Assembly: GCF_009362845.1 (NCBI RefSeq)
Contig: NZ_WHNW01000013.1
Coordinates: 1-54,365, forward strand
Length of the DNA stretch: 54,365 nucleotides
Reading direction: 5' to 3'
Source: Ostreibacterium oceani
GTDB lineage: Bacteria > Pseudomonadota > Gammaproteobacteria > Cardiobacteriales > Ostreibacteriaceae
In this document: piece by piece, positions 1 to 54,365 of the stretch
How positions within the stretch are numbered: the stretch's first letter is position 1
Layout: each line of letters starts with the position of its first letter
Made by a program: the position numbers and the translations under genes
The notes under the pieces: model-generated
What the model saw: the letters and a program-made list of their open reading frames with translations, nothing else
Told to the model about the DNA's origin: nothing
Databases searched by the model: none

Positions 1-849
1 GATGGTGATGGTATCTCTGATGACGCCGAAGTGGCTAACGGCAGCGACCCAGCCAACGCATGCGACCCAATGCAAGCCCCAGGCTATACCGGTTATGATG
101 CAAGCAATACCACATGGGCAGCCGCAGACTGCGATGGTGATGGCACGCCCAACGGCGATGAAGTCACCAATGGTAGCGATCCTTACCTTGTTGAAGACAG
201 CGATGGTGATGGCATCCCAGACTACATTGAAAATGCAGCAACCAATATTGGTGATGGTAATAACGATGGTACGCCTGACTATTTACAAAGCAATGTCGCG
301 TCAATGCACGATGCCACAGGCAGCTCGTATGTCACTGTTGAAATCACTGGCGAATGTTCACAGCTAAATACCGTGAAAGTGGTCACTGATACCGACATTG
401 GACAAACGGACGGAAATAAAACCTATCCCTATGGGTCGGTTGCGATTACCTTAAACTGTCTAACCCCAGGCGAAAGTGCTGGCATGCGAGTATACTGGCA
501 TGGATTACAGGATCCATCGGACTATGTCTTTAGAAAATTTGCTCCTACGGCACCTGGCCTAATGGATCATCAATACCTAGACTATCCGCATACAGCGACT
601 GTTGAGATGATTGATGGAAACAATGTCGCCCGATATGACTACACACTCACTGACGGTGCATTTGGTGACCACACAATTGTTGATTCAGTTATCATTGACC
701 CCGCAGGCCCTAGCATAGAGGCAAATAATGTTGGTAATGCACCTTTTAACATACCCAGCACTAACATTTGGGCATTGCTAGTCCTTGGCTTAGCCTTCAT
801 GTGGCAAGTCAGTAGACATCCTCAACTTAAAAAAATAAAAATAAAATAG
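1..849 (+). CDS. Secreted calcium-repeat surface protein, C-terminal part (5' end outside window)
   Basis: The reading frame is open from base 1, so this is the 3' part of a longer gene. The first ~95 residues contain repeated D-x-D-G-D/T-x-x-D units (DGDGISDDAEVANGSDP, DCDGDGTPNGDEVTNGSDP, DSDGDGIPDYIE), the pattern of thrombospondin type 3 calcium-binding repeats. The middle (about bases 310-720) resembles the choice-of-anchor U domain, with a GDHTIVDSVIIDPAGPS ending typical of that family. The C-terminus has a proline-led hydrophobic stretch (IPSTNIWALLVLGLAFMWQV) followed by basic residues, an IPTL-CTERM-like sorting signal. By family knowledge the protein should be exported and anchored or processed at the surface. 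Adhesion or matrix function is inference. A terminator follows directly. Confidence 0.8.
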   Translation, partial: DGDGISDDAEVANGSDPANACDPMQAPGYTGYDASNTTWAAADCDGDGTPNGDEVTNGSDPYLVEDSDGDGIPDYIENAATNIGDGNNDGTPDYLQSNVASMHDATGSSYVTVEITGECSQLNTVKVVTDTDIGQTDGNKTYPYGSVAITLNCLTPGESAGMRVYWHGLQDPSDYVFRKFAPTAPGLMDHQYLDYPHTATVEMIDGNNVARYDYTLTDGAFGDHTIVDSVIIDPAGPSIEANNVGNAPFNIPSTNIWALLVLGLAFMWQVSRHPQLKKIKIK

Positions 850-869
850 TATAATTGAGTGGGACTTTA

Positions 870-913
870 CGGGTTATCGACGACAGTTTAATGTCGCGGT
901 AACCCGCTTTTTT
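870..913 (+). terminator. Rho-independent terminator of the surface protein gene
   Basis: CGGGTTA and TAACCCG arms, extended by CG-rich pairing, are followed by a run of seven T. It lies 20 bases after the stop codon of the surface protein gene. Confidence 0.8.
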
Positions 914-966
914 TAAGTCATTCCTTAGGCACTGGCGAAGCACAAATCAAAACCATCAATTGCTAG

Positions 967-2577
<1,611 letters not shown>

Positions 2578-2592
2578 GCCGCGTTGCAGGTC

Positions 2593-2644
2593 GAATTGCA
2601 AAAACGAATTGCAAAAACGAATTGCAAAAACGAATTGCAAAGCG
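2593..2644 (+). repeat. 13-bp tandem repeat, four copies, between guaB and guaA
   Basis: The unit GAATTGCAAAAAC starts at 2593, 2606, 2619 and 2632. The first three copies are exact and the fourth diverges at its end. Degenerate GAACTCAAAT/GAGTTCAAAT pieces follow to about 2685. The repeats lie in the guaB-guaA spacer and contain no gene. Confidence 0.9.
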
Positions 2645-2776
2645 AGTTCAAATCACATTGCAAGGCGAACTCAAATGGCAACGACCAATTGAACCCTCGA
2701 TTGCTTAACCAATGTAAACGTCAATTAAAAAACTTTTAAACGAGAAAAAACCTTTAAACGAGAGGCCGCTAAAGCG

Positions 2777-4357
2777 ATGCACCCAACAGACATGCTCCCA
2801 ACAGACATACACCATCACAAAATACTCATTTTAGATTTTGGTTCGCAATATACCCAATTAATCGCCAGACGAATCCGTGAGATTGGTATCTATAGTGAGA
2901 TTATGCCTTATGATGTCGATGAAAGCGCCATCAAGGACTTTAAGCCCAACGGCATCATTTTATCAGGCGGCCCTGAAAGCACAACACACCAAGATGCCCC
3001 TAAATCACCTGAGGTTATTTACACCCTCAATGTACCCATTCTTGGGATTTGTTATGGCATGCAGACGCTTGCCATGCACTATGAGGGCAAAGTTGCCACC
3101 AGCGACCACCAAGAATTTGGGCATGCACGCCTAAGTTTGCTAAACCAAGCCAATCCCTTGTTTGAGGGCGTTGGGCACTCCGCATATTTGGATGTGTGGA
3201 TGAGTCACGGCGATAAAGTCACCCAGTTACCCGCGGATTTTTCCATCCTTGCCGAAACACCCACCTGCCCGATTGCGGTCATTGCTCACCAGTCACTACC
3301 CATTTGGGGGATACAATTTCACCCCGAAGTCACACACACCGAGCAAGGTGAACAAATTTTACGCAATTTTGCTGTTGGCATTTGTGGCTGCGAAACCCAT
3401 TGGACCACGGATAACATTGCCGAAGAAATTATCCACGATTTACGCCAACAAATTGGTGCCGACAAAGTCGTTTTAGGCCTGTCTGGCGGCGTGGATTCGT
3501 CCGTTGTCGGGACGCTATTGCACAAAGCCATTGGCGACCAACTCACAGCGGTGTTCGTTGACACAGGGCTACTCAGACTGCACGAAGGCGATCAAGTCAT
3601 GGCGCTATTTGCCGAGCATTTCGGTATGAATGTTATTCGTATTGATGCCGAGACTCGATTTTTAGACGCCCTAGGCGAAGAATCCGACCCCGAAGCGAAG
3701 CGCAAAATCATTGGTCGTTTATTCGTTGAGATTTTTGAAGAAGAAGCCAACAAAATCAGCGGCGTTAAGTACCTCGCTCAAGGCACGATTTATCCCGATG
3801 TCATTGAATCCGCAGGCAGTAAAACGGGCAAAGCCCATGTCATCAAATCCCACCACAATGTTGGCGGCCTGCCTGAACACATGAAATTATCCCTCGTTGA
3901 ACCCATTCGTGAATTATTCAAAGACGAAGTACGACGATTGGGCACAACACTTGGCATCCCGCATCACCTGCTCTATCGCCACCCCTTCCCAGGGCCTGGC
4001 TTAGGGGTGCGCATTTTGGGCGCCATAAAAAAAGAATACGCCGACACACTACGCCAAGCCGACGCTATTTTTCTCGAAGAACTAAACCGTAGTGGCTGGT
4101 ACGACAAAACCAGCCAAGCATTTGCCGTGTTTTTACCCGTAAAATCCGTTGGCGTAACGGGTGATGGACGACGTTATGAGCATGTTATCGCACTACGCGC
4201 CGTGCAAACCATCGATTTTATGACTGCACATTGGGCGCACCTTCCCTACGAACTGCTCAGCACCATATCCAATCGAATCATCAACGAAGTACGCGGCGTC
4301 TCGCGGGTTGTTTATGATGTGTCGGGCAAACCCCCTGCCACGATTGAATGGGAGTAA
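2777..4357 (+). CDS. guaA: GMP synthase (glutamine-hydrolysing)
   Basis: Aminates XMP to GMP with ATP and glutamine. The 526-residue protein matches the usual two-domain enzyme. The class I glutamine amidotransferase domain comes first ([15 protein letters not shown]; nucleophile in GICYGMQ near residue 91; FHPEV histidine). It is followed by the ATP pyrophosphatase domain with the PP-loop SGGVDSSV near residue 236 and the C-terminal dimerisation domain ending PPATIEWE, the universal GuaA ending. AGAGG lies 11 bp upstream of the ATG at 2777. An in-frame ATG at 2792 is a possible alternative start. The gene follows guaB on the same strand. Confidence 0.97.
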
Positions 4358-4450
4358 GCAATCAGAGAAGTTAGACAACCATTATTTCATCGTATATTAT
4401 TATCAATATGCATGCGTTTACTCAAATCTAAACAATAAAAGGTAATCATC

Positions 4451-5023
4451 ATGAAAAGGTGTATTTGGGCAACTAAAAATAAACTTGAAGAAGCATACCA
4501 TGATACAGAATGGGGGGTTCCAATTTATGATGATAGATTACTATTTGAATTTCTCATACTTGAGGGCGCCCAAGCTGGACTCAGCTGGTCAACTGTTTTA
4601 ATGAAAAGGGAACATTATAGAAAAGTCTTTAACAATTTTGTTGCAGATGACATCATAAAATACGACCAACAAAAAATAGATGAGTTACTCAATGACACTG
4701 GAATTATAAGAAATAAGCTAAAAATCAACTCCGTTATCACTAACGCGAACGCATTTCTCGACATCCAAAAAGAATACGGGAGTTTCTCAGCCTTTATCTG
4801 GGGTTTTGTGGATGGCAAGCCAATTCAAAATGAATGGAAGCACGTTGAAGATGTTCCAACTAAAACTGAAGTATCAGATTTGATGTGCAAAACACTAAAG
4901 CAAAAAGGATTTAAGTTTGTTGGAAGCACTATTTGCTATGCTTTTATGCAGGCAGTCGGGATGGTAAATGATCATACAACAAATTGCTTTAGGCATAATG
5001 AAATTAAAGGTTTAGACAAATAA
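4451..5023 (+). CDS. tag: DNA-3-methyladenine glycosylase I
   Basis: Removes 3-methyladenine from alkylated DNA and so starts base excision repair. At 190 residues it has the family length. The zinc ligands typical of Tag are all visible: Cys4, His17, His175 and Cys179. The catalytic Glu38 and substrate-pocket Trp46 lie in LEGAQAGLSWSTVL. AAGG precedes the ATG by about 10 bp. It is more AT-rich than guaA and stands alone between guaA and a flavoprotein gene. Confidence 0.95.
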   Translation: MKRCIWATKNKLEEAYHDTEWGVPIYDDRLLFEFLILEGAQAGLSWSTVLMKREHYRKVFNNFVADDIIKYDQQKIDELLNDTGIIRNKLKINSVITNANAFLDIQKEYGSFSAFIWGFVDGKPIQNEWKHVEDVPTKTEVSDLMCKTLKQKGFKFVGSTICYAFMQAVGMVNDHTTNCFRHNEIKGLDK

Positions 5024-5164
5024 AAATTAAGCTCTACCTAATCTACCAAAAAACAAAATATCTTGATAAACCAATCTGTTCGTAGATAAGTCGAATGTTG
5101 CAATGAACGTAAGAAAGTCGAGATTAATTATTATTTGAAAAAACTACCGCGAAAGTGACTACAA

Positions 5165-6289
5165 ATGACAACAACAGCAACGATCATCGGGGCAGGAATT
5201 AGCGGGTTGACAACTGCATTAACCCTCAAAAAAAACGGATTAAATGTAAATATTTACGAAGGATCATCTGAAATTAAACCTGTTGGCGCTGGGATAATTT
5301 TGGCAAATAATGCGATGCAGGTTTTTCAAAAAATGGGCATTCAAGATAAAATTGAAAAAACAGGGAATAAAATTTCCACTGTAAAAATCACAGATGCACA
5401 ACTTAATCGCATTTCTGATATTGACTTGACTGAGTTCGAAAAACAATATGGCGTTTACAACGTTGCAATTCATAGAGGAAAATTGCAAAAGATATTAGCT
5501 AACGAAGTCGGTTATGAGAACATCAAGTTATCAAAACGTCTCTCTAAAATTGACAAAAACAGGATGTTTACGTTAACTTTTGAAGATAAAACGACTTTAG
5601 AAAGTAGCGTGGTTATCGGCGCGGATGGGTTAAATTCAACCGTCAGAAATCAACTGTTTGCAGCAAGCACCTTACGAAACGCAAAACAAACATGCTGGCG
5701 AGGCGTTTGTGATATTGAATTACCAGAGAAATATCACAATGAACTAAACGAAGCTTGGGGAAAAGGCAAACGATTTGGTTTTGTGAAAATTAGCGACAAA
5801 AAAGTCTATTGGTATGCATTAACTAATTTAAAAAAAGCTAGAGAAAATAGCGAAGATTTAACCGATATTTTTAGCGAATTTCACAACGATATTCTGCACA
5901 TTATTTCCAAAACAGCAATCAATCAAATCATGGTTACTGATATTATAGATTTAAAACCAATGGATAAATGGCAAAGCGACAACATTTGTTTGGTTGGTGA
6001 TGCCGCGCATGCCACAACACCAAACCTAGGACAAGGTGCCTGTCAAGCAATCGAAGATGCGTATATTATAGGACAATTACTTGACAGTGGGATGGCACTA
6101 AAAGATACCTTTATCGAATATGAAAAGATAAGACGAAAAAAAGCACACATGATTGTCAACACCAGCTGGTCCGTTGGTAAAATAGCACAAATAGAGAATC
6201 AATTTGGCATTTTGGCTCGTAATTTCATTATGAAAAATATACCAAAACCTATCAACAAAACAAAAATGTATGCTATCTTTAAACTGTAG
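5165..6289 (+). CDS. FAD-dependent monooxygenase (UbiH/salicylate hydroxylase type)
   Basis: A 374-residue group A flavoprotein hydroxylase. The N-terminal dinucleotide fold reads IIGAGISGLTTALTLKKNGL, with an acidic residue ending the second strand (NVNIYEGS). The second conserved FAD motif appears as VVIGADGLNSTVR, and the third as ICLVGDAAHATTPNLGQGA around residues 275-295. These place it in the PHBH-like family, which hydroxylates aromatic or polyketide substrates using NAD(P)H and oxygen. The substrate cannot be read from sequence. The gene is followed 16 bp later by a GNAT gene on the same strand and may be co-transcribed with it. Confidence 0.85.
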   Translation: MTTTATIIGAGISGLTTALTLKKNGLNVNIYEGSSEIKPVGAGIILANNAMQVFQKMGIQDKIEKTGNKISTVKITDAQLNRISDIDLTEFEKQYGVYNVAIHRGKLQKILANEVGYENIKLSKRLSKIDKNRMFTLTFEDKTTLESSVVIGADGLNSTVRNQLFAASTLRNAKQTCWRGVCDIELPEKYHNELNEAWGKGKRFGFVKISDKKVYWYALTNLKKARENSEDLTDIFSEFHNDILHIISKTAINQIMVTDIIDLKPMDKWQSDNICLVGDAAHATTPNLGQGACQAIEDAYIIGQLLDSGMALKDTFIEYEKIRRKKAHMIVNTSWSVGKIAQIENQFGILARNFIMKNIPKPINKTKMYAIFKL

Positions 6290-6305
6290 TAATTCGGACT
6301 AAGTA

Positions 6306-6845
6306 ATGCCTAACGAATCAACCGCAGATATAATAAAAACAGTGACAAACAAAGAGTCAAACTTAGTCATCAGACCATTTACGGCATCCGATACTGATGT
6401 CGTTATTTTAATTTGGGGCCAATGCGGATTAATTAAACCCTGGAACAACCCTCATTTGGATATTGTACGTAAATTATCCTTTCAACCAGACTGGTTCCTT
6501 GTTGGAGAACTATATGGAGAGGTCATTGCCACGGCAATGTTTGGCTGTGATGAACATAGAGGATGGTTAAATTACTTTGCTGTGACCCCCAAATTCCAAA
6601 AACTCGGTTACGGCAGCCAGCTCATGGCTTTTGGAGAAATGAAACTCATTGAAAAAGGGTGTCCAAAATTAAACTTACAAATCAGAGCAGATAATTCAAC
6701 AGCAGCAATTTTTTACAAAACCGTAGGCTACACCCAAGATACCGTCATCAGTCTAGGAAAGCGATTGATTAAAGACGAGGCGCTCGACAAACCGATTGAT
6801 AAAACGATTAATAAACCGATTAATAACGCACAGCAGAAAAACTAA
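6306..6845 (+). CDS. GNAT family N-acetyltransferase (YpeA-like)
   Basis: Transfers an acetyl group from acetyl-CoA to an unknown amine. After a ~20-residue N-terminal extension the fold begins at LVIRPFTASDTDVVILIWGQCGL, close to YpeA. The acetyl-CoA loop (motif A) is seen as YFAVTPKFQKLGYGSQLM and motif B as LQIRADNSTAAIFYKTVGYT. The C-terminal tail is a low-complexity KPIDKTINKPIN repeat not expected for the family. The next gene starts 3 bp after the stop, which suggests one transcript. Confidence 0.85.
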   Translation: MPNESTADIIKTVTNKESNLVIRPFTASDTDVVILIWGQCGLIKPWNNPHLDIVRKLSFQPDWFLVGELYGEVIATAMFGCDEHRGWLNYFAVTPKFQKLGYGSQLMAFGEMKLIEKGCPKLNLQIRADNSTAAIFYKTVGYTQDTVISLGKRLIKDEALDKPIDKTINKPINNAQQKN

Positions 6846-6847
6846 AC

Positions 6848-7300
6848 ATGCTCACAGACCAAGTAAAAAATATGATTAACCGCAGTGTATTGTGTTGGTT
6901 AGCGACTAGCCATGACAATCAGCCGAATGTCTCACCCAAAGAAATCTTCACCTATCACGATGATCGATTGATTATTGCCAATATTGCTTCCCCACAAAGT
7001 GTCAACAACATCCAGCAAAACAACGCCGTTTGTGTCAGCTTTATCGACATACTTTCGCAAAAAGGCTACAAAGTCACAGGAACAGCACAGATTATCATGC
7101 CCAATGATAACGCGTTTACCCCCTTACACAGTGTATTTTCGCCTATGGTGCAGGATAAATTCACTATTTTATCGATGATTGATATCACGCCGACAGCGAT
7201 TTATCCCATTCTCGCGCCTAGCTATACGTACTACCCTGACACCAGCGAGATAGCGATGATTGAACAGGCGAAAGCAGCCTATTTTAAGCACGACAACTAA
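6848..7300 (+). CDS. Pyridoxamine 5'-phosphate oxidase-like FMN-binding protein
   Basis: A 150-residue split-barrel protein. VLCWLATSHDNQPNVSPKE followed by LIIANIASPQSVNNIQQNNAVCVSFID is the typical flavin-binding half of the PNPOx-like family (small FMN reductases and heme- or F420-linked relatives). The essential substrate residues of true PdxH are not evident, so a role in vitamin B6 synthesis is not supported. It follows the GNAT gene with a 3-bp gap. Confidence 0.8.
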   Translation: MLTDQVKNMINRSVLCWLATSHDNQPNVSPKEIFTYHDDRLIIANIASPQSVNNIQQNNAVCVSFIDILSQKGYKVTGTAQIIMPNDNAFTPLHSVFSPMVQDKFTILSMIDITPTAIYPILAPSYTYYPDTSEIAMIEQAKAAYFKHDN

Positions 7301-7343
7301 TCCAACAACTAACCCAACGCCTAACCCAGCCCGATGATAACCC

Positions 7344-7667
7344 ATGCAACCGATTAAAAAGCTCCACTGGCAATGCCGCCGTGGTATGAAAGAATTAGAT
7401 ATTTTATTTGAGTACTACCTCTACAATCACTACGAAACAGCCACTGATGCCGAACAGACCGCATTTGAAACGCTAATCAATTGCCAAGATCCGATTATTC
7501 TTGATTATTTGTTTGGGCGCAGCCAACCAAATACCGCAACCATTTCCCCCACTGAAACACAACCCGATGAAACACAACCCGCTGAAGTCAAAAAAATCAT
7601 CCAACTGATGCAAGCATTTCATCAGGATTTAATAAAAAAACAACTTCCTAAGGACAGCCGCGATTGA
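7344..7667 (+). CDS. sdhE: Succinate dehydrogenase flavinylation factor SdhE
   Basis: Small helper that promotes covalent attachment of FAD to the SdhA flavoprotein (family also called CptB/YgfY). The conserved CRRGMKELD segment holds the RGxxE motif required for flavinylation. It is followed by the usual acidic helices (FEYYLYNHYETATDAEQTAFE and DPIILDYLFGR). A ~30-residue Thr/Pro-rich linker (PTETQPDETQPAE) near the C-terminus is an extension relative to the usual ~90-residue protein. Its stop codon overlaps the TTG start of priA. Confidence 0.92.
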   Translation: MQPIKKLHWQCRRGMKELDILFEYYLYNHYETATDAEQTAFETLINCQDPIILDYLFGRSQPNTATISPTETQPDETQPAEVKKIIQLMQAFHQDLIKKQLPKDSRD

Positions 7668-9892
7668 TTGCCGAAGTCTTACTCCCTATTCCAGTCAATC
7701 AATCGTTTGACTATCGCCTGCCTGAAAGTCAAACAGCAGTCGTTGGCCAACGTGTTTTGGTCGCCTTAGGCACGGGTAAAGCAAACAACACCCCGCGCCA
7801 GATTACGGGCATTATTGTGGCCATTAAAGAAACCAGCCCCTATCCTGATGCCTCGTTAAAACCCATACTCGCCCTACTCGATTCGTTTGCCATTGTCGAT
7901 CGGGCTTGGTTAGACTTTATTCAATTTACTGCGCGTTACTACGCTGCACCACTGGCTAAACTACTGATTAACGCATTGCCCAAACATATCCGCAGCGATA
8001 GCCCATTAACCTTACCCAAACTGCGTTATTATCAGCTTACCGAATCTGGTATTAGCGCCCATAAAACCGAGATACTTCCTACACGCGCAACCAAACAACG
8101 CGCCCTGCTGCGTTTTTTGCACGACCAAGATAAAATCCCCATCAATGAAGCGCTCGTGCGTGAACAGGGCTTTACCGCACACGACATAACGACCGCAGTA
8201 GACAAAGGCTATGCCACATACACGCTAACAAGCCCGTATCACAGCGAGGAAAATGTTTGTTCCCCAGACTATCAACTAACTGGCGAGCAACAGGCGCTGC
8301 TTGACGCCATCACGACTGCGCCTGACAACAAAACTCACCTTATTTATGGTGTCACTGGCTCGGGCAAAACTGAAATCTATTTACAACTCATTGAAAAAGC
8401 CATCAATACAGGTCAACAAGTCTTATTGCTAATCCCTGAAATTTCTCTGACACCACAGATGCTCGCACGGTTTCACGAACGCTTTGGCAATCGCGTGGCG
8501 GCGCTGCATTCGGGTTTGGGGGACAAGGTACGCGCTGATATTTGGTTGGCAGCCATGAATGGCGATTTGCCGATATTGATTGGCACGCGTTCGGCGATTT
8601 TCACGCCATTTCAACGACTGGGGCTCATTATCGTTGATGAAGAACACGATTTATCGTACAAACAACAAGAAGGCATTCCCTATCATGCACGAGATTTAGC
8701 GCGTTACCGCGCACACCAACACAATATTCCAATCGTGCTTGGCAGCGCGACCCCGAGCCTAGAGAGCCTCTACCAAGTCAAAAAAGGGCACTACCAACTA
8801 CACCAACTGGTCACCAGAGCGACACAAGCCACCCAACCCACCATCCATCTGATTGACCGCCGTGGCGATAAGCAAGCCAGTCATGCTGGTAGCAGTGCGA
8901 ATCTACCAATCGCAGAAATATTACTGCAAAAAATCCGCCAAACGCTACAACGCCAAGAACAGGCCTTGGTTTTTTTAAATCGCCGTGGTTTTTCGCCTGT
9001 TATGATGTGCCGCCATTGTGACTGGAAAAGCGAATGCCCAACGTGTGATGCCTACCAAACAGCGCATACACGCGCACGTCAACTGCATTGTCACCTATGC
9101 GGCTACATTTGCCCATTGCCCACTCAATGCCCACAATGCGGACAACGCGATTTGATTTTTGTCGGTCACGGCACGGAAAAACTAGAAACCCAATTACAGG
9201 CACAGTTTCCGCATCACCATGTCCTGCGCTTGGATCGAGACAAACAAACCACAACAAACCAATTACACGCCGCACTAGAACAAATCCACAACGGCGACGC
9301 GCACCTCATTGTCGGCACACAGCTTATTGTCAAAGGGCATCATTTCCCCAATGTTACGACGGTTTGTGTTGTCGATAGCGATCAAGCCTTATTTAGCAGT
9401 GATTTTCGCGCCGAGGAACGCTTGTTACAGCAGCTTACGCAAGTCGCAGGTCGCGCTGGTCGTGAATCGCAACAAAGCCATGTCTATATTCAGACCACTT
9501 TGCCCACGCATCCTGTATTCGCCGCACTGCAACAGCAAGACTACCTCACCTACGCCAATAACCTACTGGCAGAACGCGAAAAATACGAATTACCACCCCA
9601 TCACGCCATAACCATTGTCAAAGCCAGCGCCCTTGACGCAGCGCCCTTGATGCAGTTTTTAAGGGATGTCAAAGCACTCATTGATGACAACAGCCAAGCG
9701 CTGACAACACTAGGCCCAGCCCCTAGCCCCATTGAGCGGCTAAAAAACCGCTTCCAAGCACAGTTATTTATCAGCGCACCCAGCAGGATGGCGCTTCAGC
9801 GTGAGTTACCGTTAATCGAAAAAGCCATCACGCATCTCGATAAAAGCCGCCGTTTTCGCGCCGTCATTGACGTCGATGCCATGGAAAATTAA
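7664..9892 (+). CDS. priA: Primosomal protein N' (replication restart helicase PriA)
   Basis: 3'-5' helicase that recognises stalled forks and reloads the replisome. The 742 residues show the N-terminal DNA-binding domain (AEVLLPIPVNQSFDYRLP), then Walker A GVTGSGKTEIY near residue 230 and the DEEH box (IIVDEEHDLSYKQ). The cysteine cluster that binds two zincs follows (CRHCDWKSECPTCD, CHLCGYICPLPTQCPQCG), then helicase motifs VGTQLIVKGHHFPNVT and QVAGRAGR. The start is TTG at 7664, overlapping the sdhE stop as TTGA, with AAGGACAG upstream. No ATG gives the full N-terminus. Confidence 0.96.
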   Translation: MIAEVLLPIPVNQSFDYRLPESQTAVVGQRVLVALGTGKANNTPRQITGIIVAIKETSPYPDASLKPILALLDSFAIVDRAWLDFIQFTARYYAAPLAKLLINALPKHIRSDSPLTLPKLRYYQLTESGISAHKTEILPTRATKQRALLRFLHDQDKIPINEALVREQGFTAHDITTAVDKGYATYTLTSPYHSEENVCSPDYQLTGEQQALLDAITTAPDNKTHLIYGVTGSGKTEIYLQLIEKAINTGQQVLLLIPEISLTPQMLARFHERFGNRVAALHSGLGDKVRADIWLAAMNGDLPILIGTRSAIFTPFQRLGLIIVDEEHDLSYKQQEGIPYHARDLARYRAHQHNIPIVLGSATPSLESLYQVKKGHYQLHQLVTRATQATQPTIHLIDRRGDKQASHAGSSANLPIAEILLQKIRQTLQRQEQALVFLNRRGFSPVMMCRHCDWKSECPTCDAYQTAHTRARQLHCHLCGYICPLPTQCPQCGQRDLIFVGHGTEKLETQLQAQFPHHHVLRLDRDKQTTTNQLHAALEQIHNGDAHLIVGTQLIVKGHHFPNVTTVCVVDSDQALFSSDFRAEERLLQQLTQVAGRAGRESQQSHVYIQTTLPTHPVFAALQQQDYLTYANNLLAEREKYELPPHHAITIVKASALDAAPLMQFLRDVKALIDDNSQALTTLGPAPSPIERLKNRFQAQLFISAPSRMALQRELPLIEKAITHLDKSRRFRAVIDVDAMEN

Positions 9893-10141
9893 GCAACCAG
9901 CCAGTACAACACACGGCTTATTACGCTCACCAACCTTATCATGCGAATACGCCTCGTTATCCAGTGTCGAGTGATTGGCTTGAATCAATCGAGTTTGACC
10001 CCGATTGCTACCCAATAGCAATTTGGATGCAATTGGGATAAGTAACGTCACTGATAAGATACAAAGGCTTGAAACAATAAGGCTGGTTAATAAGATTGCT
10101 CGGCTTAATGAAACATTATTCTTAAATAAATGAATAGTCAT
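9812..10141 (-). CDS. Small hypothetical protein, possible membrane-anchored
   Basis: 109 codons with a hydrophobic N-terminal segment (AILLTSLIVSSLCILSVTLL), possibly a signal anchor. The last 27 codons are antisense to the 3' end of priA, which weakens the call. It starts 15 bp after the stop of the next hypothetical gene on the same strand, so the two could be one unit. I do not recognise a family. An alternative is that only the upstream gene is real and this frame is chance. Confidence 0.35.
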   Translation of the reverse strand: MTIHLFKNNVSLSRAILLTSLIVSSLCILSVTLLIPIASKLLLGSNRGQTRLIQANHSTLDNEAYSHDKVGERNKPCVVLAGCLIFHGIDVNDGAKTAAFIEMRDGFFD

Positions 10142-10156
10142 TTTATTATTTTGCCC

Positions 10157-10627
10157 CTAGTCGCACTGCAGCTTCAAAAATAGCTTTAAAATACTGTACT
10201 GCGCTGTGTTTATCTGTATATCCCGATAAAAAATATCATAGGCATCTTCGGAATTTTGCGACGCAAAAAAAAAGACCTTCCGTTTTTCAATAGGGTGGTA
10301 AAAATAATGTATGATACGATTTATTTCGACACTTTTTTGCTGGTGATTGTCATAAGCAGAAAAGGTCTCCCATTGATTATAACCGTGACCACGACATTGT
10401 ATATAGCCGCTATTTAACCAAATGTTTTTCAGCTCAACTACCTTTTTATCAATAGGATAGCCTGCAGGGAGCTGATAAACATACTGCACTGCCGATAGTT
10501 CATTTATAATGCGTAATTTTGAGGCTTCAGAAGGAATAAGATCCTTGTCTATAGCAGGGCGATTACCAATTCCGACTAACAAAAAATTTAGGCCGACAAA
10601 AACAGTCATCAGTATGAGTATCTTCAT
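10157..10627 (-). CDS. Hypothetical exported or membrane-anchored protein
   Basis: 156 residues with an N-terminal hydrophobic stretch (MKILILMTVFVGLNFLLVGIG) suggesting a signal peptide or anchor, then a soluble domain rich in Tyr, Phe and His (YIQCRGHGYNQWETFSAYD). No family recognised. It lies between priA (convergent) and the yceI terminator and is AT-rich compared with priA. Confidence 0.6.
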   Translation of the reverse strand: MKILILMTVFVGLNFLLVGIGNRPAIDKDLIPSEASKLRIINELSAVQYVYQLPAGYPIDKKVVELKNIWLNSGYIQCRGHGYNQWETFSAYDNHQQKSVEINRIIHYFYHPIEKRKVFFFASQNSEDAYDIFYRDIQINTAQYSILKLFLKLQCD

Positions 10628-10686
10628 TATTTATTCACTTTCTTTACAACCAAATCAAAGTGGTCTGCCCCCTTTGATTGCAAAAA

Positions 10687-10717
10687 AAAACCCCTGTTGC
10701 ATAGTAACAGGGGTTTT
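10687..10717 (-). terminator. Rho-independent terminator (symmetric) after yceI
   Basis: AAAACCCCTGTT and AACAGGGGTTTT form a perfect 12-bp stem with a 7-nt loop. T runs occur on both strands, and the structure lies 23 bp downstream of the yceI stop on the minus strand. Confidence 0.9.
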
Positions 10718-10739
10718 CAATTAGATAAATGGATTATCT

Positions 10740-11336
10740 TTATTGCTTAATGCCTTCGATAGTCAAATACAACGCAACGTCTTGCGATGCAGGTCCTAAG
10801 TCCTTTGGAATGCCAAAATCTTTCATGGCAAACGCCGTTGTACCTTCAAACCCGACTCGCTCTTTACCCCAAGGATCTGCGCCCATGCCGATTTTTTGCG
10901 TATCAATGGTGATAGATTTTGTCACGCCGCGTAGCGTCAAATCACCAACTAACGTACCGCTACCATCCGCATTTTCGCTGTAACTCGTACTGACAAACGT
11001 GGCTTTAGGAAATTCGCTAACGTGCAAAAAATCTTCGCTGCGTAAGTGTTTATCTCGCTCGGCGTGGCTAGAGTCCACCGATGGCGTATCAATATCTACG
11101 TTAATATTAAAATCATTGGGGCTGGCTGGGTCATACTGGAAAGTTCCTGTAAATTGCTCAAACTCACCCAGCAGATAGCTAAATCCCAAGTGATTGACTT
11201 TGAATTGAATAAACGCATGTTTACCTTCACTGTCAATCACATAGTCAGCTGCCATTGCTTGATTACTTAACCCCATCGCGGCAACGAGTGTCAGTAGCGA
11301 TGCGGTTTTTTTAAGTCGTGTATTCATTGTTTTCAT
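10740..11336 (-). CDS. yceI: YceI family periplasmic lipid-binding protein
   Basis: 198 residues. A signal peptide (KKTASLLTLVAAMGLSNQAMA, cleavage after AMA) is followed by the YceI lipocalin-like barrel: YVIDSEGKHAFIQFKVNHLGFSYLLGEF near the N-terminus, then PKATFVSTSY and LTLRGVTKSITID. The family binds polyisoprenoid-type lipids in the periplasm. The exact role is not settled. GGGAGAAC precedes the start. A cytochrome b561 gene lies ~118 bp upstream on the same strand, a common YceI neighbour. Confidence 0.93.
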   Translation of the reverse strand: MKTMNTRLKKTASLLTLVAAMGLSNQAMAADYVIDSEGKHAFIQFKVNHLGFSYLLGEFEQFTGTFQYDPASPNDFNINVDIDTPSVDSSHAERDKHLRSEDFLHVSEFPKATFVSTSYSENADGSGTLVGDLTLRGVTKSITIDTQKIGMGADPWGKERVGFEGTTAFAMKDFGIPKDLGPASQDVALYLTIEGIKQ

Positions 11337-11453
11337 ATGATAGTTCTCCCTGTTTTGCTATTGATTTTTACTGTTGATTTTACTGTCGTTATTGTTTTTT
11401 AAATTCATACATGCACTAACGTGTTGCGTTCATGGCTATTTAATCACGGCTAT

Positions 11454-12005
11454 TTAATCACGGCGACTTAATAGCATACGACGTAGCGTATTATCTTTGT
11501 CAATAAAATGGTGTTTTAATGCCGCCATTGCATGAACTGCGGCCAAGAATATCAATGTATAAGCCCCCCATTTATGCCAAAATCCCGCTAGGTCGGCCTG
11601 ATTTTCGATACCAATAATCGTTGCTGGCACATCAAACCATCCAAAGACTGAAATCGGTGCACCAGCACTAGTCGAAATTAAATACCCTAAAAACGCAATA
11701 AGTGCCATCAATACATACATCGCCACTTGAACCGTTGTTGCTGTCAAGTGCTCCCAGCGCTTTAACGTAGGTACTGGCTTAGGTCTTTTATTTATCAACC
11801 GCCAGACAATCTGTGAGCTAATCGCAACGCCAAATAAAATACCGAAGCTTTTGTGATAATTCGGTATTAAATGATAAAGCGGGTCGTAATAATCTAATCC
11901 AACCATGTAAAACCCACTGCCAAACAATCCAATCACTGCAACGGCAGTGAGCCAATGTAATAGTTTGGTCAACGCACCAAATTGGTCGTGGGTATCTCGT
12001 ATCAT
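11454..12005 (-). CDS. cybB: Cytochrome b561 (CybB type)
   Basis: 183-residue four-helix di-heme b membrane protein. Histidines suited to heme binding occur in KLLHWLTA, NYHKSFGILFG, HKWGAYTLIFLAAVHAMAALKHH. The family passes electrons between quinol and periplasmic acceptors. Here it is upstream of yceI, and the two probably act together in lipid or quinone-linked redox chemistry, which is inference. A direct repeat of GGCTATTTAATCAC spans the stop codon region (11432-11462). Confidence 0.92.
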   Translation of the reverse strand: MIRDTHDQFGALTKLLHWLTAVAVIGLFGSGFYMVGLDYYDPLYHLIPNYHKSFGILFGVAISSQIVWRLINKRPKPVPTLKRWEHLTATTVQVAMYVLMALIAFLGYLISTSAGAPISVFGWFDVPATIIGIENQADLAGFWHKWGAYTLIFLAAVHAMAALKHHFIDKDNTLRRMLLSRRD

Positions 12006-12309
12006 TGGCTTTATCTATCGCGTGAAGCGTAAAGTGTTAAGTCTGAAGTTAATTATTGCATTACTGAATAGGACGTTAAATATTGTATTAACTATCGCAT
12101 TAATATCGTATTACGTATCGTCTTATCTACAATCTCTCTGGCACGTCAAAAACGTGCTGTAATCATTATAACCAAACCAGACCACATAGCAATCATTTTA
12201 ACTAATGCTTGCTATATCATTTGGTTAATTATATTTAATGCAAAAGCAACCGCTGTCAATTCGCTATGCTCGGACGACTTTGCTATTGCTGGCTGACTAG
12301 ATTAACAGA
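12006..12309. other. Intergenic stretch between fdsA end and cybB start
   Basis: About 300 bases without a supportable gene. It must hold the cybB promoter (minus strand). I see AT-rich sequence but no convincing hairpin terminator for the formate dehydrogenase operon. Confidence 0.6.
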
Positions 12310-15168
12310 TTAACTGGCTGCGACTTTGTCCACTGCGTTGTCTGTTTGCCCTTGTTCATTGGCAGCACGCACGGTAACTGCACAAAATTTAAATTCAGGG
12401 ATTTTGGCGGCAGGGTCAATCACGTTGTTAGTTAACATATTGGCGGCGGCTTCGTAATAACCAAAAGACATAAAAATTTCACCGTTTCTCAAGCTATTAT
12501 CAAGCCGAAGGTTCGCCGTAATCATCCCACGTCTGGATGCAATTTCAACGCGTTGACCTGCGGTCAAACCAAGCCGTTCGATGTCATGCTCATTCATTTG
12601 TATCGGCGGTAAGGGCTCGATATGATCCAACACTTCAGAGCGGCGTGTCATGGTGCCAGTATGCCAATGCTCTAATTGACGCCCTGTCATTAAGACAAAA
12701 GGATAATCCGCATCAGGCAATTCTTTGGCTCGTGCAAACACGGCGGGCACTAATTTACCTAACCCATTGGCTGTTGGGAACTTATCTCGGAATATAACGG
12801 GCTCTGATGGTTGGTCCTCGGCGCGTTTAGGGTACGTAACCGAGCCAATACTTTCTAAACTATCCCAAGTAATTCCCGCATGGCTAGGCATCACCGTTCG
12901 CATTTCAGCGAACACACTTTCTGCGTCATCATACGATTTTTCTAAGCCAATACGCTGTGCGATTTCGTTGATAATCCATAAATCTTGGCGCGTTCCTTGT
13001 GGCGCATTGACTGCCTTTCGCCCCAGTTGGACGCGACGATCGGTATTGGTAAAGGTCCCAGTTTTTTCAGCAAATGCTGACGCAGGCAGAATCACATCTG
13101 CAAAATACGCCGTCTCAGTAAAGAAAATATCCTGCACCACCAAATGTTGCAGTTTTGCCAAAATTTTGCGTGCATGGGTTAAATCGGGATCAGACATTGC
13201 GGGGTTTTCACCCATGATGTACATCGCGGTAATACCATCATTTTCAATTGAGTCAAAGATATCTGCCATCATTAAACCTGTCTCAGGGTTTAAATCCGTC
13301 TGCCAAGCAGCCTCGAATTTTTGGCGAGATTCAGCGCTGTCAATGCGCTGATAATCAGGATAGTACATCGGCAAAACGCCCATGTCAGAGGTGCCTTGTA
13401 CATTGTTTTGTCCGCGCAACGGATGCAAGCCAGCGCCTGGACGGCCGACTTGCCCAGTGATTAACGCCAACGCAATAATACAACGTGCATTATCCGTACC
13501 ATGCGTGTGCTGGGTAATCCCCATGCCCCAGAAAATCATCGCATTTTCAGCGCTCGCATAAACACGAGCAATTTCGCGAATTGTCTCAGCATCTACACCG
13601 CAAATCGGGGCCATTTTTTCAGGTGCGTAATCAACAATATTGGCTTTGATTGCGTCGAAATTTTCAGTACGCGTGCGGATAAATTCGTCATCGGTCAGTC
13701 CTTCTTCGATAATCGTATAAATCATCGCATTCATCAATGCCACATCGGTATCTGGGGCAAATTGAACGGCATAATCTGCATGCCGCATTAGATCGATTTG
13801 GCGCGGGTCAATGACGATGAGTTTGGTTCCATTTGCCTGTGCTTGCCGCATAAAAGTCGCAGCAACAGGGTGGTTGCCTGTCGTATTTGAGCCAATAATA
13901 ATGGCGACATCAGTACGTGCAATGTCATCGACTTGATTAGATACCGCTCCCGAGCCAATGCCTTCGAGCAAAGCAACAACAGATGCTGCGTGACAAAGGC
14001 GTGAGCAATGATCGACGTGATTGGTTTTAAGCCCTGCTCGCAGGAGTTTCTGAAACAAGTAGGCCTCTTCATTCGAGCATTTGGCCGAACCAAACCCCGC
14101 AATCCCATCGCCACCTTTTTCCGCGTAAGCTTGCTTTAATCCATTCGCTGCCGCATCTAACGCCGTTTCCCAGCTGACTGGCTCAAAATGAGCCAGCGGA
14201 TTGGCTGGGTCAAAGTCGACCATAGTGGGGTCTTTGGCAGACCCTTTTTTGCGCATCATTGGCTGTGTCAATCGGTGTTCATGATCGATATAATCGAATC
14301 CAAAACGCCCTTTTACGCACAAACGCGAATAATTGGATGGTCCGTCACGACCAGTGACTTTGACAATTTTATTGTCTTTGACATGATAATTGACCAAACA
14401 CCCCACACCACAATAAGGACACGCCGATTCAACGACGTTGTCTGTGGCAATGGTATCTGCGACAACCGATAGTGCCCCCGTTGGGCAAGCCTGCACGCAT
14501 TCGCCACAAGAAACGCACGAACTGGCTTCTACTTTATCATTAATATCAAACGTGATATGTGCATCATTGCCGCGTTTAGCAAGGCCGAGCACATTGTGCC
14601 CTTGCTCTTCTCGGCAAGCACGGACACAACGCGTGCAACGAATACACGCCTCTAAATTAAATTTAATCGCAGGGTGGCTATTGTCCCCTACTGTTGGTGT
14701 CTTAGGCGTAAATCGCGGCGTGGTAACCCCCATTTTTTCAGCCCAGTAATCCAGCTCATTTTCATGCGTAAATACCGCGTCGGTCACATCGGTTTTGAGT
14801 AATTCCAAGACCATTTTTTGTGACTTTAGCGCACGTTCAGAGTTGGTTTTGACCTTCATATCGGGTGTCACATTACGACAACAAGATGGTGCTAATACGC
14901 GCTCCCCTTCTATCTCAACCATACACGCACGACAGTTCCCATCGGGGCGCATGTCTTCTTGGTAGCACAAATGTGGAATGTCAACACCGTTGGCTTTGGC
15001 GGCTTGGATAATCGTTTGCCCCGCCTGAGCCGTCACACGTTGACCATTTAACTCAAAATTGACGGTTTCACGAAATAGTCCGCCACTGGCATCTAGTTCG
15101 AGTTTGAGGCTAGTGGGTAATTTCTGTGCTCTGTAAACGGGCAGCTTGTCATTGACTTGTATTTTCAT
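12310..15168 (-). CDS. fdsA: NAD-linked formate dehydrogenase, molybdopterin catalytic subunit
   Basis: Oxidises formate to CO2 and passes electrons through iron-sulfur clusters to the diaphorase subunit encoded upstream. About 952 residues. The N-terminus carries a [2Fe-2S] domain (CYQEDMRPDGNCRACMVEIEG), then a His/Cys [4Fe-4S] site and a ferredoxin pair (CIRCTRCVRACREEQG, CVSCGECVQACPTGA). The catalytic domain opens with CPYCGVGCLVNYHV. The molybdenum ligand is cysteine in NHVDHCSRLCHA, as in cysteine-type formate dehydrogenases rather than selenocysteine types. The ATG at 15168 is preceded by AGGTAATCC; an upstream TTG (15186) is in frame. No fdhD or fdsD gene is seen nearby. Confidence 0.95.
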   Translation of the reverse strand: MKIQVNDKLPVYRAQKLPTSLKLELDASGGLFRETVNFELNGQRVTAQAGQTIIQAAKANGVDIPHLCYQEDMRPDGNCRACMVEIEGERVLAPSCCRNVTPDMKVKTNSERALKSQKMVLELLKTDVTDAVFTHENELDYWAEKMGVTTPRFTPKTPTVGDNSHPAIKFNLEACIRCTRCVRACREEQGHNVLGLAKRGNDAHITFDINDKVEASSCVSCGECVQACPTGALSVVADTIATDNVVESACPYCGVGCLVNYHVKDNKIVKVTGRDGPSNYSRLCVKGRFGFDYIDHEHRLTQPMMRKKGSAKDPTMVDFDPANPLAHFEPVSWETALDAAANGLKQAYAEKGGDGIAGFGSAKCSNEEAYLFQKLLRAGLKTNHVDHCSRLCHAASVVALLEGIGSGAVSNQVDDIARTDVAIIIGSNTTGNHPVAATFMRQAQANGTKLIVIDPRQIDLMRHADYAVQFAPDTDVALMNAMIYTIIEEGLTDDEFIRTRTENFDAIKANIVDYAPEKMAPICGVDAETIREIARVYASAENAMIFWGMGITQHTHGTDNARCIIALALITGQVGRPGAGLHPLRGQNNVQGTSDMGVLPMYYPDYQRIDSAESRQKFEAAWQTDLNPETGLMMADIFDSIENDGITAMYIMGENPAMSDPDLTHARKILAKLQHLVVQDIFFTETAYFADVILPASAFAEKTGTFTNTDRRVQLGRKAVNAPQGTRQDLWIINEIAQRIGLEKSYDDAESVFAEMRTVMPSHAGITWDSLESIGSVTYPKRAEDQPSEPVIFRDKFPTANGLGKLVPAVFARAKELPDADYPFVLMTGRQLEHWHTGTMTRRSEVLDHIEPLPPIQMNEHDIERLGLTAGQRVEIASRRGMITANLRLDNSLRNGEIFMSFGYYEAAANMLTNNVIDPAAKIPEFKFCAVTVRAANEQGQTDNAVDKVAAS

Positions 15169-15219
15169 TGGATTACCTATTATCAATTCATTCTATTTGA
15201 GTCATTTCACACATGAAGC

Positions 15220-15270
15220 GGCTATATTGTAAGGGCTATATTGTAAAGGTGATACGCTAAGGGCTATATT
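15220..15270. repeat. Direct repeats GGCTATATT(GTAA) between the formate dehydrogenase genes
   Basis: GGCTATATTGTAA occurs at 15220-15232 and 15234-15246, and a shorter GGCTATATT at 15262-15270. The copies lie between the fdsB stop and the fdsA start on the minus-strand operon. Function unknown. Confidence 0.8.
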
Positions 15271-15284
15271 CTATATATGCTCAG

Positions 15285-16943
15285 TTAAATTTCATGTGGA
15301 AAATGCTTGATAACCGATAGCATAGGGTTTGGTGCCGCTTGGCCCAAACCACAGATTGAAGCATCTCGCATCACATCGGCCAAATCAAACAACTTGGGTT
15401 GATCCCACTGTTTTTCTCGCATCAAATCACACGCTTTATCGGTTCCCACGCTGCATGGCGTACATTGACCACAAGACTCGTGTTTGAAAAATTCCATCGC
15501 ATTGAGCGCAAGCGCTTTCGCACTGTCTTGATTAGAAAAAACGATAATTGCCGCCGACCCAATAAAGCAATCATAAGGCTGTAGCGTATCAAAATCTAAC
15601 GGTATGTCATTCATTGTCGCAGGTAAAATACCACCTGAAGCACCGCCTGGGAAGTAACCATAAAATTCATGCCCTGCTTGCATCCCGCCACAGTACTCAT
15701 CAATTAACGTCTGAATGGTAATGCCTGCCGGCGCCAAATGAACCCCTGGCTTATTGACGCGACCTGACACCGAAAAACTACGCAATCCTACCCGGCCATT
15801 CGCGCCATGCGAAGTAAACCAAGCGCTGCCTTTTTTCAGCAACTCTGGCACCCAATACAGCGTTTCAAAATTATTCACCAAGGTCGGACGATTAAAAATA
15901 CCCACGCTCGCCACAAAAGGCGGGCGTAATCTCGGCATACCACGCTTGCCTTCGATTGATTCAATCATTGCTGACTCTTCGCCACAAATATACGCCCCTG
16001 CCCCTCGCCGCAAGTGAATCGCAGGAAGATGAGCCGCTAATTGTGTCAGCTTAGCCAACTCACGCTGCAACAATTCTCGTTGCGAAGGGTATTCATCGCG
16101 CAGATAAATATAACAGGTCTCACAGCCCACGACCGCGGCCGCGATTAGCATCCCTTCTAGAAATTGATGCGGATTTTGCGCAAGATAAACCCCATCTTTA
16201 ATGGTTCCAGGCTCACCTTCGTCTAAATTCACCGCAAGGAATCGTGGCCCTTTTTCTTTGCTCACGATATCCCACTTAACACCCGTCGGGAATCCAGCGC
16301 CGCCTAGACCGCGAAGCGAGGCATCTTTTAATGTTGAAATAATGTCCGATTTATCCAGCTCTCCTGCCAAAACTTGCTTATACAGCGCATAACCACCTTG
16401 CTGGCAATAGGCATCAAACGTGAGCGCATCCGCGATAACCGCAGGTTGAGTCGCTTTGTTTTTAACCGCATCAACAACGGTACTCGTGTGCGCCTTGAAT
16501 AACCGATTTTGACCAACGACTGCAACAGGGGCTTCGTGGCATGCCCCAACGCAGGGCACACGCTGGATGCGCACATCACCTTGGCTATACTGATCAGTTA
16601 AATCATGGATTAACGCCTCAGCGCCTGCCATTTGGCAACTCATCGATTCACAAACACGAACGGTAATCGCTGGTGGCGCGTCCTCGCCCGTTTTGACAAT
16701 ATCAAAGTGATGATAAAAACTCGCCACTTCGTAAACCTCAACGGGTGTTAGTCGCATCAGTGTGCCGAGCGCAACCATATTCTCATCAGATAGGTGGCCG
16801 TAGTGGTCTTGGATAGTATGTAAATGCTCAATCAGCATATCGCGTGACAAATCCGCATCCCCTAGTAGCGCTTGTAAAGCCGTCAAATGGGTTTTGCTAA
16901 CTTGGTGACCTTTTTTTTGTTTTTTAAAAATAGCAGCTTTCAT
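15285..16943 (-). CDS. fdsB: Formate dehydrogenase diaphorase subunit, NuoE-NuoF-type fusion
   Basis: 552 residues combining two subunits that are separate in FdsGB systems. Residues ~1-150 are a thioredoxin-like [2Fe-2S] domain of NuoE type (CESMSCQMAG and CVGACHEAP ligands). The rest is NuoF-like. Its FMN site lies in SLRGLGGAGFPTGVKW, its NADH site in GAGAYICGEESAMIES, and its [4Fe-4S] ligands in ESCGQCTPCSVGTDK. It reduces NAD+ with electrons from FdsA. It is the first gene of the operon, and fdsA follows after 116 bp. By its fused form it is probably one polypeptide doing the work of FdsG and FdsB. Confidence 0.93.
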   Translation of the reverse strand: MKAAIFKKQKKGHQVSKTHLTALQALLGDADLSRDMLIEHLHTIQDHYGHLSDENMVALGTLMRLTPVEVYEVASFYHHFDIVKTGEDAPPAITVRVCESMSCQMAGAEALIHDLTDQYSQGDVRIQRVPCVGACHEAPVAVVGQNRLFKAHTSTVVDAVKNKATQPAVIADALTFDAYCQQGGYALYKQVLAGELDKSDIISTLKDASLRGLGGAGFPTGVKWDIVSKEKGPRFLAVNLDEGEPGTIKDGVYLAQNPHQFLEGMLIAAAVVGCETCYIYLRDEYPSQRELLQRELAKLTQLAAHLPAIHLRRGAGAYICGEESAMIESIEGKRGMPRLRPPFVASVGIFNRPTLVNNFETLYWVPELLKKGSAWFTSHGANGRVGLRSFSVSGRVNKPGVHLAPAGITIQTLIDEYCGGMQAGHEFYGYFPGGASGGILPATMNDIPLDFDTLQPYDCFIGSAAIIVFSNQDSAKALALNAMEFFKHESCGQCTPCSVGTDKACDLMREKQWDQPKLFDLADVMRDASICGLGQAAPNPMLSVIKHFPHEI

Positions 16944-17286
16944 CGTGTTTTTATATCGCTTGGGTCAAAATTATTGTGAAACAATGACGAATAAAAATCA
17001 ACTTTTCACTCGTCTGATTATAGGCATTATAACACGGCCTCATTATATTTTTGTCCATGAGCGACGATTTTGTCTGTAATTTCACGCCACACGCAAAAAT
17101 AGAATTTGTGTATTTTCTCTACCGCGTAATTTTTGCGTAATTTCCGCGTAATTTGCCGTTTAATTTATCATTTATTTATCGTCACCTCAGCTCAACATAG
17201 CCAACCGCAGCCAATCATGCTATCCTTAATCACATCATACCACCCGATTAATTACTGAATTATTCACCGACCAAATTGGAGCGCAA
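16944..17286. promoter_or_regulatory. Divergent intergenic region with GCGTAATTT repeats at 11-bp spacing
   Basis: About 340 bases between the divergent fdsB and symporter genes. Three exact copies of GCGTAATTT start at 17124, 17135 and 17146, followed by a degenerate fourth (GTTTAATTT). The 11-bp period puts them on one face of the helix, as expected for a protein-binding array. Which gene they control is unknown. No gene seen. Confidence 0.6.
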
Positions 17287-18798
17287 ATGGCCGATTTTAT
17301 TACACAAACCATGAACATCATTTGGAGCTGGCCGCTACTGATTTTGTGCCTAGGCGCAGGGGTATTTTTTAGCTGGACAACCCGATTTGTACAAATTCGA
17401 CACTTTGCCAATATGTGGCGCCAATTGTTTGGCGGCAAAAACTCAACGGCAGGGATTTCTTCGTTTCAGGCGTTTTCTGTGTCGTTATCAGGCCGTGTCG
17501 GCGTTGGCAATATTGCAGGCGTTGCAACTGCTATCGGGTTTGGTGGACCCAGCGCCGTTTTTTGGATGTGGGTAGTCGCTTTTTTCGGCGCAAGCACTGC
17601 CTATATCGAATCAACCTTAGGGCAAATTTACAAAACCCAACTACACGGACAATTTCGCGGTGGGCCCGCGTTTTATTTTGAAAAATGCCTTGGGTTACGC
17701 TGGTTTGCACTGCTATTTGCCGTCTCATCAGTCATCGCGTGTGGGTTATTTTTACCTGAAACACAAGCCAACGCAGTTGGCAACGCGGTGATTGAAATGA
17801 TTGGCGAACGCGGTCATTTAATCGCTACGCCATTTGGCGAAATCAGCGAATACAAACTCTATACCTTATTGTTTATTTTAACTGTACTGGGTATCATCAT
17901 TTTTGGCGGTGTAAAGCGCATTGCGACCGTCACCCAATACCTAGTTCCGTTTATGGCGCTCGCTTATGTCACCATGGCTGCGGTTATTTTGATGGCACAT
18001 TTTCGCGATATTCCCGCTATTTTTTCGCTTATTTTCAGCGATATATTTAATCCGCAAGCTGGGCTGGGTGCCGCCCTTGGTTGGGGTGTTAAACGTGGCG
18101 TTTATTCCAATGAAGCAGGACAAGGCTCAGGCCCTCACGCCGCCGCCGCCGCCGAGGTCGACCACCCTGCACAACAAGGTCTCGTCCAAGCCTTTTCAGT
18201 TTATATCGATACCTTGTTAATTTGCACGGCAACCGCATTGATGATTTTAATTACCCAAAAATACAATATCCAAGGCGCCCTACCCGATGGTCAATTCCTG
18301 ACCCAATACATTGACGCAAGTGCCAAAATCAACTCTGCCGATTTTACACAAATGGCGGTCACAACCACATTTGGACAGTTTGGTAATAGCTTTGTCGCCG
18401 CCGCCGTGTTGTTGTTTGCTTTTACGACCATCTTAGCCTATTACTATATCGCTGAAACCAACGTGGCTTACCTGAATCAATTTTGGCAATTGCCTTATGC
18501 GCTAACCGCAATCAAGTGTCTTATCATGCTTGCCGTCAGTATCGGTTTTTTGTTTGGTGAGGCAGCCGTCTGGGGGCTAGGCGATATTGGCGTTGGTATT
18601 ATGGCCTGGCAAAACATTATCGGAATTTTACTCATCAGCTACCTAGGCAGCCCAGCAATCAAGGCTTTAAAAGACTACGAAAAACAACGCAAAGATAAGC
18701 TTACGCCGCTACAGTTTAACCCCAAAGCACTAGGCATCCAGCACGCCACTTTTTGGCAAACCCGCTACAACGAGCAGCAACAATCAAAAGACAGTTGA
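17287..18798 (+). CDS. Alanine/glycine:cation symporter (AGCS family)
   Basis: A 503-residue inner-membrane protein with about eleven hydrophobic segments. The family signature is seen in FSVSLSGRVGVGNIAGVATAIGFGGPSAVFWMWV and in RGVYSNEAGQGSGPHAAAAAEVDHPAQQG. It imports alanine or glycine with Na+ (DagA/AlsT family). GGAG precedes the ATG at 17287. It is 8 bp from aroE and probably shares its transcript. Confidence 0.93.
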   Translation: MADFITQTMNIIWSWPLLILCLGAGVFFSWTTRFVQIRHFANMWRQLFGGKNSTAGISSFQAFSVSLSGRVGVGNIAGVATAIGFGGPSAVFWMWVVAFFGASTAYIESTLGQIYKTQLHGQFRGGPAFYFEKCLGLRWFALLFAVSSVIACGLFLPETQANAVGNAVIEMIGERGHLIATPFGEISEYKLYTLLFILTVLGIIIFGGVKRIATVTQYLVPFMALAYVTMAAVILMAHFRDIPAIFSLIFSDIFNPQAGLGAALGWGVKRGVYSNEAGQGSGPHAAAAAEVDHPAQQGLVQAFSVYIDTLLICTATALMILITQKYNIQGALPDGQFLTQYIDASAKINSADFTQMAVTTTFGQFGNSFVAAAVLLFAFTTILAYYYIAETNVAYLNQFWQLPYALTAIKCLIMLAVSIGFLFGEAAVWGLGDIGVGIMAWQNIIGILLISYLGSPAIKALKDYEKQRKDKLTPLQFNPKALGIQHATFWQTRYNEQQQSKDS

Positions 18799-18806
18799 GG
18801 AACACA

Positions 18807-19691
18807 ATGAAATATTTTGCAGTGATTGGCAATCCGATTGCACACTCGCGCTCACCTGAGATTCACGACGCGTTTGCAAAGGCACTGGGGCTAACCATAA
18901 ACTACCAACGTTTACTCAGCGAGCCCGCGCAATTTACCCAAACCGTCAATGCTTTTTTTCATCGCACGGATGTGGGCGTTGAACACGCAAGGACTGAATG
19001 CGCAGAAGCCAGAAACCCAATTGCGGGGCATGGTATGAATGTCACCGTACCTTTCAAGGAAGCCGCGCTACAATATGCTGACGAATTATCCGAAGCGGCA
19101 CAAATCGCAGGCGCAGTCAATACGCTCACCAACCAGTCGGGTAAAATCAAAGGCGATAATACCGATGGCATAGGGCTAGTCACTGACATACTGACTAACC
19201 ACCAATGGCCTATAGCAGACAAACGTGTTCTTATGGTTGGTGCAGGGGGCGCTGCACGGGGCTGCTTGCTCCCCATTTTAAAACAGCAACCGCAGCAACT
19301 CACCATCACTAACCGCAGCGTAGACAAAGCCCAATCACTGGCCGAGGGCTTTCAAAAATACGGCAATATCGATTATGCTGATTATACTGACTATGCTACC
19401 ACCGATACCCTTAACCGCCCTTATGACATCGTGATTAACGCAACCGCTGCGTCGCTACACGGTCAAATGATTGCCCTGCCCGCCGAAATCTTTAGCGCCG
19501 ATACGCTCGCGTATGACATGATGTATGCCAAAAAACCCACGCCATTTATGACCTTTGCCCAACAACACAGGGCAACCGCTGTCGATGGTCTGGGGATGCT
19601 AGTCGAACAAGCCGCGCAAGCCTTTTACCTATGGCACGGCGAACACCCCGAGACGGCGACAGTCATCCAACGCATTCGACAATCACTGTGA
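18807..19691 (+). CDS. aroE: Shikimate dehydrogenase (NADP+)
   Basis: Reduces 3-dehydroshikimate to shikimate in aromatic amino acid synthesis. The 294-residue protein starts FAVIGNPIAHSRSPEIHDAFA (substrate SxS motif). It has NVTVPFKEAA with the catalytic lysine, GDNTDGIG, the NADP loop VGAGGAARG, and a GLGMLVEQAAQAF C-terminal helix. An insertion of roughly 15-20 residues (TDVGVEHARTECAEARNPIA) precedes GMNVTVPFK, where most AroE proteins have a short GGKG turn. The ATG at 18807 has TGAGGA upstream and follows the symporter stop by 8 bp; the longer frame from 18753 has no support. Confidence 0.95.
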   Translation: MKYFAVIGNPIAHSRSPEIHDAFAKALGLTINYQRLLSEPAQFTQTVNAFFHRTDVGVEHARTECAEARNPIAGHGMNVTVPFKEAALQYADELSEAAQIAGAVNTLTNQSGKIKGDNTDGIGLVTDILTNHQWPIADKRVLMVGAGGAARGCLLPILKQQPQQLTITNRSVDKAQSLAEGFQKYGNIDYADYTDYATTDTLNRPYDIVINATAASLHGQMIALPAEIFSADTLAYDMMYAKKPTPFMTFAQQHRATAVDGLGMLVEQAAQAFYLWHGEHPETATVIQRIRQSL

Positions 19692-19855
19692 CTATTTATG
19701 TGACTATTTAACGAGTAGAGTTTCATCCGATAATCACGAGTAGATAATCACTAACAGCCACGGCAATTAAACCAGCAAAAACGAAATTCATTGAGTTTTT
19801 AAAATAAGCGCTTGCATATAATTTCAAAATCAGTAAAATTCACTCACCACAACGC

Positions 19856-19943
19856 GGAGAAATGGCAGAGTGGTCGAATGCACCGGTTTTGAAAACCGGC
19901 GACTGTAACAGGTCCGGGGGTTCGAATCCCTCTTTCTCCGCCA
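19856..19943 (+). tRNA. tRNA-Ser (anticodon UGA), CCA encoded
   Basis: The acceptor stem pairs GGAGAAA with TTTCTCC. The anticodon stem CCGGT/ACCGG holds the loop TTTGAAA with anticodon TGA at 19890-19892. A long variable arm and the T arm (GGGGGTTCGAATCCC) are present, and CCA is encoded. A TATAAT at 19817-19822 is a likely -10 element. The 3' end is the integration site of the prophage. Confidence 0.97.
19921..19943 (+). other. attL core (3' end of tRNA-Ser)
   Basis: The 23 bases from the T loop to CCA recur at 54212-54234 with a single G-to-A difference, which marks the left boundary of the prophage. The last 19 bases are identical. Confidence 0.92.
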
Positions 19944-19964
19944 CCTATTTATTTAAGTGCATCC

Positions 19965-20004
19965 AAAACCGTTCAAAACATCTTGTTTTTGTGCGGTTTT
20001 TTTT
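19965..20004 (+). terminator. Probable terminator after tRNA-Ser
   Basis: AAAACCG and CGGTTTT arms are separated by 22 nt and followed by a T run, 22 bp after the tRNA. The stem is short and the loop is long. Confidence 0.45.
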
Positions 20005-20146
20005 GTAATATTAACCCAAAGCTATCCAAAGCCGTTTAAGTCAATTCGGTGGCTTTTAAGGGGTAAATCTAGGGGGTATGCGACGATTTTCTTTTTGTAC
20101 CCCTATGTATCGCGTACACCTTGCACCGCAATAAATAGGACAAAAT

Positions 20147-21319
20147 ATGCCACTGAGCGATTTACAAATCAAAAAAGCCAAGCCTGCTGAAAAAAAATAT
20201 AAGCTCAATGATGGGCACGGCCTTTTTTTGCTGGTCAAACCCAATGGCAGTAAATTTTTTTATTTTCGTTTTTCTCAACATCGAAAGCAGCGAGAAAAAT
20301 ATCTGGGCGAATATCCAGCCGTCACACTCGCCGCTGCACGTATTGCCGTAGCGCTGGCGCGGGAAAACATCGATCGCGGGCTGTCACCATTTCCAGACAA
20401 AAAAGCGAAAACAAAAATCACCTTTTCTGATGTCACGGCACAATTTCTAAAACAAAAAGCCAAGCACGTCACACCCAAAACCCTCGATACGGCAAGGTCG
20501 CGTTTTGAAAATCATGTTTTCCCGTTTATTGGCAACAGAGCAATCACTGAGATTTCTACAGCTGAGGTCAAAGCCATTTTAGTGCGACTTGACGATGACG
20601 GTAAGTCGTCCTTAGCGATTCGGACGCGTAGTTTAATCAGCGCGGTGTTTCGCTATGGCATTTTGGACGGGGTTTGTGATTATGATGTTGCTGCCCCGCT
20701 AACAGGATTTATCAAGCGAAAAAAAGTCAAACACATGCCCGCACTCACCACCCCGCGCGAGGTCTCTGCGTTACTCGGCGCGATTTGGGGGTATCACGGC
20801 GCGTTTCGCACACGCGTCGCGCTGAAATTAATGGCGTATTGCTTTGTGCGCACACAAGAAATGCGCTTTGCCGAGTGGTCAGAGTTTGACTTTGACCGCG
20901 GGCTGTGGGTAATCCCCGCTGAAAAAATGAAAATGGCGCGCCCGCACATCGTACCACTGGCGCATCAGTCGATTGAGTTATTGAAAAGCATCAACGAGTA
21001 CACGGGGGATCGAAAATATGTTTTTTCTAACCCCCGCCGCGATAAAGACGTCACCATGTCAGAAAACACGATTAATAATGCGCTAAAAATCCTCGGGTTT
21101 GAGGGGGTGATGGTCGGGCATGGTTTTCGCGCGATGGCTAGCACGATGTTGCATGAGCAAGGCTATTCGCCACTACATATCGAGATGCAACTCGCGCACG
21201 CCGAGAAAAACAGCGTCAAAGCCGCGTACAATCACGCGGAATATCTCGCCCCCCGCGCGACGATGATGCAAAACTGGGCCGATTATTTGGATGATTTACG
21301 TCTCAATCCCCCGCGCTAG
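20147..21319 (+). CDS. int: Tyrosine-recombinase integrase (P4 family)
   Basis: Catalyses integration and excision at the tRNA-Ser site. The 390 residues start with the P4-type arm-binding domain (MPLSDLQIKKAKPAEKKYKL, then LGEYPAVTLAAARIAV). A SAM-like core-binding domain follows at about 95-185. The catalytic residues are visible: Arg near 239 (RTQEMRFAEW), Lys/His in MKMARPHIVPL, HGFR near 325-328, His in LAHAEKN near 350, and Tyr in AAYNHAEY near 360. It reads away from the tRNA, the usual position for this family. Confidence 0.95.
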   Translation: MPLSDLQIKKAKPAEKKYKLNDGHGLFLLVKPNGSKFFYFRFSQHRKQREKYLGEYPAVTLAAARIAVALARENIDRGLSPFPDKKAKTKITFSDVTAQFLKQKAKHVTPKTLDTARSRFENHVFPFIGNRAITEISTAEVKAILVRLDDDGKSSLAIRTRSLISAVFRYGILDGVCDYDVAAPLTGFIKRKKVKHMPALTTPREVSALLGAIWGYHGAFRTRVALKLMAYCFVRTQEMRFAEWSEFDFDRGLWVIPAEKMKMARPHIVPLAHQSIELLKSINEYTGDRKYVFSNPRRDKDVTMSENTINNALKILGFEGVMVGHGFRAMASTMLHEQGYSPLHIEMQLAHAEKNSVKAAYNHAEYLAPRATMMQNWADYLDDLRLNPPR

Positions 21320-21480
21320 AATTTTCAAGCATCGGGATTTGGAAATTTGAGTAATGATTTTAAAAAACAGGGCTTTTATCAATCGAAAACAGACGATTAA
21401 CATAAATTAAAAAAGTAATTTTGGGGTAATTTTCGGGTTAGAAATCGGTAATATTTTGAAGCGCATCCGTGCAAAGTAAA
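21320..21480. other. Short spacer with two GGTAAT motifs
   Basis: GGTAAT occurs at 21425-21430 and 21447-21452, 22 bp apart (two helical turns), with AGTAATTTT just before them. This is the same hexamer as in the iteron block at the right end (53.8-54.1 kb). In the excised circle the two ends would be joined. Confidence 0.45.
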
Positions 21481-21500
21481 AACCGCCCCGAAAGGCGGTC
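21477..21500 (-). terminator. Rho-independent terminator of the leftward early operon
   Basis: Read on the minus strand, ACCGCC and GGCGGT pair around TTTCGG and are followed by TTTTTA. It lies ~95 bp past the last early gene. Confidence 0.8.
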
Positions 21501-21595
21501 ATTAATAAATCAACTTAGTGAATTAAACTAAGCAAGCTAATTCTATCAAGCGTTTTTTTGATTGTCAATACCCCAATTGTTCGTTTATTGGGATG

Positions 21596-22048
21596 TTACC
21601 CACCATACCTAAAGTCGGTAAAATGAAGAACAGCCATAGGTTCTTTTTGTCTTGACTTAAACCACTCGCAAAAGTCCTCAAAACTTAAACCGTCATTTTT
21701 TGCCAGTACTTCCCAATCAATAGGTTTTCCCTCTATTGAAGCAAATACAAAGTTGTCAGGTTGTTCAAGTTTTTCCACGCCCACTTTCTCAAGTCGGCAT
21801 ATCTCAACCTGTTTTGAACGGTAAGGCATTGCAGACCAATATCTAATTGATAGTATTGCTTTGCCCTCGTTAATTTCTTTTGCTCGTTTACGCCATAGGT
21901 CATAATTTGATCGAATAGTGTGTATTTTCTCACTATCATTAGTAAATAGTCGAGATATATTTTCTACAAAGCCAGTTGATTTACCAGACTTTTCGTGTGT
22001 TTTTGGAAACTGCTTTGAAACAGTCAAGACAAAAGTTTTCATTTTCAA
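21596..22048 (-). CDS. Hypothetical protein, possibly ASCH/PUA-like
   Basis: 150 residues, AT-rich. The segment EKIHTIRSNYDLWRKRAKEINEGKAILSIRYWS, followed by YRSKQVEICRLEKVGVEKL, has the flow of ASCH-type RNA- or nucleotide-binding domains. That is inference from pattern, not a firm assignment. It ends the early operon, 30 bp after the preceding gene. Base composition differs from the GC-rich ssb/antirepressor genes upstream, suggesting separate acquisition together with its neighbour. Confidence 0.7.
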   Translation of the reverse strand: MKMKTFVLTVSKQFPKTHEKSGKSTGFVENISRLFTNDSEKIHTIRSNYDLWRKRAKEINEGKAILSIRYWSAMPYRSKQVEICRLEKVGVEKLEQPDNFVFASIEGKPIDWEVLAKNDGLSFEDFCEWFKSRQKEPMAVLHFTDFRYGG

Positions 22049-22078
22049 TTAAAGTTTTTTGTTATGTTATCGGTCAGG

Positions 22079-22720
22079 CTAAAAAGGCAAATCATCATCA
22101 ACCAAACCATCATCAACATTTGCATACTTTTTTTCAATATCAATTGCCATTTCTGAAAGAATTTTTGGCTCGTCAATACCAGTGCTTAACCGAACCCCAA
22201 ATTCATCAGAGTAAAACACATTTACCATTATGCTTTTCAGGCTTCTATCCTTGTTATAAAGGTTTTCTACAAAAATTCTATTATCAGCTTTTTGGTAGCC
22301 TTCACAAGAAATTTGAAAGTTGGATAAATAGCCTTTTGAGCCATTAAAAGAAATAAAAAATTTATTACCAGTTTCCCTGTATCCGTGAACACAAAGGATT
22401 TCTATCAAAGATTTACTTGTTATCTGTGGAAGTTTAAACCTTAATATAACTTTTTCTCTTCTTTTGCCGTCTTTAGGAATTTCAATTGGTTTAAAAGAGC
22501 ACTCATCTTCCGTGGTTTCTTCCTTTTCTTCTTCAACCACTTTGAGAAATACTTTTTCAAACTTTACTTTCTTCTCCGCAAAAACCTTTTCAAGCTTTTC
22601 TAATTCGGGAGAGAAAGGCGTAAATAGCTTTGCACCTGCCAATGACCAAGCTGTTTTAATTCTTTTGTTCTTATACTCATGAAAGAACCTGTCTCTGATT
22701 TTGATTGCAAATACATTCAT
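22079..22720 (-). CDS. Hypothetical protein with SSB-like acidic C-terminal tip
   Basis: 213 residues, AT-rich, no family recognised. The C-terminus ends VDDGLVDDDLPF, nearly the same as the acidic tip (DDDIPF) by which bacterial SSB recruits repair and replication proteins. A charged coiled region lies near residues 35-75 (LEKVFAEKKVKFEKVFLKVVEEE). It sits directly after ssb in the operon. The ssb product here ends DPFG instead, so this neighbour may provide the partner-binding tail. A single-stranded-DNA-related role is inference. Confidence 0.7.
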   Translation of the reverse strand: MNVFAIKIRDRFFHEYKNKRIKTAWSLAGAKLFTPFSPELEKLEKVFAEKKVKFEKVFLKVVEEEKEETTEDECSFKPIEIPKDGKRREKVILRFKLPQITSKSLIEILCVHGYRETGNKFFISFNGSKGYLSNFQISCEGYQKADNRIFVENLYNKDRSLKSIMVNVFYSDEFGVRLSTGIDEPKILSEMAIDIEKKYANVDDGLVDDDLPF

Positions 22721-22759
22721 AATGTTTACTCCTCTTTGTATTCATTTTATGTTCAAATT

Positions 22760-23245
22760 TTAGCCAAACGGGTCGCTGGGTGAAAAGTTATCGCTTGCGG
22801 GCGCTGGCTGCGGCGCTGGTTGCCCTGCAGGTTGCACGGCTGGTGCTGACGATTGCTGCGGAGCTGGTGCTGACGATGGTTGCGATTGATGGTTGTGGCC
22901 ATCGGGCCTGCTGCCCAGCATCTGCATTTGGTCGGCGCGGATTTTTGTGCTGTATTTCTCTATGCCTTGCTTATCGGTGTATTTATCGGTGCGGATTGCG
23001 CCCTCGATATACACCTGCGAGCCTTTGCGTAGGTACTGCCCCATGATTTCAGCGAGCTTGTCAAACGCCTCGACGCGGTGCCACTCGGTGCGCTCTTGGG
23101 GTTGCCCTGTGTTTTTGTCCGTCCAGCCCTCGCTGGTCGCCACTGATAGCGTGGCCACTGCCGTGCCGTTAGGCAGGTACCGCATTTCGGGGTCGCTGCC
23201 TAGGTTGCCGACGATGATTGCTTTGTTGACGCCTCTGTTACTCAT
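22760..23245 (-). CDS. ssb: Single-stranded DNA-binding protein
   Basis: 161 residues. The OB fold is complete: [54 protein letters not shown], and [25 protein letters not shown] Gln/Pro/Ala-rich linker follows (about residues 110-150). The C-terminus ends SPSDPFG, which lacks the standard DDDIPF tip. It protects phage single strands during replication. The start overlaps the stop of the upstream AlpA-like gene by ATGA. Confidence 0.94.
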
Positions 23246-23601
23246 ATTGTTTTCCCTTTGTTATTGTGAATGTTGTTTTGAATGTTATCAGTGCTTTTGT
23301 TGTTGTTCGATGTCGCCAGTCCATCGCGTTGTAGTCCATCGCGTTGCAGTCCATCACGTTGTAGCCGCGCAATGCACGACTTGACCACAGCTAAGTCCTC
23401 GGGGTGCAAGTCGGGCATGGGTTTATTGAGGCCGTAGGCCAAAATTAACCACGCGTCGACTACGTCCTCGTCCCACACCGCGTGCGCCGACACGGGTGTT
23501 AGTATCCCCGCGGGGAAAAACCCGTCATTGATGCGCTGGTAGAGTGTGCTTTTTTTGAACGGTAGCTTTTTTAGTAAATCGGTTTTGTTGATGACTCGCA
23601 T
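23242..23601 (-). CDS. AlpA-like DNA-binding protein with QRDGL repeats
   Basis: About 119 residues from the ATG at 23601. The N-terminus ([24 protein letters not shown]) followed by [24 protein letters not shown] is the winged-helix AlpA/excisionase pattern, here with an extended C-terminus. A tandem repeat of five residues (LQRDG, three times) arises from a 15-bp DNA repeat at about 23319-23365. Function as excisionase or regulator is inference. It overlaps ssb by ATGA. The longer frame upstream (to 23694) overlaps the zinc-finger gene and is not needed. Confidence 0.75.
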
Positions 23602-23602
23602 G

Positions 23603-23812
23603 TTAGCCCCTCCCGTTGAGTTGTTTGATTTTTTGCTCGCGCTCGTAATCGTCGCGACAATCCGCGTCGCAAAAGTAGTCGACGACAGACTCACCGCAAT
23701 AGTTGCACCGCCCCTTGATTAAGTGTGGGTGTGGCCGCGCTTTGGCGGTCTCTATCGCGTGCGCGAGCTGGATTTCAGCGGCTTCGTTGGCCTTGTCGAT
23801 GATGTCTGTCAT
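23603..23812 (-). CDS. Small zinc-finger protein (TraR/DksA- or DUF2116-like)
   Basis: 69 residues with one probable zinc knuckle, CNYCGESVVDYFCDADC, after a helical N-terminus (IIDKANEAAEIQLAHAIE). Similar small proteins are common in early operons of P2-like phages. A DksA-like interaction with RNA polymerase is possible, but the helical part is too short to be certain. It ends 1 bp before the start of the next gene. Confidence 0.7.
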   Translation of the reverse strand: MTDIIDKANEAAEIQLAHAIETAKARPHPHLIKGRCNYCGESVVDYFCDADCRDDYEREQKIKQLNGRG

Positions 23813-23841
23813 ATTTAACCTATCTATATATATGTGTGTCG

Positions 23842-24405
23842 TTAGTGTAGTGGCAGGTGTTGTTGGGCGCTGTCGGTCTCGACCGTTACCCCTTGTAGCT
23901 CGGCCTTAATCATTTCCGTTAGTTTGGCCACTTCGTGGCCTGTGGCGAGATTTCTAAGGCGCATTAATTCTTTGAGTGCGCTTAGTTTGTCTTTTTTAAT
24001 CGCAAACCCTTGCGTCTCAAACTCATACAGCGCGGCCGCCCATTCGTTGTGCAGTAAAATCAATCGCTGCGCCGCTTCAATATTGCCATTGGCACTGATT
24101 CGGTCAGGATTAATTTGTGCAATGTAAAAATGGACTTTTTCAAGCAATATACAAGGAATTAAGGGGGTGATATCCCCACCTAAACCACTTGGTAAGCTAG
24201 CTTTCATTGCTTTGTATTGAAAAAATTCGGACTTATAACCGTTTGAAATCGTTTTTTTTGCGCTTCGCCAGTCTAAACCCACAAGGTCTGCTATTGGTTT
24301 AATTGGTATATATTTGCTCTGTCCATCAAATAATACGGGCAGTATTAACCCATGAAACTCAAAAAGCCCCACAATATTGACTGTTGTCTTGGTGTTTTCT
24401 GTCAT
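23842..24405 (-). CDS. Phage antirepressor N-terminal domain protein
   Basis: 187 residues. The N-terminus (FEFHGLILPVLFDGQSKYIPIKPIADLVGLDWRSAKKTI) is the P22 antirepressor N-terminal (P22_AR_N) pattern. The C-terminal half (LSALKELMRLRNLATGHEVAKLTEMI) is helical. Such proteins inactivate a repressor or bind operator DNA. It is located in the early operon directly after the primase gene. A second antirepressor-type gene (Bro-N) lies at 52202. Confidence 0.85.
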   Translation of the reverse strand: MTENTKTTVNIVGLFEFHGLILPVLFDGQSKYIPIKPIADLVGLDWRSAKKTISNGYKSEFFQYKAMKASLPSGLGGDITPLIPCILLEKVHFYIAQINPDRISANGNIEAAQRLILLHNEWAAALYEFETQGFAIKKDKLSALKELMRLRNLATGHEVAKLTEMIKAELQGVTVETDSAQQHLPLH

Positions 24406-24426
24406 GATTTTCCTCTCTCGTTGTTG

Positions 24427-26961
24427 TTAATTTTTTCGGCTGGTGTCAAAGCACCAGCATTTGACTGATTTTTTTGTCACATCACTGTAGACACCTTTAT
24501 TTTTGGCAATCAGTGGACGTGATTTCGCCCCTTCTAGCAAAGGCTTAAGCTCTAACATGGGTGGGATGTGCCAGCCGCGATGTCGACAGGCCGTCTCGTA
24601 TTGGTTTAAGTTGATTGCCATGATTTCAGGTTCAGCCTTGTGATCAATCATGTGCACGGGGTCAGAGCCTGCAAGGCTTTTGAGTTCATCAACTTTTTCA
24701 AAGAAATCCGCGACCAACGGGTGATCCTTGTTCATCGCTTTCTGACGTGTCTTTGCCATCTCGATAATGGCTGTTTCGATAACGCTTACTTGACTGTCGG
24801 TCAAATGGATTAAGTCTTTGATGGCATGAAGCAGTGCGATGAGCTGCGCGTGATTTTTCGCGATACGATAGAGTTTAATTTCGGGCATTGACCATAGCAT
24901 TTTGTCGTAGGTAGGAAATACCGCCCGATAGGTGCTGAGTATTTGTTTTTCAGCTTTTAAGCACTTGACAATGAAGTACGATAGCTGTTCGCAGGTCATC
25001 TGCTCCAAATACTGGGCGCTCGCCTGTGATTGGAGGTCATGATTGTCTAGCGTGAAAAACAGGTGACAAATGCGTTGCAAAATAGGCACACTCGCATTGA
25101 CTGGGTTATTTTGACCAATCACGATAGCCCCTTTAAAGGGCGGCTCGTAGGTATCGTTGCCGTTATTTTTCACGCCGCGCGTTGAATAGGCGTTGCCATT
25201 GTACAAATCCTTTAACTCGTCAAAGTCAAAGCCTTTTTGTTTGGCCGATTCACGTGACTGTCGGTCTGACTCCACCAGCACGACGGGCAAATTGGATACT
25301 TGATTAAAATTTCTGGCGCGCCCTGCAAACGATGACTTGGATGGGTCGTTTCCCTCGTGATCAGGTCGCCCGAACAGCCGCCACAAGAATTCAATCAACG
25401 TTGATTTCCCCGCACCCGCCTCGCCGACAATTTCTAAAAACGGATAGCTTTTGTTGGTTGCGCGGATTTGCTCGGCAAACAGCGAGCCCACCCAAAAAAC
25501 CAGCGCCACAATTCCTTTCGAGCCGTAGGCCTGCAAGACATGCGGCACCCAATTATCAATGTATTTTTCTTTGTCGGTTGTGATGTTTAATTTGTGTTTA
25601 GATGACGTTTTGATCGCCAAGCTGTCGACATTGAAATAATCTTCGGCGTTGAGCTCGTACATTTTTCCGCCCTTAAAGGCTAATTTGTCAAAGACATAGG
25701 TTTCATTTGCTTTGTCATAGCCGAGAAAGTCGATGGTGTTGACGGTTTTGATGTTTTTTGTTTGGAATCTGAGAATGCTATCAAGTTGGCTTGATGTGCC
25801 CGTGAACAGGGCGCCTGGTGCCACCGATAGCAACCGCTTTTTGAACTCGCTAGCGCTAGAGACGGCGGCGCCAGAAAACGGGGCTTTGACCACCGCACCG
25901 CTAGGCAGTGTCACGCGAAAATAATAGGCGCTTTGGTCTGTTACCTCGCTGCGCAAGAAATAGAGCGCCTGCGGGTCGCACGTCGCGATTTCGCTGATGG
26001 TGTGGTTGCCATCCTCGCTATCATCAAACTTAAACCAAAACAATTGGTTTTCAAAAGTAAAGGAAAATTGTTTCCATCCTTTTTGGGCTTGCATGAGCAG
26101 GCCTTTATCTTTGGCATTGTCGCACATCAACAATGCCCCGCGATAAAAGGCTTCATCAATGGCGGTATGATTGAGTTTTTCGTTTACCAGCAGATCATTC
26201 CAGTCGCACCCGCGCGGCGGGAGGGCCGCGACAGACTCAAATCCGAGTTGGCGCGATTCTTGAACGTGGTTTTTTGCGTATAGTCCTGCATTGTCGTTGT
26301 CAAGTGCCCAGACGAGGCGTGGCCGTTTTTCCCGTGTCAGCCACTCGGTGAGGGTGCGGTCGGGGAAGTGCCCAGCACTTATACTCGACACTGCGGTGAC
26401 CCCTATGTGCCAAAGTGCGATGGCGTCAAAAATGCCTTCGGTAATCCAAATCTCGTCCGCCTCGTCTAGGGACTGCCCGCCTGTCCAGCAGAGCCCTTGA
26501 TAAGAGCCGACAGCTCTGCATTTTTTACCAAAGCGCTCGGGCTGGTCGATGAAGCGCTCCCACCACGCGGTGTCGGTGATGTCAAAGCGCACCGTTGCCG
26601 TGCCGATGTTTTTCTGATGATCAAAGTAGCTGTCTTGTCGATACAGCCCAATCAGCCGTCCGATATCAAAGCTGCGCCCCTCCGACAAATACGCATCGGC
26701 GGTGGCGTTGGGGTTGTCTTCACAGATGGGGTGGTTTTTTGACCAGTCGGCGAAAATTTCGGGGAATAAGTCTTTGACGTGCGCGATGTAGGCGCATTGA
26801 TTGAGACGGTTACATTTAACGACGCGCGGGGTGACGGCGTGGGTGAATAATTCTTTTTTGCCGCAGCTCGGGCACTTGCCCTGCTGTAGCCATTCGCCGC
26901 GGTGTTTAAACTCGTATTCGGCGGTGAGGCGCGCAATCAATGTGTCGTTCAAGTTAGTCAT
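24427..26961 (-). CDS. P4-alpha-like primase-helicase
   Basis: About 844 residues with two enzymatic halves. The N-terminus holds a primase zinc site (CPSCGKKELF, CNRLNQC) and a TOPRIM domain (EIWITEGIFDAIALWHIGV; ALDNDNAG). The C-terminal helicase carries Walker A in VGEAGAGKSTLIEFLWRLFG and an acidic box (LPVVLVESD). The domain order matches the replication protein alpha of satellite P4, which also binds origin iterons. The last ~40 residues end VKCWCF, like the end of the Bro-N protein at 52202. The ATG at 26961 has GAGGG upstream and overlaps ogr by 8 bp. Confidence 0.9.
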   Translation of the reverse strand: MTNLNDTLIARLTAEYEFKHRGEWLQQGKCPSCGKKELFTHAVTPRVVKCNRLNQCAYIAHVKDLFPEIFADWSKNHPICEDNPNATADAYLSEGRSFDIGRLIGLYRQDSYFDHQKNIGTATVRFDITDTAWWERFIDQPERFGKKCRAVGSYQGLCWTGGQSLDEADEIWITEGIFDAIALWHIGVTAVSSISAGHFPDRTLTEWLTREKRPRLVWALDNDNAGLYAKNHVQESRQLGFESVAALPPRGCDWNDLLVNEKLNHTAIDEAFYRGALLMCDNAKDKGLLMQAQKGWKQFSFTFENQLFWFKFDDSEDGNHTISEIATCDPQALYFLRSEVTDQSAYYFRVTLPSGAVVKAPFSGAAVSSASEFKKRLLSVAPGALFTGTSSQLDSILRFQTKNIKTVNTIDFLGYDKANETYVFDKLAFKGGKMYELNAEDYFNVDSLAIKTSSKHKLNITTDKEKYIDNWVPHVLQAYGSKGIVALVFWVGSLFAEQIRATNKSYPFLEIVGEAGAGKSTLIEFLWRLFGRPDHEGNDPSKSSFAGRARNFNQVSNLPVVLVESDRQSRESAKQKGFDFDELKDLYNGNAYSTRGVKNNGNDTYEPPFKGAIVIGQNNPVNASVPILQRICHLFFTLDNHDLQSQASAQYLEQMTCEQLSYFIVKCLKAEKQILSTYRAVFPTYDKMLWSMPEIKLYRIAKNHAQLIALLHAIKDLIHLTDSQVSVIETAIIEMAKTRQKAMNKDHPLVADFFEKVDELKSLAGSDPVHMIDHKAEPEIMAINLNQYETACRHRGWHIPPMLELKPLLEGAKSRPLIAKNKGVYSDVTKKSVKCWCFDTSRKN

Positions 26962-27178
26962 CGCTGCCCTCAAAAAGATCTAGGTTGTTGCCATTTTTTG
27001 CAGGGACAACCGTGCCAACGACTGATGTCAACGTTTTGAAATGGTGATTGCAGTCGGCATCCATGCAGACATAATATCGTTCGATGATACTGGCGGCTGG
27101 CTTTCGCGCGCCCGTGACCCGTGTTTTACCTTGACAAAGTGGGCAAGGCTGCGCTGGCTCGCGTCGTCGATTTTTCAT
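26954..27178 (-). CDS. ogr: Ogr/Delta-type zinc-finger activator of late transcription
   Basis: About 74 residues from the ATG at 27178. CPLCQGKTRVTGARKPAASI followed by YYVCMDADCNHHFKTL is the CxxC-x(n)-CxxxxC zinc finger with the conserved C-H-F/T region of P2 Ogr and P4 Delta. These bind dyad sites upstream of late promoters and recruit RNA polymerase alpha. The ATG overlaps the upstream exonuclease stop by 4 bp. A longer frame (to 27283) is only the antisense-frame reading of the repeat tract and is rejected. Confidence 0.88.
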   Translation of the reverse strand: MKNRRREPAQPCPLCQGKTRVTGARKPAASIIERYYVCMDADCNHHFKTLTSVVGTVVPAKNGNNLDLFEGSDD

Positions 27179-27849
27179 TGTTGCCCCCGTGTTGTTGACT
27201 GTGTTGTTGACTGTGTTGTTGACTGTGTTGTTGACTGTGTTGCTGGCTGTGTTGATGGCTGTGTTTTTGTGGCATTGATCCACCGCGTCATGACGAGCTC
27301 GCGGGTGAGTTGGCAGTCTGTCAGTGCGCGGTGTCGCGCGCGACCGCGCCAGTCGATGCCTGTGCTGTCGGCCGCATCAGCCAGTGAAATCCAGTCAAAA
27401 TCATCGGGGCTACGCCACCCACCCACCTCGCGGACATAGGCGGTTTTGGCACAAAACGGTCGCAGTGTTTTCATCCATGTGATCGCGCAGCGTTGGCGCT
27501 TCGCCGTCTCCAGCAGCATAGTCAAATCAAAATTGACGTTCCAGCCCAGCACGGTGCGACCCCACAGCACCGACTGGAGCTCGGGCGCCACATCGGCAAA
27601 GCTGGGCTGTCCCGCGAGCTCGTCATCGCTAATGCCGTGGATGGCGCGCGCCCCGTCACTCACGGGGGTGTGCTGGGGTGCAATGAGGCGGTCAAAGAGT
27701 GGTTCGCCACTTGCAAAATCAATCACCGCGATTTCGACAGGCTCGTCGCGCAGACGTAGCCCCGTGGTTTCTGTGTCGATGATGACTGAGCGCGCAAGCG
27801 CATGGCGCCATGTTTGGCATTTCAAATTGTCGGCGATGGCAAAGCTCAT
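27175..27849 (-). CDS. DnaQ-like 3'-5' exonuclease
   Basis: 224 residues of the DEDD exonuclease superfamily: Exo I IIDTETTGL (Asp and Glu), Exo II WNVNFDLTMLL, and Exo III HRALTDCQLT (His and Asp). Phage members degrade or proofread 3' ends. The C-terminal tail from about residue 190 is low complexity, an STTQ repeat (QSTTQSTTQSTT) encoded by tandem DNA repeats. The gene overlaps its upstream neighbour and ogr by ATGA on each side, so translation is probably coupled. Confidence 0.88.
   Translation of the reverse strand: MSFAIADNLKCQTWRHALARSVIIDTETTGLRLRDEPVEIAVIDFASGEPLFDRLIAPQHTPVSDGARAIHGISDDELAGQPSFADVAPELQSVLWGRTVLGWNVNFDLTMLLETAKRQRCAITWMKTLRPFCAKTAYVREVGGWRSPDDFDWISLADAADSTGIDWRGRARHRALTDCQLTRELVMTRWINATKTQPSTQPATQSTTQSTTQSTTQSTTRGQQ
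27186..27258. repeat. 12-bp tandem repeat inside the exonuclease 3' end
   Basis: The unit TGTTGTTGACTG is repeated about four times exactly, with two degenerate copies (TGTTGCTGGCTG, TGTTGATGGCTG). It codes for the STTQ tail. Array length is likely to vary between related phages. Confidence 0.85.
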
Positions 27850-28112
27850 GTTTTTGCCCTCGCCTGCTCAACCGCCAAAACAAGGCAAATCACCCCGTGA
27901 GTACCGCGGCGTGTGGGCGACCACGTGTCGGTGACCGCGGTGACGACCTCGCGCCGACTATCAATTGCGCGGAAAATCACGTTGTCCCCAACGCCAATGC
28001 CGTGCTCGGCGCTCACTAATAACTGGCGCTGGCGCCCTGCGACAACATTGGTGAATGCGTCGTCAGTGATGTCGATGGTCGGGGTGCTTGCGCTGAAATT
28101 GTTCTGATTCAT
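27846..28112 (-). CDS. Small DUF3850/ASCH-like protein
   Basis: 88 residues. IDITDDAFTNVVAGRQRQLLV followed by GIGVGDNVIFRAID and VTAVTDTW follows the DUF3850/ASCH beta-barrel pattern (a small PUA-related fold) seen in early regions of phages. Role unknown. It overlaps the genes on both sides by ATGA. The upstream gene (28109) has a similar layout and may be a distant paralog. Confidence 0.65.
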   Translation of the reverse strand: MNQNNFSASTPTIDITDDAFTNVVAGRQRQLLVSAEHGIGVGDNVIFRAIDSRREVVTAVTDTWSPTRRGTHGVICLVLAVEQARAKT

Positions 28113-28417
28113 GGCTGGACCTGCTGTTGGTTTTTTTGTTGCTGTTGTTGCTGTTGCTGGCTGCCTTGCTGGCTGGCTTGCTGAAAATCATCAGCCAAAT
28201 CAATCAGCAACTGCTTGGTGTTTGGATGTTTTTTCTCAGAAAGCGCGCGAATTTCACGCACGACGACCGTGCACGACATCACCCCCGTGGGATCGGTCAG
28301 AAAAACGCGCTCACCCACGCAAACGTCGTGCGCGTCACCGAGCCCGACGAAAATCTCGCGCTGACCGCGATGGTGGACGGAAAAAACCGTGTTTTTGAGC
28401 AAAATGAGGCTTTTCAT
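28109..28417 (-). CDS. Small PUA/ASCH-like protein with glutamine-rich tail
   Basis: 102 residues. VFSVHHRGQREIFVGLGD, then VCVGERVFLTDPTG and CTVVVREIRAL, parallel the neighbouring 88-residue protein (GRQRQLLV, VGDNVIFRA). This suggests tandem divergent duplicates. The C-terminus is a Gln-rich tract (QQASQQGSQQQQQQQQ) from CTG/TTG-rich triplet DNA. Function unknown. ATGA overlaps on both sides. Confidence 0.65.
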   Translation of the reverse strand: MKSLILLKNTVFSVHHRGQREIFVGLGDAHDVCVGERVFLTDPTGVMSCTVVVREIRALSEKKHPNTKQLLIDLADDFQQASQQGSQQQQQQQQKNQQQVQP

Positions 28418-28716
28418 GGGGTGTTTTTTTGCGGTTGAACGTCAATGCCGCAGGCGCCTTGTCCTGCGAGGGCGCATTCGCACTGGCTGCCGACCACGCA
28501 AAATGTCTGCATCGCAGACAGGTATTGCCGTTCGACGGGCACGTAGCCGACAGATTGGATGGCGGCATCGAGTTTGTCCAGTGGGATGCCCGCTTGCCCC
28601 GCCAAAAAACGACTGACGTTGGAGCCGTCCCAGCCGAGTGCGGCCATGATGGCGTGGCGGGTGTTGGCGTCGGTCAGACGACGGCGCAGGGTGGTGGCGA
28701 GGTCGATGCGTTTCAT
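28414..28716 (-). CDS. CII-like HTH regulator
   Basis: About 100 residues from the ATG at 28716, with AAGGAG 6-8 bp upstream. LRRRLTDANTRHAIMAALGWDGSNVSRFLAGQAGIPLDKLDAAI matches the helix-turn-helix of the lambda CII family and related phage activators, followed by GYVPVERQYL. Such proteins activate the lysogeny promoter. It is the second gene of the leftward early operon, as expected. The longer frame to 28836 has no ribosome site. Confidence 0.75.
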   Translation of the reverse strand: MKRIDLATTLRRRLTDANTRHAIMAALGWDGSNVSRFLAGQAGIPLDKLDAAIQSVGYVPVERQYLSAMQTFCVVGSQCECALAGQGACGIDVQPQKNTP

Positions 28717-28789
28717 GGGTTGCTCCTTGTCTGTTTGCGGTGGTTGCGGCGATTTTCGGTGGTTTGCCGTCGTGTGCAACCAAGCGCAA

Positions 28790-28990
28790 TTATTTTTGCG
28801 TGGTTTTGTGCGTGTCGTCAGCGAGAATGGTCTCAACCGCCGAGACGATGATGTCGTGCGCGGCTTTGGACGCGGTCACGCGGTGTTTATTGGCGATTTT
28901 GCGCAGGGTTTTGATGTCGCTCTTGGTCATTCTGACCATTAGCTGCTCGGTGCGCTTTTCAGGCGCAACTTGAATGAATTGTTTTTTCAT
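28790..28990 (-). CDS. Small ribbon-helix-helix-like regulator
   Basis: 66 residues, first gene of the leftward early operon. RTEQLMVRMTKSDIKTLRKIANKHRVTASKAAHDII has the short beta strand then two helices of Arc/MetJ-type DNA-binding proteins. Its position opposite the repressor gene is that of Cro/Cox in temperate phages. Whether it acts as Cro, Cox or plasmid-type repressor cannot be told. GAGAG lies 6 bp upstream. Confidence 0.7.
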   Translation of the reverse strand: MKKQFIQVAPEKRTEQLMVRMTKSDIKTLRKIANKHRVTASKAAHDIIVSAVETILADDTHKTTQK

Positions 28991-29059
28991 GATACTCTCG
29001 CAGTTAGCTTGTTGATACGTTCAAAGTAATGTGAATAATATAGAGGATATTGTGAATTG
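28991..29059. promoter_or_regulatory. Divergent immunity/early control region
   Basis: 69 bp between the leftward early operon and the rightward repressor gene. A rightward promoter is visible as TTGATA (29012-29017), 18 bp, TAATAT (29036-29041). The motif TGTGAAT occurs twice 21 bp apart (29030-29037 region and 29051-29057), overlapping the -10 and the repressor start. These are candidate half-sites for the repressor or the small regulator. Confidence 0.55.
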
Positions 29060-29602
29060 ATGCAAGAAAAAAATGCAGAATTCTGTGAAATTTTAAAGGC
29101 AGAGAGAATTCGCCTTGGGCTTGGTCAGCTTAAATTTTCTGAATTATCAGGGGTTTCGGTTAACTCTCAGTCAAATTACGAAACAGGCAAAGCGATACCT
29201 AATGCCGAGTACTTATCAAGACTCGCAGACATAGGTGTTGATGTGCTTTTCTTACTGACAGGCAAGCGCAACGATTTGCACCTGTCCAACGAAGAGGCCT
29301 TATTGCTGTCGCTGTTTCGCGACGCGCCCGTGGGCGTGCAGCGCCACATCCTCGCGGGGCTATTGCAAGGCGGTGTACAATCGGGCGAGACCTCGCCCGC
29401 TAAAACACAGGGCAGCACATCGACTGTCGGCAACAACAGCCCTAATTCGGGCAATTATTCAGGTAATGCGGCAAGCGGAGACATTAATATCAATGCCGAG
29501 CGCCCGCGCGTCAGTAAGTCGAATAAATCAAGCAAATCGGTTAAGCAAACCGTGACAGGCGATGGCAATGTCACGATTGGTGGCAATGTAAAAAACAAGT
29601 AG
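29060..29602 (+). CDS. Prophage repressor (HTH_XRE), no LexA-type peptidase domain
   Basis: 180 residues. The N-terminal XRE helix-turn-helix is clear (LKAERIRLGLGQLKFSELSGVSVNSQSNYETGKAIPN), followed by ADIGVDVLFLLTGKR typical of P2/Mu-like repressors. The C-terminal ~80 residues are low complexity, rich in Asn, Gly, Ser and Lys. They end in VTGDGNVTIGGNVKNK, a glycine/asparagine beta-repeat that recurs at the start of the next protein. No Ser-Lys autocleavage domain is seen, so induction is likely through an antirepressor rather than RecA. ATG at 29060 chosen. Confidence 0.88.
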   Translation: MQEKNAEFCEILKAERIRLGLGQLKFSELSGVSVNSQSNYETGKAIPNAEYLSRLADIGVDVLFLLTGKRNDLHLSNEEALLLSLFRDAPVGVQRHILAGLLQGGVQSGETSPAKTQGSTSTVGNNSPNSGNYSGNAASGDININAERPRVSKSNKSSKSVKQTVTGDGNVTIGGNVKNK

Positions 29603-29608
29603 GTTGCA

Positions 29609-29974
29609 ATGGCAAAAGGAAAAACAAAACAACGGATAAAGGGCAATAACAACATCACAATCGCGGGGGATGTCAACGCGCCCATTCATTTGCAATTAAA
29701 TGGGCAACCCACGCTATCATCCAACGACATGATTAGCCCAATCCTTGGTGCGCCCTATGAGGTCAAGACCGCAGCCTTGACGTTTGCAAAAAAGCACTTT
29801 TCAATCGATCATCTAAAATCATTGAATGAATCTCAATTAATCATCGTCTATGATTATTTTTTGGTCGCGCGCGACAATCACACCCTACAGCAGCAGCGAA
29901 ATATGTTTACGCGCACCATCAGTGCGATTAAGTCGTTTTTAGCACGCAAAAAGGCGAGTAACCCACCGTTTTAA
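29609..29974 (+). CDS. Hypothetical protein with GNNNITIAGDV motif, repressor operon
   Basis: 121 residues, starting 7 bp after the repressor stop. The N-terminus (QRIKGNNNITIAGDVNAP) repeats the motif at the repressor C-terminus (TGDGNVTIGGNV). The remainder (TAALTFAKKHFSIDHLKSLNESQLIIVYDYFLVARD) is helical and resembles a small phage-regulator dimer domain. The shared motif may let the two products associate; that is inference. No family recognised. Confidence 0.7.
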   Translation: MAKGKTKQRIKGNNNITIAGDVNAPIHLQLNGQPTLSSNDMISPILGAPYEVKTAALTFAKKHFSIDHLKSLNESQLIIVYDYFLVARDNHTLQQQRNMFTRTISAIKSFLARKKASNPPF

Positions 29975-29985
29975 CTAAATAAAAA

Positions 29986-31179
29986 ATGAAAAATAATGAC
30001 ATTAATATTCTAGCGAGCATTATCCATAAAATTGATAAAAAGGCGCACTCAACTAATGAAGTAGACCCAACACTCCGTGAAAATCTTCACGAACAAACAG
30101 AGGCCCTAACTAAATTGTTCAAATTGCTTGATGATTCATTTCGCAAAGGAAAAAAACACTCTTTTTGTAAATCATTTAATGAGGAAAATACTGTATCGTA
30201 TTGGGTAAAAGAAAAAATATTTAATAATCCGACACAGACTATTTCGAAAACGGATGAGTGCAACAAAAGAAATGTCGATGTAAAATCTGTTTATTTAGAC
30301 CTAAGCAAAAGAATAACATCCGCATTACATTATCATCTTTATAAGCAACAAGCATCAACAGGTGGAAATGTTCCTATTATATTTTACACCAAGGGTGACA
30401 ACCTATTTTTAATTATTGCACTGGTAAAATCCACAGAGAAGATAGATATTGATGAAAACGGTCATGTTATTGATGTCACTACAATTGATGATGAAACTAT
30501 AAAATTTGCTGCTAGAATAAATTTGGATGAAATGCGTTCACACTCTAACACAAAGAACGCTTCACCAAACGATCAAGCGGAAACTGAAACCCCGAATGCT
30601 TATATACACTGGCTGCAACATAATAAAGACATCGTCCAAACTTATGCCCAAGACTTCATCCCAATTGCTGAAAAACTCAACAGCAGCAAGAATACAAAAG
30701 CATTAATAAGTGTTTTAAATAGCTTCATCGAACATCATTACTCTGGTACTTTGGAGGAACAGGGAGAACAACTAAAAGATCGTGTATATAAAAAATTACT
30801 TGAATTCACGGAAGCTGAAAATTCAATTCATCTTATTCAAGATGTTGACCCCATTATTGATAGTTTTAAACCACAAGGAGCTGAAATTCCAAGATTTCAG
30901 GCGTATAGAGAGGATACAGCTATCCCTATAGACGACTCTTTTGGTCCCGACAAAACATCATTAAGGGGCGCGATCAAATTTAATATTACTTTAGGCGAAA
31001 AAAAAGACATTAAAGTAACAGCATTGCGTAAATATCTCGGAAGAGATGTTAAAATACTACAAACTGGTGATAGTTACATTTTATCCATAGCATTATCAGG
31101 CGAAGAAAGAACAAAACTAATAAAAGAACACCCTGGAATTTCACCTAATGGCAGCGACACCGACAAATCAGGTTCTTGA
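29986..31179 (+). CDS. YejK/NA37-like nucleoid-associated protein
   Basis: 397 residues. Several stretches follow the YejK (NdpA, NA37) family of nucleoid-associated proteins. These are the N-terminal IIHKIDKK, the middle KFAARINLDEM, AYIHWLQHNKDIVQTYAQDFI (compare the family's YLTFLKGR-type segment) and DDSFGPDKTSLRGAIKF near residue 305 (compare ESFPADRSTLR). The family binds the nucleoid; its activity is poorly known. The gene is AT-rich, lies in the repressor transcript, and overlaps the next gene by 32 bp, so the two products may function together. Confidence 0.7.
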   Translation: MKNNDINILASIIHKIDKKAHSTNEVDPTLRENLHEQTEALTKLFKLLDDSFRKGKKHSFCKSFNEENTVSYWVKEKIFNNPTQTISKTDECNKRNVDVKSVYLDLSKRITSALHYHLYKQQASTGGNVPIIFYTKGDNLFLIIALVKSTEKIDIDENGHVIDVTTIDDETIKFAARINLDEMRSHSNTKNASPNDQAETETPNAYIHWLQHNKDIVQTYAQDFIPIAEKLNSSKNTKALISVLNSFIEHHYSGTLEEQGEQLKDRVYKKLLEFTEAENSIHLIQDVDPIIDSFKPQGAEIPRFQAYREDTAIPIDDSFGPDKTSLRGAIKFNITLGEKKDIKVTALRKYLGRDVKILQTGDSYILSIALSGEERTKLIKEHPGISPNGSDTDKSGS

Positions 31180-32362
31180 ACGATTTAGAGAACTATTTCG
31201 AGACCAATGTATAAGCAATTTCACATTGGATAACAATGATATTAGTGGCCAAATTACACCGAGAACCCAGAGACACATCCAATTACTAGAAGAAATAGCC
31301 CAAGACGCGACCAATGCTAATAGAGAATACGAATTTACATTTGATGACCAAGCGCTGTTAGACAGTTTAGATTTTAATATAGGTTCCGCTTATTCTTTCT
31401 CTCAATTTTGCCCCGAAGTAAATAGTGGAAATTACCATAGTAGTTACGCGGATTTTTTTAACCGTGAAATAGGCCGCGCAACATCAATAAACGACCATTG
31501 TATTTTTGAACATATTTATAACAGTCATCAACGTATTCACGTAAGTGATGAAAAATTTAATTCAATCATTTTGTTAGCGTATACTTTCAATAAGGCCTTT
31601 TACAATGCATCCCCTCACACACTACTAGTTGGACAAAATTTAATCCAATTTATATTATATTCTGACAACCACCCCAGTGACCTTGTTGGCTCAATAAAAA
31701 ACCTTAAAAATGAAACGATTATAAATGAATTTTTAACTTGGTTTGATACTGAAGACAAAGGTTATCATAAAGAAAAAAAAGCCATTGTTGCCGATGAAAT
31801 AAATACACTGAGCGGCAATAGCGATATGATATATCTGTCAAATATTATCGCTGATTTCGAGTCTTTTAATACAGCGATTAAGGGAAAGTTCAAATTATAT
31901 CTTGAAAATTTCAAGTATGAAGATTTTATAAAGCGGCTGGAGGATAATTCTGAGAAATTTATAGAACAAGCAAATAACTCGCTTAAGAATGTCCAAAGCC
32001 AAGTCCTTGCCTTTCCAATCATAACGGCATTTATAGCGATGATACGATTCAATTTTTACTCCAGTAACGAAAAAGTAATGCCCGCTGTATCTGCTGTATT
32101 TTTGTTAGCCATCTTTATTTATGGCTTGGTTCTTTGGGCAAATATTAAACCCCAGCTGGACACCCTAAAACACCTTAAAAGCAAAGTAACATCTTTTGAA
32201 GAGGATGGGCGCATACCGAATGCTTTAGCGAAGCAATGGCATACTGACAAAGAGTTTATTTTACGTGCCACAAATTGGCAGATTTTACTTGGCTATTCAT
32301 ATATTTTATTGATATTTATTATTTTTGCAGCCGCAACCATTCTATTATACTTCTATAAGTAA
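31148..32362 (+). CDS. Hypothetical protein with C-terminal membrane domain
   Basis: 404 residues. The first ~270 are soluble and helical, with no recognised domain. Three hydrophobic segments follow: one near 277-295 (QVLAFPIITAFIAMI), one near 303-325 (VMPAVSAVFLLAIFIYGLVLW) and one at the end (ILLGYSYILLIFIIFAAATILLYF). A large cytosolic region plus membrane helices is a layout found in many abortive-infection effectors, but nothing here proves that role. The ATG at 31148 lies inside the NA37-like gene (32-bp overlap), which suggests coupled translation. Confidence 0.75.
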   Translation: MAATPTNQVLERFRELFRDQCISNFTLDNNDISGQITPRTQRHIQLLEEIAQDATNANREYEFTFDDQALLDSLDFNIGSAYSFSQFCPEVNSGNYHSSYADFFNREIGRATSINDHCIFEHIYNSHQRIHVSDEKFNSIILLAYTFNKAFYNASPHTLLVGQNLIQFILYSDNHPSDLVGSIKNLKNETIINEFLTWFDTEDKGYHKEKKAIVADEINTLSGNSDMIYLSNIIADFESFNTAIKGKFKLYLENFKYEDFIKRLEDNSEKFIEQANNSLKNVQSQVLAFPIITAFIAMIRFNFYSSNEKVMPAVSAVFLLAIFIYGLVLWANIKPQLDTLKHLKSKVTSFEEDGRIPNALAKQWHTDKEFILRATNWQILLGYSYILLIFIIFAAATILLYFYK

Positions 32363-32372
32363 TTCATTAGCA

Positions 32373-32657
32373 ATGACTATTAAAACAAAAAAAATCGACA
32401 CAAGTAAGCTACTCGACAATGAAGAGATCATATTAATTGCGCTCAATGACGCGATTGATGACGGTGATGCAAAATATCTCATGGCGTTATTGGATGATAT
32501 TGCCAAAGTCCGTGGCATGACAAATCTCGCTAAGGAAACGGGGTTAAATAGAGAGAGTTTATACAAAACGTTTTCGGGGGCGCGCGACCCTAAATTCAGC
32601 ACGCTGGCAAAAATTCTACCTGCATTAGGGTACAAGCTACATATTGAGCGTGCTTAA
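32373..32657 (+). CDS. Antitoxin-like HTH protein (DUF/HigA-type addiction antidote), partner not seen
   Basis: 94 residues from the ATG at 32373. LLDNEEIILIALNDAIDDGDAKYLMALLDDIAKVRGMTNLAKETGLNRESLYKTFSGARDPKFSTLAKILPALGY follows the probable addiction module antidote family, normally paired with a RelE-like toxin just upstream. Here the upstream gene is the membrane protein, so the antitoxin is orphaned or controls that gene. It is convergent with tail gene D, the two stop regions overlapping by 4 bp. Confidence 0.8.
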   Translation: MTIKTKKIDTSKLLDNEEIILIALNDAIDDGDAKYLMALLDDIAKVRGMTNLAKETGLNRESLYKTFSGARDPKFSTLAKILPALGYKLHIERA

Positions 32658-33697
32658 TCACCCGCACTATCGCCAATCAGCTGGTCGTCTTTGACTTCGC
32701 AGTCGATTGATGTGGTTAGCCCCTGCTCGTCTAGCGTATGCGTGGCCTTGGTGATCAGCCAATCGACCGCATCAATCGCGGGTTTAAATCCCGATACCGC
32801 AATCGGCAACTCGGGGAAAAGGTGCGGCTGGCCATACGCAAAGCGTATCGACAAGGCGGCCACGCCGCGGTTAAGTCGTTTGAGCTCGGCAGCGGCTGCC
32901 ACCTCGGCATCGTCGGCAGTTTTGTAGGCTTTTTTGAGCGTGGTGGTGCGGGTGTCATCGCCTGCGAGCACCCAGCGCTTTTTCGCCGCTTGTAAATCAA
33001 AGTAATAGGCTTTGACCCCTGTGAATTTATCGCGGTCACTCATGCGGTAGCTGTGCTGGTCGCCGCTGGTGCGGGTGATAGCGACGGTAGGTAGGGCAAT
33101 GCCTGTGCTAGACAGCCCCTCGGCGGCGGCAATAAAAAGTAACGCACCGTTTTTGATTGTGGCAATCGCATCGTGCTCAATGGCTAATCGCGTGAGTAGG
33201 TTGGCATCGCTTTCATTGGACTGAATTTTGTGCGTGAGTTGAATGCCTGTGAGGCTTGCCGAGACGCGAGGCGTAAGTTCGTACTCGCTGGCAATTTTGC
33301 CAATCAATGCGCTGAGGGTTTGCTTTTCATAGCTGATATTTTTCTTTTCCAGCAGTGCTTCGCGAAAATCCGCGGATTTGGCGTTAATCGTGAGGATATC
33401 GGGCGCACCGCTATGCTCGACGGCATCGACGATAAACTGCCCCTTGTCTATGAGCGGCACGCCGCGCCAGCCCAGCGCAACAGACACCACCGCCCCATGC
33501 TCGGGCACGGGCATTACCCCGTCGTGATCGCTGAGCACAATGCTAACCGTGTCGGCCTCAAAGCCGCGATTGTCGTTAATGGTCAGCGAGACAATGCGGG
33601 TCGCGAGGTCATCGGTCACGTCGCGGTCGTTAATTGACAGCCGCCACGCGGGGTGTCTATGCCCTGCGGTCAACTCAAAGTGGGGTATATCAACCAT
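32654..33697 (-). CDS. D: Phage late control protein D (tail hub), P2 gpD
   Basis: 347 residues. The opening HFELTAGHRHPAWRLSINDRDVTDDLATRIVSLTINDNRGFEADTVSIVL and the central YEKQTLSALIGKIASEYELTPRVSASL are typical of P2 gpD, the VgrG-like hub at the tail tip. It is the last gene of the late tail operon, after U, as in P2. Hub proteins need baseplate partners (V, W, J, I) that are absent here. Confidence 0.9.
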   Translation of the reverse strand: MVDIPHFELTAGHRHPAWRLSINDRDVTDDLATRIVSLTINDNRGFEADTVSIVLSDHDGVMPVPEHGAVVSVALGWRGVPLIDKGQFIVDAVEHSGAPDILTINAKSADFREALLEKKNISYEKQTLSALIGKIASEYELTPRVSASLTGIQLTHKIQSNESDANLLTRLAIEHDAIATIKNGALLFIAAAEGLSSTGIALPTVAITRTSGDQHSYRMSDRDKFTGVKAYYFDLQAAKKRWVLAGDDTRTTTLKKAYKTADDAEVAAAAELKRLNRGVAALSIRFAYGQPHLFPELPIAVSGFKPAIDAVDWLITKATHTLDEQGLTTSIDCEVKDDQLIGDSAGD

Positions 33698-33718
33698 CGT
33701 TAACGCCTCTATATAATA

Positions 33719-34144
33719 TTACAAAAACCCTAGCGCATCGGTGAGTGCGCCGAGCAAATCCAAGTCGTCATCGCCGACGCGCTTGAGCTTAATCGTAAAA
33801 TCGATTTTGCGCGGTTGACCGTTGTCAAAAAACTCCGAGGCGGTATCGTCAATACCCTCGCAGACAAATAGCCCGTAGATTTTCCCCGTGCGCTCGACCA
33901 GCGGCCATGCTTGCCCCATATCCGCCATCGCACGCGCCAGCTCAATCGCGGTGCGCCCCCCTGTGATTTCGGGGTACAGCACGCCTGGCAGCGTAATGGT
34001 TTCGTCGCCTTGGCCCAAGTACTGCGCCCCTGCGCGCATTCCGACGCGCGAGTTAGTCGGGTGGCGCCACGCGCTGGTGCGTGATAGCTCTTGGTACGGC
34101 AAGGTGGATAACCCAAACACAAACATCCCCCATGACATCATCAT
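33719..34144 (-). CDS. U: Tail protein U (P2 gpU)
   Basis: 141 residues. MFVFGLSTLPYQELSRTSAWRHPTNSRVGMRAGAQYLGQGDETITLPGVLYPEITGG is a clear P2 gpU sequence, the tail terminator-like protein. The protein lies before D and after T, in P2 order, but higBA is inserted (on the other strand) between T and U. Three ATG codons start the frame; the first usable one is taken. Confidence 0.92.
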   Translation of the reverse strand: MMMSWGMFVFGLSTLPYQELSRTSAWRHPTNSRVGMRAGAQYLGQGDETITLPGVLYPEITGGRTAIELARAMADMGQAWPLVERTGKIYGLFVCEGIDDTASEFFDNGQPRKIDFTIKLKRVGDDDLDLLGALTDALGFL

Positions 34145-34185
34145 AATACAGCACCTCTATGAGTCAATTCTTTGAATAATTTGTA

Positions 34186-34214
34186 TTGCGTAACGTGACG
34201 CGATACGGTATAAT
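34186..34214 (+). promoter_or_regulatory. Promoter of higBA, apparently leaderless
   Basis: TTGCGT (34186-34191), 17 bp, TATAAT (34209-34214). The higB ATG is at 34222, only 7 bp after the -10, so transcription would start at or next to the start codon. No Shine-Dalgarno is present. Confidence 0.65.
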
Positions 34215-34221
34215 AATCACC

Positions 34222-34500
34222 ATGATAAAAGATTTTAAGCATAAAGGCCTGAAAAAATTGTTTACAAAAAATGATAGTAGTGGCGTACAACCTGCTCACG
34301 CTAAAAAATTGCGCTTTTTGTTGTTTCGATTGAATGCCGCAGAAACCATACAGGATATGGACTTTGCAGGCACTAACCTGCATTCCCTGCATGGTGATTT
34401 GAAAGGGCATTGGAGCGTTAAAGTGAGTGGCAACTGGCGGATGACATTTGCCTTTGAAAATGGCGATGCTTATATTGTTGACTATCAAGATTACCACTAA
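34222..34500 (+). CDS. higB: RelE/HigB-type toxin
   Basis: 92 residues. IKDFKHKGLKKLFTKNDSSGVQPAHAKKLRFLLFRLNAAETIQDMD and LHSLHGDLKGHWSVKVSGNWRMTFAFENGDAYIVDYQDYH match the HigB/YgiT-linked ribosome-dependent mRNA interferase family. The family's W-x-V/I-x-V-x-x-N-W-R-x-x-F core is intact. Its antitoxin gene follows 25 bp later. The pair sits in reverse orientation between tail genes T and U, as a stand-alone accessory insertion. Confidence 0.92.
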   Translation: MIKDFKHKGLKKLFTKNDSSGVQPAHAKKLRFLLFRLNAAETIQDMDFAGTNLHSLHGDLKGHWSVKVSGNWRMTFAFENGDAYIVDYQDYH

Positions 34501-34525
34501 CCACCAATTAAAGAGGAAAAATATT

Positions 34526-34825
34526 ATGCGTATGCACAATCCACCCCACCCCGGTGAAGTATTAAAGGGGTTATACCTAGACGAATTGGGGCTAAGTATC
34601 ACCGATGCCGCCACGGCCCTCGGTATGCCTCGCTCTGCGTTGTCTGAAATTGTCCACGGTAAACGGGGCATTAGCTCTAGGGTTGCAATTAAACTCGCCA
34701 CCGCTTTCGGTGGCAGCGCGCAAAGCTGGCTAAACATGCAGTCACAGTATGACCTATGGCAAGCCGAGCAAACATACGGCGGCGAGGACGTTAAAAAATT
34801 GGTCGAGCAACGGCCCGATGCGTAG
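34526..34825 (+). CDS. higA: HigA-type antitoxin
   Basis: 99 residues. HNPPHPGEVLKGLYLDELGLSITDAATALGMPRSALSEIVHGKRGISSRVAIKLATAFGGSAQSWLNMQ is the XRE-type HigA antitoxin pattern. It should neutralise HigB and repress the higBA promoter. AAGAGG lies 8 bp upstream of the ATG (another ATG is two codons on). The tape-measure gene ends only 35 bp beyond, on the other strand. Confidence 0.93.
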   Translation: MRMHNPPHPGEVLKGLYLDELGLSITDAATALGMPRSALSEIVHGKRGISSRVAIKLATAFGGSAQSWLNMQSQYDLWQAEQTYGGEDVKKLVEQRPDA

Positions 34826-34860
34826 TTAGCACTATTTATATTCGTCATTTGCTTACCCCT

Positions 34861-37113
34861 CTAGTTATCCCCGATGAGTGCTTCGTTGGTCTTTGCCGCG
34901 ACCGCATTCGCCACGGCACGTGGATTACTGGCTTCGTTAATCGTGATATTTTGCGTAATAGGCGCACTGACGGTTTTGTTATTGTTAATCGTTTGGGCGA
35001 TTTTTTTAGGATTCATCATGGCTTTGACGTCATCCGACGCATACGTCTGGAATAGCTTAACCCCGCCTTTTATTAGCGACGCTTGCCCTGCTATCCCGCC
35101 TGCAATTCCCGCGGCGGGGTTGTTGTAGGCGAGCGGCTGTTGGGACTTGTCTTGCATGCCCGTGATGGTTTTAAACCCGTTGATGACTTTTTCAATGAGC
35201 TTTAGCACGCCGCCGAATTTGTCGTGTAAAAAATTAACTACGCTGGCGGCAACTTCTTTGAATCTTTCAAAGTGCGCACCAATATCAATGCCAACATAGT
35301 TACCGATTTTTTCAATTAACTCCCATAGCTTACGAATAGGCGTCGTGACAAAGTCGAGGGCAGCTTTGGCAAAGGATTTCGCCGCCTCCCACGCCCCTGC
35401 CCAGTCGCCATTAAGGATAGCCACCACAAACTCGATGGCGTAGCTGAGCCCGTCAATCAGCTGGCGTACGATGGGCATGTTTTGTATCGCCAACGCAAAT
35501 GGGTTGGTGCTAAACCATTGCGTCACCTTATCCCAATTTTTATACAGCAAATACGCCGCGCCAGCGAGCGCCCCCACCGCCAATACCAGCCAGCCAATCG
35601 GGGATGCAAATATCGCAAGCCCGACGGCTTTTAGCCCGAATGCAAATTTACCCAACACGGCGAGGGCGCCTTTGCTTTTGATAATCGCCGCCAGCCCTTT
35701 CCCTATCCCAAAAAAACTAGCCAGTTTAATGCTGCCAAACGAAATCCCTAACAGCTTTGCTGATTGTGCCATCCCGCCAAACTTATCAGTAAGCTGCGTC
35801 AGCGTCCCCCAACCCTCCGATATTTTCCGAAAAAGTGTCGATACCCCTTTAACAAGGCTGACAATCTGTCCGCCAATTTTTTCAGCCAGCGCCTTTAGCT
35901 CGCCGTTTTTTGCCATGGCGTTAATTTTATCCAACAACCCAAGCAGTTTTTGCTTGAGCAAATCAAACGCGCCTGATCGCATAATCGACAATTGAAAACG
36001 TGCCCACTGGTCTTTTAGATTGGAGATAATCCCAACCCACGTTTTGGCAAGCTCGTCAGCTGCCCCCTCATACTTTTCATTCCATATCTCTGTGAGCGCC
36101 GCCTCAATCGCCGCGCGGTCATTTTTCATCACCGTTTTAAAGCGCTGGATGCCTGCTTTATCGGTATAGTTATAGGTGACTTCTTCGCCTTTGCTATTTG
36201 CTTTGATGCCAAATTCTTTAAGCCGCTCATTTTCGCCTGTGACCGCATCGGCAATCGCCTCAACAGCTTGGTTTAGCGGCTTACCCATTGCTGCAGCGGT
36301 GTCGCCCAATGTTTTGAGCAGCCCTGTCTGCGGGTCTAACCCGTAGGCGCGCAATTTGACAAACGCATCGGTAACCTCGGCAAGCTCGTAAGGCGTCTTA
36401 GCAGTAAAATCACTGACCCAATCCATGGACTTGGCCGCCTTGGCGCTCGTGCCCTCAACGGTTTTTAGGATGGCTTCGTAACGCTCAAACTCGGATGCCG
36501 TATTAATCAGCCCGCGCCCAAACATCGCCCCAACCCCCGTTGCTACACTGCCTGCGACGGCGCCTCTGCGGGCATATTTTAGCGTTGTCGCGCGGAGGTT
36601 TCCTCCCATATTTTTAAGCCTTGCCATCCGCTCAGCCGCCTTTCTTTGTTTGCCCATTGCGTGATTAGCGCTCGTGATATCCTTTGCCAGTTTTTTTTGA
36701 TAATCGCCTAAGCGCTTCGTGTTAACCCCCGCATTTTTCATTTCGCCTTTCAAGCGAGACAGTCGGGATTTTTGCTTATTGTATTGACCGCTTAATGTCT
36801 TGACTTGTTTGGTTTGGCGCTTAAACTTTTGTTGTAATTGCTTGCTAGGATTTTCTGTTAATGCCATTGCGCGCGCTAGCGATTTAAGCTCGGCCGTCGC
36901 GCTATTTAAGGACTGTTTCGTGCCCAGTGTCGATTTTCTCAGGGCATTAAATTGCCCCAGCTTTTTTTGTGCCACTGACAACTCGTGGACGCGTTTTTGT
37001 GCGCTCGCGAATGCCGTCGATGTCTTGGCAACAGCGCTGTTGATTTTATTGAGCGGCGCGCTGGCACGGTCTAGCGTCTGGAGCAGGATTTGCAGTTTTA
37101 AAGAATTTGCCAT
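34861..37113 (-). CDS. T: Tail tape measure protein (P2 gpT)
   Basis: 750 residues, sets tail length. The first ~150 residues are coiled and Lys-rich (VHELSVAQKKLGQFNALRK, LSRLKGEMKNAGVNTKRLG). The phage tail tape measure core follows (TASEFERYEAILKTVEGTSAKAAKSMDWVSDFTAKTPYELAEV). Hydrophobic segments (LKAVGLAIFASPIGWLVLAVGALAGAAYLLYKNW and neighbours) sit in the middle. The order E-T-U-D is that of P2, but a small opposite-strand gene lies between E' and T. Confidence 0.93.
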   Translation of the reverse strand: MANSLKLQILLQTLDRASAPLNKINSAVAKTSTAFASAQKRVHELSVAQKKLGQFNALRKSTLGTKQSLNSATAELKSLARAMALTENPSKQLQQKFKRQTKQVKTLSGQYNKQKSRLSRLKGEMKNAGVNTKRLGDYQKKLAKDITSANHAMGKQRKAAERMARLKNMGGNLRATTLKYARRGAVAGSVATGVGAMFGRGLINTASEFERYEAILKTVEGTSAKAAKSMDWVSDFTAKTPYELAEVTDAFVKLRAYGLDPQTGLLKTLGDTAAAMGKPLNQAVEAIADAVTGENERLKEFGIKANSKGEEVTYNYTDKAGIQRFKTVMKNDRAAIEAALTEIWNEKYEGAADELAKTWVGIISNLKDQWARFQLSIMRSGAFDLLKQKLLGLLDKINAMAKNGELKALAEKIGGQIVSLVKGVSTLFRKISEGWGTLTQLTDKFGGMAQSAKLLGISFGSIKLASFFGIGKGLAAIIKSKGALAVLGKFAFGLKAVGLAIFASPIGWLVLAVGALAGAAYLLYKNWDKVTQWFSTNPFALAIQNMPIVRQLIDGLSYAIEFVVAILNGDWAGAWEAAKSFAKAALDFVTTPIRKLWELIEKIGNYVGIDIGAHFERFKEVAASVVNFLHDKFGGVLKLIEKVINGFKTITGMQDKSQQPLAYNNPAAGIAGGIAGQASLIKGGVKLFQTYASDDVKAMMNPKKIAQTINNNKTVSAPITQNITINEASNPRAVANAVAAKTNEALIGDN

Positions 37114-37118
37114 ATAAT
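37090..37118 (+). promoter_or_regulatory. Promoter of the small membrane protein gene, apparently leaderless
   Basis: TTGCAG (37090-37095), 17 bp, TATAAT (37113-37118). The ATG of the rightward gene is at 37125, so the layout is the same as for higBA. The promoter overlaps the start of tape-measure gene T. Confidence 0.65.
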
Positions 37119-37124
37119 AACCTT

Positions 37125-37421
37125 ATGATTTATCGGTTTATTCGCTTTGTTTTTCTCATGGTTTTTAGCCTGTCTTTTTTGGTGACGGGTACGTGGCCGC
37201 TCGCCGTGCTATTTGCCGTGTTTGCGCTATTGATTGAAATGGAGCCGTGCTGGAGGCTAACCCAGATTGCCCGCCTTGTGGTCATTATCACCGTTGGTGC
37301 TTTTTTTCTACACATCGGCGGGCTGATTGCGCTCGCAGGCGGCTTGATTTGCGCAGGGCTAATTGCTGACGCTATCATTAATATTGTCGCGCCTAGTAAC
37401 CCCACGCTTAATCCCCATTAG
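37125..37421 (+). CDS. Small membrane protein, accessory gene between E' and T
   Basis: 98 residues with three or four hydrophobic segments (FIRFVFLMVFSLSFLVTG, LAVLFAVFALLIEME, LVVIITVGAFFLHIGGLIALAGGLICAGLIADAII). Unknown family. It lies on the strand opposite the tail operon and exactly fills the ~295-bp space between E' and T, overlapping the E' end by 14 bp. It has its own promoter and would be transcribed in the lysogen. A superinfection-exclusion role is plausible but unproven; a holin-like role is a weaker alternative. Confidence 0.7.
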   Translation: MIYRFIRFVFLMVFSLSFLVTGTWPLAVLFAVFALLIEMEPCWRLTQIARLVVIITVGAFFLHIGGLIALAGGLICAGLIADAIINIVAPSNPTLNPH

Positions 37422-37566
37422 ATGCTTCGTGATAGGCGATGGCGCGATTATTCCAGTCCACAATCTCAGCAATCGCCATATCGCAGCATTCAAAAAAACC
37501 AAACCGATAAATTAGCGCAATATTTCCCATCGCATCCTCAATCGTCGCTAACCCTCTGAGCTGTCC
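37408..37566 (-). CDS. E': Tail chaperone extension E' (translated by -1 frameshift from E)
   Basis: 52 codons open in the -1 frame after the slippery site. They read GQLRGLATIEDAMGNIALIY and later FFECCDMAIAEIVDWNNRA, the pattern of the P2 E' extension. There is no ATG start of its own. The fusion E+E' would be about 154 residues. It is the tail assembly chaperone that works with E around the tape measure. Confidence 0.85.
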   Translation of the reverse strand, partial: GQLRGLATIEDAMGNIALIYRFGFFECCDMAIAEIVDWNNRAIAYHEASNGD

Positions 37567-37871
37567 AAAAAACCAACCAAACCCTCGCTAACGCGCTGTA
37601 AATCAGTCAAACTAAACTGATTAACTTCGCTGGCAATAATGCTTGGCGTGGCGATACGCGACAGCAGCACTGCCACCGCATCAATGTCTAATTGAAAAAC
37701 ATCTAGCAGCTTAAGCCCGCGCAAATCCCCTGCACGCGGTTCGCGCAGGGTTAGCTGGGTAATGTCATTGCCATCACGGGCAATGGGCTGACTAAGCGTG
37801 ATGGTCTTGAGTCGCGCGGTGGTCGCGTGTTCGGGTTTGTTGCCCGCGTTGTTATCGGTGTTGTTGCTCAT
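37548..37871 (-). CDS. E: Tail assembly chaperone E (P2 gpE)
   Basis: 107 residues. LKTITLSQPIARDGNDITQLTLREPRAGDLRGLKLLDVFQLDIDAVAVLLSRIATPSI is the phage tail assembly chaperone E family (pfam Phage_TAC type). A programmed frameshift near its end yields E+E'. Followed by T, preceded by tail tube FII, as in P2. Confidence 0.92.
   Translation of the reverse strand: MSNNTDNNAGNKPEHATTARLKTITLSQPIARDGNDITQLTLREPRAGDLRGLKLLDVFQLDIDAVAVLLSRIATPSIIASEVNQFSLTDLQRVSEGLVGFLDSSEG
37566..37572 (-). promoter_or_regulatory. -1 translational frameshift slippery heptamer T TTT TTG
   Basis: On the minus strand the zero-frame codons GGT TTT TTG form T_TTT_TTG, the same heptamer used by P2 for E/E'. The E stop codon lies five codons later and the -1 frame stays open for 52 codons. 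Confidence 0.85.
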
Positions 37872-37919
37872 GGTAGTACCCTCTGTTTGTCGTTATGTCG
37901 TGATTCAAGCATTGGCGCA

Positions 37920-38429
37920 TTACGCGCCGATGTTGCGTTTGTGGTCTTCTAGTCTGTCTTTGCCTTGCCATTTTTCGACCATGTTCATGATGTCAATCTC
38001 GCATAGCTCGCTACCGTTGTACAAAATACGGATATAGCTGACTTCAATCTTGATTTTGTGCTCGGTGTCCTCACCCGATTTGGCGGTCGGTAGCGACATT
38101 TCAGACAGCCGCCCTGTGATTTCAATTTCCATGGGCAGGGCTTCGCATTTGTCGTCGCCTGCGAAGCTACCCGTAAAGCGCGCGGTGATGCCGTCGTGCT
38201 GACACAGTCCAAAATGGCCAAAAAATTCAAACGACAGTCCGCCCATGGTGACTTCCATCGACAGCGCTTCTAGTCCGTGGTCGGTTTTAATCGGGGCGTA
38301 CATGCCGCCACCGCGGTACTCCTCCATTTTGCGCATAAATTGCGGTAATGTAATCTCGTTGACCTGTCCGACGAAGTTATCGCCATCTAGGAAAAAGTTG
38401 AAATGTTTAAGCTTTTTAGGTAATTGCAT
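37920..38429 (-). CDS. FII: Major tail tube protein (P2 gpFII)
   Basis: 169 residues. MQLPKKLKHFNFFLDGDNFVGQVNEITLPQFMRKMEEYRGGGMYAPIKTDHGLEALSMEVTMGG is the tail tube family of contractile P2-like tails. It lies 20 bp after the sheath gene. Confidence 0.94.
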   Translation of the reverse strand: MQLPKKLKHFNFFLDGDNFVGQVNEITLPQFMRKMEEYRGGGMYAPIKTDHGLEALSMEVTMGGLSFEFFGHFGLCQHDGITARFTGSFAGDDKCEALPMEIEITGRLSEMSLPTAKSGEDTEHKIKIEVSYIRILYNGSELCEIDIMNMVEKWQGKDRLEDHKRNIGA

Positions 38430-38449
38430 GATGCGCTCCTATTAATAAT

Positions 38450-39595
38450 TTAGTTAGACAAGATGACGGCGTATTCGGTCAAGTATTTGTCAGTGATTTT
38501 TTGTACCAGTGTTAAGTCTTCTAGCGGTGGCACGGGCGTGTAGTCATAGTGTATGACAAGCTTGCCGCCCTTTAGTTGGCTAGGCTCGTTAGCCTCGATT
38601 TCGTACCACGCGCGCCCACCGACCAAATGCCCCACCGCAGTGCGGCGGCGTAACTCGGCGTTGATCGTTGCGATAATGTCGCGAATCAACTGCACATTCA
38701 TGGGCTTATCCATAAACGCGGACAAGGTGTCGGCGATAATCTCGCGGATGGCTTGGCCCGAGCGCACGGTGGTCTCAAACGCAAATAACGGATCAGACGC
38801 GCAGGTACGCAGTCCCCACAGCCTAAAGCCGCCGCGGCTGGCAAACGTGGTGATTTGCGCCTCGTTAAGCACCGCGGCATCGTTGCTGCTATCGGTCAAT
38901 GACCAGCTTACATCGTGGCTGAGGGCGACCACGCCGTTGACAGGCAAGTTAGAAATCGGATGGTGCCAGCCCTGCTCGGCGTCGATTTTGGCGCGCATCC
39001 CCGCAGCAAGGGCGGCGGCGGGTTTTTCGACAATCGCGCCCGTCGCGGTATCGAGTCCCATTGGGTTGGGCCACAGCAATTCAATCTCGCGCTGGGCGAA
39101 GTTGTCGCGATAGAGCACCGCCTCGCTGAGTGTCGCACCGCTGGCGGTGGCGTAGGCAAAGCCGTTTAGCTTTTGCGCGGCGGATGCGAGCGCGTTGGCG
39201 ACTGCCAAGTCGTCGTCTAAAAACCCTGCTGTGAGGATTTTGGGCGTGACGCCCAGCCGTGAGTCGGCGGTCTCTAGCAGCGTGATGCCTGCGACGGCGT
39301 TCGCGCGTGTCTCGGCATCGTCTGCGCCCTCGGCAACGCGCACAATCACCAGTCTCGGTAACACTTGGTTGTGGATTTCTTCGAGGTTGGCAAGCAGCGT
39401 GCCTGTCGCGCCGACGTTATTGATCGCCGAATAAATATTGGTAAATAAGACAGGCTCACCCAGCGGGAATAGCGTCGCATCCGCATCGGGTGCAGTGCCG
39501 ACTAAGCCGATAATCTCGGTGGATTTGGGGGCGCTGGGGCGCGTGCCTGTGTTGTCTTCGATGGTTCTGATGCCATGTACGTATGAGGTGGCCAT
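38450..39595 (-). CDS. FI: Contractile tail sheath protein (P2 gpFI)
   Basis: 381 residues. The start YVHGIRTIEDNTGTRPSAPKSTEIIGLVGTAPDAD and the end YDYTPVPPLEDLTLVQKITDKYLTEYAVIL match P2-type sheath proteins. The 'VVALSHDVSWSLTDSSNDAAVLNEAQITTFASRGGFRLWGLRTCASDPLFAFETTVRSGQAI' region carries the conserved domain. Followed by tube gene FII. The contractile tail would need a baseplate, whose genes are missing. Confidence 0.95.
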   Translation of the reverse strand: MATSYVHGIRTIEDNTGTRPSAPKSTEIIGLVGTAPDADATLFPLGEPVLFTNIYSAINNVGATGTLLANLEEIHNQVLPRLVIVRVAEGADDAETRANAVAGITLLETADSRLGVTPKILTAGFLDDDLAVANALASAAQKLNGFAYATASGATLSEAVLYRDNFAQREIELLWPNPMGLDTATGAIVEKPAAALAAGMRAKIDAEQGWHHPISNLPVNGVVALSHDVSWSLTDSSNDAAVLNEAQITTFASRGGFRLWGLRTCASDPLFAFETTVRSGQAIREIIADTLSAFMDKPMNVQLIRDIIATINAELRRRTAVGHLVGGRAWYEIEANEPSQLKGGKLVIHYDYTPVPPLEDLTLVQKITDKYLTEYAVILSN

Positions 39596-39598
39596 TGG

Positions 39599-39772
39599 TT
39601 ACTCCTTATTTTTTTTGTTAGTGTCGGTTTGCTTGACTGGCTTGGTATCGGCGGTGGCAGCGCGATAGGCAGATACGGGTAATGCCGCCGTGTCAGCCTC
39701 GCCTGTCCAGCCCCGCGGACGGCGTACGCCATTAATCAATGCGGCGCGGGTGAGTGTGATGTGTTTTTTCAT
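39599..39772 (-). CDS. Small protein upstream of sheath gene
   Basis: 57 codons from ATG at 39772 with AAGGAG 6-8 bp upstream. It ends KKNKE, and its stop lies 3 bp before the sheath ATG; its last codons (AAG GAG) form the sheath ribosome site. The sequence (KKHITLTRAALINGVRRPRG) resembles the short proteins often encoded before sheath genes in P2-like phages. Too short for a firm family. Confidence 0.65.
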   Translation of the reverse strand: MKKHITLTRAALINGVRRPRGWTGEADTAALPVSAYRAATADTKPVKQTDTNKKNKE

Positions 39773-39830
39773 GGGTTGCTCCTTATTTTGGGTTAAGTTG
39801 GTCGTTGATTTTTCGTGGCAAGTTTATTGA

Positions 39831-40241
39831 TCAAGTTTTTGTATTAAGATGCGCAAGTAGTTCATCGTGGGTTTTTACCCGTCCGTAGGCAAATTTCGTC
39901 CAGCCAAACAGCGCCACCGCGGCATAAAACACCACCAGCGCAATGGATGTTTGTATGCGTCCGCGCAGCGTTTTGCATCGCCGTGTATCTCTATACATCG
40001 CCCGCGCAAACTGCCAGTCGCAATGCCAGCGCCTGCGCTCATTACCGCCTGCGGCGTAGCCGAAATCGTGGTGGCGGCACGACGCTTCAAAAAACCAGCC
40101 GAATAGCGCAGTGATTAGCCAGTCGGGCATCCAGCTCGCCCCGCAGCCGTTGCCAAACGCGGCTTGCTGGTCGGGAGTTAAGTCTGCCCACGACGGGTAG
40201 TCTGTTGGGTCGGTGTTGTTTTTTTTGTTTTGACTAAGCAT
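39831..40241 (-). CDS. Phospholipase A2-like phage protein
   Basis: 136 residues from the ATG at 40241. GNGCGASWMPDWLITALFGWFFEASCRHHDFGYAAGGNERRRWHCDWQFARAMYRD has the C-x3-HD motif and downstream cysteine and Asp of secreted PLA2-like proteins. A hydrophobic helix follows (TSIALVVFYAAVALFGW). Such proteins occur in tail regions of some prophages; a membrane-lipid role is inference. It overlaps the preceding gene by 8 bp. Confidence 0.65.
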   Translation of the reverse strand: MLSQNKKNNTDPTDYPSWADLTPDQQAAFGNGCGASWMPDWLITALFGWFFEASCRHHDFGYAAGGNERRRWHCDWQFARAMYRDTRRCKTLRGRIQTSIALVVFYAAVALFGWTKFAYGRVKTHDELLAHLNTKT

Positions 40242-40782
40242 CGGTATCACTGACCCCGCGAATCTCATCGGCACGACCCGTCTGCAACAGCCCCATCGAC
40301 TCTAGCTGATTAAGCCCGCCGACTAGCGCGGGGTGGTCTAAGTCGATATCGGCAGCCAGCTCGATTTCCTTGGCGAAGACTTTCAGCATCACCGTCGCTT
40401 CGATAGGCAATTGCGGCATATTTGGCATGTCGCCGACGTTATCGGGCGCAATGAGTAGCATTTTTTCGGGCATGGTGAGTCGCGCAAAAAACGCGTGTTT
40501 GCTAATCGTCACCGACCGCGGGGGTGGTGCGGCGGTAAATACGCCGTCCGCGTAGATGTCACCGACGGCGACAGGGCGGGCGCTGCCCTGCGCGTCAGTG
40601 GCTGGGTCGACAATGGGGTCGACAATGGTGTCGGTGATTAAGACAAAGCGTGCCAGCGCCACATCGTGGCACACGGGCAGTCGCGCGGGGTCAGTGATCA
40701 AAGCGGCGCTCACAAAAATGCTCTCGACGACGCGGCGCTCACTGTCAAGAATCGCGTAACGGTACATCGCGGGCTTAGCCAT
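40234..40782 (-). CDS. Tail fibre assembly-like protein
   Basis: 182 residues from the ATG at 40782, with GGAGG upstream. YRYAILDSERRVVESIFVSAALITD followed by VGDIYADGVFTAAPPP and a C-terminal helical region is the general layout of proteins encoded next to fibre genes (DUF4376/tail fibre assembly type). The exact family is not certain. The longer frame (to 40980) runs through the preceding gene and is rejected. It starts 2 bp before the stop of that gene ends. Confidence 0.6.
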   Translation of the reverse strand: MAKPAMYRYAILDSERRVVESIFVSAALITDPARLPVCHDVALARFVLITDTIVDPIVDPATDAQGSARPVAVGDIYADGVFTAAPPPRSVTISKHAFFARLTMPEKMLLIAPDNVGDMPNMPQLPIEATVMLKVFAKEIELAADIDLDHPALVGGLNQLESMGLLQTGRADEIRGVSDTDA

Positions 40783-40783
40783 A

Positions 40784-41359
40784 TTACGCGCCTCCATTGA
40801 GCGTGTAGGCGATTTGCGCGTACACATACGCTGATGTTTCGCCTTTGATGCTGTCCAGCTCAAAAGACGTGTTAAACGCGATACCCCCACCCGCGAGATT
40901 AAGCCCGCCGACCCCTTGCTCGAGTCGCAAGTCGCCGTTGGTGACCGCGTAAATCGTGTTGCCATCAATCCGCAGCGCAAAACCCGCCTTTACCGCGGTG
41001 GTAACTATCGACAACAGGCGTATCACGCCACTGCCGCTAACAGAAAGCTTGGTGGCGCCATTAATATACGATAGCCAAAATATTTTCTCAACCGCGCCCC
41101 CGCTGGGGGGTGTGGCGCTGGCTGCGAGCGCAGCGGTTTGCGCGCCCAGCGTCGTGACATCAGCTGCCACGTCAGCGAGCGCGGTGCTGGACGCACGGGT
41201 GGCGACATTGGCGTTAATCGCGGACGCGACCGAGGTTAGCCCTGCGCTGGTCGCCATCGCATCGATGCGTGGGTCGGTGGTCTTGAGCGTCGCATCCACT
41301 GCGGTGCGCGTTGTCTGCGCCTCACGGTTGACGGCATCTAACGTTAAAATATCAGGCAT
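40784..41359 (-). CDS. Tail fibre-like protein
   Basis: 191 residues. The N-terminal half is Ala/Thr-rich and heptad-like (LTSVASAINANVATRASSTALADVAADVTTLGAQTAAL), a coiled shaft. The C-terminal half is beta-rich (KLSVSGSGVIRLLSIVTTAVKAGFALRIDG). Such a shaft-plus-head layout suits a short tail fibre. No family assigned. GGAGGTCAAC precedes the ATG. Confidence 0.6.
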   Translation of the reverse strand: MPDILTLDAVNREAQTTRTAVDATLKTTDPRIDAMATSAGLTSVASAINANVATRASSTALADVAADVTTLGAQTAALAASATPPSGGAVEKIFWLSYINGATKLSVSGSGVIRLLSIVTTAVKAGFALRIDGNTIYAVTNGDLRLEQGVGGLNLAGGGIAFNTSFELDSIKGETSAYVYAQIAYTLNGGA

Positions 41360-41450
41360 GTTGACCTCCGTTATTGGTTGCTTTATTGGTTAATTTGTTT
41401 GTCAGGTTATTCATTGGCTCACTCATTGGCTCACTCATTGGCTCACTCAT
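41352..41450 (-). CDS. Possible 32-residue coupling peptide with MSEP repeats
   Basis: The frame begins ATGAGTGA, overlapping the stop of the 149-residue gene, and encodes MSEP three times, then NNLTNKLTNKATNNGG. It ends 8 bp inside the next gene. It spans the whole gap between them and could couple their translation, or be chance created by the repeat. Confidence 0.25.
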   Translation of the reverse strand: MSEPMSEPMSEPMNNLTNKLTNKATNNGGQHA

Positions 41451-41459
41451 TGGGTAACA
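41412..41459. repeat. 12-bp tandem repeat, three copies plus part
   Basis: CATTGGCTCACT starts at 41412, 41424 and 41436, followed by CATTGGGTAAC. On the minus strand each copy supplies ATG AGT GAG CCA. It lies at the end of the 149-residue gene. Confidence 0.85.
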
Positions 41460-41892
41460 CCTCAGACGTTTGTCCTAGGTATTGCCCCGTGAGGGCATCC
41501 CAAGTAATGGTGTGGCGCGTCGTGATACCTAAATACGTGATGTCATAACTCACCACACGACCAGCGGCGTCGCGGGCAAATTGCGTGACACGGTTTTGCC
41601 CCGCAATCGTTGCCGTCTCGGTCAGCACCACGCTGTGCGTGGCGTCATACGTCAACCCAATACTCGTCGGTAAATACGCGTCGCGGCGGTAAGCATCCAG
41701 CGCCTCGACCGTCGGGGTGATAGCGGAAAGGCTGGACTCAATCGCGGTGATCGTCGCCGCGTCCGCACCCCCCGCGGCCCATAGTGCCGCATCTAGCGCA
41801 ATAATCGTCTGACGAATGCGCTCGACATCGTGCGACAGCGCGTTATCGGCTGAGGGCAGCGGGAATTGGTAGTGTTCGGTTTCTGTAATCAT
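41443..41892 (-). CDS. Hypothetical tail-region protein
   Basis: 149 residues. HYQFPLPSADNALSHDVERIRQTIIALDAAL and the C-terminal THSVVLTETATIAGQNRVTQFARDAAGRVVSYDITYLGI are typical of small proteins between fibre genes in P2/Mu-like phages. The role is unknown. It follows the DUF4815 fusion gene by 15 bp. Confidence 0.6.
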   Translation of the reverse strand: MITETEHYQFPLPSADNALSHDVERIRQTIIALDAALWAAGGADAATITAIESSLSAITPTVEALDAYRRDAYLPTSIGLTYDATHSVVLTETATIAGQNRVTQFARDAAGRVVSYDITYLGITTRHTITWDALTGQYLGQTSEVLPNE

Positions 41893-41906
41893 TTTATTTT
41901 CTCTGT

Positions 41907-44900
41907 TTAAGCTTCGATAACCAGCACCCGCGGGTTCTCGACAAACGGGCGCGCGCCTGCGTGGCCGACCAGCTCAATCTCGACGGCGATGTTGGCGGCA
42001 TCAATCAGGGTGTCAGACTCAAAAATCAGCTCAACGCGCCCATCGTCTAGCAGCGTGTAATCGGGTAATTGGGTGAGCGTTTGCCACGTGCTGGTGTCGG
42101 GGCTCGCATCGGTCGAAGCCGCGCGCACGATGACGTTCGCGCCCTGCGGGGTAAACGCATCGACGAGTACGCGCACACGGCTATTAAGCCCTGCGGGGAT
42201 GGCGCGGGTAATGTAGCGGCCACTGGTCTCTAGCCGCCCCGTCAATACCTGCACCGTTGCCCCCAGCACGGGTGAAAAGGTGGCACTACCGATAAGCACC
42301 GCGCGTAGCGTGATGTCACCGCTAATCGCGGCGGGTAGCGCACGGTGTTGCCCGTCGGCAAAGGTCAGCACCTGCCCGTCGGGCAAGGTCGCCTCGACCG
42401 TCACGGTGGTGTCAGCCGCGGTGATTTGTGTGTTAGTTAGCACGTAAAGATCGGTGACCGCGGTGACGCTGAGCGTGCCGATATCGATCGTTTTGGCGGT
42501 GGCGACATAATCGGCGGCGTGCAGCGCAAACAATAAGTCACTGTCGTTGTGCGGCGTCCACGTCGAGGCGTTCGATGATGATAACAATACGCCGACCGTG
42601 TACGGCTGCGCGGTTATCCAGCGCTGGCGCTCGTCATCAAAGCCGCCTAGTGTGGCGACCTTGAGCGACGGGGTGGGCTCGTCGCTTAAAATCACCAGCG
42701 CATACTCAACGCCGCCGTCAAGCAGCACGGGCAAGTCGAAAGCAAATCGGGTCGCCCGCCCTGCCCCATCATTCGCTGATAAGTCGGCCGCCAGTGTCGC
42801 GGCATCGACTAGCGCCTCGGCTAAAATGGCTTGGGTCGGTAGCCCTGTTGCTGTCTCGCGGATTTGCATCCGCACCGCGCGGTCACCCACCGCGCAAAAC
42901 GACACGTCCACGGCGGTGAGCTGGGTGGCGCTCGGTAGGCTAAAGGTCTGTGCCAGTGGGTCAACGGCGCGAAAACGCGTGACCACGCGGGTGAGGTTAT
43001 CGTTAGCAATCGTGCCGTCGGCAGTAAAGACCGCCTCGCCGATTTGCCCCGAGCGCGTCGCGACCGTGACGAGCTTTTGCCCCGCAGGTACGCCCTCGGG
43101 GATGGTAAAGCGCACGTTAGCGCGACCCTTATCGTCTGCCAGCGCATCGCCGCTGGTCGCGACCGTGATGCCGTCAAACTGCACCGCGTCGATGATTTCA
43201 CCATCTCCCATCCCCGCAATCGCGGCGTTGACGGCAATCGGTCGGCAAAACTCGGCGGCTGTCTCGGTGATGCCGTCTGAGCGAAATGTCGTGCGACTAC
43301 GCGGGCCTGCCCCGATCGTCTCGGTGCCGACGACCGACTCGGTATTGACTGTCCAGCGGTCAACCGCAGGCGATAGCGTCACGGTCGGCGGGATGGGGTC
43401 AAACGCCATATACGGGTTGATTAGCATACAATCTGACGCGAGGGGCTGGGACAGTATTTCGCGGTGGGTATAGTTTAGCGTGACAGGCGCGCCTAGGTCG
43501 AAAAAATGCGCGGCGGCGGTGATGGGTAATTGTAGCCGCGCGTCTTCTATGAGTGCGGTCTGCGGTCGCCCTGCGTCGCGCAAGGTGTCAGACAACAGCG
43601 GGTCGGCGAACACGCCGTGTTTGCGCCCGTTTTCTTGATTAGACGCCGATAATTCGAGCTTATTCTGCGCGACTTGCTCGGTGAGAAAATCCAGTCGCTC
43701 GGCGTGGCGGTTGAGCGTTGACATCGACACCACGCGCACGCCGTCTTGGTAGATGATTCGTGGGGTATCGGCTGTCCAGCGCTGCTCGATGGTCGCCAGT
43801 AGTAATAAGTTGCTGGGGACTTTGGGGGGCAGCGGCGCGGTGAGTGATGCAATGCCGCGTAGCATCACAGGCTCACCACCTGCGTCTAAGCACAGGCGGT
43901 CGTGGCGCGGGATAAAGTGGTCGTAACTGGTTAAAATCGGCGTACCTGCGACCGCATCGGCGAGCGTGTAGCCAAATTCGTCGACCGCGCTCGCCTCAGC
44001 CAGCGCGATGTAGTGATACGTCACGCTATACGTCGAGCCTGCGGCTGGCTCGGCGCCTGACAGTGACCAATCGACTTTGCCGCTGGTTAGCTGATAATCG
44101 ACGCCCTGCTGGTAAGTGACACCCCCTTGGGTGACGCTGACTAGCGCGACCACGCTGGCATCGGGTAGCAAGTCTTGGCTGTTGGTGATATTGGCGTGTG
44201 TGACGGTGACGGATTTTTCGCGCGTCACGCGCACGGCGGTGATGCTTGCAATCGGGGTGCGGTTAAGGTTCACGCGCTGTTGTCCGCCGATGGCCAGTGC
44301 CGTCTCAGCATCAACACTGCCCAACTCGGGGGCGGTGTCAAATTGCGCGGGACGCGCCGCGCCGTATTCATACGCATAGCCACCAATTTGCGCGGCGCCT
44401 GCATCGATAATGTAGCGCTCTTTGCCCGCTGGTGCAGCGGTCGCGTGGACTTTTAGTCCGCGCACAATGTATTGACTACCCGTGCTGTCGCGGTCGTATT
44501 TTGCAATCGCCGACTGCACACCGCTAATATGTGGTGGTGGGGCTTTGGCGGTTAAATAGCCGTCGCGTGCGGTATAGACCGCGTAGAATTGCGGGGGGTG
44601 GCTGGGCGCGCTATTAGGTGAGCTGTTGGGCGCGTTATTGGGAGCGGCGTCGGTCGTGTTGTCGGGTGGGGTATCGGATAGCCCCCACGCCGTGGTGACT
44701 GCCAACCGCCACGCGCCTGCCTCGTTTTGCCCGCGCGTGCCAAGGGCGGGGTTGCGAAGCGTTGGGTCGTCGGCCTCGGTCACATAATAATAACTAAGCC
44801 ATACGCCAATCACGACGTCGCCGCTGGTCGCAACAAGCAGCTCACGCGACGGCACGGCGTAGATATCGCCGTCTAAGTACACATCGGCGCTATCCACCGT

Positions 44901-45215
44901 CAGCGCCCCCGTATCGGCATCTAGGCTGGCGCTGCCGCCGCGCACAATGTCGCCTGCTTTAAATATCACGTCATTGATACGGCGGTGCGCAGCGTGGGTG
45001 AGGTGCTTGCTGTTTAGCGTCCACGATAGCCCTTGGCGGTACAGCTCGCGCTGGCGCTGGGGGCTACGCAGTCCCTCAATGACGGTAAAGTCCTGTGTGG
45101 TGAGACCAATCGCGGTCTCGACCAGCGTAATCAAGCGTGGATCAACCCCGCGCAGGTTGCGCCGACTGCGGCTACCTAGTTGATAATTGGAGGCCATTGT
45201 TGAGGTTATTGCCAT
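41907..45215 (-). CDS. In-frame fusion: truncated M15 endolysin + N-truncated DUF4815 tail protein
   Basis: About 1102 residues. Residues ~1-73 are an M15 peptidoglycan peptidase (LGSRSRRNLRGVDPRLITLV, FTVIEGLRSPQRQRELYRQG, LNSKHLT). The zinc motif SxHxxGxAxD breaks after SKHLT. The next residues (HAAHRRINDVIFKAGDIVRG) enter the DUF4815 tail-protein domain part-way, continuing LDADTGALTVDSADVYLDGD and DPTLRNPALGTRG. The long remainder resembles fibre or baseplate-associated proteins. The junction (~44995) points to a deletion joining two unrelated genes. The start ATG at 45215 overlaps gene X by 10 bp; an ATG at 45197 is an alternative. Confidence 0.85.
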   Translation of the reverse strand: MAITSTMASNYQLGSRSRRNLRGVDPRLITLVETAIGLTTQDFTVIEGLRSPQRQRELYRQGLSWTLNSKHLTHAAHRRINDVIFKAGDIVRGGSASLDADTGALTVDSADVYLDGDIYAVPSRELLVATSGDVVIGVWLSYYYVTEADDPTLRNPALGTRGQNEAGAWRLAVTTAWGLSDTPPDNTTDAAPNNAPNSSPNSAPSHPPQFYAVYTARDGYLTAKAPPPHISGVQSAIAKYDRDSTGSQYIVRGLKVHATAAPAGKERYIIDAGAAQIGGYAYEYGAARPAQFDTAPELGSVDAETALAIGGQQRVNLNRTPIASITAVRVTREKSVTVTHANITNSQDLLPDASVVALVSVTQGGVTYQQGVDYQLTSGKVDWSLSGAEPAAGSTYSVTYHYIALAEASAVDEFGYTLADAVAGTPILTSYDHFIPRHDRLCLDAGGEPVMLRGIASLTAPLPPKVPSNLLLLATIEQRWTADTPRIIYQDGVRVVSMSTLNRHAERLDFLTEQVAQNKLELSASNQENGRKHGVFADPLLSDTLRDAGRPQTALIEDARLQLPITAAAHFFDLGAPVTLNYTHREILSQPLASDCMLINPYMAFDPIPPTVTLSPAVDRWTVNTESVVGTETIGAGPRSRTTFRSDGITETAAEFCRPIAVNAAIAGMGDGEIIDAVQFDGITVATSGDALADDKGRANVRFTIPEGVPAGQKLVTVATRSGQIGEAVFTADGTIANDNLTRVVTRFRAVDPLAQTFSLPSATQLTAVDVSFCAVGDRAVRMQIRETATGLPTQAILAEALVDAATLAADLSANDGAGRATRFAFDLPVLLDGGVEYALVILSDEPTPSLKVATLGGFDDERQRWITAQPYTVGVLLSSSNASTWTPHNDSDLLFALHAADYVATAKTIDIGTLSVTAVTDLYVLTNTQITAADTTVTVEATLPDGQVLTFADGQHRALPAAISGDITLRAVLIGSATFSPVLGATVQVLTGRLETSGRYITRAIPAGLNSRVRVLVDAFTPQGANVIVRAASTDASPDTSTWQTLTQLPDYTLLDDGRVELIFESDTLIDAANIAVEIELVGHAGARPFVENPRVLVIEA

Positions 45216-45466
45216 AAGTTCACCCACCGCGTGTTTATAGATGCAGGCGCAGCGGCGAGAGGAGAAGTGGGCACCACCGCGCCTGCGGGTAAAAAAATCG
45301 TCGCGAGCGACGCATCGGTCATCATCAACGCCTCGATGCCACGGGTACTGCCCGTCGCGCGGTAAAGCACACTATCTAGCGCCTCGTCCTCGTGCGCCAA
45401 TGTTGTCGTTGTTGGCTGTGTTGTTGTTGCCGTTGTCGCCGTTGCCGTTGCCGCTGTCGCTGTCAT
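45206..45466 (-). CDS. X: Tail protein X (P2 gpX)
   Basis: 86 residues. An Ala/Thr-rich N-terminus (ATATATTATTTQPTTTTLAH) precedes EDEALDSVLYRATGSTRGIEALMMTDASLATIFLPAGAVVPTSP, the tail protein X (LysM-like) pattern. In P2, X follows L and precedes the lysis genes, as here. The low-complexity N-terminus is encoded by GTTGTTGCC-type triplets. Confidence 0.82.
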   Translation of the reverse strand: MTATAATATATTATTTQPTTTTLAHEDEALDSVLYRATGSTRGIEALMMTDASLATIFLPAGAVVPTSPLAAAPASINTRWVNLWQ

Positions 45467-45479
45467 GATACCCCCTTTT

Positions 45480-46034
45480 TTAAATTAACGTCACGCGCAC
45501 GCGGGGGTTACCCTGCACCGCGCTCACGGCGGTGCGGTATTGGGCGCGCCACGTGCTGAGCTGTTCGTCGATTTTATCGGCGGCCGTCTCGCGCGCACCG
45601 AATGCGGTGGTGTCCACATCGCGGTACGTGTCAACAAGGTGTGCCTTGGCATACGAATAGACCGCGACGCGAAACCAGTGCACGGCGGCCGTTACGTTAT
45701 CAATGCTGGTGGCTTCAATGCTGGTGGCGTCGATGCTGCCGTCAATGCTGGATGCGTCGATGCTAGTATGACTGTCGGCAAGCGTCGTCACGCCCCGTGC
45801 GGTTTGGGTACGCGCCCAGCTGTCCAGCTCGGCGGTCACGGTAAACAGCGCGGTCATCAGCGCGTCACGCACGCGAGCCGTGGGGTACGTGCTGTCAATG
45901 CGGGTAATCGCGCGAAACTGCGCCATGGACACCGCGGGCCACCAGCCAGCCCCTAGGGTTGACGTCAGCGATACCGCGTCATCGACCGTGGGGTCAAGGT
46001 TGTCTGTGGTGTCTGTCGCGATAAAGCCTGTCAT
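45480..46034 (-). CDS. L: Head completion/stabilisation protein (P2 gpL)
   Basis: 184 residues. WWPAVSMAQFRAITRIDSTYPTARVRDALMTALFTVTAELDSWA is the gpL head completion pattern. A repeat (SIDASSIDGSIDATSIEATSID) is inserted in the middle and is unusual. It sits after M and before X. Confidence 0.88.
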   Translation of the reverse strand: MTGFIATDTTDNLDPTVDDAVSLTSTLGAGWWPAVSMAQFRAITRIDSTYPTARVRDALMTALFTVTAELDSWARTQTARGVTTLADSHTSIDASSIDGSIDATSIEATSIDNVTAAVHWFRVAVYSYAKAHLVDTYRDVDTTAFGARETAADKIDEQLSTWRAQYRTAVSAVQGNPRVRVTLI

Positions 46035-46224
46035 GTTGGTTGTTTTTGTCTTCGTGGTCGTCTGTGTTAAGTGGCGGTGGGGGCATGTGATGGGTTATCG
46101 GATTGTTTACTTCGCAAACCCCATGCCCGCCGCCATGGCGGTAGGCCAAGTCGGTGGTTTTTAGCGACGCGGCAAAAAAAAGACCTTATCGCACCGTGTT
46201 CGTTATTCATGTGTTCATGTGTGT
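46035..46224. other. Gap between L and M without a supported gene
   Basis: 190 bp. A palindrome CCGCCATGGCGG (about 46130-46141) and short Met-starting frames of only a few codons are seen. No minus-strand gene. Confidence 0.5.
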
Positions 46225-46995
46225 CTATTTGTCGGGCTGTCGGCTATCGTCTGCCGCCTTTTTAAGCGCCTTTTTAAGCGCTTTGATTTTGGTCTTGACG
46301 CCAATCTTGGGGTTTAGCGCGATGGCGCGCTCGTAATAATCTAGCGCCCCCGACAAGTCATCATCGGACTCGGACAGCCCGCCGCCTGCTTTCATTAGCT
46401 TGGCGCTAATCTCATCGTGCATATCAATGCCCGCAATCGCCGTCATGACGCGATCAAATAGCGCCCGCGTCACGGTGCGTGCATCGGGCGCGACCTCGCG
46501 GTAACACTCATCAATCGCCGCCTCGGCCAGTTGCTCGGCTAAGAAATCGGCAGGGCGCCTGCGAAAACGCTCGGGCAAAGTCATGTCGGCGGCGGAAATC
46601 GCGGAAAATAAGCGCAACGCGGTGTCGTAGTCGCCGATATCAATCGACCAGACAAAGACGTGCGCCACGATGTCGTCTTGGCGGTGTCCGCCATTATTCT
46701 CGCCACTATTCTCGCTGCCCCCGTCGCTAGCCATGTCACTTGATAAAATCGCGTCCACGGCCGCGTCGCTCCAATCGCGATACGTCGGTAACAACTCGCG
46801 TTTCAGCGCGGTCTTGGCCTCGGTGCCGCGTACATTCGATAGGCGTGCGTTATCCTCGGCAAGCGCCATCAGTAACGTGTCGTAAGCATCCACCGCCGTG
46901 TGCCACGAAGTACCACCCGCGCGCGCGGCGCGGTCGGCTTCAGCGTGTTGGGCGGCTAGTATGCGCTCACGATGGCGCCTAAATAAACTCGACAT
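46225..46995 (-). CDS. M: Small terminase subunit (P2 gpM)
   Basis: 256 residues. ERILAAQHAEADRAARAGGTSWHTAVDAYDTLLMALAEDNARLSNVRGTEAKTALKRELLPTYRDWSDAAVDA and DDIVAHVFVWSIDIGDYDTAL match the P2 gpM endonuclease/small terminase. It binds cos DNA with P. The start overlaps the N stop by one base (TAATG). Confidence 0.92.
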   Translation of the reverse strand: MSSLFRRHRERILAAQHAEADRAARAGGTSWHTAVDAYDTLLMALAEDNARLSNVRGTEAKTALKRELLPTYRDWSDAAVDAILSSDMASDGGSENSGENNGGHRQDDIVAHVFVWSIDIGDYDTALRLFSAISAADMTLPERFRRRPADFLAEQLAEAAIDECYREVAPDARTVTRALFDRVMTAIAGIDMHDEISAKLMKAGGGLSESDDDLSGALDYYERAIALNPKIGVKTKIKALKKALKKAADDSRQPDK

Positions 46996-48011
46996 TAGAT
47001 AAAGCTCACATTCTCGGCAATCCCGCCAAGTCCGTAGTCTTCGATAGCATAAGCGTCGTTAGACGAGGTGTAGGTTTCGAGTCGGTCACGGCGTGGATTA
47101 TCGGCAAAGTGGCGGCGCTTGCCCCCGTTTTGCGTGTAAATGGATAAGTTCGCCAGCGTCGTTAGCATCATCGTGCCATCAGGAAAGTGCGGCACGTCAA
47201 TCACTGGCAAGCCATCAATCACGCCTGTTTGGCGAATTTTCGCGAGCGCCAGCGATTCGCTGGGGCTGTGCGCTTGGTTGACCAGTCGCATGGTGTCATC
47301 GGCTTGTAAATCGCGCCCCATAATCACGCATAGCCCTGCGGCATTACGGTGCCACACATCCAGTGCGTTGTTGCGAATGTCTAGCGCGAGGGCGTGTAAG
47401 TTTTTGTAATCGCCTGTCTCGCCAATCGTAATCGAACCCGCCGCAGCGCCATCTGACATGACTTTATCGGGGGCGTCGTTGCGGTATTTTTGAATCCAGC
47501 CTGTGTTGACGTCCTGTAGCAAGGGGTTGGCGACGCGGTCGGTGTTGTTCGCCGCATTCGTGCCGTGAAACCCGATCATAATACGGTCAAGCCCGATGCG
47601 CGTGACAATGCTCGCCGTGAGCTTGTCCTCGAAATCGGGGAATTTTGCCCACTGATCAAGTAGCGCATAGCGCACGTGGGTGTCGAAGTTCGTTTGTCGG
47701 CAGTAATAGCGCGCCGCGTTTAGTGAGTGCACGTCGCGCGTCTCACGCTCCGCCGACTCGGTGTCGGTACGGCTCGCAATCGTGCTGCCGACCCCAAGAC
47801 CGATGGTCTCGCCCTCCATCTCGTCGACGCCGAAAATGTTAATCGAGCGCAAAAAGCCGTCGGACTCTTGGATGCGTTTCTCTAACGTTTGCTCGACGCT
47901 GGGCGCGGCGATAAATTTGTGCCCGCCCCGCACCGTGTCGATGCTGATGCTGTTGAGGCTGGCTTGGGTCGTAAAGTATTGTTCTAGCTTGTCTCGGGTC
48001 TCGTTTTTCAT
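46995..48011 (-). CDS. N: Major capsid protein (P2 gpN)
   Basis: 338 residues. MKNETRDKLEQYFTTQASLNSISIDTVRGGHKFIAAPSVEQTLEKRIQESDGFLRSINIFGVDEMEG and the GWIQKYR...LHALALDIRNNAL region match P2-type major capsid proteins (HK97 fold). The N-terminal ~30 residues are the part removed by the O protease in P2. Flanked by O and M. Confidence 0.95.
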   Translation of the reverse strand: MKNETRDKLEQYFTTQASLNSISIDTVRGGHKFIAAPSVEQTLEKRIQESDGFLRSINIFGVDEMEGETIGLGVGSTIASRTDTESAERETRDVHSLNAARYYCRQTNFDTHVRYALLDQWAKFPDFEDKLTASIVTRIGLDRIMIGFHGTNAANNTDRVANPLLQDVNTGWIQKYRNDAPDKVMSDGAAAGSITIGETGDYKNLHALALDIRNNALDVWHRNAAGLCVIMGRDLQADDTMRLVNQAHSPSESLALAKIRQTGVIDGLPVIDVPHFPDGTMMLTTLANLSIYTQNGGKRRHFADNPRRDRLETYTSSNDAYAIEDYGLGGIAENVSFI

Positions 48012-48113
48012 GAATAATATCCTAAATGGCTGAGTCTGTGGGTGTTCGTTGGGTTGTCTGTGGGTGTTCGTAGTGTTCGTTAGCCTTTGTTAGCAGTCGG
48101 GTTAGCAATCGGG

Positions 48114-49115
48114 TTAGCAATCGGCGCGAATAATGTCATCCCCGCCCACGCCTGCGTGCGGTGCGACGTAGTGCATGTCGGTGGATTCGACGGCGGATTT
48201 AAACGCGGTGAGTTGGTCGATGGTCGCTTGTGCCGCGGCAAAATCGCGGGTCAGCGTGTCCAGCTGCGCCGATAGCGCGCTGAGTTGGTCGATGGTCGTC
48301 TGCGGGGCGAGGTCGTCGCGCTGGTCATCACTGTCAACCGCGGTCGTGAGTGTCTCGCGATCAGCGGGCACGATGTCATCGAGCTGATTATCCGTATCCT
48401 CTAGCGCGGCGAGGCGACGCTCGTGCGACAGCACCGTGTCATTCAATAGCTCACTCAGCGTGTCCAGCGCGGCGATGACCGTGGTGTGAAAATCATTGTC
48501 GTCATTCATTGGCACAGTGGTATCGGGGGTGGTATCGGGGGTAGTGTCGGGGGCATCGGTGGCAACCGATGCACACAGTGCCGTCTCGATGACCTCCGAG
48601 TACACCCTGCCCGCGTTGTTCATGTTGTTGTCGGTGTTGCCGCTATTGCCGTTGTCTTTGCTGTCGACGGCGTGGGCCGTGGCATCACGGGCAGCGCGGG
48701 CGCTAAACTTGAGCGGCTCGGTGCCAAGGCTAGCGGGGGAATCGGTAAACGCGAGCCCCGTCAGATAGGCTTTACCCGTTTTGGCAAAGTCGGGGGTGAC
48801 CTCAATCGAGGTGTAGATTTTTTGATTGTTTTTATTCATTGCGATCAAGTGCTCGTTCGCGATGATGTCGGCGTACAGACACAGCGTGTCGGTGCCGTTG
48901 ATGGTATCGGTCTGCGTAAACACCGCCTCGACATCGCCGACGGCGGGAAACGGCCCTGCCTCGGTGACGTTACGCAAGTGCTCTATCCAGCACCGCGCCC
49001 CATAAGTCGATTGATCATAGGTGTCGGCGATATCGGTCAGCCACTCGGGCTTAATCTCGCGGCCATCGCTGACGGTGTAACCTGCGGCGGCGATGCGTAG
49101 CGTTTTTTTCTTCAT
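48114..49115 (-). CDS. O: Capsid scaffold and maturation protease (P2 gpO)
   Basis: 333 residues. The N-terminal protease has RIAAAGYTVSDGREIKPEWLTDIADTY, with His in WIEHLRN and Ser in TDSPASLGTEPLKFS, the serine protease core of gpO. The C-terminal scaffold helices follow (LSALSAQLDTLTRDFAAAQATIDQL). A short TPDT repeat (DTTPDTTPDTTVP) precedes the helical region. First gene of the leftward late operon, divergent from P. Confidence 0.92.
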   Translation of the reverse strand: MKKKTLRIAAAGYTVSDGREIKPEWLTDIADTYDQSTYGARCWIEHLRNVTEAGPFPAVGDVEAVFTQTDTINGTDTLCLYADIIANEHLIAMNKNNQKIYTSIEVTPDFAKTGKAYLTGLAFTDSPASLGTEPLKFSARAARDATAHAVDSKDNGNSGNTDNNMNNAGRVYSEVIETALCASVATDAPDTTPDTTPDTTVPMNDDNDFHTTVIAALDTLSELLNDTVLSHERRLAALEDTDNQLDDIVPADRETLTTAVDSDDQRDDLAPQTTIDQLSALSAQLDTLTRDFAAAQATIDQLTAFKSAVESTDMHYVAPHAGVGGDDIIRADC

Positions 49116-49257
49116 ATTTTTTGGCTCCTATCGGCGGGGCGGTCAAAAGTGCGCCCCGCGCGGGTGTCTCGGTGTCGGTGTCGGTGTGTTTTAGTGTTTC
49201 GTCATCGCCTTGTCGTGCCTTTAAGGTAGCTTTTTTGTCGCAAAACTCAATTATTGC

Positions 49258-49285
49258 GTGTCAAGATAAGCGCTTAACTTGACAC
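49258..49285. promoter_or_regulatory. 28-bp palindrome between divergent P and O: candidate Ogr/activator site
   Basis: GTGTCAAG and CTTGACAC flank a 12-bp centre, ATAAGCGCTTAA, which is itself almost palindromic; one base pair breaks the full symmetry. Its centre (49271.5) is ~55 bp from a likely P start (TAAAAT at 49315-49320) and ~55 bp from a likely O start (TACCTT on the minus strand, 49223-49228). This is the distance known for Ogr/Delta sites. Confidence 0.65.
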
Positions 49286-49309
49286 CTCGCCGTGTGAAGT
49301 CAATCGTTG

Positions 49310-51085
49310 ATGCCTAAAATACGAAGCATGAGCCAGCGTAAAAACCACCCAGCACCCAAAATAACCGAAGACGACCGACGGCTAAAAGCCAAAGTGTTGT
49401 ACTTTAGCGGGCATCGCATCCCGCAAATTGCCGAAGCCATCAATACGCCAGAGTCCACCGTGCGCTACTGGCACAGCACCGATAAATGGGATAAGTTTGG
49501 GCAGGCCGAGCGCGTCAACGATGCCCTCGGGGCGCGGCTGTGTCTGCTGATCGCCAAAGACCCCAAGGAGGGTCGCGATTTTAAAGAAATCGACCTACTC
49601 ACCCGCCAACTCGCGCGCGTCGAGCGCGTGCGCGCCACCCCGACCGCACCGCGAAAAGGCGAAAAACGTGGCGGCGACCGCACCAACAAAAATTACCTAT
49701 CGCCCGCGGCGATTGAACAAATCCAAACCGCCTTTATGGATAACCTGTTTGATTACCAGCAACTGTGGTACGACAACCGCCACCAGCGCAACCGCCAAAT
49801 CCTCAAGTCACGGCAAATCGGCGCGACGTATTACTTTGCCCGCGAGGCACTGGTCGATGCGCTGACCAGTGGACACAATAAGATATTTTTGTCCGCATCC
49901 AAATCGCAAGCCTACGTGTTTCGCGAGTACATCAAAGCACTTGCCATGGAAGCCGCCGAGGTCGAGCTAACGGGTGACCCCATGACGATTCGCACCGACG
50001 ACCACGAATGCACGTTTTATTTTTTAGGCACCAACAGTAAAACGGCGCAGAGCTACCACGGTGACATCTTTATGGACGAGTATTTTTGGATTAACAACTT
50101 TGACGAGTTTAAAAAGGTGGCCTCTGCCATGTCATCGCACAAACAATGGAAGCGCACCTATTTCAGCACGCCATCAGCGGTCGCCCACGAAGCGTATCCA
50201 TTTTGGACAGGGGTCGCGTACAACCGCGGGCGCAAAAAAACCGAGCATATCCATATCGATACCCGCGCGAAAACACTGGCGAGCGGAAAATTGTGCGCCG
50301 ATAACGTGTGGCGGCATCTGGTCACCGTCGAAGCCGCCGCCGATCTCGGGTGTCATCTGTTTGACCTCGGACAGCTTAAATCCGAATACGCGCCCGACGA
50401 ATACGCTCAGTTATTTATGTGTGAGTTTGTTGATGATCACGACAGTGTGTTTAGCTTTGGCGAGTTAAACCGATGTTTAGTCGAGACGCGCCGCCTATGG
50501 CCCGATGTCAAGCCCTTTGCCAATCGCCCCGTGGGTGATGATGCCGTCGCCATCGGCATTGACCCCGCCAAGTCGCGCGATGGCTGCGCGGTGTCGGTGA
50601 TTGCTTTACCCAAAGTCACGGGCGGGAAATTTCGCTTAGTCGAGCGCCTGACCCTGCGTGAGCCCTTAAGCGAAGCCCAAGCCGCCGCCATTGCCAAGCT
50701 CTGCGACAAATACGAAGTCGCGCACATGGAAATCGACGAAACGGGCATGGGGATAGCGCTGGCCGAGCGCCTGGCGAAAATCTACCCGCGCCTGCGCCGC
50801 GTGAGCTATAACCTAGAGACCAAAAATGCACTCGTCGTCAAGGCCATTGAAATCATCCGAAGCGGACGCCTAGAAGTCGACGAAGCCGCGCGCGAATGGG
50901 TGGGAGCGTTTCTCGCGATTAAAAAAACCCAGACCGCCTCGGGCAAATACCTAACGTACAAATCCGACCGCCGCGAAGATATCGGCCACGCCGACATCGC
51001 CTGGGCGACCATGCACGCCCTTGCCGTCGAGCGCATTGGATTTGACAACGGCGGGGCATCACCCGCGCGCGCGGTGGTGTTTTGA
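49310..51085 (+). CDS. P: Terminase large subunit (P2 gpP)
   Basis: 591 residues from the ATG at 49310 (or 585 from 49328). The N-terminal HTH is clear (LYFSGHRIPQIAEAINTPESTVRYWHSTDKWDKF). The ATPase domain follows: SRQIGATYYFAREAL resembles the Walker A region, IFMDEYFWI is the Walker B, and FFLGTNSKTAQSYHG-like motifs sit between them. A nuclease domain comes last (IGIDPAKSRDGCAVSV, MEIDETGMG, DIGHADIAWA). It packages DNA with M. Portal Q follows 38 bp later. Confidence 0.95.
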   Translation: MPKIRSMSQRKNHPAPKITEDDRRLKAKVLYFSGHRIPQIAEAINTPESTVRYWHSTDKWDKFGQAERVNDALGARLCLLIAKDPKEGRDFKEIDLLTRQLARVERVRATPTAPRKGEKRGGDRTNKNYLSPAAIEQIQTAFMDNLFDYQQLWYDNRHQRNRQILKSRQIGATYYFAREALVDALTSGHNKIFLSASKSQAYVFREYIKALAMEAAEVELTGDPMTIRTDDHECTFYFLGTNSKTAQSYHGDIFMDEYFWINNFDEFKKVASAMSSHKQWKRTYFSTPSAVAHEAYPFWTGVAYNRGRKKTEHIHIDTRAKTLASGKLCADNVWRHLVTVEAAADLGCHLFDLGQLKSEYAPDEYAQLFMCEFVDDHDSVFSFGELNRCLVETRRLWPDVKPFANRPVGDDAVAIGIDPAKSRDGCAVSVIALPKVTGGKFRLVERLTLREPLSEAQAAAIAKLCDKYEVAHMEIDETGMGIALAERLAKIYPRLRRVSYNLETKNALVVKAIEIIRSGRLEVDEAAREWVGAFLAIKKTQTASGKYLTYKSDRREDIGHADIAWATMHALAVERIGFDNGGASPARAVVF

Positions 51086-51123
51086 TTAGGGCGTTTTAAT
51101 TTTAAAAAAAACAGGATAACAAG

Positions 51124-52179
51124 ATGAGATTAATTGATTATTTTAGAAAAAAAGAAACCGCGAAACCTAATGTTATGACCGCCGACAGGGGGGGCAGTGG
51201 CAGTGGGCTTGGCAGTAGCTTTGGCAGTAGCTTTAGCATCGACGATGCCGTGACGGCGATTGATAAAAAAGAAATATTCGAGCACTACTGGCGCGGCGAT
51301 AATGATAAATACTATCTGCCCCCGCTGGACTGGGATGCCATCGCCAAATCGTATCACGCCAATCCGTTTCACACCTCAGCCATACAAGCCAAGCGCAACA
51401 TCTTAATCAGTACTTTTGTCGAGCATCCAAAACTCACACGCACCGAGTTTGAAAAACTGGTCACCGATTATCTCATATTTGGCAACGACTACCTGCGCGC
51501 CGTGCAAAACCGCGCAGGCCACGTGATGCGCTACGAAGCGCTCAAAGCACGCTGGATGCGCGTCGGCAAAAAAAACGACTATTATTATCTGCGCAACCGC
51601 GAGGCGGAAAAGCTAAAAGGCGACATCACGCACCACAAAAACCACGACATCAACCAAGACATCTACGGCGTGCCCGAGTACATGGCAGGCATGAATAGCG
51701 CGTGGCTGGGCGAGGCAGCGACCCTATTTCGGCGCAAGTACTATAAAAACGGGTCGCACGCGGGCTACATATTACACATCACCGAAAACCTAAGCGACCA
51801 AGTCATCGCCAGCATCGAGAGCCAGCTAGCCGCGAGCAAAGGCGTGGGGAATTTTAAAAACCTCATGGTGCATAACCCCGAGGGCAAAAAAGACGGCATC
51901 GAATTAATCCCCATCGCCGAAGTCCAAGCGCGCGATGAGTTTTATAACATCAAAACACTCACCCGCGATGACATCCTCGCCACGCACCGCGTCCCGCCGC
52001 AGCTCATGTCGGTCATCCCGACCAACACGGCGGGCTTTGGCGACGTCGAAAAAGCATCAAAAGTATTTGTTATCAACGAACTTATTCCACTGCAACAGCG
52101 GCTTAAAACGATTAACGAGATGGTCGGCGAGACGATTATCGCGTTTGGCGATTATGAATTGATTGGTGAATCAGTCTGA
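51124..52179 (+). CDS. Q: Portal protein (P2 gpQ)
   Basis: 351 residues. FSIDDAVTAIDKKEIFEHYWRGDNDKYYLPPLDWDAIAKSYHANPFHTSAIQAKRNIL is a P2-type portal N-terminus. MRYEALKARWMRVGK, INQDIYGVPEYM and PPQLMSVIPTNTAGFGDVEKASKVF follow, all conserved in the family. A short Gly/Ser repeat (SGSGLGSSFGSSFS) near residue 25 is unusual. Transcribed rightward with P. Confidence 0.95.
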   Translation: MRLIDYFRKKETAKPNVMTADRGGSGSGLGSSFGSSFSIDDAVTAIDKKEIFEHYWRGDNDKYYLPPLDWDAIAKSYHANPFHTSAIQAKRNILISTFVEHPKLTRTEFEKLVTDYLIFGNDYLRAVQNRAGHVMRYEALKARWMRVGKKNDYYYLRNREAEKLKGDITHHKNHDINQDIYGVPEYMAGMNSAWLGEAATLFRRKYYKNGSHAGYILHITENLSDQVIASIESQLAASKGVGNFKNLMVHNPEGKKDGIELIPIAEVQARDEFYNIKTLTRDDILATHRVPPQLMSVIPTNTAGFGDVEKASKVFVINELIPLQQRLKTINEMVGETIIAFGDYELIGESV

Positions 52180-52201
52180 AGCAGTGTAAAGCAGTGTGAA
52201 A

Positions 52202-53011
52202 TCAGTGCAACAGGCGATGGCTAGAAAAAATCCAGCACTTAACGGTGCGGGGTTTGCCTGCGGCGTTTAGAGCGAAATCGCTACACACGGGTTTTTGCTG
52301 CAAAAAACGCGGTGAGAATGGTAAATAGCGAATTAACGCCTTGTGGCTTGGCATGTCAATTTCATGCTGTTGCGCGGCGGCGATTGCTTCGTTAAGATTG
52401 ATTGCATAGTAGTCACCGTTTGTGCTGTGATCAAGGACGACCCCCAGCGCAGCTAGTGCGCTAATCGCCTGGTGAAATCGACTGTCTATCTCAGCTGCCT
52501 TTTGGCGAACGGCAGGCGCAACGCCGCCCCACTCAAAATCAACCAGTGGCGCGATGGATAAGCCCAATGCCTGCGATACCGATTCCAGTGATTGATAAAT
52601 GGCAGTGCGCAATTGTTGGCAATCGGCTTTGCCCAACTCCTTGATCAATTTTAGGCGTAATTCGTGCAGGCGAATCCCCTCTGTCATCGACGGCAATCCA
52701 TAACCGCCTGTTTTACGGATGGTCGGGAGGACTTCTGATGTTACCCATTTTCTGAATTTTATTGCTTCTTTCTTTCTGCTTTTTAATACCAATGCGTACA
52801 TTCCTGATTCATTGACAATATTAGTCCTTCCTTGACGACCTAGCGAAACGCTAGACCGTTCTTCGGGCAACACATGCTTATTTAAGGCATCAGAAATGTT
52901 CGCATAGCCTAGTGAATCGCCTATGTCTTTAGCAATAAACCACGCGGTGTTTTCTATGCTAAGTGTGCGTATTAGGTGTTTATTAAAATCAAATGATTGG
53001 ATGTTAGTCAT
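52202..53011 (-). CDS. Bro-N domain antirepressor
   Basis: 269 residues. The N-terminal Bro-N domain (IRTLSIENTAWFIAKDIGDSLGYANISDALNKHVLPEERSSV, MYALVLKSRKKEAIKFRKWVTSEVLPTIRKTGGY) is complete. The C-terminal part is helical and ends GKPRTVKCWIF, close to the C-terminal end of the primase-helicase (KKSVKCWCF). Antirepressors of this type lift lysogeny. The gene overlaps its upstream neighbour by 8 bp (ATGACTAA), which suggests coupled translation, and lies downstream of a c4-like RNA. Confidence 0.9.
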   Translation of the reverse strand: MTNIQSFDFNKHLIRTLSIENTAWFIAKDIGDSLGYANISDALNKHVLPEERSSVSLGRQGRTNIVNESGMYALVLKSRKKEAIKFRKWVTSEVLPTIRKTGGYGLPSMTEGIRLHELRLKLIKELGKADCQQLRTAIYQSLESVSQALGLSIAPLVDFEWGGVAPAVRQKAAEIDSRFHQAISALAALGVVLDHSTNGDYYAINLNEAIAAAQQHEIDMPSHKALIRYLPFSPRFLQQKPVCSDFALNAAGKPRTVKCWIFSSHRLLH

Positions 53012-53249
53012 TGCCTACTCCTGTTAGTTGTTGTGTCTTGGATTGGGTTTCGAGGCGCTTTAATCGGACGATGACCCGACGCAGTTGATTGTTAGCCGAA
53101 TCAAGGACTAGCGCGGTGCGCGCAGGGTCAAGGTCGTCGGCGCAAGCAAATAACGCCGATAGCTCTTCGTATAGCTTTAGTGTGTTAATCAGTCCGTGAT
53201 AGTCGGTTAATGTTTCTTGGAAATCGCTATTGAAATTTGTCTGTGTCAT
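53004..53249 (-). CDS. Small hypothetical protein upstream of antirepressor
   Basis: 81 residues from the ATG at 53249, with AGGTG 6 bp upstream. TNFNSDFQETLTDYHGLINTLKLYEELSALFACADDLDPARTALVLDSANNQLRRVIVRLKRLE is helical and conserved-looking, a type seen beside Bro-N genes. In P1 the ant gene is preceded by a short coupled open reading frame (icd) under c4 control; this gene has the equivalent place. Confidence 0.75.
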   Translation of the reverse strand: MTQTNFNSDFQETLTDYHGLINTLKLYEELSALFACADDLDPARTALVLDSANNQLRRVIVRLKRLETQSKTQQLTGVGND

Positions 53250-53289
53250 TGTGTTCACCTGTATAGTTTTCAGAATGCCACACAAATGA

Positions 53290-53360
53290 GGGTGGCGGAC
53301 TCACTGACAGCTACAGGAACTGTGGGTACGCCTTACGGTTAGCACTCCTCATCCGCCATG
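53290..53360 (-). promoter_or_regulatory. Structured leader segment of the antirepressor operon
   Basis: Between the small RNA and the first gene the leader can form GGCGGA/TCCGCC pairing (53352-53357 with 53293-53298). Inside are an inner CACAG...CTGT stem and the CCTGTAG target. ATGAGG...CCTCAT offers an alternative pairing. Confidence 0.5.
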
Positions 53361-53397
53361 AAAAACTTGTGAAAATAACAAAGAATCAATTTGTTAG

Positions 53398-53452
53398 CAA
53401 TAAAAAAACGCCAGTCTTTCGGGGGCGGTTGACCGCCTGTAGTTTGTTCAGA
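53398..53452 (-). ncRNA. Candidate c4/CI-like antisense RNA
   Basis: On the minus strand a promoter TTGCTT (53482-53487), 17 bp, TAGTAT (53459-53464) gives a start near 53452. The transcript contains a perfect hairpin (GGCGGT CA ACCGCC) and ends in a CGCC...GGCG stem followed by seven T at ~53402. Its CTACAGG (53442 down to 53436) is complementary to CCTGTAG in the downstream leader (53317 down to 53311). This layout is that of c4 RNA of P1/P7 and CI RNA of P4, which pair with their own transcripts to stop expression of antirepressor genes. Confidence 0.6.
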
Positions 53453-53458
53453 CTTTCT

Positions 53459-53487
53459 ATACTACACAGATTGTGCGGGAAAAGCAA
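53459..53487 (-). promoter_or_regulatory. Promoter of the antirepressor leader/small RNA
   Basis: Minus-strand TTGCTT (53482-53487) and TAGTAT (53459-53464) with 17-bp spacing. It would drive both the small RNA and the antirepressor operon by read-through. Confidence 0.65.
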
Positions 53488-53572
53488 GGGGTGCTAATTT
53501 AGCCCCCTACACCCTCGCGCAAGGCAGCGGACAAAGCGTACAGGAGCTGCTCATCAAAAACTACTAACCAGT

Positions 53573-53628
53573 CAGCAAATAAAAACGCAAGCGCCACCGC
53601 ACGCGGGGGTGTTTGCTGTTTTTTTTTT
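53573..53628 (+). terminator. Rho-independent terminator-like hairpin, rightward
   Basis: CAGCAAA (53573-53579) pairs with TTTGCTG (53612-53618) around a GC-rich inner loop, followed by ten T. No rightward gene ends nearby; it may stop transcription from the Q side or shield the replication region. Confidence 0.55.
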
Positions 53629-53812
53629 CCGTCGAAAACCGCGCTCTTGCCTCCCCCGCGCCCGCGCAGAAAAAGGGTCATTTCCGCAAAGCAAAAAAAA
53701 TAAAAGGAAGTAAATAGCTGCAATAGATGCGGACTGAATATATCTGTATAAAAAGAAAGCAATTTAATCCGAAAATAAGCAATTTTTAGGCGTTAACAGA
53801 AAATCTATTTCA

Positions 53813-54110
53813 GGTGGCATAGTCGGAAAAAGGTAATTTCGGTAAGACATATCGCAAAAACCATTATTTAACCAATAAAATCAGAATTTTAATGTAATAC
53901 CAAAAAGGTAATTTTTAGGTAATATTAGGTAATATTTAGGTAATGGAAAAATTAGAGTATTGATTTATAAGAAATAAAAAAAACAAAAATATTACTCTTA
54001 TAAAAGGTAATTTATTACCTTTTCATTACCTTTTTTTATTCCGTTTTTCTCTTCTAAATCAACGACTCTTACCTTTATTACCGAAATTACCTTTTTCCGA
54101 CTATGCCACC
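53813..54110. other. Candidate replication origin: 33-bp inverted repeat enclosing GGTAAT iterons
   Basis: 53813-53845 and 54078-54110 are perfect 33-bp inverted repeats (outer end GGTGGCATAGTCGG). Between and within them GGTAAT occurs on the plus strand at 53832, 53907, 53918, 53928, 53939 and 54006. It occurs on the minus strand at 54014, 54025, 54077 and 54086. Spacing is mostly 10-11 bp. A perfect 10-bp palindrome lies at 54002-54023. The region is very AT-rich and has no gene. It is the kind of layout used by iteron-dependent origins, such as the ori/crr of P4, whose alpha protein resembles the primase-helicase here. Confidence 0.65.
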
Positions 54111-54211
54111 AAAAATAAACAATTAACTGCTGATGAAAAGGGGTACATATTCGGGGGTATAAGTTTAAAAATCAATAATTATTATTTAAAATCATATTAT
54201 TATGCTTTGAA

Positions 54212-54234
54212 TTCAAATCCCTCTTTCTCCGCCA
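54212..54234 (+). other. attR core
   Basis: Same 23 bases as the tRNA-Ser 3' end (19921-19943) with one G-to-A change at the fourth position. It marks the right boundary of the prophage. Confidence 0.92.
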
Positions 54235-54365
54235 TTTCAATATTTCATAGCACTTCAGAAAACCTCAAAACTCTTTACTAGCAAGGGATTAGTCTAAAAT
54301 CTTTGTTCCATAAGCTATCATAATAAACTATAAAATCTCACCTTTATGGTAACATAGGAAGTAAC
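54235..54365. other. Host DNA beyond attR
   Basis: 131 AT-rich bases with no feature I can support. This would have followed the tRNA-Ser gene before integration. Confidence 0.6.

Follow-up and report, generated by a model that had tools for sequence, protein, structure and literature searches.

The window analysed here is the whole 54,365-base contig C13 of the genome of Ostreibacterium oceani (2.18 Mb, 36 contigs). It contains a P2-like prophage, in which a single open frame on the minus strand (41907-45227, 1106 amino acids, without a stop) begins like an endolysin and continues as a DUF4815 tail protein. This raises the question whether the frame encodes a new kind of phage protein or is what remains after a deletion. 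A sequence-only reading of the region had proposed the latter.

The prophage measures 34.3 kb between its att cores and its ends are intact (Table 1). An integrase gene lies beside a tRNA attachment site with a duplicated core, and the divergent Q-P and O-N-M-L head block is combined with an FI-FII-E-T-U-D tail block in P2 order. Portal, terminase, scaffold, capsid, small terminase subunit, head completion protein and gpX are located on one side of the join within the fused frame; sheath, tube, gpE, tape measure, gpU and gpD are located on the other. The genes R, S, V, W, J and I, which in P2-like phages stand between the lysis genes and the fibre or DUF4815 gene, are absent. We take the absence of this baseplate block as a secondary loss and therefore speak of a defective P2-like prophage and not of a complete P2-like phage. 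None of the head and tail frames appears broken. Recognition of gpX was weak, with a Pfam match below cut-off. The tape measure protein comprises 750 residues versus 878-939 in four relatives, which is within the length variation of tape measure proteins.

Table 1. Positions of the prophage features in the window
Feature	Position	Strand	Evidence or remark
attL core	19925..19943	+	3' end of tRNA-Ser (19856-19943); 19 bases repeated identically at 54216-54234
Integrase	20147..21319	+	phrog_1, E 2.5e-68; just inside left att copy
gpD tail / late control protein, intact	32654..33697	-	phrog_52
gpU tail protein, intact	33719..34144	-	phrog_76
gpT tape measure, 750 aa	34861..37113	-	phrog_973, phrog_28
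gpE tail protein	37548..37871	-	phrog_103
gpFII tail tube	37920..38429	-	phrog_55; homologue of Acica tail tube gene
gpFI tail sheath	38450..39595	-	phrog_23
Small gene after DUF4815	41443..41892	-	homologue of Acica 'RHS repeat protein'
DUF4815 (VrlC-like) protein minus first ~40 residues	41907..44990	-	PF16075, 473 bits; phrog_877 from position 43
Deletion junction (inferred)	44988..45008	-	residues 74-80 of fused frame; endolysin and DUF4815 profile matches overlap there
N-terminal remnant of M15-type endolysin, ending within SxHxxGxAxD	44991..45215	-	phrog_465 match
gpX tail protein	45206..45466	-	phrog_46, E 9.7e-6; own profile, E 9.4e-8
gpL head completion	45480..46034	-	PF05926, 104.9 bits
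gpM terminase small subunit	46225..46995	-	phrog_74
gpN major capsid protein	46995..48011	-	phrog_70
gpO scaffold/protease	48114..49115	-	phrog_73
gpP terminase large subunit	49307..51085	+	phrog_3746, phrog_2
gpQ portal	51124..52179	+	phrog_68
attR core	54216..54234	+	19-base repeat of attL core

The prophage also carries several genes of other kinds. The plus strand encodes a HigB-like toxin and a helix-turn-helix antitoxin in the interval from gpU to the tape measure (34186-34825), and a small hydrophobic plus-strand frame without family match, possibly a lysogenic-conversion gene, lies between the tape measure and gpE (37107-37421). The frame adjoining the sheath gene (39831-40274) gives a weak match to prokaryotic phospholipase A2 (E 6.4e-5, under the family cut-off). 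The left-hand cargo (29986-32362) comprises a 37-kD nucleoid-associated protein (NA37) and a protein of unknown function, and a search of the prophage cargo for defence systems resulted in weak helix-turn-helix-type matches only.

For the fused frame itself, we infer as the probable start an ATG (45215) that lies 12 bases further in than the GTG listed. Residues 7-79 align with positions 35-109 (of 292) in the profile of the endolysin family phrog_465 (E 2.8e-22) and residues 76-633 match phrog_877 from position 43 of 1141 (whole-protein E 1.2e-205); the Pfam domain DUF4815 (PF16075) is found with 473 bits. At these E values, neither match can be due to chance. The in-frame fusion described in the sequence-only reading is therefore real, and the DUF4815 part is indeed entered part-way, about 40 residues late. 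The interval to which that reading referred (44960-45215) covers the endolysin part and the join. Our own profiles, one built from 21 endolysin-bearing loci and one for the DUF4815 N-terminus built from the fetched loci (162 found; loci with a stop in this stretch were left out), match up to residue 79 and from residue 74, respectively. Since the two share residues 74-79 only, the join can be placed in residues 74-80, at about 44988-45008.

Both halves are incomplete at this point. The zinc site of M15-type endolysins consists of the motif SxHxxGxAxD and a downstream E and H. The endolysins of intact relatives read on as SRHLTGHAVD or SRHLTGHAID, and the window there reads SKHLTHAAHRRIND, so the description of an endolysin that stops after SKHLT in the middle of the motif was accurate. 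Of the pattern visible in the relatives, the S and the first H alone are left, and because the zinc site is incomplete, the remnant should be inactive. Intact DUF4815 proteins begin 40-50 residues earlier, with a stretch like LFRAGLGLQSxELNE. This N-terminal motif occurs in 157 of the 162 listed loci in a broad pattern (107 of 162 in a strict one) and is lost in the window. The solved DUF4815 protein ORF65 of PDB 9euf, presumably from a staphylococcal phage baseplate, aligns to the family from its own residue 8; the start missing in the window therefore belongs to the conserved DUF4815 protein. Among the papers listed for the phage 812 baseplate, none was on the DUF4815 protein. In the alignment, the endolysin stretch LYRQGLSWTLNS pairs with the DUF4815 stretch LFRAGLGLQSxELNE; endolysin residues 68-72 resemble the QSxELNE motif in the alignment only, the true motif being lost. 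The resemblance may be a coincidence or may represent a short guiding similarity for recombination at the junction.

What normally lies between the two halves becomes evident from the relatives. The Acidovorax phage Acica (OP131588, Peduoviridae) is like the window in gene order on both sides of the join and shares the DUF4815/VrlC gene (36% identical to that of the window). Its genes are arranged in the order L, X, holin, endolysin, a hypothetical gene, R, S, V, W, J, I, VrlC (DUF4815), small genes, FI, FII, E, T, U and D, with the endolysin two genes after gpX. Acica differs from the window in being intact: it has the holin, a complete endolysin, the genes R, S, V, W, J and I and also the start of DUF4815. 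The P2-like prophages of four bacteria from the same order as the host (Cardiobacteriales), namely Cardiobacterium hominis (L114), C. valvarum (L110), Dichelobacter nodosus VPI 2340 (L107) and Rappaport israeli (L109), have the order X-R-S-V-W-J-I-DUF4815-FI-U-D and, in contrast to the window, have kept the baseplate block. The endolysins of L114 and L107 look, judged by eye, like T4-type lysozymes, whereas that of the window is of the M15 type. The skipped block had been predicted to consist of the rest of the lysis genes and R, S, V, W, J and I, and the same placement of these genes in Acica and in the four prophages of the order bears this out.

A tblastn search of the window with 24 Acica proteins gave matches for L, M, the O/N product, VrlC, the RHS protein, FI, FII, E, T, U and D. 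No match was obtained for the holin, R, S, V, W, J and I, and X, the gene after the endolysin, E2, hyp18 and hyp19 were also unmatched. With the Acica endolysin, only a weak off-target match was obtained (near 15 kb, E 0.084); other profiles, and not this search, detected gpX and the endolysin remnant of the window. We also iterated profiles over 39644 frames taken from the loci fetched; among the loci listed, these found J in 135, V in 121, W in 114, I in 144, R in 34 and S in 38. None of these six profiles matched anything in the prophage at E values up to 10, so that baseplate genes elsewhere in the element, which would have spoken against a deletion, were looked for and not found. The control profiles detected X (E 9.4e-8), the endolysin (E 2.2e-26) and the sheath (E 1.6e-132) as well as U, D and L. 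The holin profile rests on three loci and the Rz profile on one, and their silence means little. Baseplate_J (PF04865), Phage_base_V (PF04717), GPW_gp25 (PF04965) and Tail_P2_I (PF09684) are absent from the whole host genome. Baseplate_J, Phage_tail_S (PF05069) and P2_Phage_GpR (PF06891) were found in four of the five genomes of the order that were searched, the sole miss being the host genome, in which the endolysin remnant is also the sole phrog_465 match.

The size of the loss can be estimated from 162 DUF4815 loci (80 of 122 relatives among genome contigs, 80 of 466 relatives among viral contigs and two phages). In 28 of these listed loci, X, R, J and I are located on one strand in P2 order, and the distance from the gpX stop to the DUF4815 homologue of residue 81 amounts to 5402-7741 bases (median 5888.5), as compared to 219 bases in the window. 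From this difference, the loss can be put at about 5.7 kb (likely range 5.2-7.5 kb), and the shortened gap fits the earlier proposal that one in-frame deletion explains the fusion. V, W, J or I precedes DUF4815 at a distance of up to 7 kb in 105 of the 108 listed loci whose upstream sequence extends over at least 8 kb, L099, L118 and L126 being the exceptions. The distance between DUF4815 and the sheath gene is about 5.4 kb in the window and 4.7-6.1 kb in the listed P2-ordered relatives, so nothing comparable is missing between these two genes.

Since the genome is a draft, a block of about 5.7 kb might have been dropped or collapsed in the assembly, the real prophage being intact. However, the join is located in the interior of a contig of 54 kb, and no repeat able to cause a misassembly is present at the join: its 28-base sequence has a single occurrence in the window, and the sole other match of the surrounding 767 bases in the genome is one of 65 bases to the low-complexity start of gpX. 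The dropped genes are also missing from all contigs of the assembly, which is rated 100% complete, and an assembly artefact is thus very unlikely. A second prophage copy on contig C4 had been considered because of the 65-base match and was rejected, given the low complexity of the matching gpX start.

The fused frame is open across 1106 codons and the remaining late genes look intact, as one would expect if selection had kept the fusion as a functional protein, for instance as a hydrolase module carried on the tail, in a phage that builds its tail tip in another way. Yet the endolysin part stops before most of the zinc site and the DUF4815 part lacks the widely conserved N-terminal motif. Such a fusion was also not found in intact phages: residues 1-200 of the fused protein match 515 phage records in INPHARED, none of which covers 80%, and none of the 160 listed DUF4815 loci contains it, the earliest matched residue there being 53. 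We take the matches starting at 53-62 to reflect the short resemblance of LYRQGLSWTLNS to LFRAGLGLQSxELN. In 96 + 369 genomes searched, only the window's own match spans both halves, and the viral contigs, searched with the fused protein as lone query, gave no match. The fusion as a known phage protein is rejected on these grounds. An alternative baseplate was sought among the small genes at 39831-41892 and none was recognised; the equivalent positions in Acica also carry small genes. Taken as a designed protein, the fusion is extremely improbable. The DUF4815 frames of L116, L119 and L122 seemingly lack the usual N-terminal motif and are possibly further broken copies.

The position of the holin deserves a separate comment. 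In the window, the gpX stop (45206) overlaps the endolysin ATG (45215) without a holin in between, and gpX retains its LWQ end (compare LWD in relatives). The overlap looks native, and any ancestral holin therefore lay downstream of the endolysin, in the lost block. Four P2-type loci carry an M15-type endolysin match. In three of them a holin match separates X from the endolysin, and in the fourth a gap of about 0.9 kb lies at this place. Because the window has no holin there, unlike three of these four, its arrangement reflects either an unusual ancestral order or a second loss. With regard to the rest of the lysis genes, the earlier interpretation is corrected accordingly: a holin, if the ancestor had one, belonged to the lost block.

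Overall, the element is very probably a P2-like prophage in tRNA-Ser that became cryptic by one internal in-frame deletion of about 5.7 kb. This would have been an illegitimate deletion in the integrated prophage, starting inside the endolysin gene, ending within the start of the DUF4815 gene and removing the remaining lysis genes together with R, S, V, W, J and I. The reading frame would have been kept by chance, and the chimeric frame would be a scar and not a designed fusion. A random deletion is in frame with a chance of one in three, and this outcome therefore neither helps nor hurts the assumption of a single deletion. No close sister prophage shows the undeleted state, the homologues of the five nearest comparators being about 20-53% identical. 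A fairly recent event would fit, because the other late genes appear whole.

In such a prophage heads may form, and the subunits of sheath and tube may be made. P2-type tails are nucleated on their baseplate, and because this is missing, no finished tail is expected: without V, W, J, I, R and S there would be no baseplate, and without the lysis genes virions would not be released. The phenotype proposed previously thus stands with respect to the missing baseplate and lysis and to the presence of the sheath and tube genes, but sheath and tube are expected as subunits only and not as a proper tail. The element has kept its heads, portal, terminase, sheath, tube and tape measure, as might a satellite that depends on a helper and takes baseplate and lysis from a contractile phage infecting the same cell. 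No helper with a recognised contractile baseplate is present in the host genome, however, where the Baseplate_J, gpV, gpW and gpI families are all missing, and known satellites do not usually retain such a large structural set of their own. A satellite is therefore highly improbable. There is likewise just a very slight chance that the deletion is tolerated or useful, with the element making head-only or helper-dependent particles, DNA being packaged in P2-type heads, a co-infecting contractile phage supplying baseplate and lysis, and the chimera being expressed.

Tailocins retain baseplate and lysis genes and lose the heads. The window shows the reverse pattern, with capsid genes kept and baseplate and lysis lost, and the possibility of an R-type tailocin was rejected for this reason. 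What the window has in common with R-type tailocins such as that of Marinomonas MEDPRO2 is a defective contractile-tail prophage (PMC10870725). Incomplete prophages are reported to lose replication, packaging and release genes preferentially, and loss of packaging and release with the integrase kept is the common pattern among cryptic prophages (PMC7744054). The window differs from cryptic prophages in general in that the head genes are whole and one block is gone, with an in-frame chimera as the mark. In the P2-like prophage of Rappaport israeli (L109), most of the tape measure gene was lost instead of the baseplate block. Between E and U (17751-18187 of that locus), the tape measure is reduced to its first ~82 residues: the sole frame there has 84 residues, matches the first ~80-100 residues of the 878-939-residue tape measures and is, judging by its sequence, the remnant of an internal tail deletion in another P2-like prophage of the order.

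The prophage of O. oceani is a case of ordinary prophage decay with an unusually cleanly preserved scar. For annotation, this means that the 1106-residue frame should be read as a scar and not as a new endolysin-baseplate fusion. As a clean example of the disarming of a temperate phage, in which a single deletion would have taken the tail tip and lysis while the rest stays readable, it adds a case from an order in which a second prophage, that of Rappaport israeli, lost most of its tape measure gene.

Follow-up and report, generated by a model that had tools for sequence, protein, structure and literature searches.

Organization of the locus

How is the antirepressor operon near the end of a 54,365-nt stretch of Ostreibacterium oceani DNA (contig NZ_WHNW01000013.1; the whole stretch is called the window here) controlled, and which of the RNA segments upstream of it is the regulator and which the target? 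An earlier reading made from the letters alone, the sequence-only reading, had proposed a c4/CI-like locus in which a hairpin RNA of about 55 nt represses a leader lying downstream of it. On the minus strand the order is a promoter-like site, a hairpin region of the leader that runs into seven Ts (T7), an untranslated stretch, an 81-aa ORF, and a Bro-N gene. The parts referred to below are as follows.

53459-53487, minus strand: promoter-like TTGCTT-17-TAGTAT, with 7 of 12 consensus bases, positioned as in the L262/L295 promoters
53436-53452, minus strand: upstream target a1-b1, TCTGAA-N5-TACAGG, a near-repeat of 53274-53258; its b1, CTACAGG (53442-53436), complements the loop of the C4-like RNA
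53402-53437, minus strand: three-strand attenuator, with strand 1 GGCGG (53437-53433), strand 2 CCGCC (53428-53424), strand 3 GGCG (53412-53409), and T7 (53408-53402)
53288-53363, minus strand: candidate C4-like antisense RNA (full-length Rfam C4 alignment, 13.4 bits; R1, 14.4 bits; stem covariation with L295)
53358-53351 and 53300-53293, minus strand: closing stem of the C4-like RNA, UGGCGGAU/GUCCGCCA, enclosing two inner hairpins
53311-53317, minus strand: b' loop CCTGTAG (CCUGUAG in RNA) of hairpin 2, complementary to b1 and to the Shine-Dalgarno region
53304-53307, minus strand: possible a' contact UCAG, pairing with CUGA of both a sites, weak at only 4 bp
53258-53274, minus strand: downstream target a2-b2, TCTGAA-N5-TACAGG, overlapping the Shine-Dalgarno sequence of the 81-aa ORF
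53004-53249, minus strand: 81-aa ORF (ATG at 53249), in the position of P1 icd and Gifsy orf45
52202-53011, minus strand: Bro-N antirepressor, 269 aa, overlapping the 81-aa ORF by 8 nt

The coupled small gene and antirepressor of the earlier proposal were confirmed. Both genes are intact, and the 269-aa protein matched Pfam Bro-N (9.6e-23) and PHROG Ant (4.7e-44). A canonical C4 locus, L202, has the same operon layout as the window, with an 81-aa ORF, an 8-nt overlap, and Bro-N. No protein relative of the 81-aa ORF turned up among viral contigs or in phage records, and its comparison with ORFs beside canonical C4s gave nothing convincing (best E 3.9). DNA similarity searches of 32 genomes of the order and of phage records found no relative of the window DNA, the matches being the window itself or chance pieces. 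The XRE repressor that had been placed at 29060 is indeed present as an HTH_3 protein at 29057 (5.2e-6). Two further genes of the prophage drew our attention. The last approximately 100 residues of the Bro-N protein (52202-52500) resemble the C-terminus of the prophage's Toprim primase-like protein (24427-24700), with 27% over 111 residues and E 8e-6 in a one-against-one comparison; and a gene at 23842-24405 has a P22_AR_N-like domain (26.7 bits, cut-off 30.7) and is a possible second antirepressor.

The promoter, previously described as well formed, is present and placed as in the relatives considered below, but with its 7 of 12 consensus bases it was absent from the listing of a promoter scan with a 9-of-12 threshold. 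The transcript presumably starts near 53453. Directly upstream of the promoter-like site, at 53488-53507, lies GGGGGCTAAATTAGCACCCC, which resembles the canonical a1 hairpin and contains TTAGCAC (53497-53491), a complement of GTGCTAA in the C4-like RNA. TTAGCAC was considered as an alternative a1 but discarded, since the likely start is downstream of it. There is a further minus-strand CCTGTA at 53539-53544, within CAGCTCCTGTACGC, upstream of the locus.

A sub-threshold C4 alignment in the presumed leader

When the whole window and narrow stretches of it were scanned, no Rfam family reached its cut-off in the region. This included the C4 model (RF01695, cut-off 45 bits), the lack of a hit to which had been named beforehand as evidence against a C4 locus. 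Below the cut-off, C4 aligned over its full length (model 1-87) to 53363-53288 with 13.4 bits and E 2.6, that is, to the segment formerly taken for the target leader. In our reading the kind of locus (antisense RNA, coupled small ORF, antirepressor) had been recognized correctly but its polarity had not. The match came from a 106-base scan only, in which a snoRNA family scored as high, and scans of 851 and 281 bases at E≤10 did not list C4. We kept the C4 idea despite the Rfam result because the sub-threshold match was full length and at the right place and because a related viral locus exists. Our own model R1 was trained on 34 canonical C4 RNAs drawn from the same bacterial class. Of all places on either strand of the 54 kb it scored 53363-53288 highest (14.4 bits, E 0.22); a second window site was nearly level at 13.8 bits, and this ranking is suggestive and not decisive. 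R1 gave no match on seven loci, including L009 and L010, which Rfam assigns to sRNA-Xcc1, and the sRNA-Xcc1 model (RF02221) gave none in the window.

The C4-like RNA, upstream of the antirepressor operon, has a shortened closing stem and two inner hairpins. Its b' loop and the ribosome binding site of the first ORF are complementary over 6 nt (CCTGTA/TACAGG). A possible a' contact, UCAG/CUGA, has 4 bp only; a possible alternative a contact, GGAGUGCUA/UGGCAUUCU, has 9 bp, 3 of them G-U.

The target is duplicated around the RNA

The 7-base complement of CTACAGG (53442-53436) and CCTGTAG (53317-53311) that formed part of the first proposal is present just as described, but is not significant alone, since a 7-mer able to pair with the 76-nt RNA turns up in 16.6% of 3000 shuffled leaders. 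It is in combination that the matches go beyond chance. A loop matching both the leader (at least 7 nt) and the Shine-Dalgarno region (at least 6 nt) was found in 0.21% of 10000 shuffles. The motif TCTGAA-N5-TACAGG stands both before the RNA (53452-53436) and after it (53274-53258); two 6-mers with equal spacing occurred in none of 2000 shuffles, and a looser repeat score, 13 of 17, was attained in 31 of 2000. The CCTGTAG loop sits between the two target copies and is complementary to both.

A viral locus with related RNAs

For a search of loci we made a model, R3, from the window RNA alone, and gave it 25 loci. It matched two units of L262/L295 (IMGVR_UViG_2910230000_000001), with 26.7 bits and E 1.5e-4 and with 21.8 bits and E 2.8e-3; it also matched the canonical C4 locus L156 (22.3 bits, E 0.002 among the 25 loci). 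L295 carries three tandem C4-like units, a (6585-6672), b (7801-7894), and c (8771-8857); the one without an R3 match has the same layout. These units are the closest RNA relatives found. Rfam had no match for any of the three. The leaders, RNAs, and ORF starts of L262/L295 align with those of the window, and the promoters are at the matching place relative to the upstream site. Units b and c lead directly into an ORF that begins after approximately 40 nt, as it does in the window, and the ORF of b encodes a 226-aa Bro-N protein. With R3, 62 further antirepressor loci yielded nothing, and 369 genomes nothing convincing, the matches being the window's own genome and one of E 0.08 that folds differently.

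The compensatory changes that the sequence-only reading had proposed looking for were found in the closing stem. In the alignment of the window with L295a-c, 96.8% of the stem cells are paired and two pairs change on both sides, compared with 28-55% pairing when the strands are slid. The loops and targets differ between the window and L262/L295, and yet each b' matches its own b1: CCUGUAG/CUACAGG in the window and CUUGUUAG/CUAACAAG, CUCGUAA/UUACGAG, and CUGUGAA/UUCACAG in L295, where each loop has a 7-8 nt match to its own upstream site. The downstream match is 7-8 nt in unit c and 6 nt in the window; unit b, whose Shine-Dalgarno region reads CTAACAGG, has one of just 5 nt (its a contact) and no clear b2, and unit a has no b2 match adjacent to it.

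Order of the elements in canonical C4 loci

C4 RNAs scoring above the cut-off occur at 10 places in 4 of the 32 genomes of the order and in 23 of 369 genomes of the class. The general order in the 37 C4 loci that we parsed is a leader with a target copy and a T-run, C4, a target on the Shine-Dalgarno sequence, and an ORF. At locus L226, the Rfam labels themselves give this order, with isrK at 1274-1348 and c4-a1b1 at 1261-1313 upstream of C4 at 1356-1443. Because of the canonical order and these labels, we assign the segment first called the antisense RNA to the upstream target and terminator, and that first called the leader to C4. A strict signature, consisting of a target, a loop complement, and a second target together with a T-run, was present at 25 of 31 canonical C4 loci, 20 of them with at least 7 nt; among 310 shuffles none had it at 7 nt or more and 5 had it at 6. 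The window has this signature at 6 nt, a length reached or exceeded in 38 of 830 shuffles of its 83-region set. Scanning viral contigs for the pattern of C4 ends gave mostly chance matches. One related genome (G005) has six C4 matches in all, four of them canonical C4 RNAs (L049, L051, L053, and L054) within approximately 1.4 kb of contig C9 (1700-3092).

The upstream target overlaps a predicted attenuator

Of the hairpin RNA with terminator that had been proposed as the repressor (about 53453-53402), the hairpin region and the T7 at 53408-53402 stand, but the RNA folds no better than shuffled sequences (58-nt upstream RNA, z −0.84; 43 of 200 shuffles at least as good), and no minus-strand terminator was flagged by the scan in the T7 region. 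The upstream leader fits the isrK/c4-a1b1 layout, in which a target copy and then hairpins and a T-run lie 5' of a C4-like RNA; Rfam isrK (RF01394) and c4-a1b1 (RF03163) found nothing within 53385-53480 at E≤10, and R2, a sequence model built from the upstream module, gave no useful information (6.6 bits, rank seventh).

Within this leader CCGCC can pair with GGCGG or, alternatively, with the GGCG preceding T7. The sequence-only reading had taken CCGCC and GGCGG for a second contact between RNA and target; we rejected this contact, since the letters pair inside the leader hairpin, and no counterpart of it was seen in the relatives. GGCGG, strand 1 of the attenuator, has its first GG in common with the last two bases of b1. 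A three-strand attenuator was found in 35 of 58 leaders, compared with 5 of 585 shuffled leaders in which the T-run was retained; by class these are 16 of 36 for C4, 16 of 18 for sRNA-Xcc1, and 2 of 3 for L295, plus the window. In 25 of the 34 leaders (of the 58 in all) with both elements found, the window among them, b1 abuts or overlaps strand 1. Constrained folding of the window leader gave a predicted terminator pairing of 0.38 with b1 blocked, against 0.01 without the block, and the value rose likewise in seven of seven relatives tried; with a1 and b1 both blocked, the predicted value for the window was only 0.23.

sRNA-Xcc1 loci have the same parts

When 19 loci upstream of the nearest antirepressor relatives, partly picked by the signature, were given to Rfam, 11 were assigned to sRNA-Xcc1, 3 to C4, and 1 to c4-2. 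At L009 (1874-1958), L010 (2366-2451), L285 (1366-1450), and others, sRNA-Xcc1 precedes a Bro-N or other antirepressor-like gene, with target copies on both sides. In 15 of 19 distinct sRNA-Xcc1 copies the loop matches both flanks over at least 6 nt, usually at the GGAG before the ATG, a criterion that is loose because 354 of 1900 shuffles pass it. The sRNA-Xcc1 leaders have the same attenuator and target copies as the window, and sRNA-Xcc1 looks like a C4-type RNA; the Rfam output gives no clan for RF02221. In the available text of the paper that named it and of a 2025 Xylella paper, sRNA-Xcc1 is treated as a bacterial sRNA, in the latter with a role in virulence. Our literature search found no paper linking it to antirepressors, which does not prove that none exists. 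An orphan family discussed, in the text available, as a virulence sRNA gains a likely origin in phage immunity.

Proposed mechanism and alternatives

We consider it probable that the antirepressor operon here regulates itself through an antisense RNA of the C4/CI type. Judged by its sequence, the locus would be a diverged variant of such control, with the roles reversed relative to the first proposal. The order of the elements, their complementarities, the duplicated target, and the bases common to b1 and strand 1 can be read off the DNA directly; we infer from them transcription, processing, action in trans, termination, and immunity, as follows. A single transcript from approximately 53453 would carry a1-b1 over the attenuator, the C4-like RNA, a2-b2 on the Shine-Dalgarno sequence, the 81-aa ORF, and Bro-N, and the C4-like RNA would probably be excised from the transcript that reads through. 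In the lysogen, the CCUGUAG loop would pair with TACAGG and mask the ribosome site of the 81-aa ORF, and the translationally coupled antirepressor would therefore not be made. The same loop would pair with the upstream CUACAGG, taking the GG with which anti-terminator strand 1 begins; strand 2, thus released, would pair with strand 3, and termination at T7 would be favored. The short terminated RNA would be a side product, or serve as a decoy for C4, and would not be the repressor.

The first proposal, with the 55-nt hairpin RNA as the C4-like repressor and the leader downstream as its target, has in its favor the 7-base complement and a short RNA with a T-run. We nevertheless regard it as highly improbable: C4 and the L295 units align with the downstream element and not with the hairpin, complementarity to the Shine-Dalgarno sequence is found in the loop of the downstream element only, the hairpin has the same letters as the Shine-Dalgarno region and is in that sense a copy of the target, and the order in the relatives is the reverse. 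Loss of function, with the short stem as its mark and the matches as relics of a decayed C4 locus, would fit the sub-threshold C4 score, the missing upper stem, and the b2 match of 6 nt; we think this improbable, given that the ORF and antirepressor are intact, that the duplicated target and the attenuator geometry have been retained, and that in a related viral element this layout recurs with different loops.

A stronger competitor, though still rather unlikely in our estimate, is activation of the IsrK type, in which the short terminated upstream RNA would mimic the Shine-Dalgarno sequence, titrate or unfold the C4-like part of the long mRNA, and so switch translation of the ORF and antirepressor on. 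Activation of orf45-anrP by the short form of IsrK is described for Gifsy-1 in the portion available of PMC4825925, and the parts of the window follow one another in the same order. Against this, the window has no Rfam isrK match, its upstream RNA folds weakly, and repression is, in the sources as available, the better documented outcome for C4 and CI.

Returning to repression by the C4-like RNA, we suggest tentatively, at somewhat short of even confidence, that C4, sRNA-Xcc1, and the window/L295 class may share one switch, in which the loop that matches the Shine-Dalgarno sequence has a second partner, a copy of this site that abuts or overlaps the 5' arm of an anti-terminator where the same transcript begins. 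A single loop would in this way control how its own operon terminates as well as whether the antirepressor is translated; the window class would be a form unrecognized by Rfam. With the window locus, RNA immunity of the C4/CI type would reach beyond the covariance models used to find such RNAs, and the signature of target, loop complement, target, and T-run offers a way of finding these loci without a model. The conserved upstream target abutting or overlapping the anti-terminator arm makes a specific prediction of self-termination that is open to mutation.

Comparison with known systems

The window shares with C4 of P1 and P7 (RF01695) and c4-a1b1 (RF03163) the order leader target, C4, ribosome binding site target, small ORF, antirepressor. 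Also common to the P1/P7 C4 and the window RNA are a three-stem RNA, a loop complementary to the Shine-Dalgarno sequence, and ends of the form UUUnAUGGCGG...CCGCCACCCU. The window RNA differs from C4 in that it lacks the canonical a' motif and, in the stem, the upper half, and its leader differs in having no c4-a1b1 match. According to the part of PMC5320573 available, C4 is processed by RNase P to an RNA of approximately 77 nt. In Gifsy-1, as the accessible part of PMC4825925 describes it, IsrK is a short terminated RNA upstream of an antirepressor operon, and the read-through mRNA carries a stable RNA, STnc1160. The order isrK, STnc1160, orf45, anrP is that of the parts in the window, which differs in lacking an isrK match and whose function is a prediction. 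The same source, so far as available, has the CI RNA of P4 promoting termination through upstream and downstream sites; by that description, P4 CI with seqA and seqC is like the circuit proposed for the window in having an antisense RNA processed from its own leader, flanking target copies, and premature termination. P4 CI governs replication genes, whereas the RNA of the window would govern an antirepressor. By analogy, the upstream element of the window is the likely counterpart of P4 seqA, Gifsy-1 IsrK, and c4-a1b1.

Follow-up and report, generated by a model that had tools for sequence, protein, structure and literature searches.

P2 is the textbook rolling-circle phage. Its replication, as well as that of 186 and HP1, relies on the nickase gpA and on an origin located inside gene A. 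Many P2-like phages lack the P2 initiator, and the way in which they begin replication does not seem to have been described in the open papers covered by the search. Other mobile elements combine a dedicated primase-helicase with iterons. P4 encodes such an enzyme, the alpha protein, and bears short tandem iterons at 9–11 bp in two separate sites, with crr containing 120-bp direct repeats and lying directly behind alpha. In SaPI, the C-terminal domain of the initiator helicase Rep binds the iterons, binding as two hexamers having been proposed, and the origins are found directly behind the initiator gene (PMC7581432 and references therein). Iteron binding has also been assigned to the C-terminal domain of Cch2 of SCCmec (PMC7581432).

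The window analysed here, a stretch of 54,365 nucleotides of Ostreibacterium oceani (contig NZ_WHNW01000013.1), contains a P2-like prophage of 34,291 bp, inserted between tRNA-Ser, on the attL side, and attR. At 105 bp inside attR lies a mirror-symmetric iteron block (Table 1), which is very probably the lytic replication origin of this prophage and of many related phages, bound by their primase-helicase. The prophage shares the virion family Peduoviridae with P2, 186 and HP1, whereas its replication protein is not a rolling-circle nickase and does not point to a gpA-type origin, being a member of phrog_1139 (E 1e-276, residues 7–845). A nucleoid-associated (NA37/YejK-like) protein is also encoded within the prophage, at 29986–31179.

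Table 1. Features of the prophage and of its iteron block, with positions counted along the window.
Feature	Position	Strand	Remarks
attL core	19925..19943	+	19-bp repeat; 3' end of tRNA-Ser
Tyrosine integrase	20147..21319	+	
SSB	22760..23245	-	In the replication module with the primase-helicase
Primase-helicase, 848 aa	24427..26973	-	Toprim primase fused to a Cch/SaPI-Rep-like helicase with a predicted C-terminal winged helix; proposed initiator
DnaQ-like exonuclease	27175..27849	-	In the replication module with the primase-helicase
P2-like virion and packaging genes	32654..52179	.	Homologues of D, T, FII, FI, L, M, N, O, P, Q
Bro-N/antirepressor-like protein	52202..53011	-	C-terminus is a copy of the C-terminal DNA-binding domain of the primase
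P2/186-like cos candidate	53639..53667	-	Lies between the portal gene and the block; recognised by eye from comparison with P2, 186 and Dobby
Iteron block, proposed replication origin	53813..54110	.	Mirror-symmetric; imperfect arm extension to 53806 and 54117
Left outer arm	53813..53845	+	Conserved TCGGAAAAA motif, then two tandem GGTAA (53832, 53841)
IHF-like site, left spacer	53879..53891	+	1 mismatch; position conserved in relatives
Inner left iteron cluster	53907..53944	+	Four GGTAAT (53907, 53918, 53928, 53939), 10–11-bp spacing
IHF-like site, central spacer	53953..53965	-	1 mismatch
Inner right iteron cluster	54006..54030	.	One + iteron, two - iterons
Degenerate IHF-like element	54057..54069	+	2 mismatches (by eye); in register with the conserved right-spacer element
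Right outer arm	54078..54110	-	Reverse-complements the left arm perfectly; outer iterons 54078, 54087, with a further one at 54069
attR core	54216..54234	+	19-bp repeat

An earlier note, based on reading the letters of the window, had described a 33-bp inverted repeat, ten copies of GGTAAT/ATTACC and helically phased starts, and all three were found in place. The arms form a perfect inverted repeat over 33 bp and agree at 95% over 40 nt, while the ten exact copies fall between 53832 and 54091, and the relaxed word GGTAA counts 12 copies. Across 2,000 dinucleotide-shuffled versions of the block, the mean count of GGTAAT was 0.43 and the maximum four, and no word of any kind exceeded five copies, against the ten observed. 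Nor does any long gene run through the block, in keeping with the note, the final ORF of 50 aa or more stopping at 53762. Phased short repeats and an AT-rich segment, which together characterise iteron-type origins, are both present, the block belonging to the top 1% of windows of its prophage for AT-richness; cumulative GC skew gave no origin signal at the block. The two additional copies that had been compared with a split ori and crr do exist at 21425 and 21447, but a P4-like split is not supported: no comparable pair was found in Dobby, in Smp131 or in the Halomonas phage, and an iteron pair of this kind is near chance expectation.

Relatives were retrieved through the primase with tblastn, yielding 23 phage records, ten distinct ones of which were analysed as whole genomes, each being scanned blindly for its densest repeated 6-mer. 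Retention of the block in phages with the same primase, on which the earlier proposal of an origin depended, was borne out by nine of the ten deposited records encoding a phrog_1139 primase. The block was the top or near-top cluster of the blind scan in Dobby (12 GGTAAT), Smp131 and Halomonas phage 4908, and, with other words, in PfPro (TGTCAG), phi3 (GGAACA), JFK (TGGAAG), 2F_1 (GTTAC) and ESSI2 (TCACA), whilst in Mae-JY29 it spans 289 bp with a 42-nt arm. The tenth record, ZY1, encodes a primase nearly identical to that of the Halomonas phage and has no block, being truncated, cut from gene to gene, with the relevant stretch missing. Prophages in related genomes added further words, namely TGCAA (G017), GTTAC (G025), GGTGAC (G035), YGTAAY (G254) and AGTAA (G031), and 12 IMG/VR prophages retrieved by alignment to the primase also contain a GGTAA block. 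Exact peptide patterns derived from a single primase sequence had no match in viral or genome contigs, and a nucleotide search with the block against phages was equally empty, because only the grammar and the arms are conserved. Two peculiarities of the primase genes were recorded in passing: in Smp131 the frame is broken in the deposited sequence (JQ809663.1, 25406–28098), where tblastn joins two frames, and in three IMG/VR records (G350, G407 and G421) a partial second copy of the family, comprising the helicase only, adjoins the primase gene or lies near it.

The association was also recovered in the opposite direction, with a query composed of one arm and the outer iteron pair, making no use of the primase, against IMG/VR viral contigs. 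This DNA search returned 94 contigs, and among the 92 with enough sequence, at least seven exact GGTAA were counted in 84 and the partner arm was present in 84; where both arms matched exactly, the match starts lay ~266–270 bp apart. The primase was encoded in 38 of the 48 records of at least 20 kb and, as counted from the table of records, in every one of the 35 that reach 31 kb and contain a real block. The remaining primase-negative records were fragments shorter than 30 kb, plus a single contig of 91.8 kb (G392/L245), rejected as an exception and regarded as a chance match, having one arm, three iterons and no partner arm. P2 gpA was found in one of the 48 records, 49.6 kb long and also encoding the primase, and the genomes of P2, 186 and HP1 hold no such iteron block. 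The earlier suggestion that the iterons serve as an origin for the phage's own primase-helicase is thus strongly supported by a block that is conserved with the primase and is not a repeat element.

Alignment of the GGTAA blocks revealed a common layout, starting with arms that end in TCGGAAAAA, a tandem outer pair at 9-bp spacing and a gap of ~65 bp, continuing with an inner cluster (+ + + - +), a spacer and a mirror cluster (- - - +), and closing with another gap and the mirror outer pair, for a total of 287–295 bp. The spacings of 9–12, 22 and 65–66 bp are near multiples of the helical turn, corresponding to ~10.5-bp phasing. Compared with this norm, the window block is a shorter variant of 276 bp, with 7 of its 12 iterons on the consensus grid. 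Blocks built on other words also followed the grid, as with TGCAA (G017, 13 of 15 iterons), AGTAA (G031, 11 of 13), GTTAC (2F_1, 10 of 13), the G254 word (9 of 12) and TGTCAG (PfPro, 7 of 10), against a random expectation of about 2–3, with matches anchored on one iteron and p-values indicative only; under the same anchoring, the blocks of G025 and L130 did not fit. The ~290-bp grammar is common to GGTAAT and to words unrelated to it (TGCAA, AGTAA, TGTCAG, GGTTAC).

Perfect IHF-consensus sites numbered 22 in 24 blocks, compared with 0.7 in shuffles, and occupied fixed spacer positions. Judging from these sites, IHF is likely to be involved, not universally, because the JFK, PfPro and ESSI2 blocks are devoid of them. 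In Dobby and in Smp131 no window is more AT-rich than the block, which ranks among the most AT-rich stretches in most phages tested, JFK being the weakest (top 8.5%). This widespread and geometrically conserved family of blocks probably consists of origins.

The AlphaFold2 model of the primase-helicase (pLDDT 87.5) comprises a DnaG/T7-like primase core at residues 83–289, followed by the helicase and C-terminal half, residues 300–848, whose predicted fold is closest to SCC Cch (PDB 5dgk; Z 23.5 over 460 residues) and also matches SaPIbov1 Rep (PDB 8tch; Z 22.2 over 445 residues). The earlier description of the enzyme as P4-alpha-like therefore stands for the Toprim primase region, the only part where P4 alpha could be aligned, and not for the helicase and C-terminal half, which in the model resembles Cch and SaPIbov1 Rep. 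The last ~90 residues are predicted to adopt a winged-helix topology. Folded alone, this C-terminal domain had the SaPIbov1 Rep C-terminus as its best match, with a modest score (Z 6.6, 88 residues), and gave no Foldseek match at E < 0.5; the C-terminal domain structure of P4 alpha was not among the structural matches, an absence that excludes nothing. By analogy, the C-terminal winged helix would read the iterons. The assignment is made on that ground because iteron divergence is not specific to the winged helix, iteron change tracking the C-terminal domain no more than the others and all domains correlating weakly.

Among the described systems, SaPI Rep is thus similar in being an initiator helicase with a predicted common fold over residues 300–848. 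The iterons may also lie directly behind the primase gene in the present group, as in phi3, JFK and the G035 prophage, although on the prophage map a long distance often separates block and gene; the block of the window is not directly downstream of the initiator gene, being ~6 kb from it in the circle. SaPI are Gram-positive satellites with AEP-type primases, whereas the present protein carries a fused DnaG-type primase at its N-terminus, and the mirror-image 290-bp grammar and the IHF-like sites set the present blocks apart. Cch and Cch2 differ in having no fused DnaG-type primase and a much smaller putative origin. P4 has a phage-encoded primase-helicase and closely spaced tandem iterons in common with the prophage, but its iteron is different (GGTGAACA) and two separate sites take the place of one mirror-symmetric block.

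Smp131, Dobby, phi3, ESSI2_ev239 and PfPro share the primase family, the virion type and the kind of block with the prophage, the iteron words varying by lineage, and in their deposited records the block is unannotated. The earlier note regarded a P2-like virion with P4-type replication as a hybrid design; a P2-like virion with the present primase was already known in Smp131, Dobby, phi3 and ESSI2, and the new part is the origin, whose geometry is fixed and whose word can be exchanged. The literature searched, consisting of open-licence papers, yielded no description of the block, and the passages retrieved from the Smp131 paper, in which repeats near attP were sought, do not mention it. The block provides a concrete candidate origin for phages of Pseudomonas, Stenotrophomonas, Escherichia and others, a directly testable rule in the form of a fixed geometry with an exchangeable word, natural initiator/origin pairs for studying joint specificity change, and a simple marker for annotating such prophages.

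According to the mechanism proposed, after excision the 848-aa primase-helicase would bind the iterons via the winged helix at its C-terminus. The two mirror-image half-blocks, each consisting of an outer tandem pair and an inner cluster phased at ~10.5 bp, would position two initiator assemblies head to head, with IHF-like bends in the spacers folding the half-blocks together. The AT-rich spacers would then melt, allowing the helicase domain to load, and the fused DnaG-like primase would lay primers for theta-type replication, instead of the gpA nicking and rolling-circle mode used by P2. A more elaborate version, put forward only tentatively, is that the mirror platform loads two initiator-helicase rings for bidirectional replication, following the logic of the MCM double hexamer, with the exchangeable word conferring a lineage-private specificity and the Bro-N protein acting as regulator.

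This Bro-N-type protein, bearing a copy of the primase C-terminal domain and encoded within ~1 kb of the window block, also speaks for an alternative, namely that the block serves regulation or partition as a hub (an operator array or a centromere) for a phage protein such as Bro-N and is not an origin. Small proteins with the same domain are encoded equally near the block in L268 (2815–3783), L307 (985–2004), L309 (1162–2067) and L310 (7078–7974). Such a hub is nevertheless unlikely, as the Bro-N-type protein was found at few of the loci with a block, in contrast to the constant primase, the prophage showed no sign of a ParA, and two mirror halves with AT-rich spacers are better suited to an origin. 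Both roles may coexist in the block, with the Bro-N/antirepressor-like protein as a possible second reader, the small proteins as possible replication regulators and the Bro-N copies as a possible regulatory target.

The closeness of the block to the attR core, together with IHF sites typical of attP, could also denote a distal attP arm, where accessory sites for integrase and excisionase regulate integration. This is very unlikely in view of the other phages, where the block goes with the primase and not with the attachment site: in Smp131 it is located at 33030–33354, ~2.3 kb from attP, and in phi3 and JFK it follows the primase gene and is remote from int. In the window, moreover, separate GGGGTA-type repeats flank the att core at 20059–20105 (20072) and 54147–54163 (54153), and these are probably the integrase arm sites, distinct from the GGTAAT iterons. 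A packaging (cos/terminase) site, suggested by a location at the genome end towards the portal, as for P2-like cos, is highly improbable. The block of Dobby, of the Halomonas phage and of the window is positioned between attP and a separate P2/186-like cos motif (that of the window being a candidate, probably genuine), the phi3 and JFK blocks are not beside the portal gene, and P2, 186 and HP1 have cos with no such block; the window block is not cos. Finally, despite its perfect inverted arms and AT-rich interior, a MITE or other mobile repeat landed near attR by chance, the outcome that would have spoken against the earlier proposal, is refuted by a single copy in the 2.18-Mb genome, where no target duplication was seen, and by a fixed internal grammar and primase linkage in dozens of phages.

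The interpretation of the block as a replication origin agrees with two circular P. aeruginosa records deposited as plasmids (36.7 and 47.5 kb), which contain such phages, with the primase, and in which the block keeps every grid position of Dobby; they are consistent with replication from the block and do not prove it. Counting against that interpretation, the same primase family, adjoining a Bro-N protein, is also encoded by an Azospirillum phage-plasmid (NZ_CP039641.1, 32685–36111) that has an HK97-type virion, its own RepA/ParA and no recognisable block. In a circular P. aeruginosa record (NZ_CP077991.1, 31110–41194), a phage of the present group is apparently fused to another element, which specifies Toprim and DUF927 proteins and carries a P2-type capsid gene as well as an integrase of its own, and the whole looks like a phage plus a satellite.
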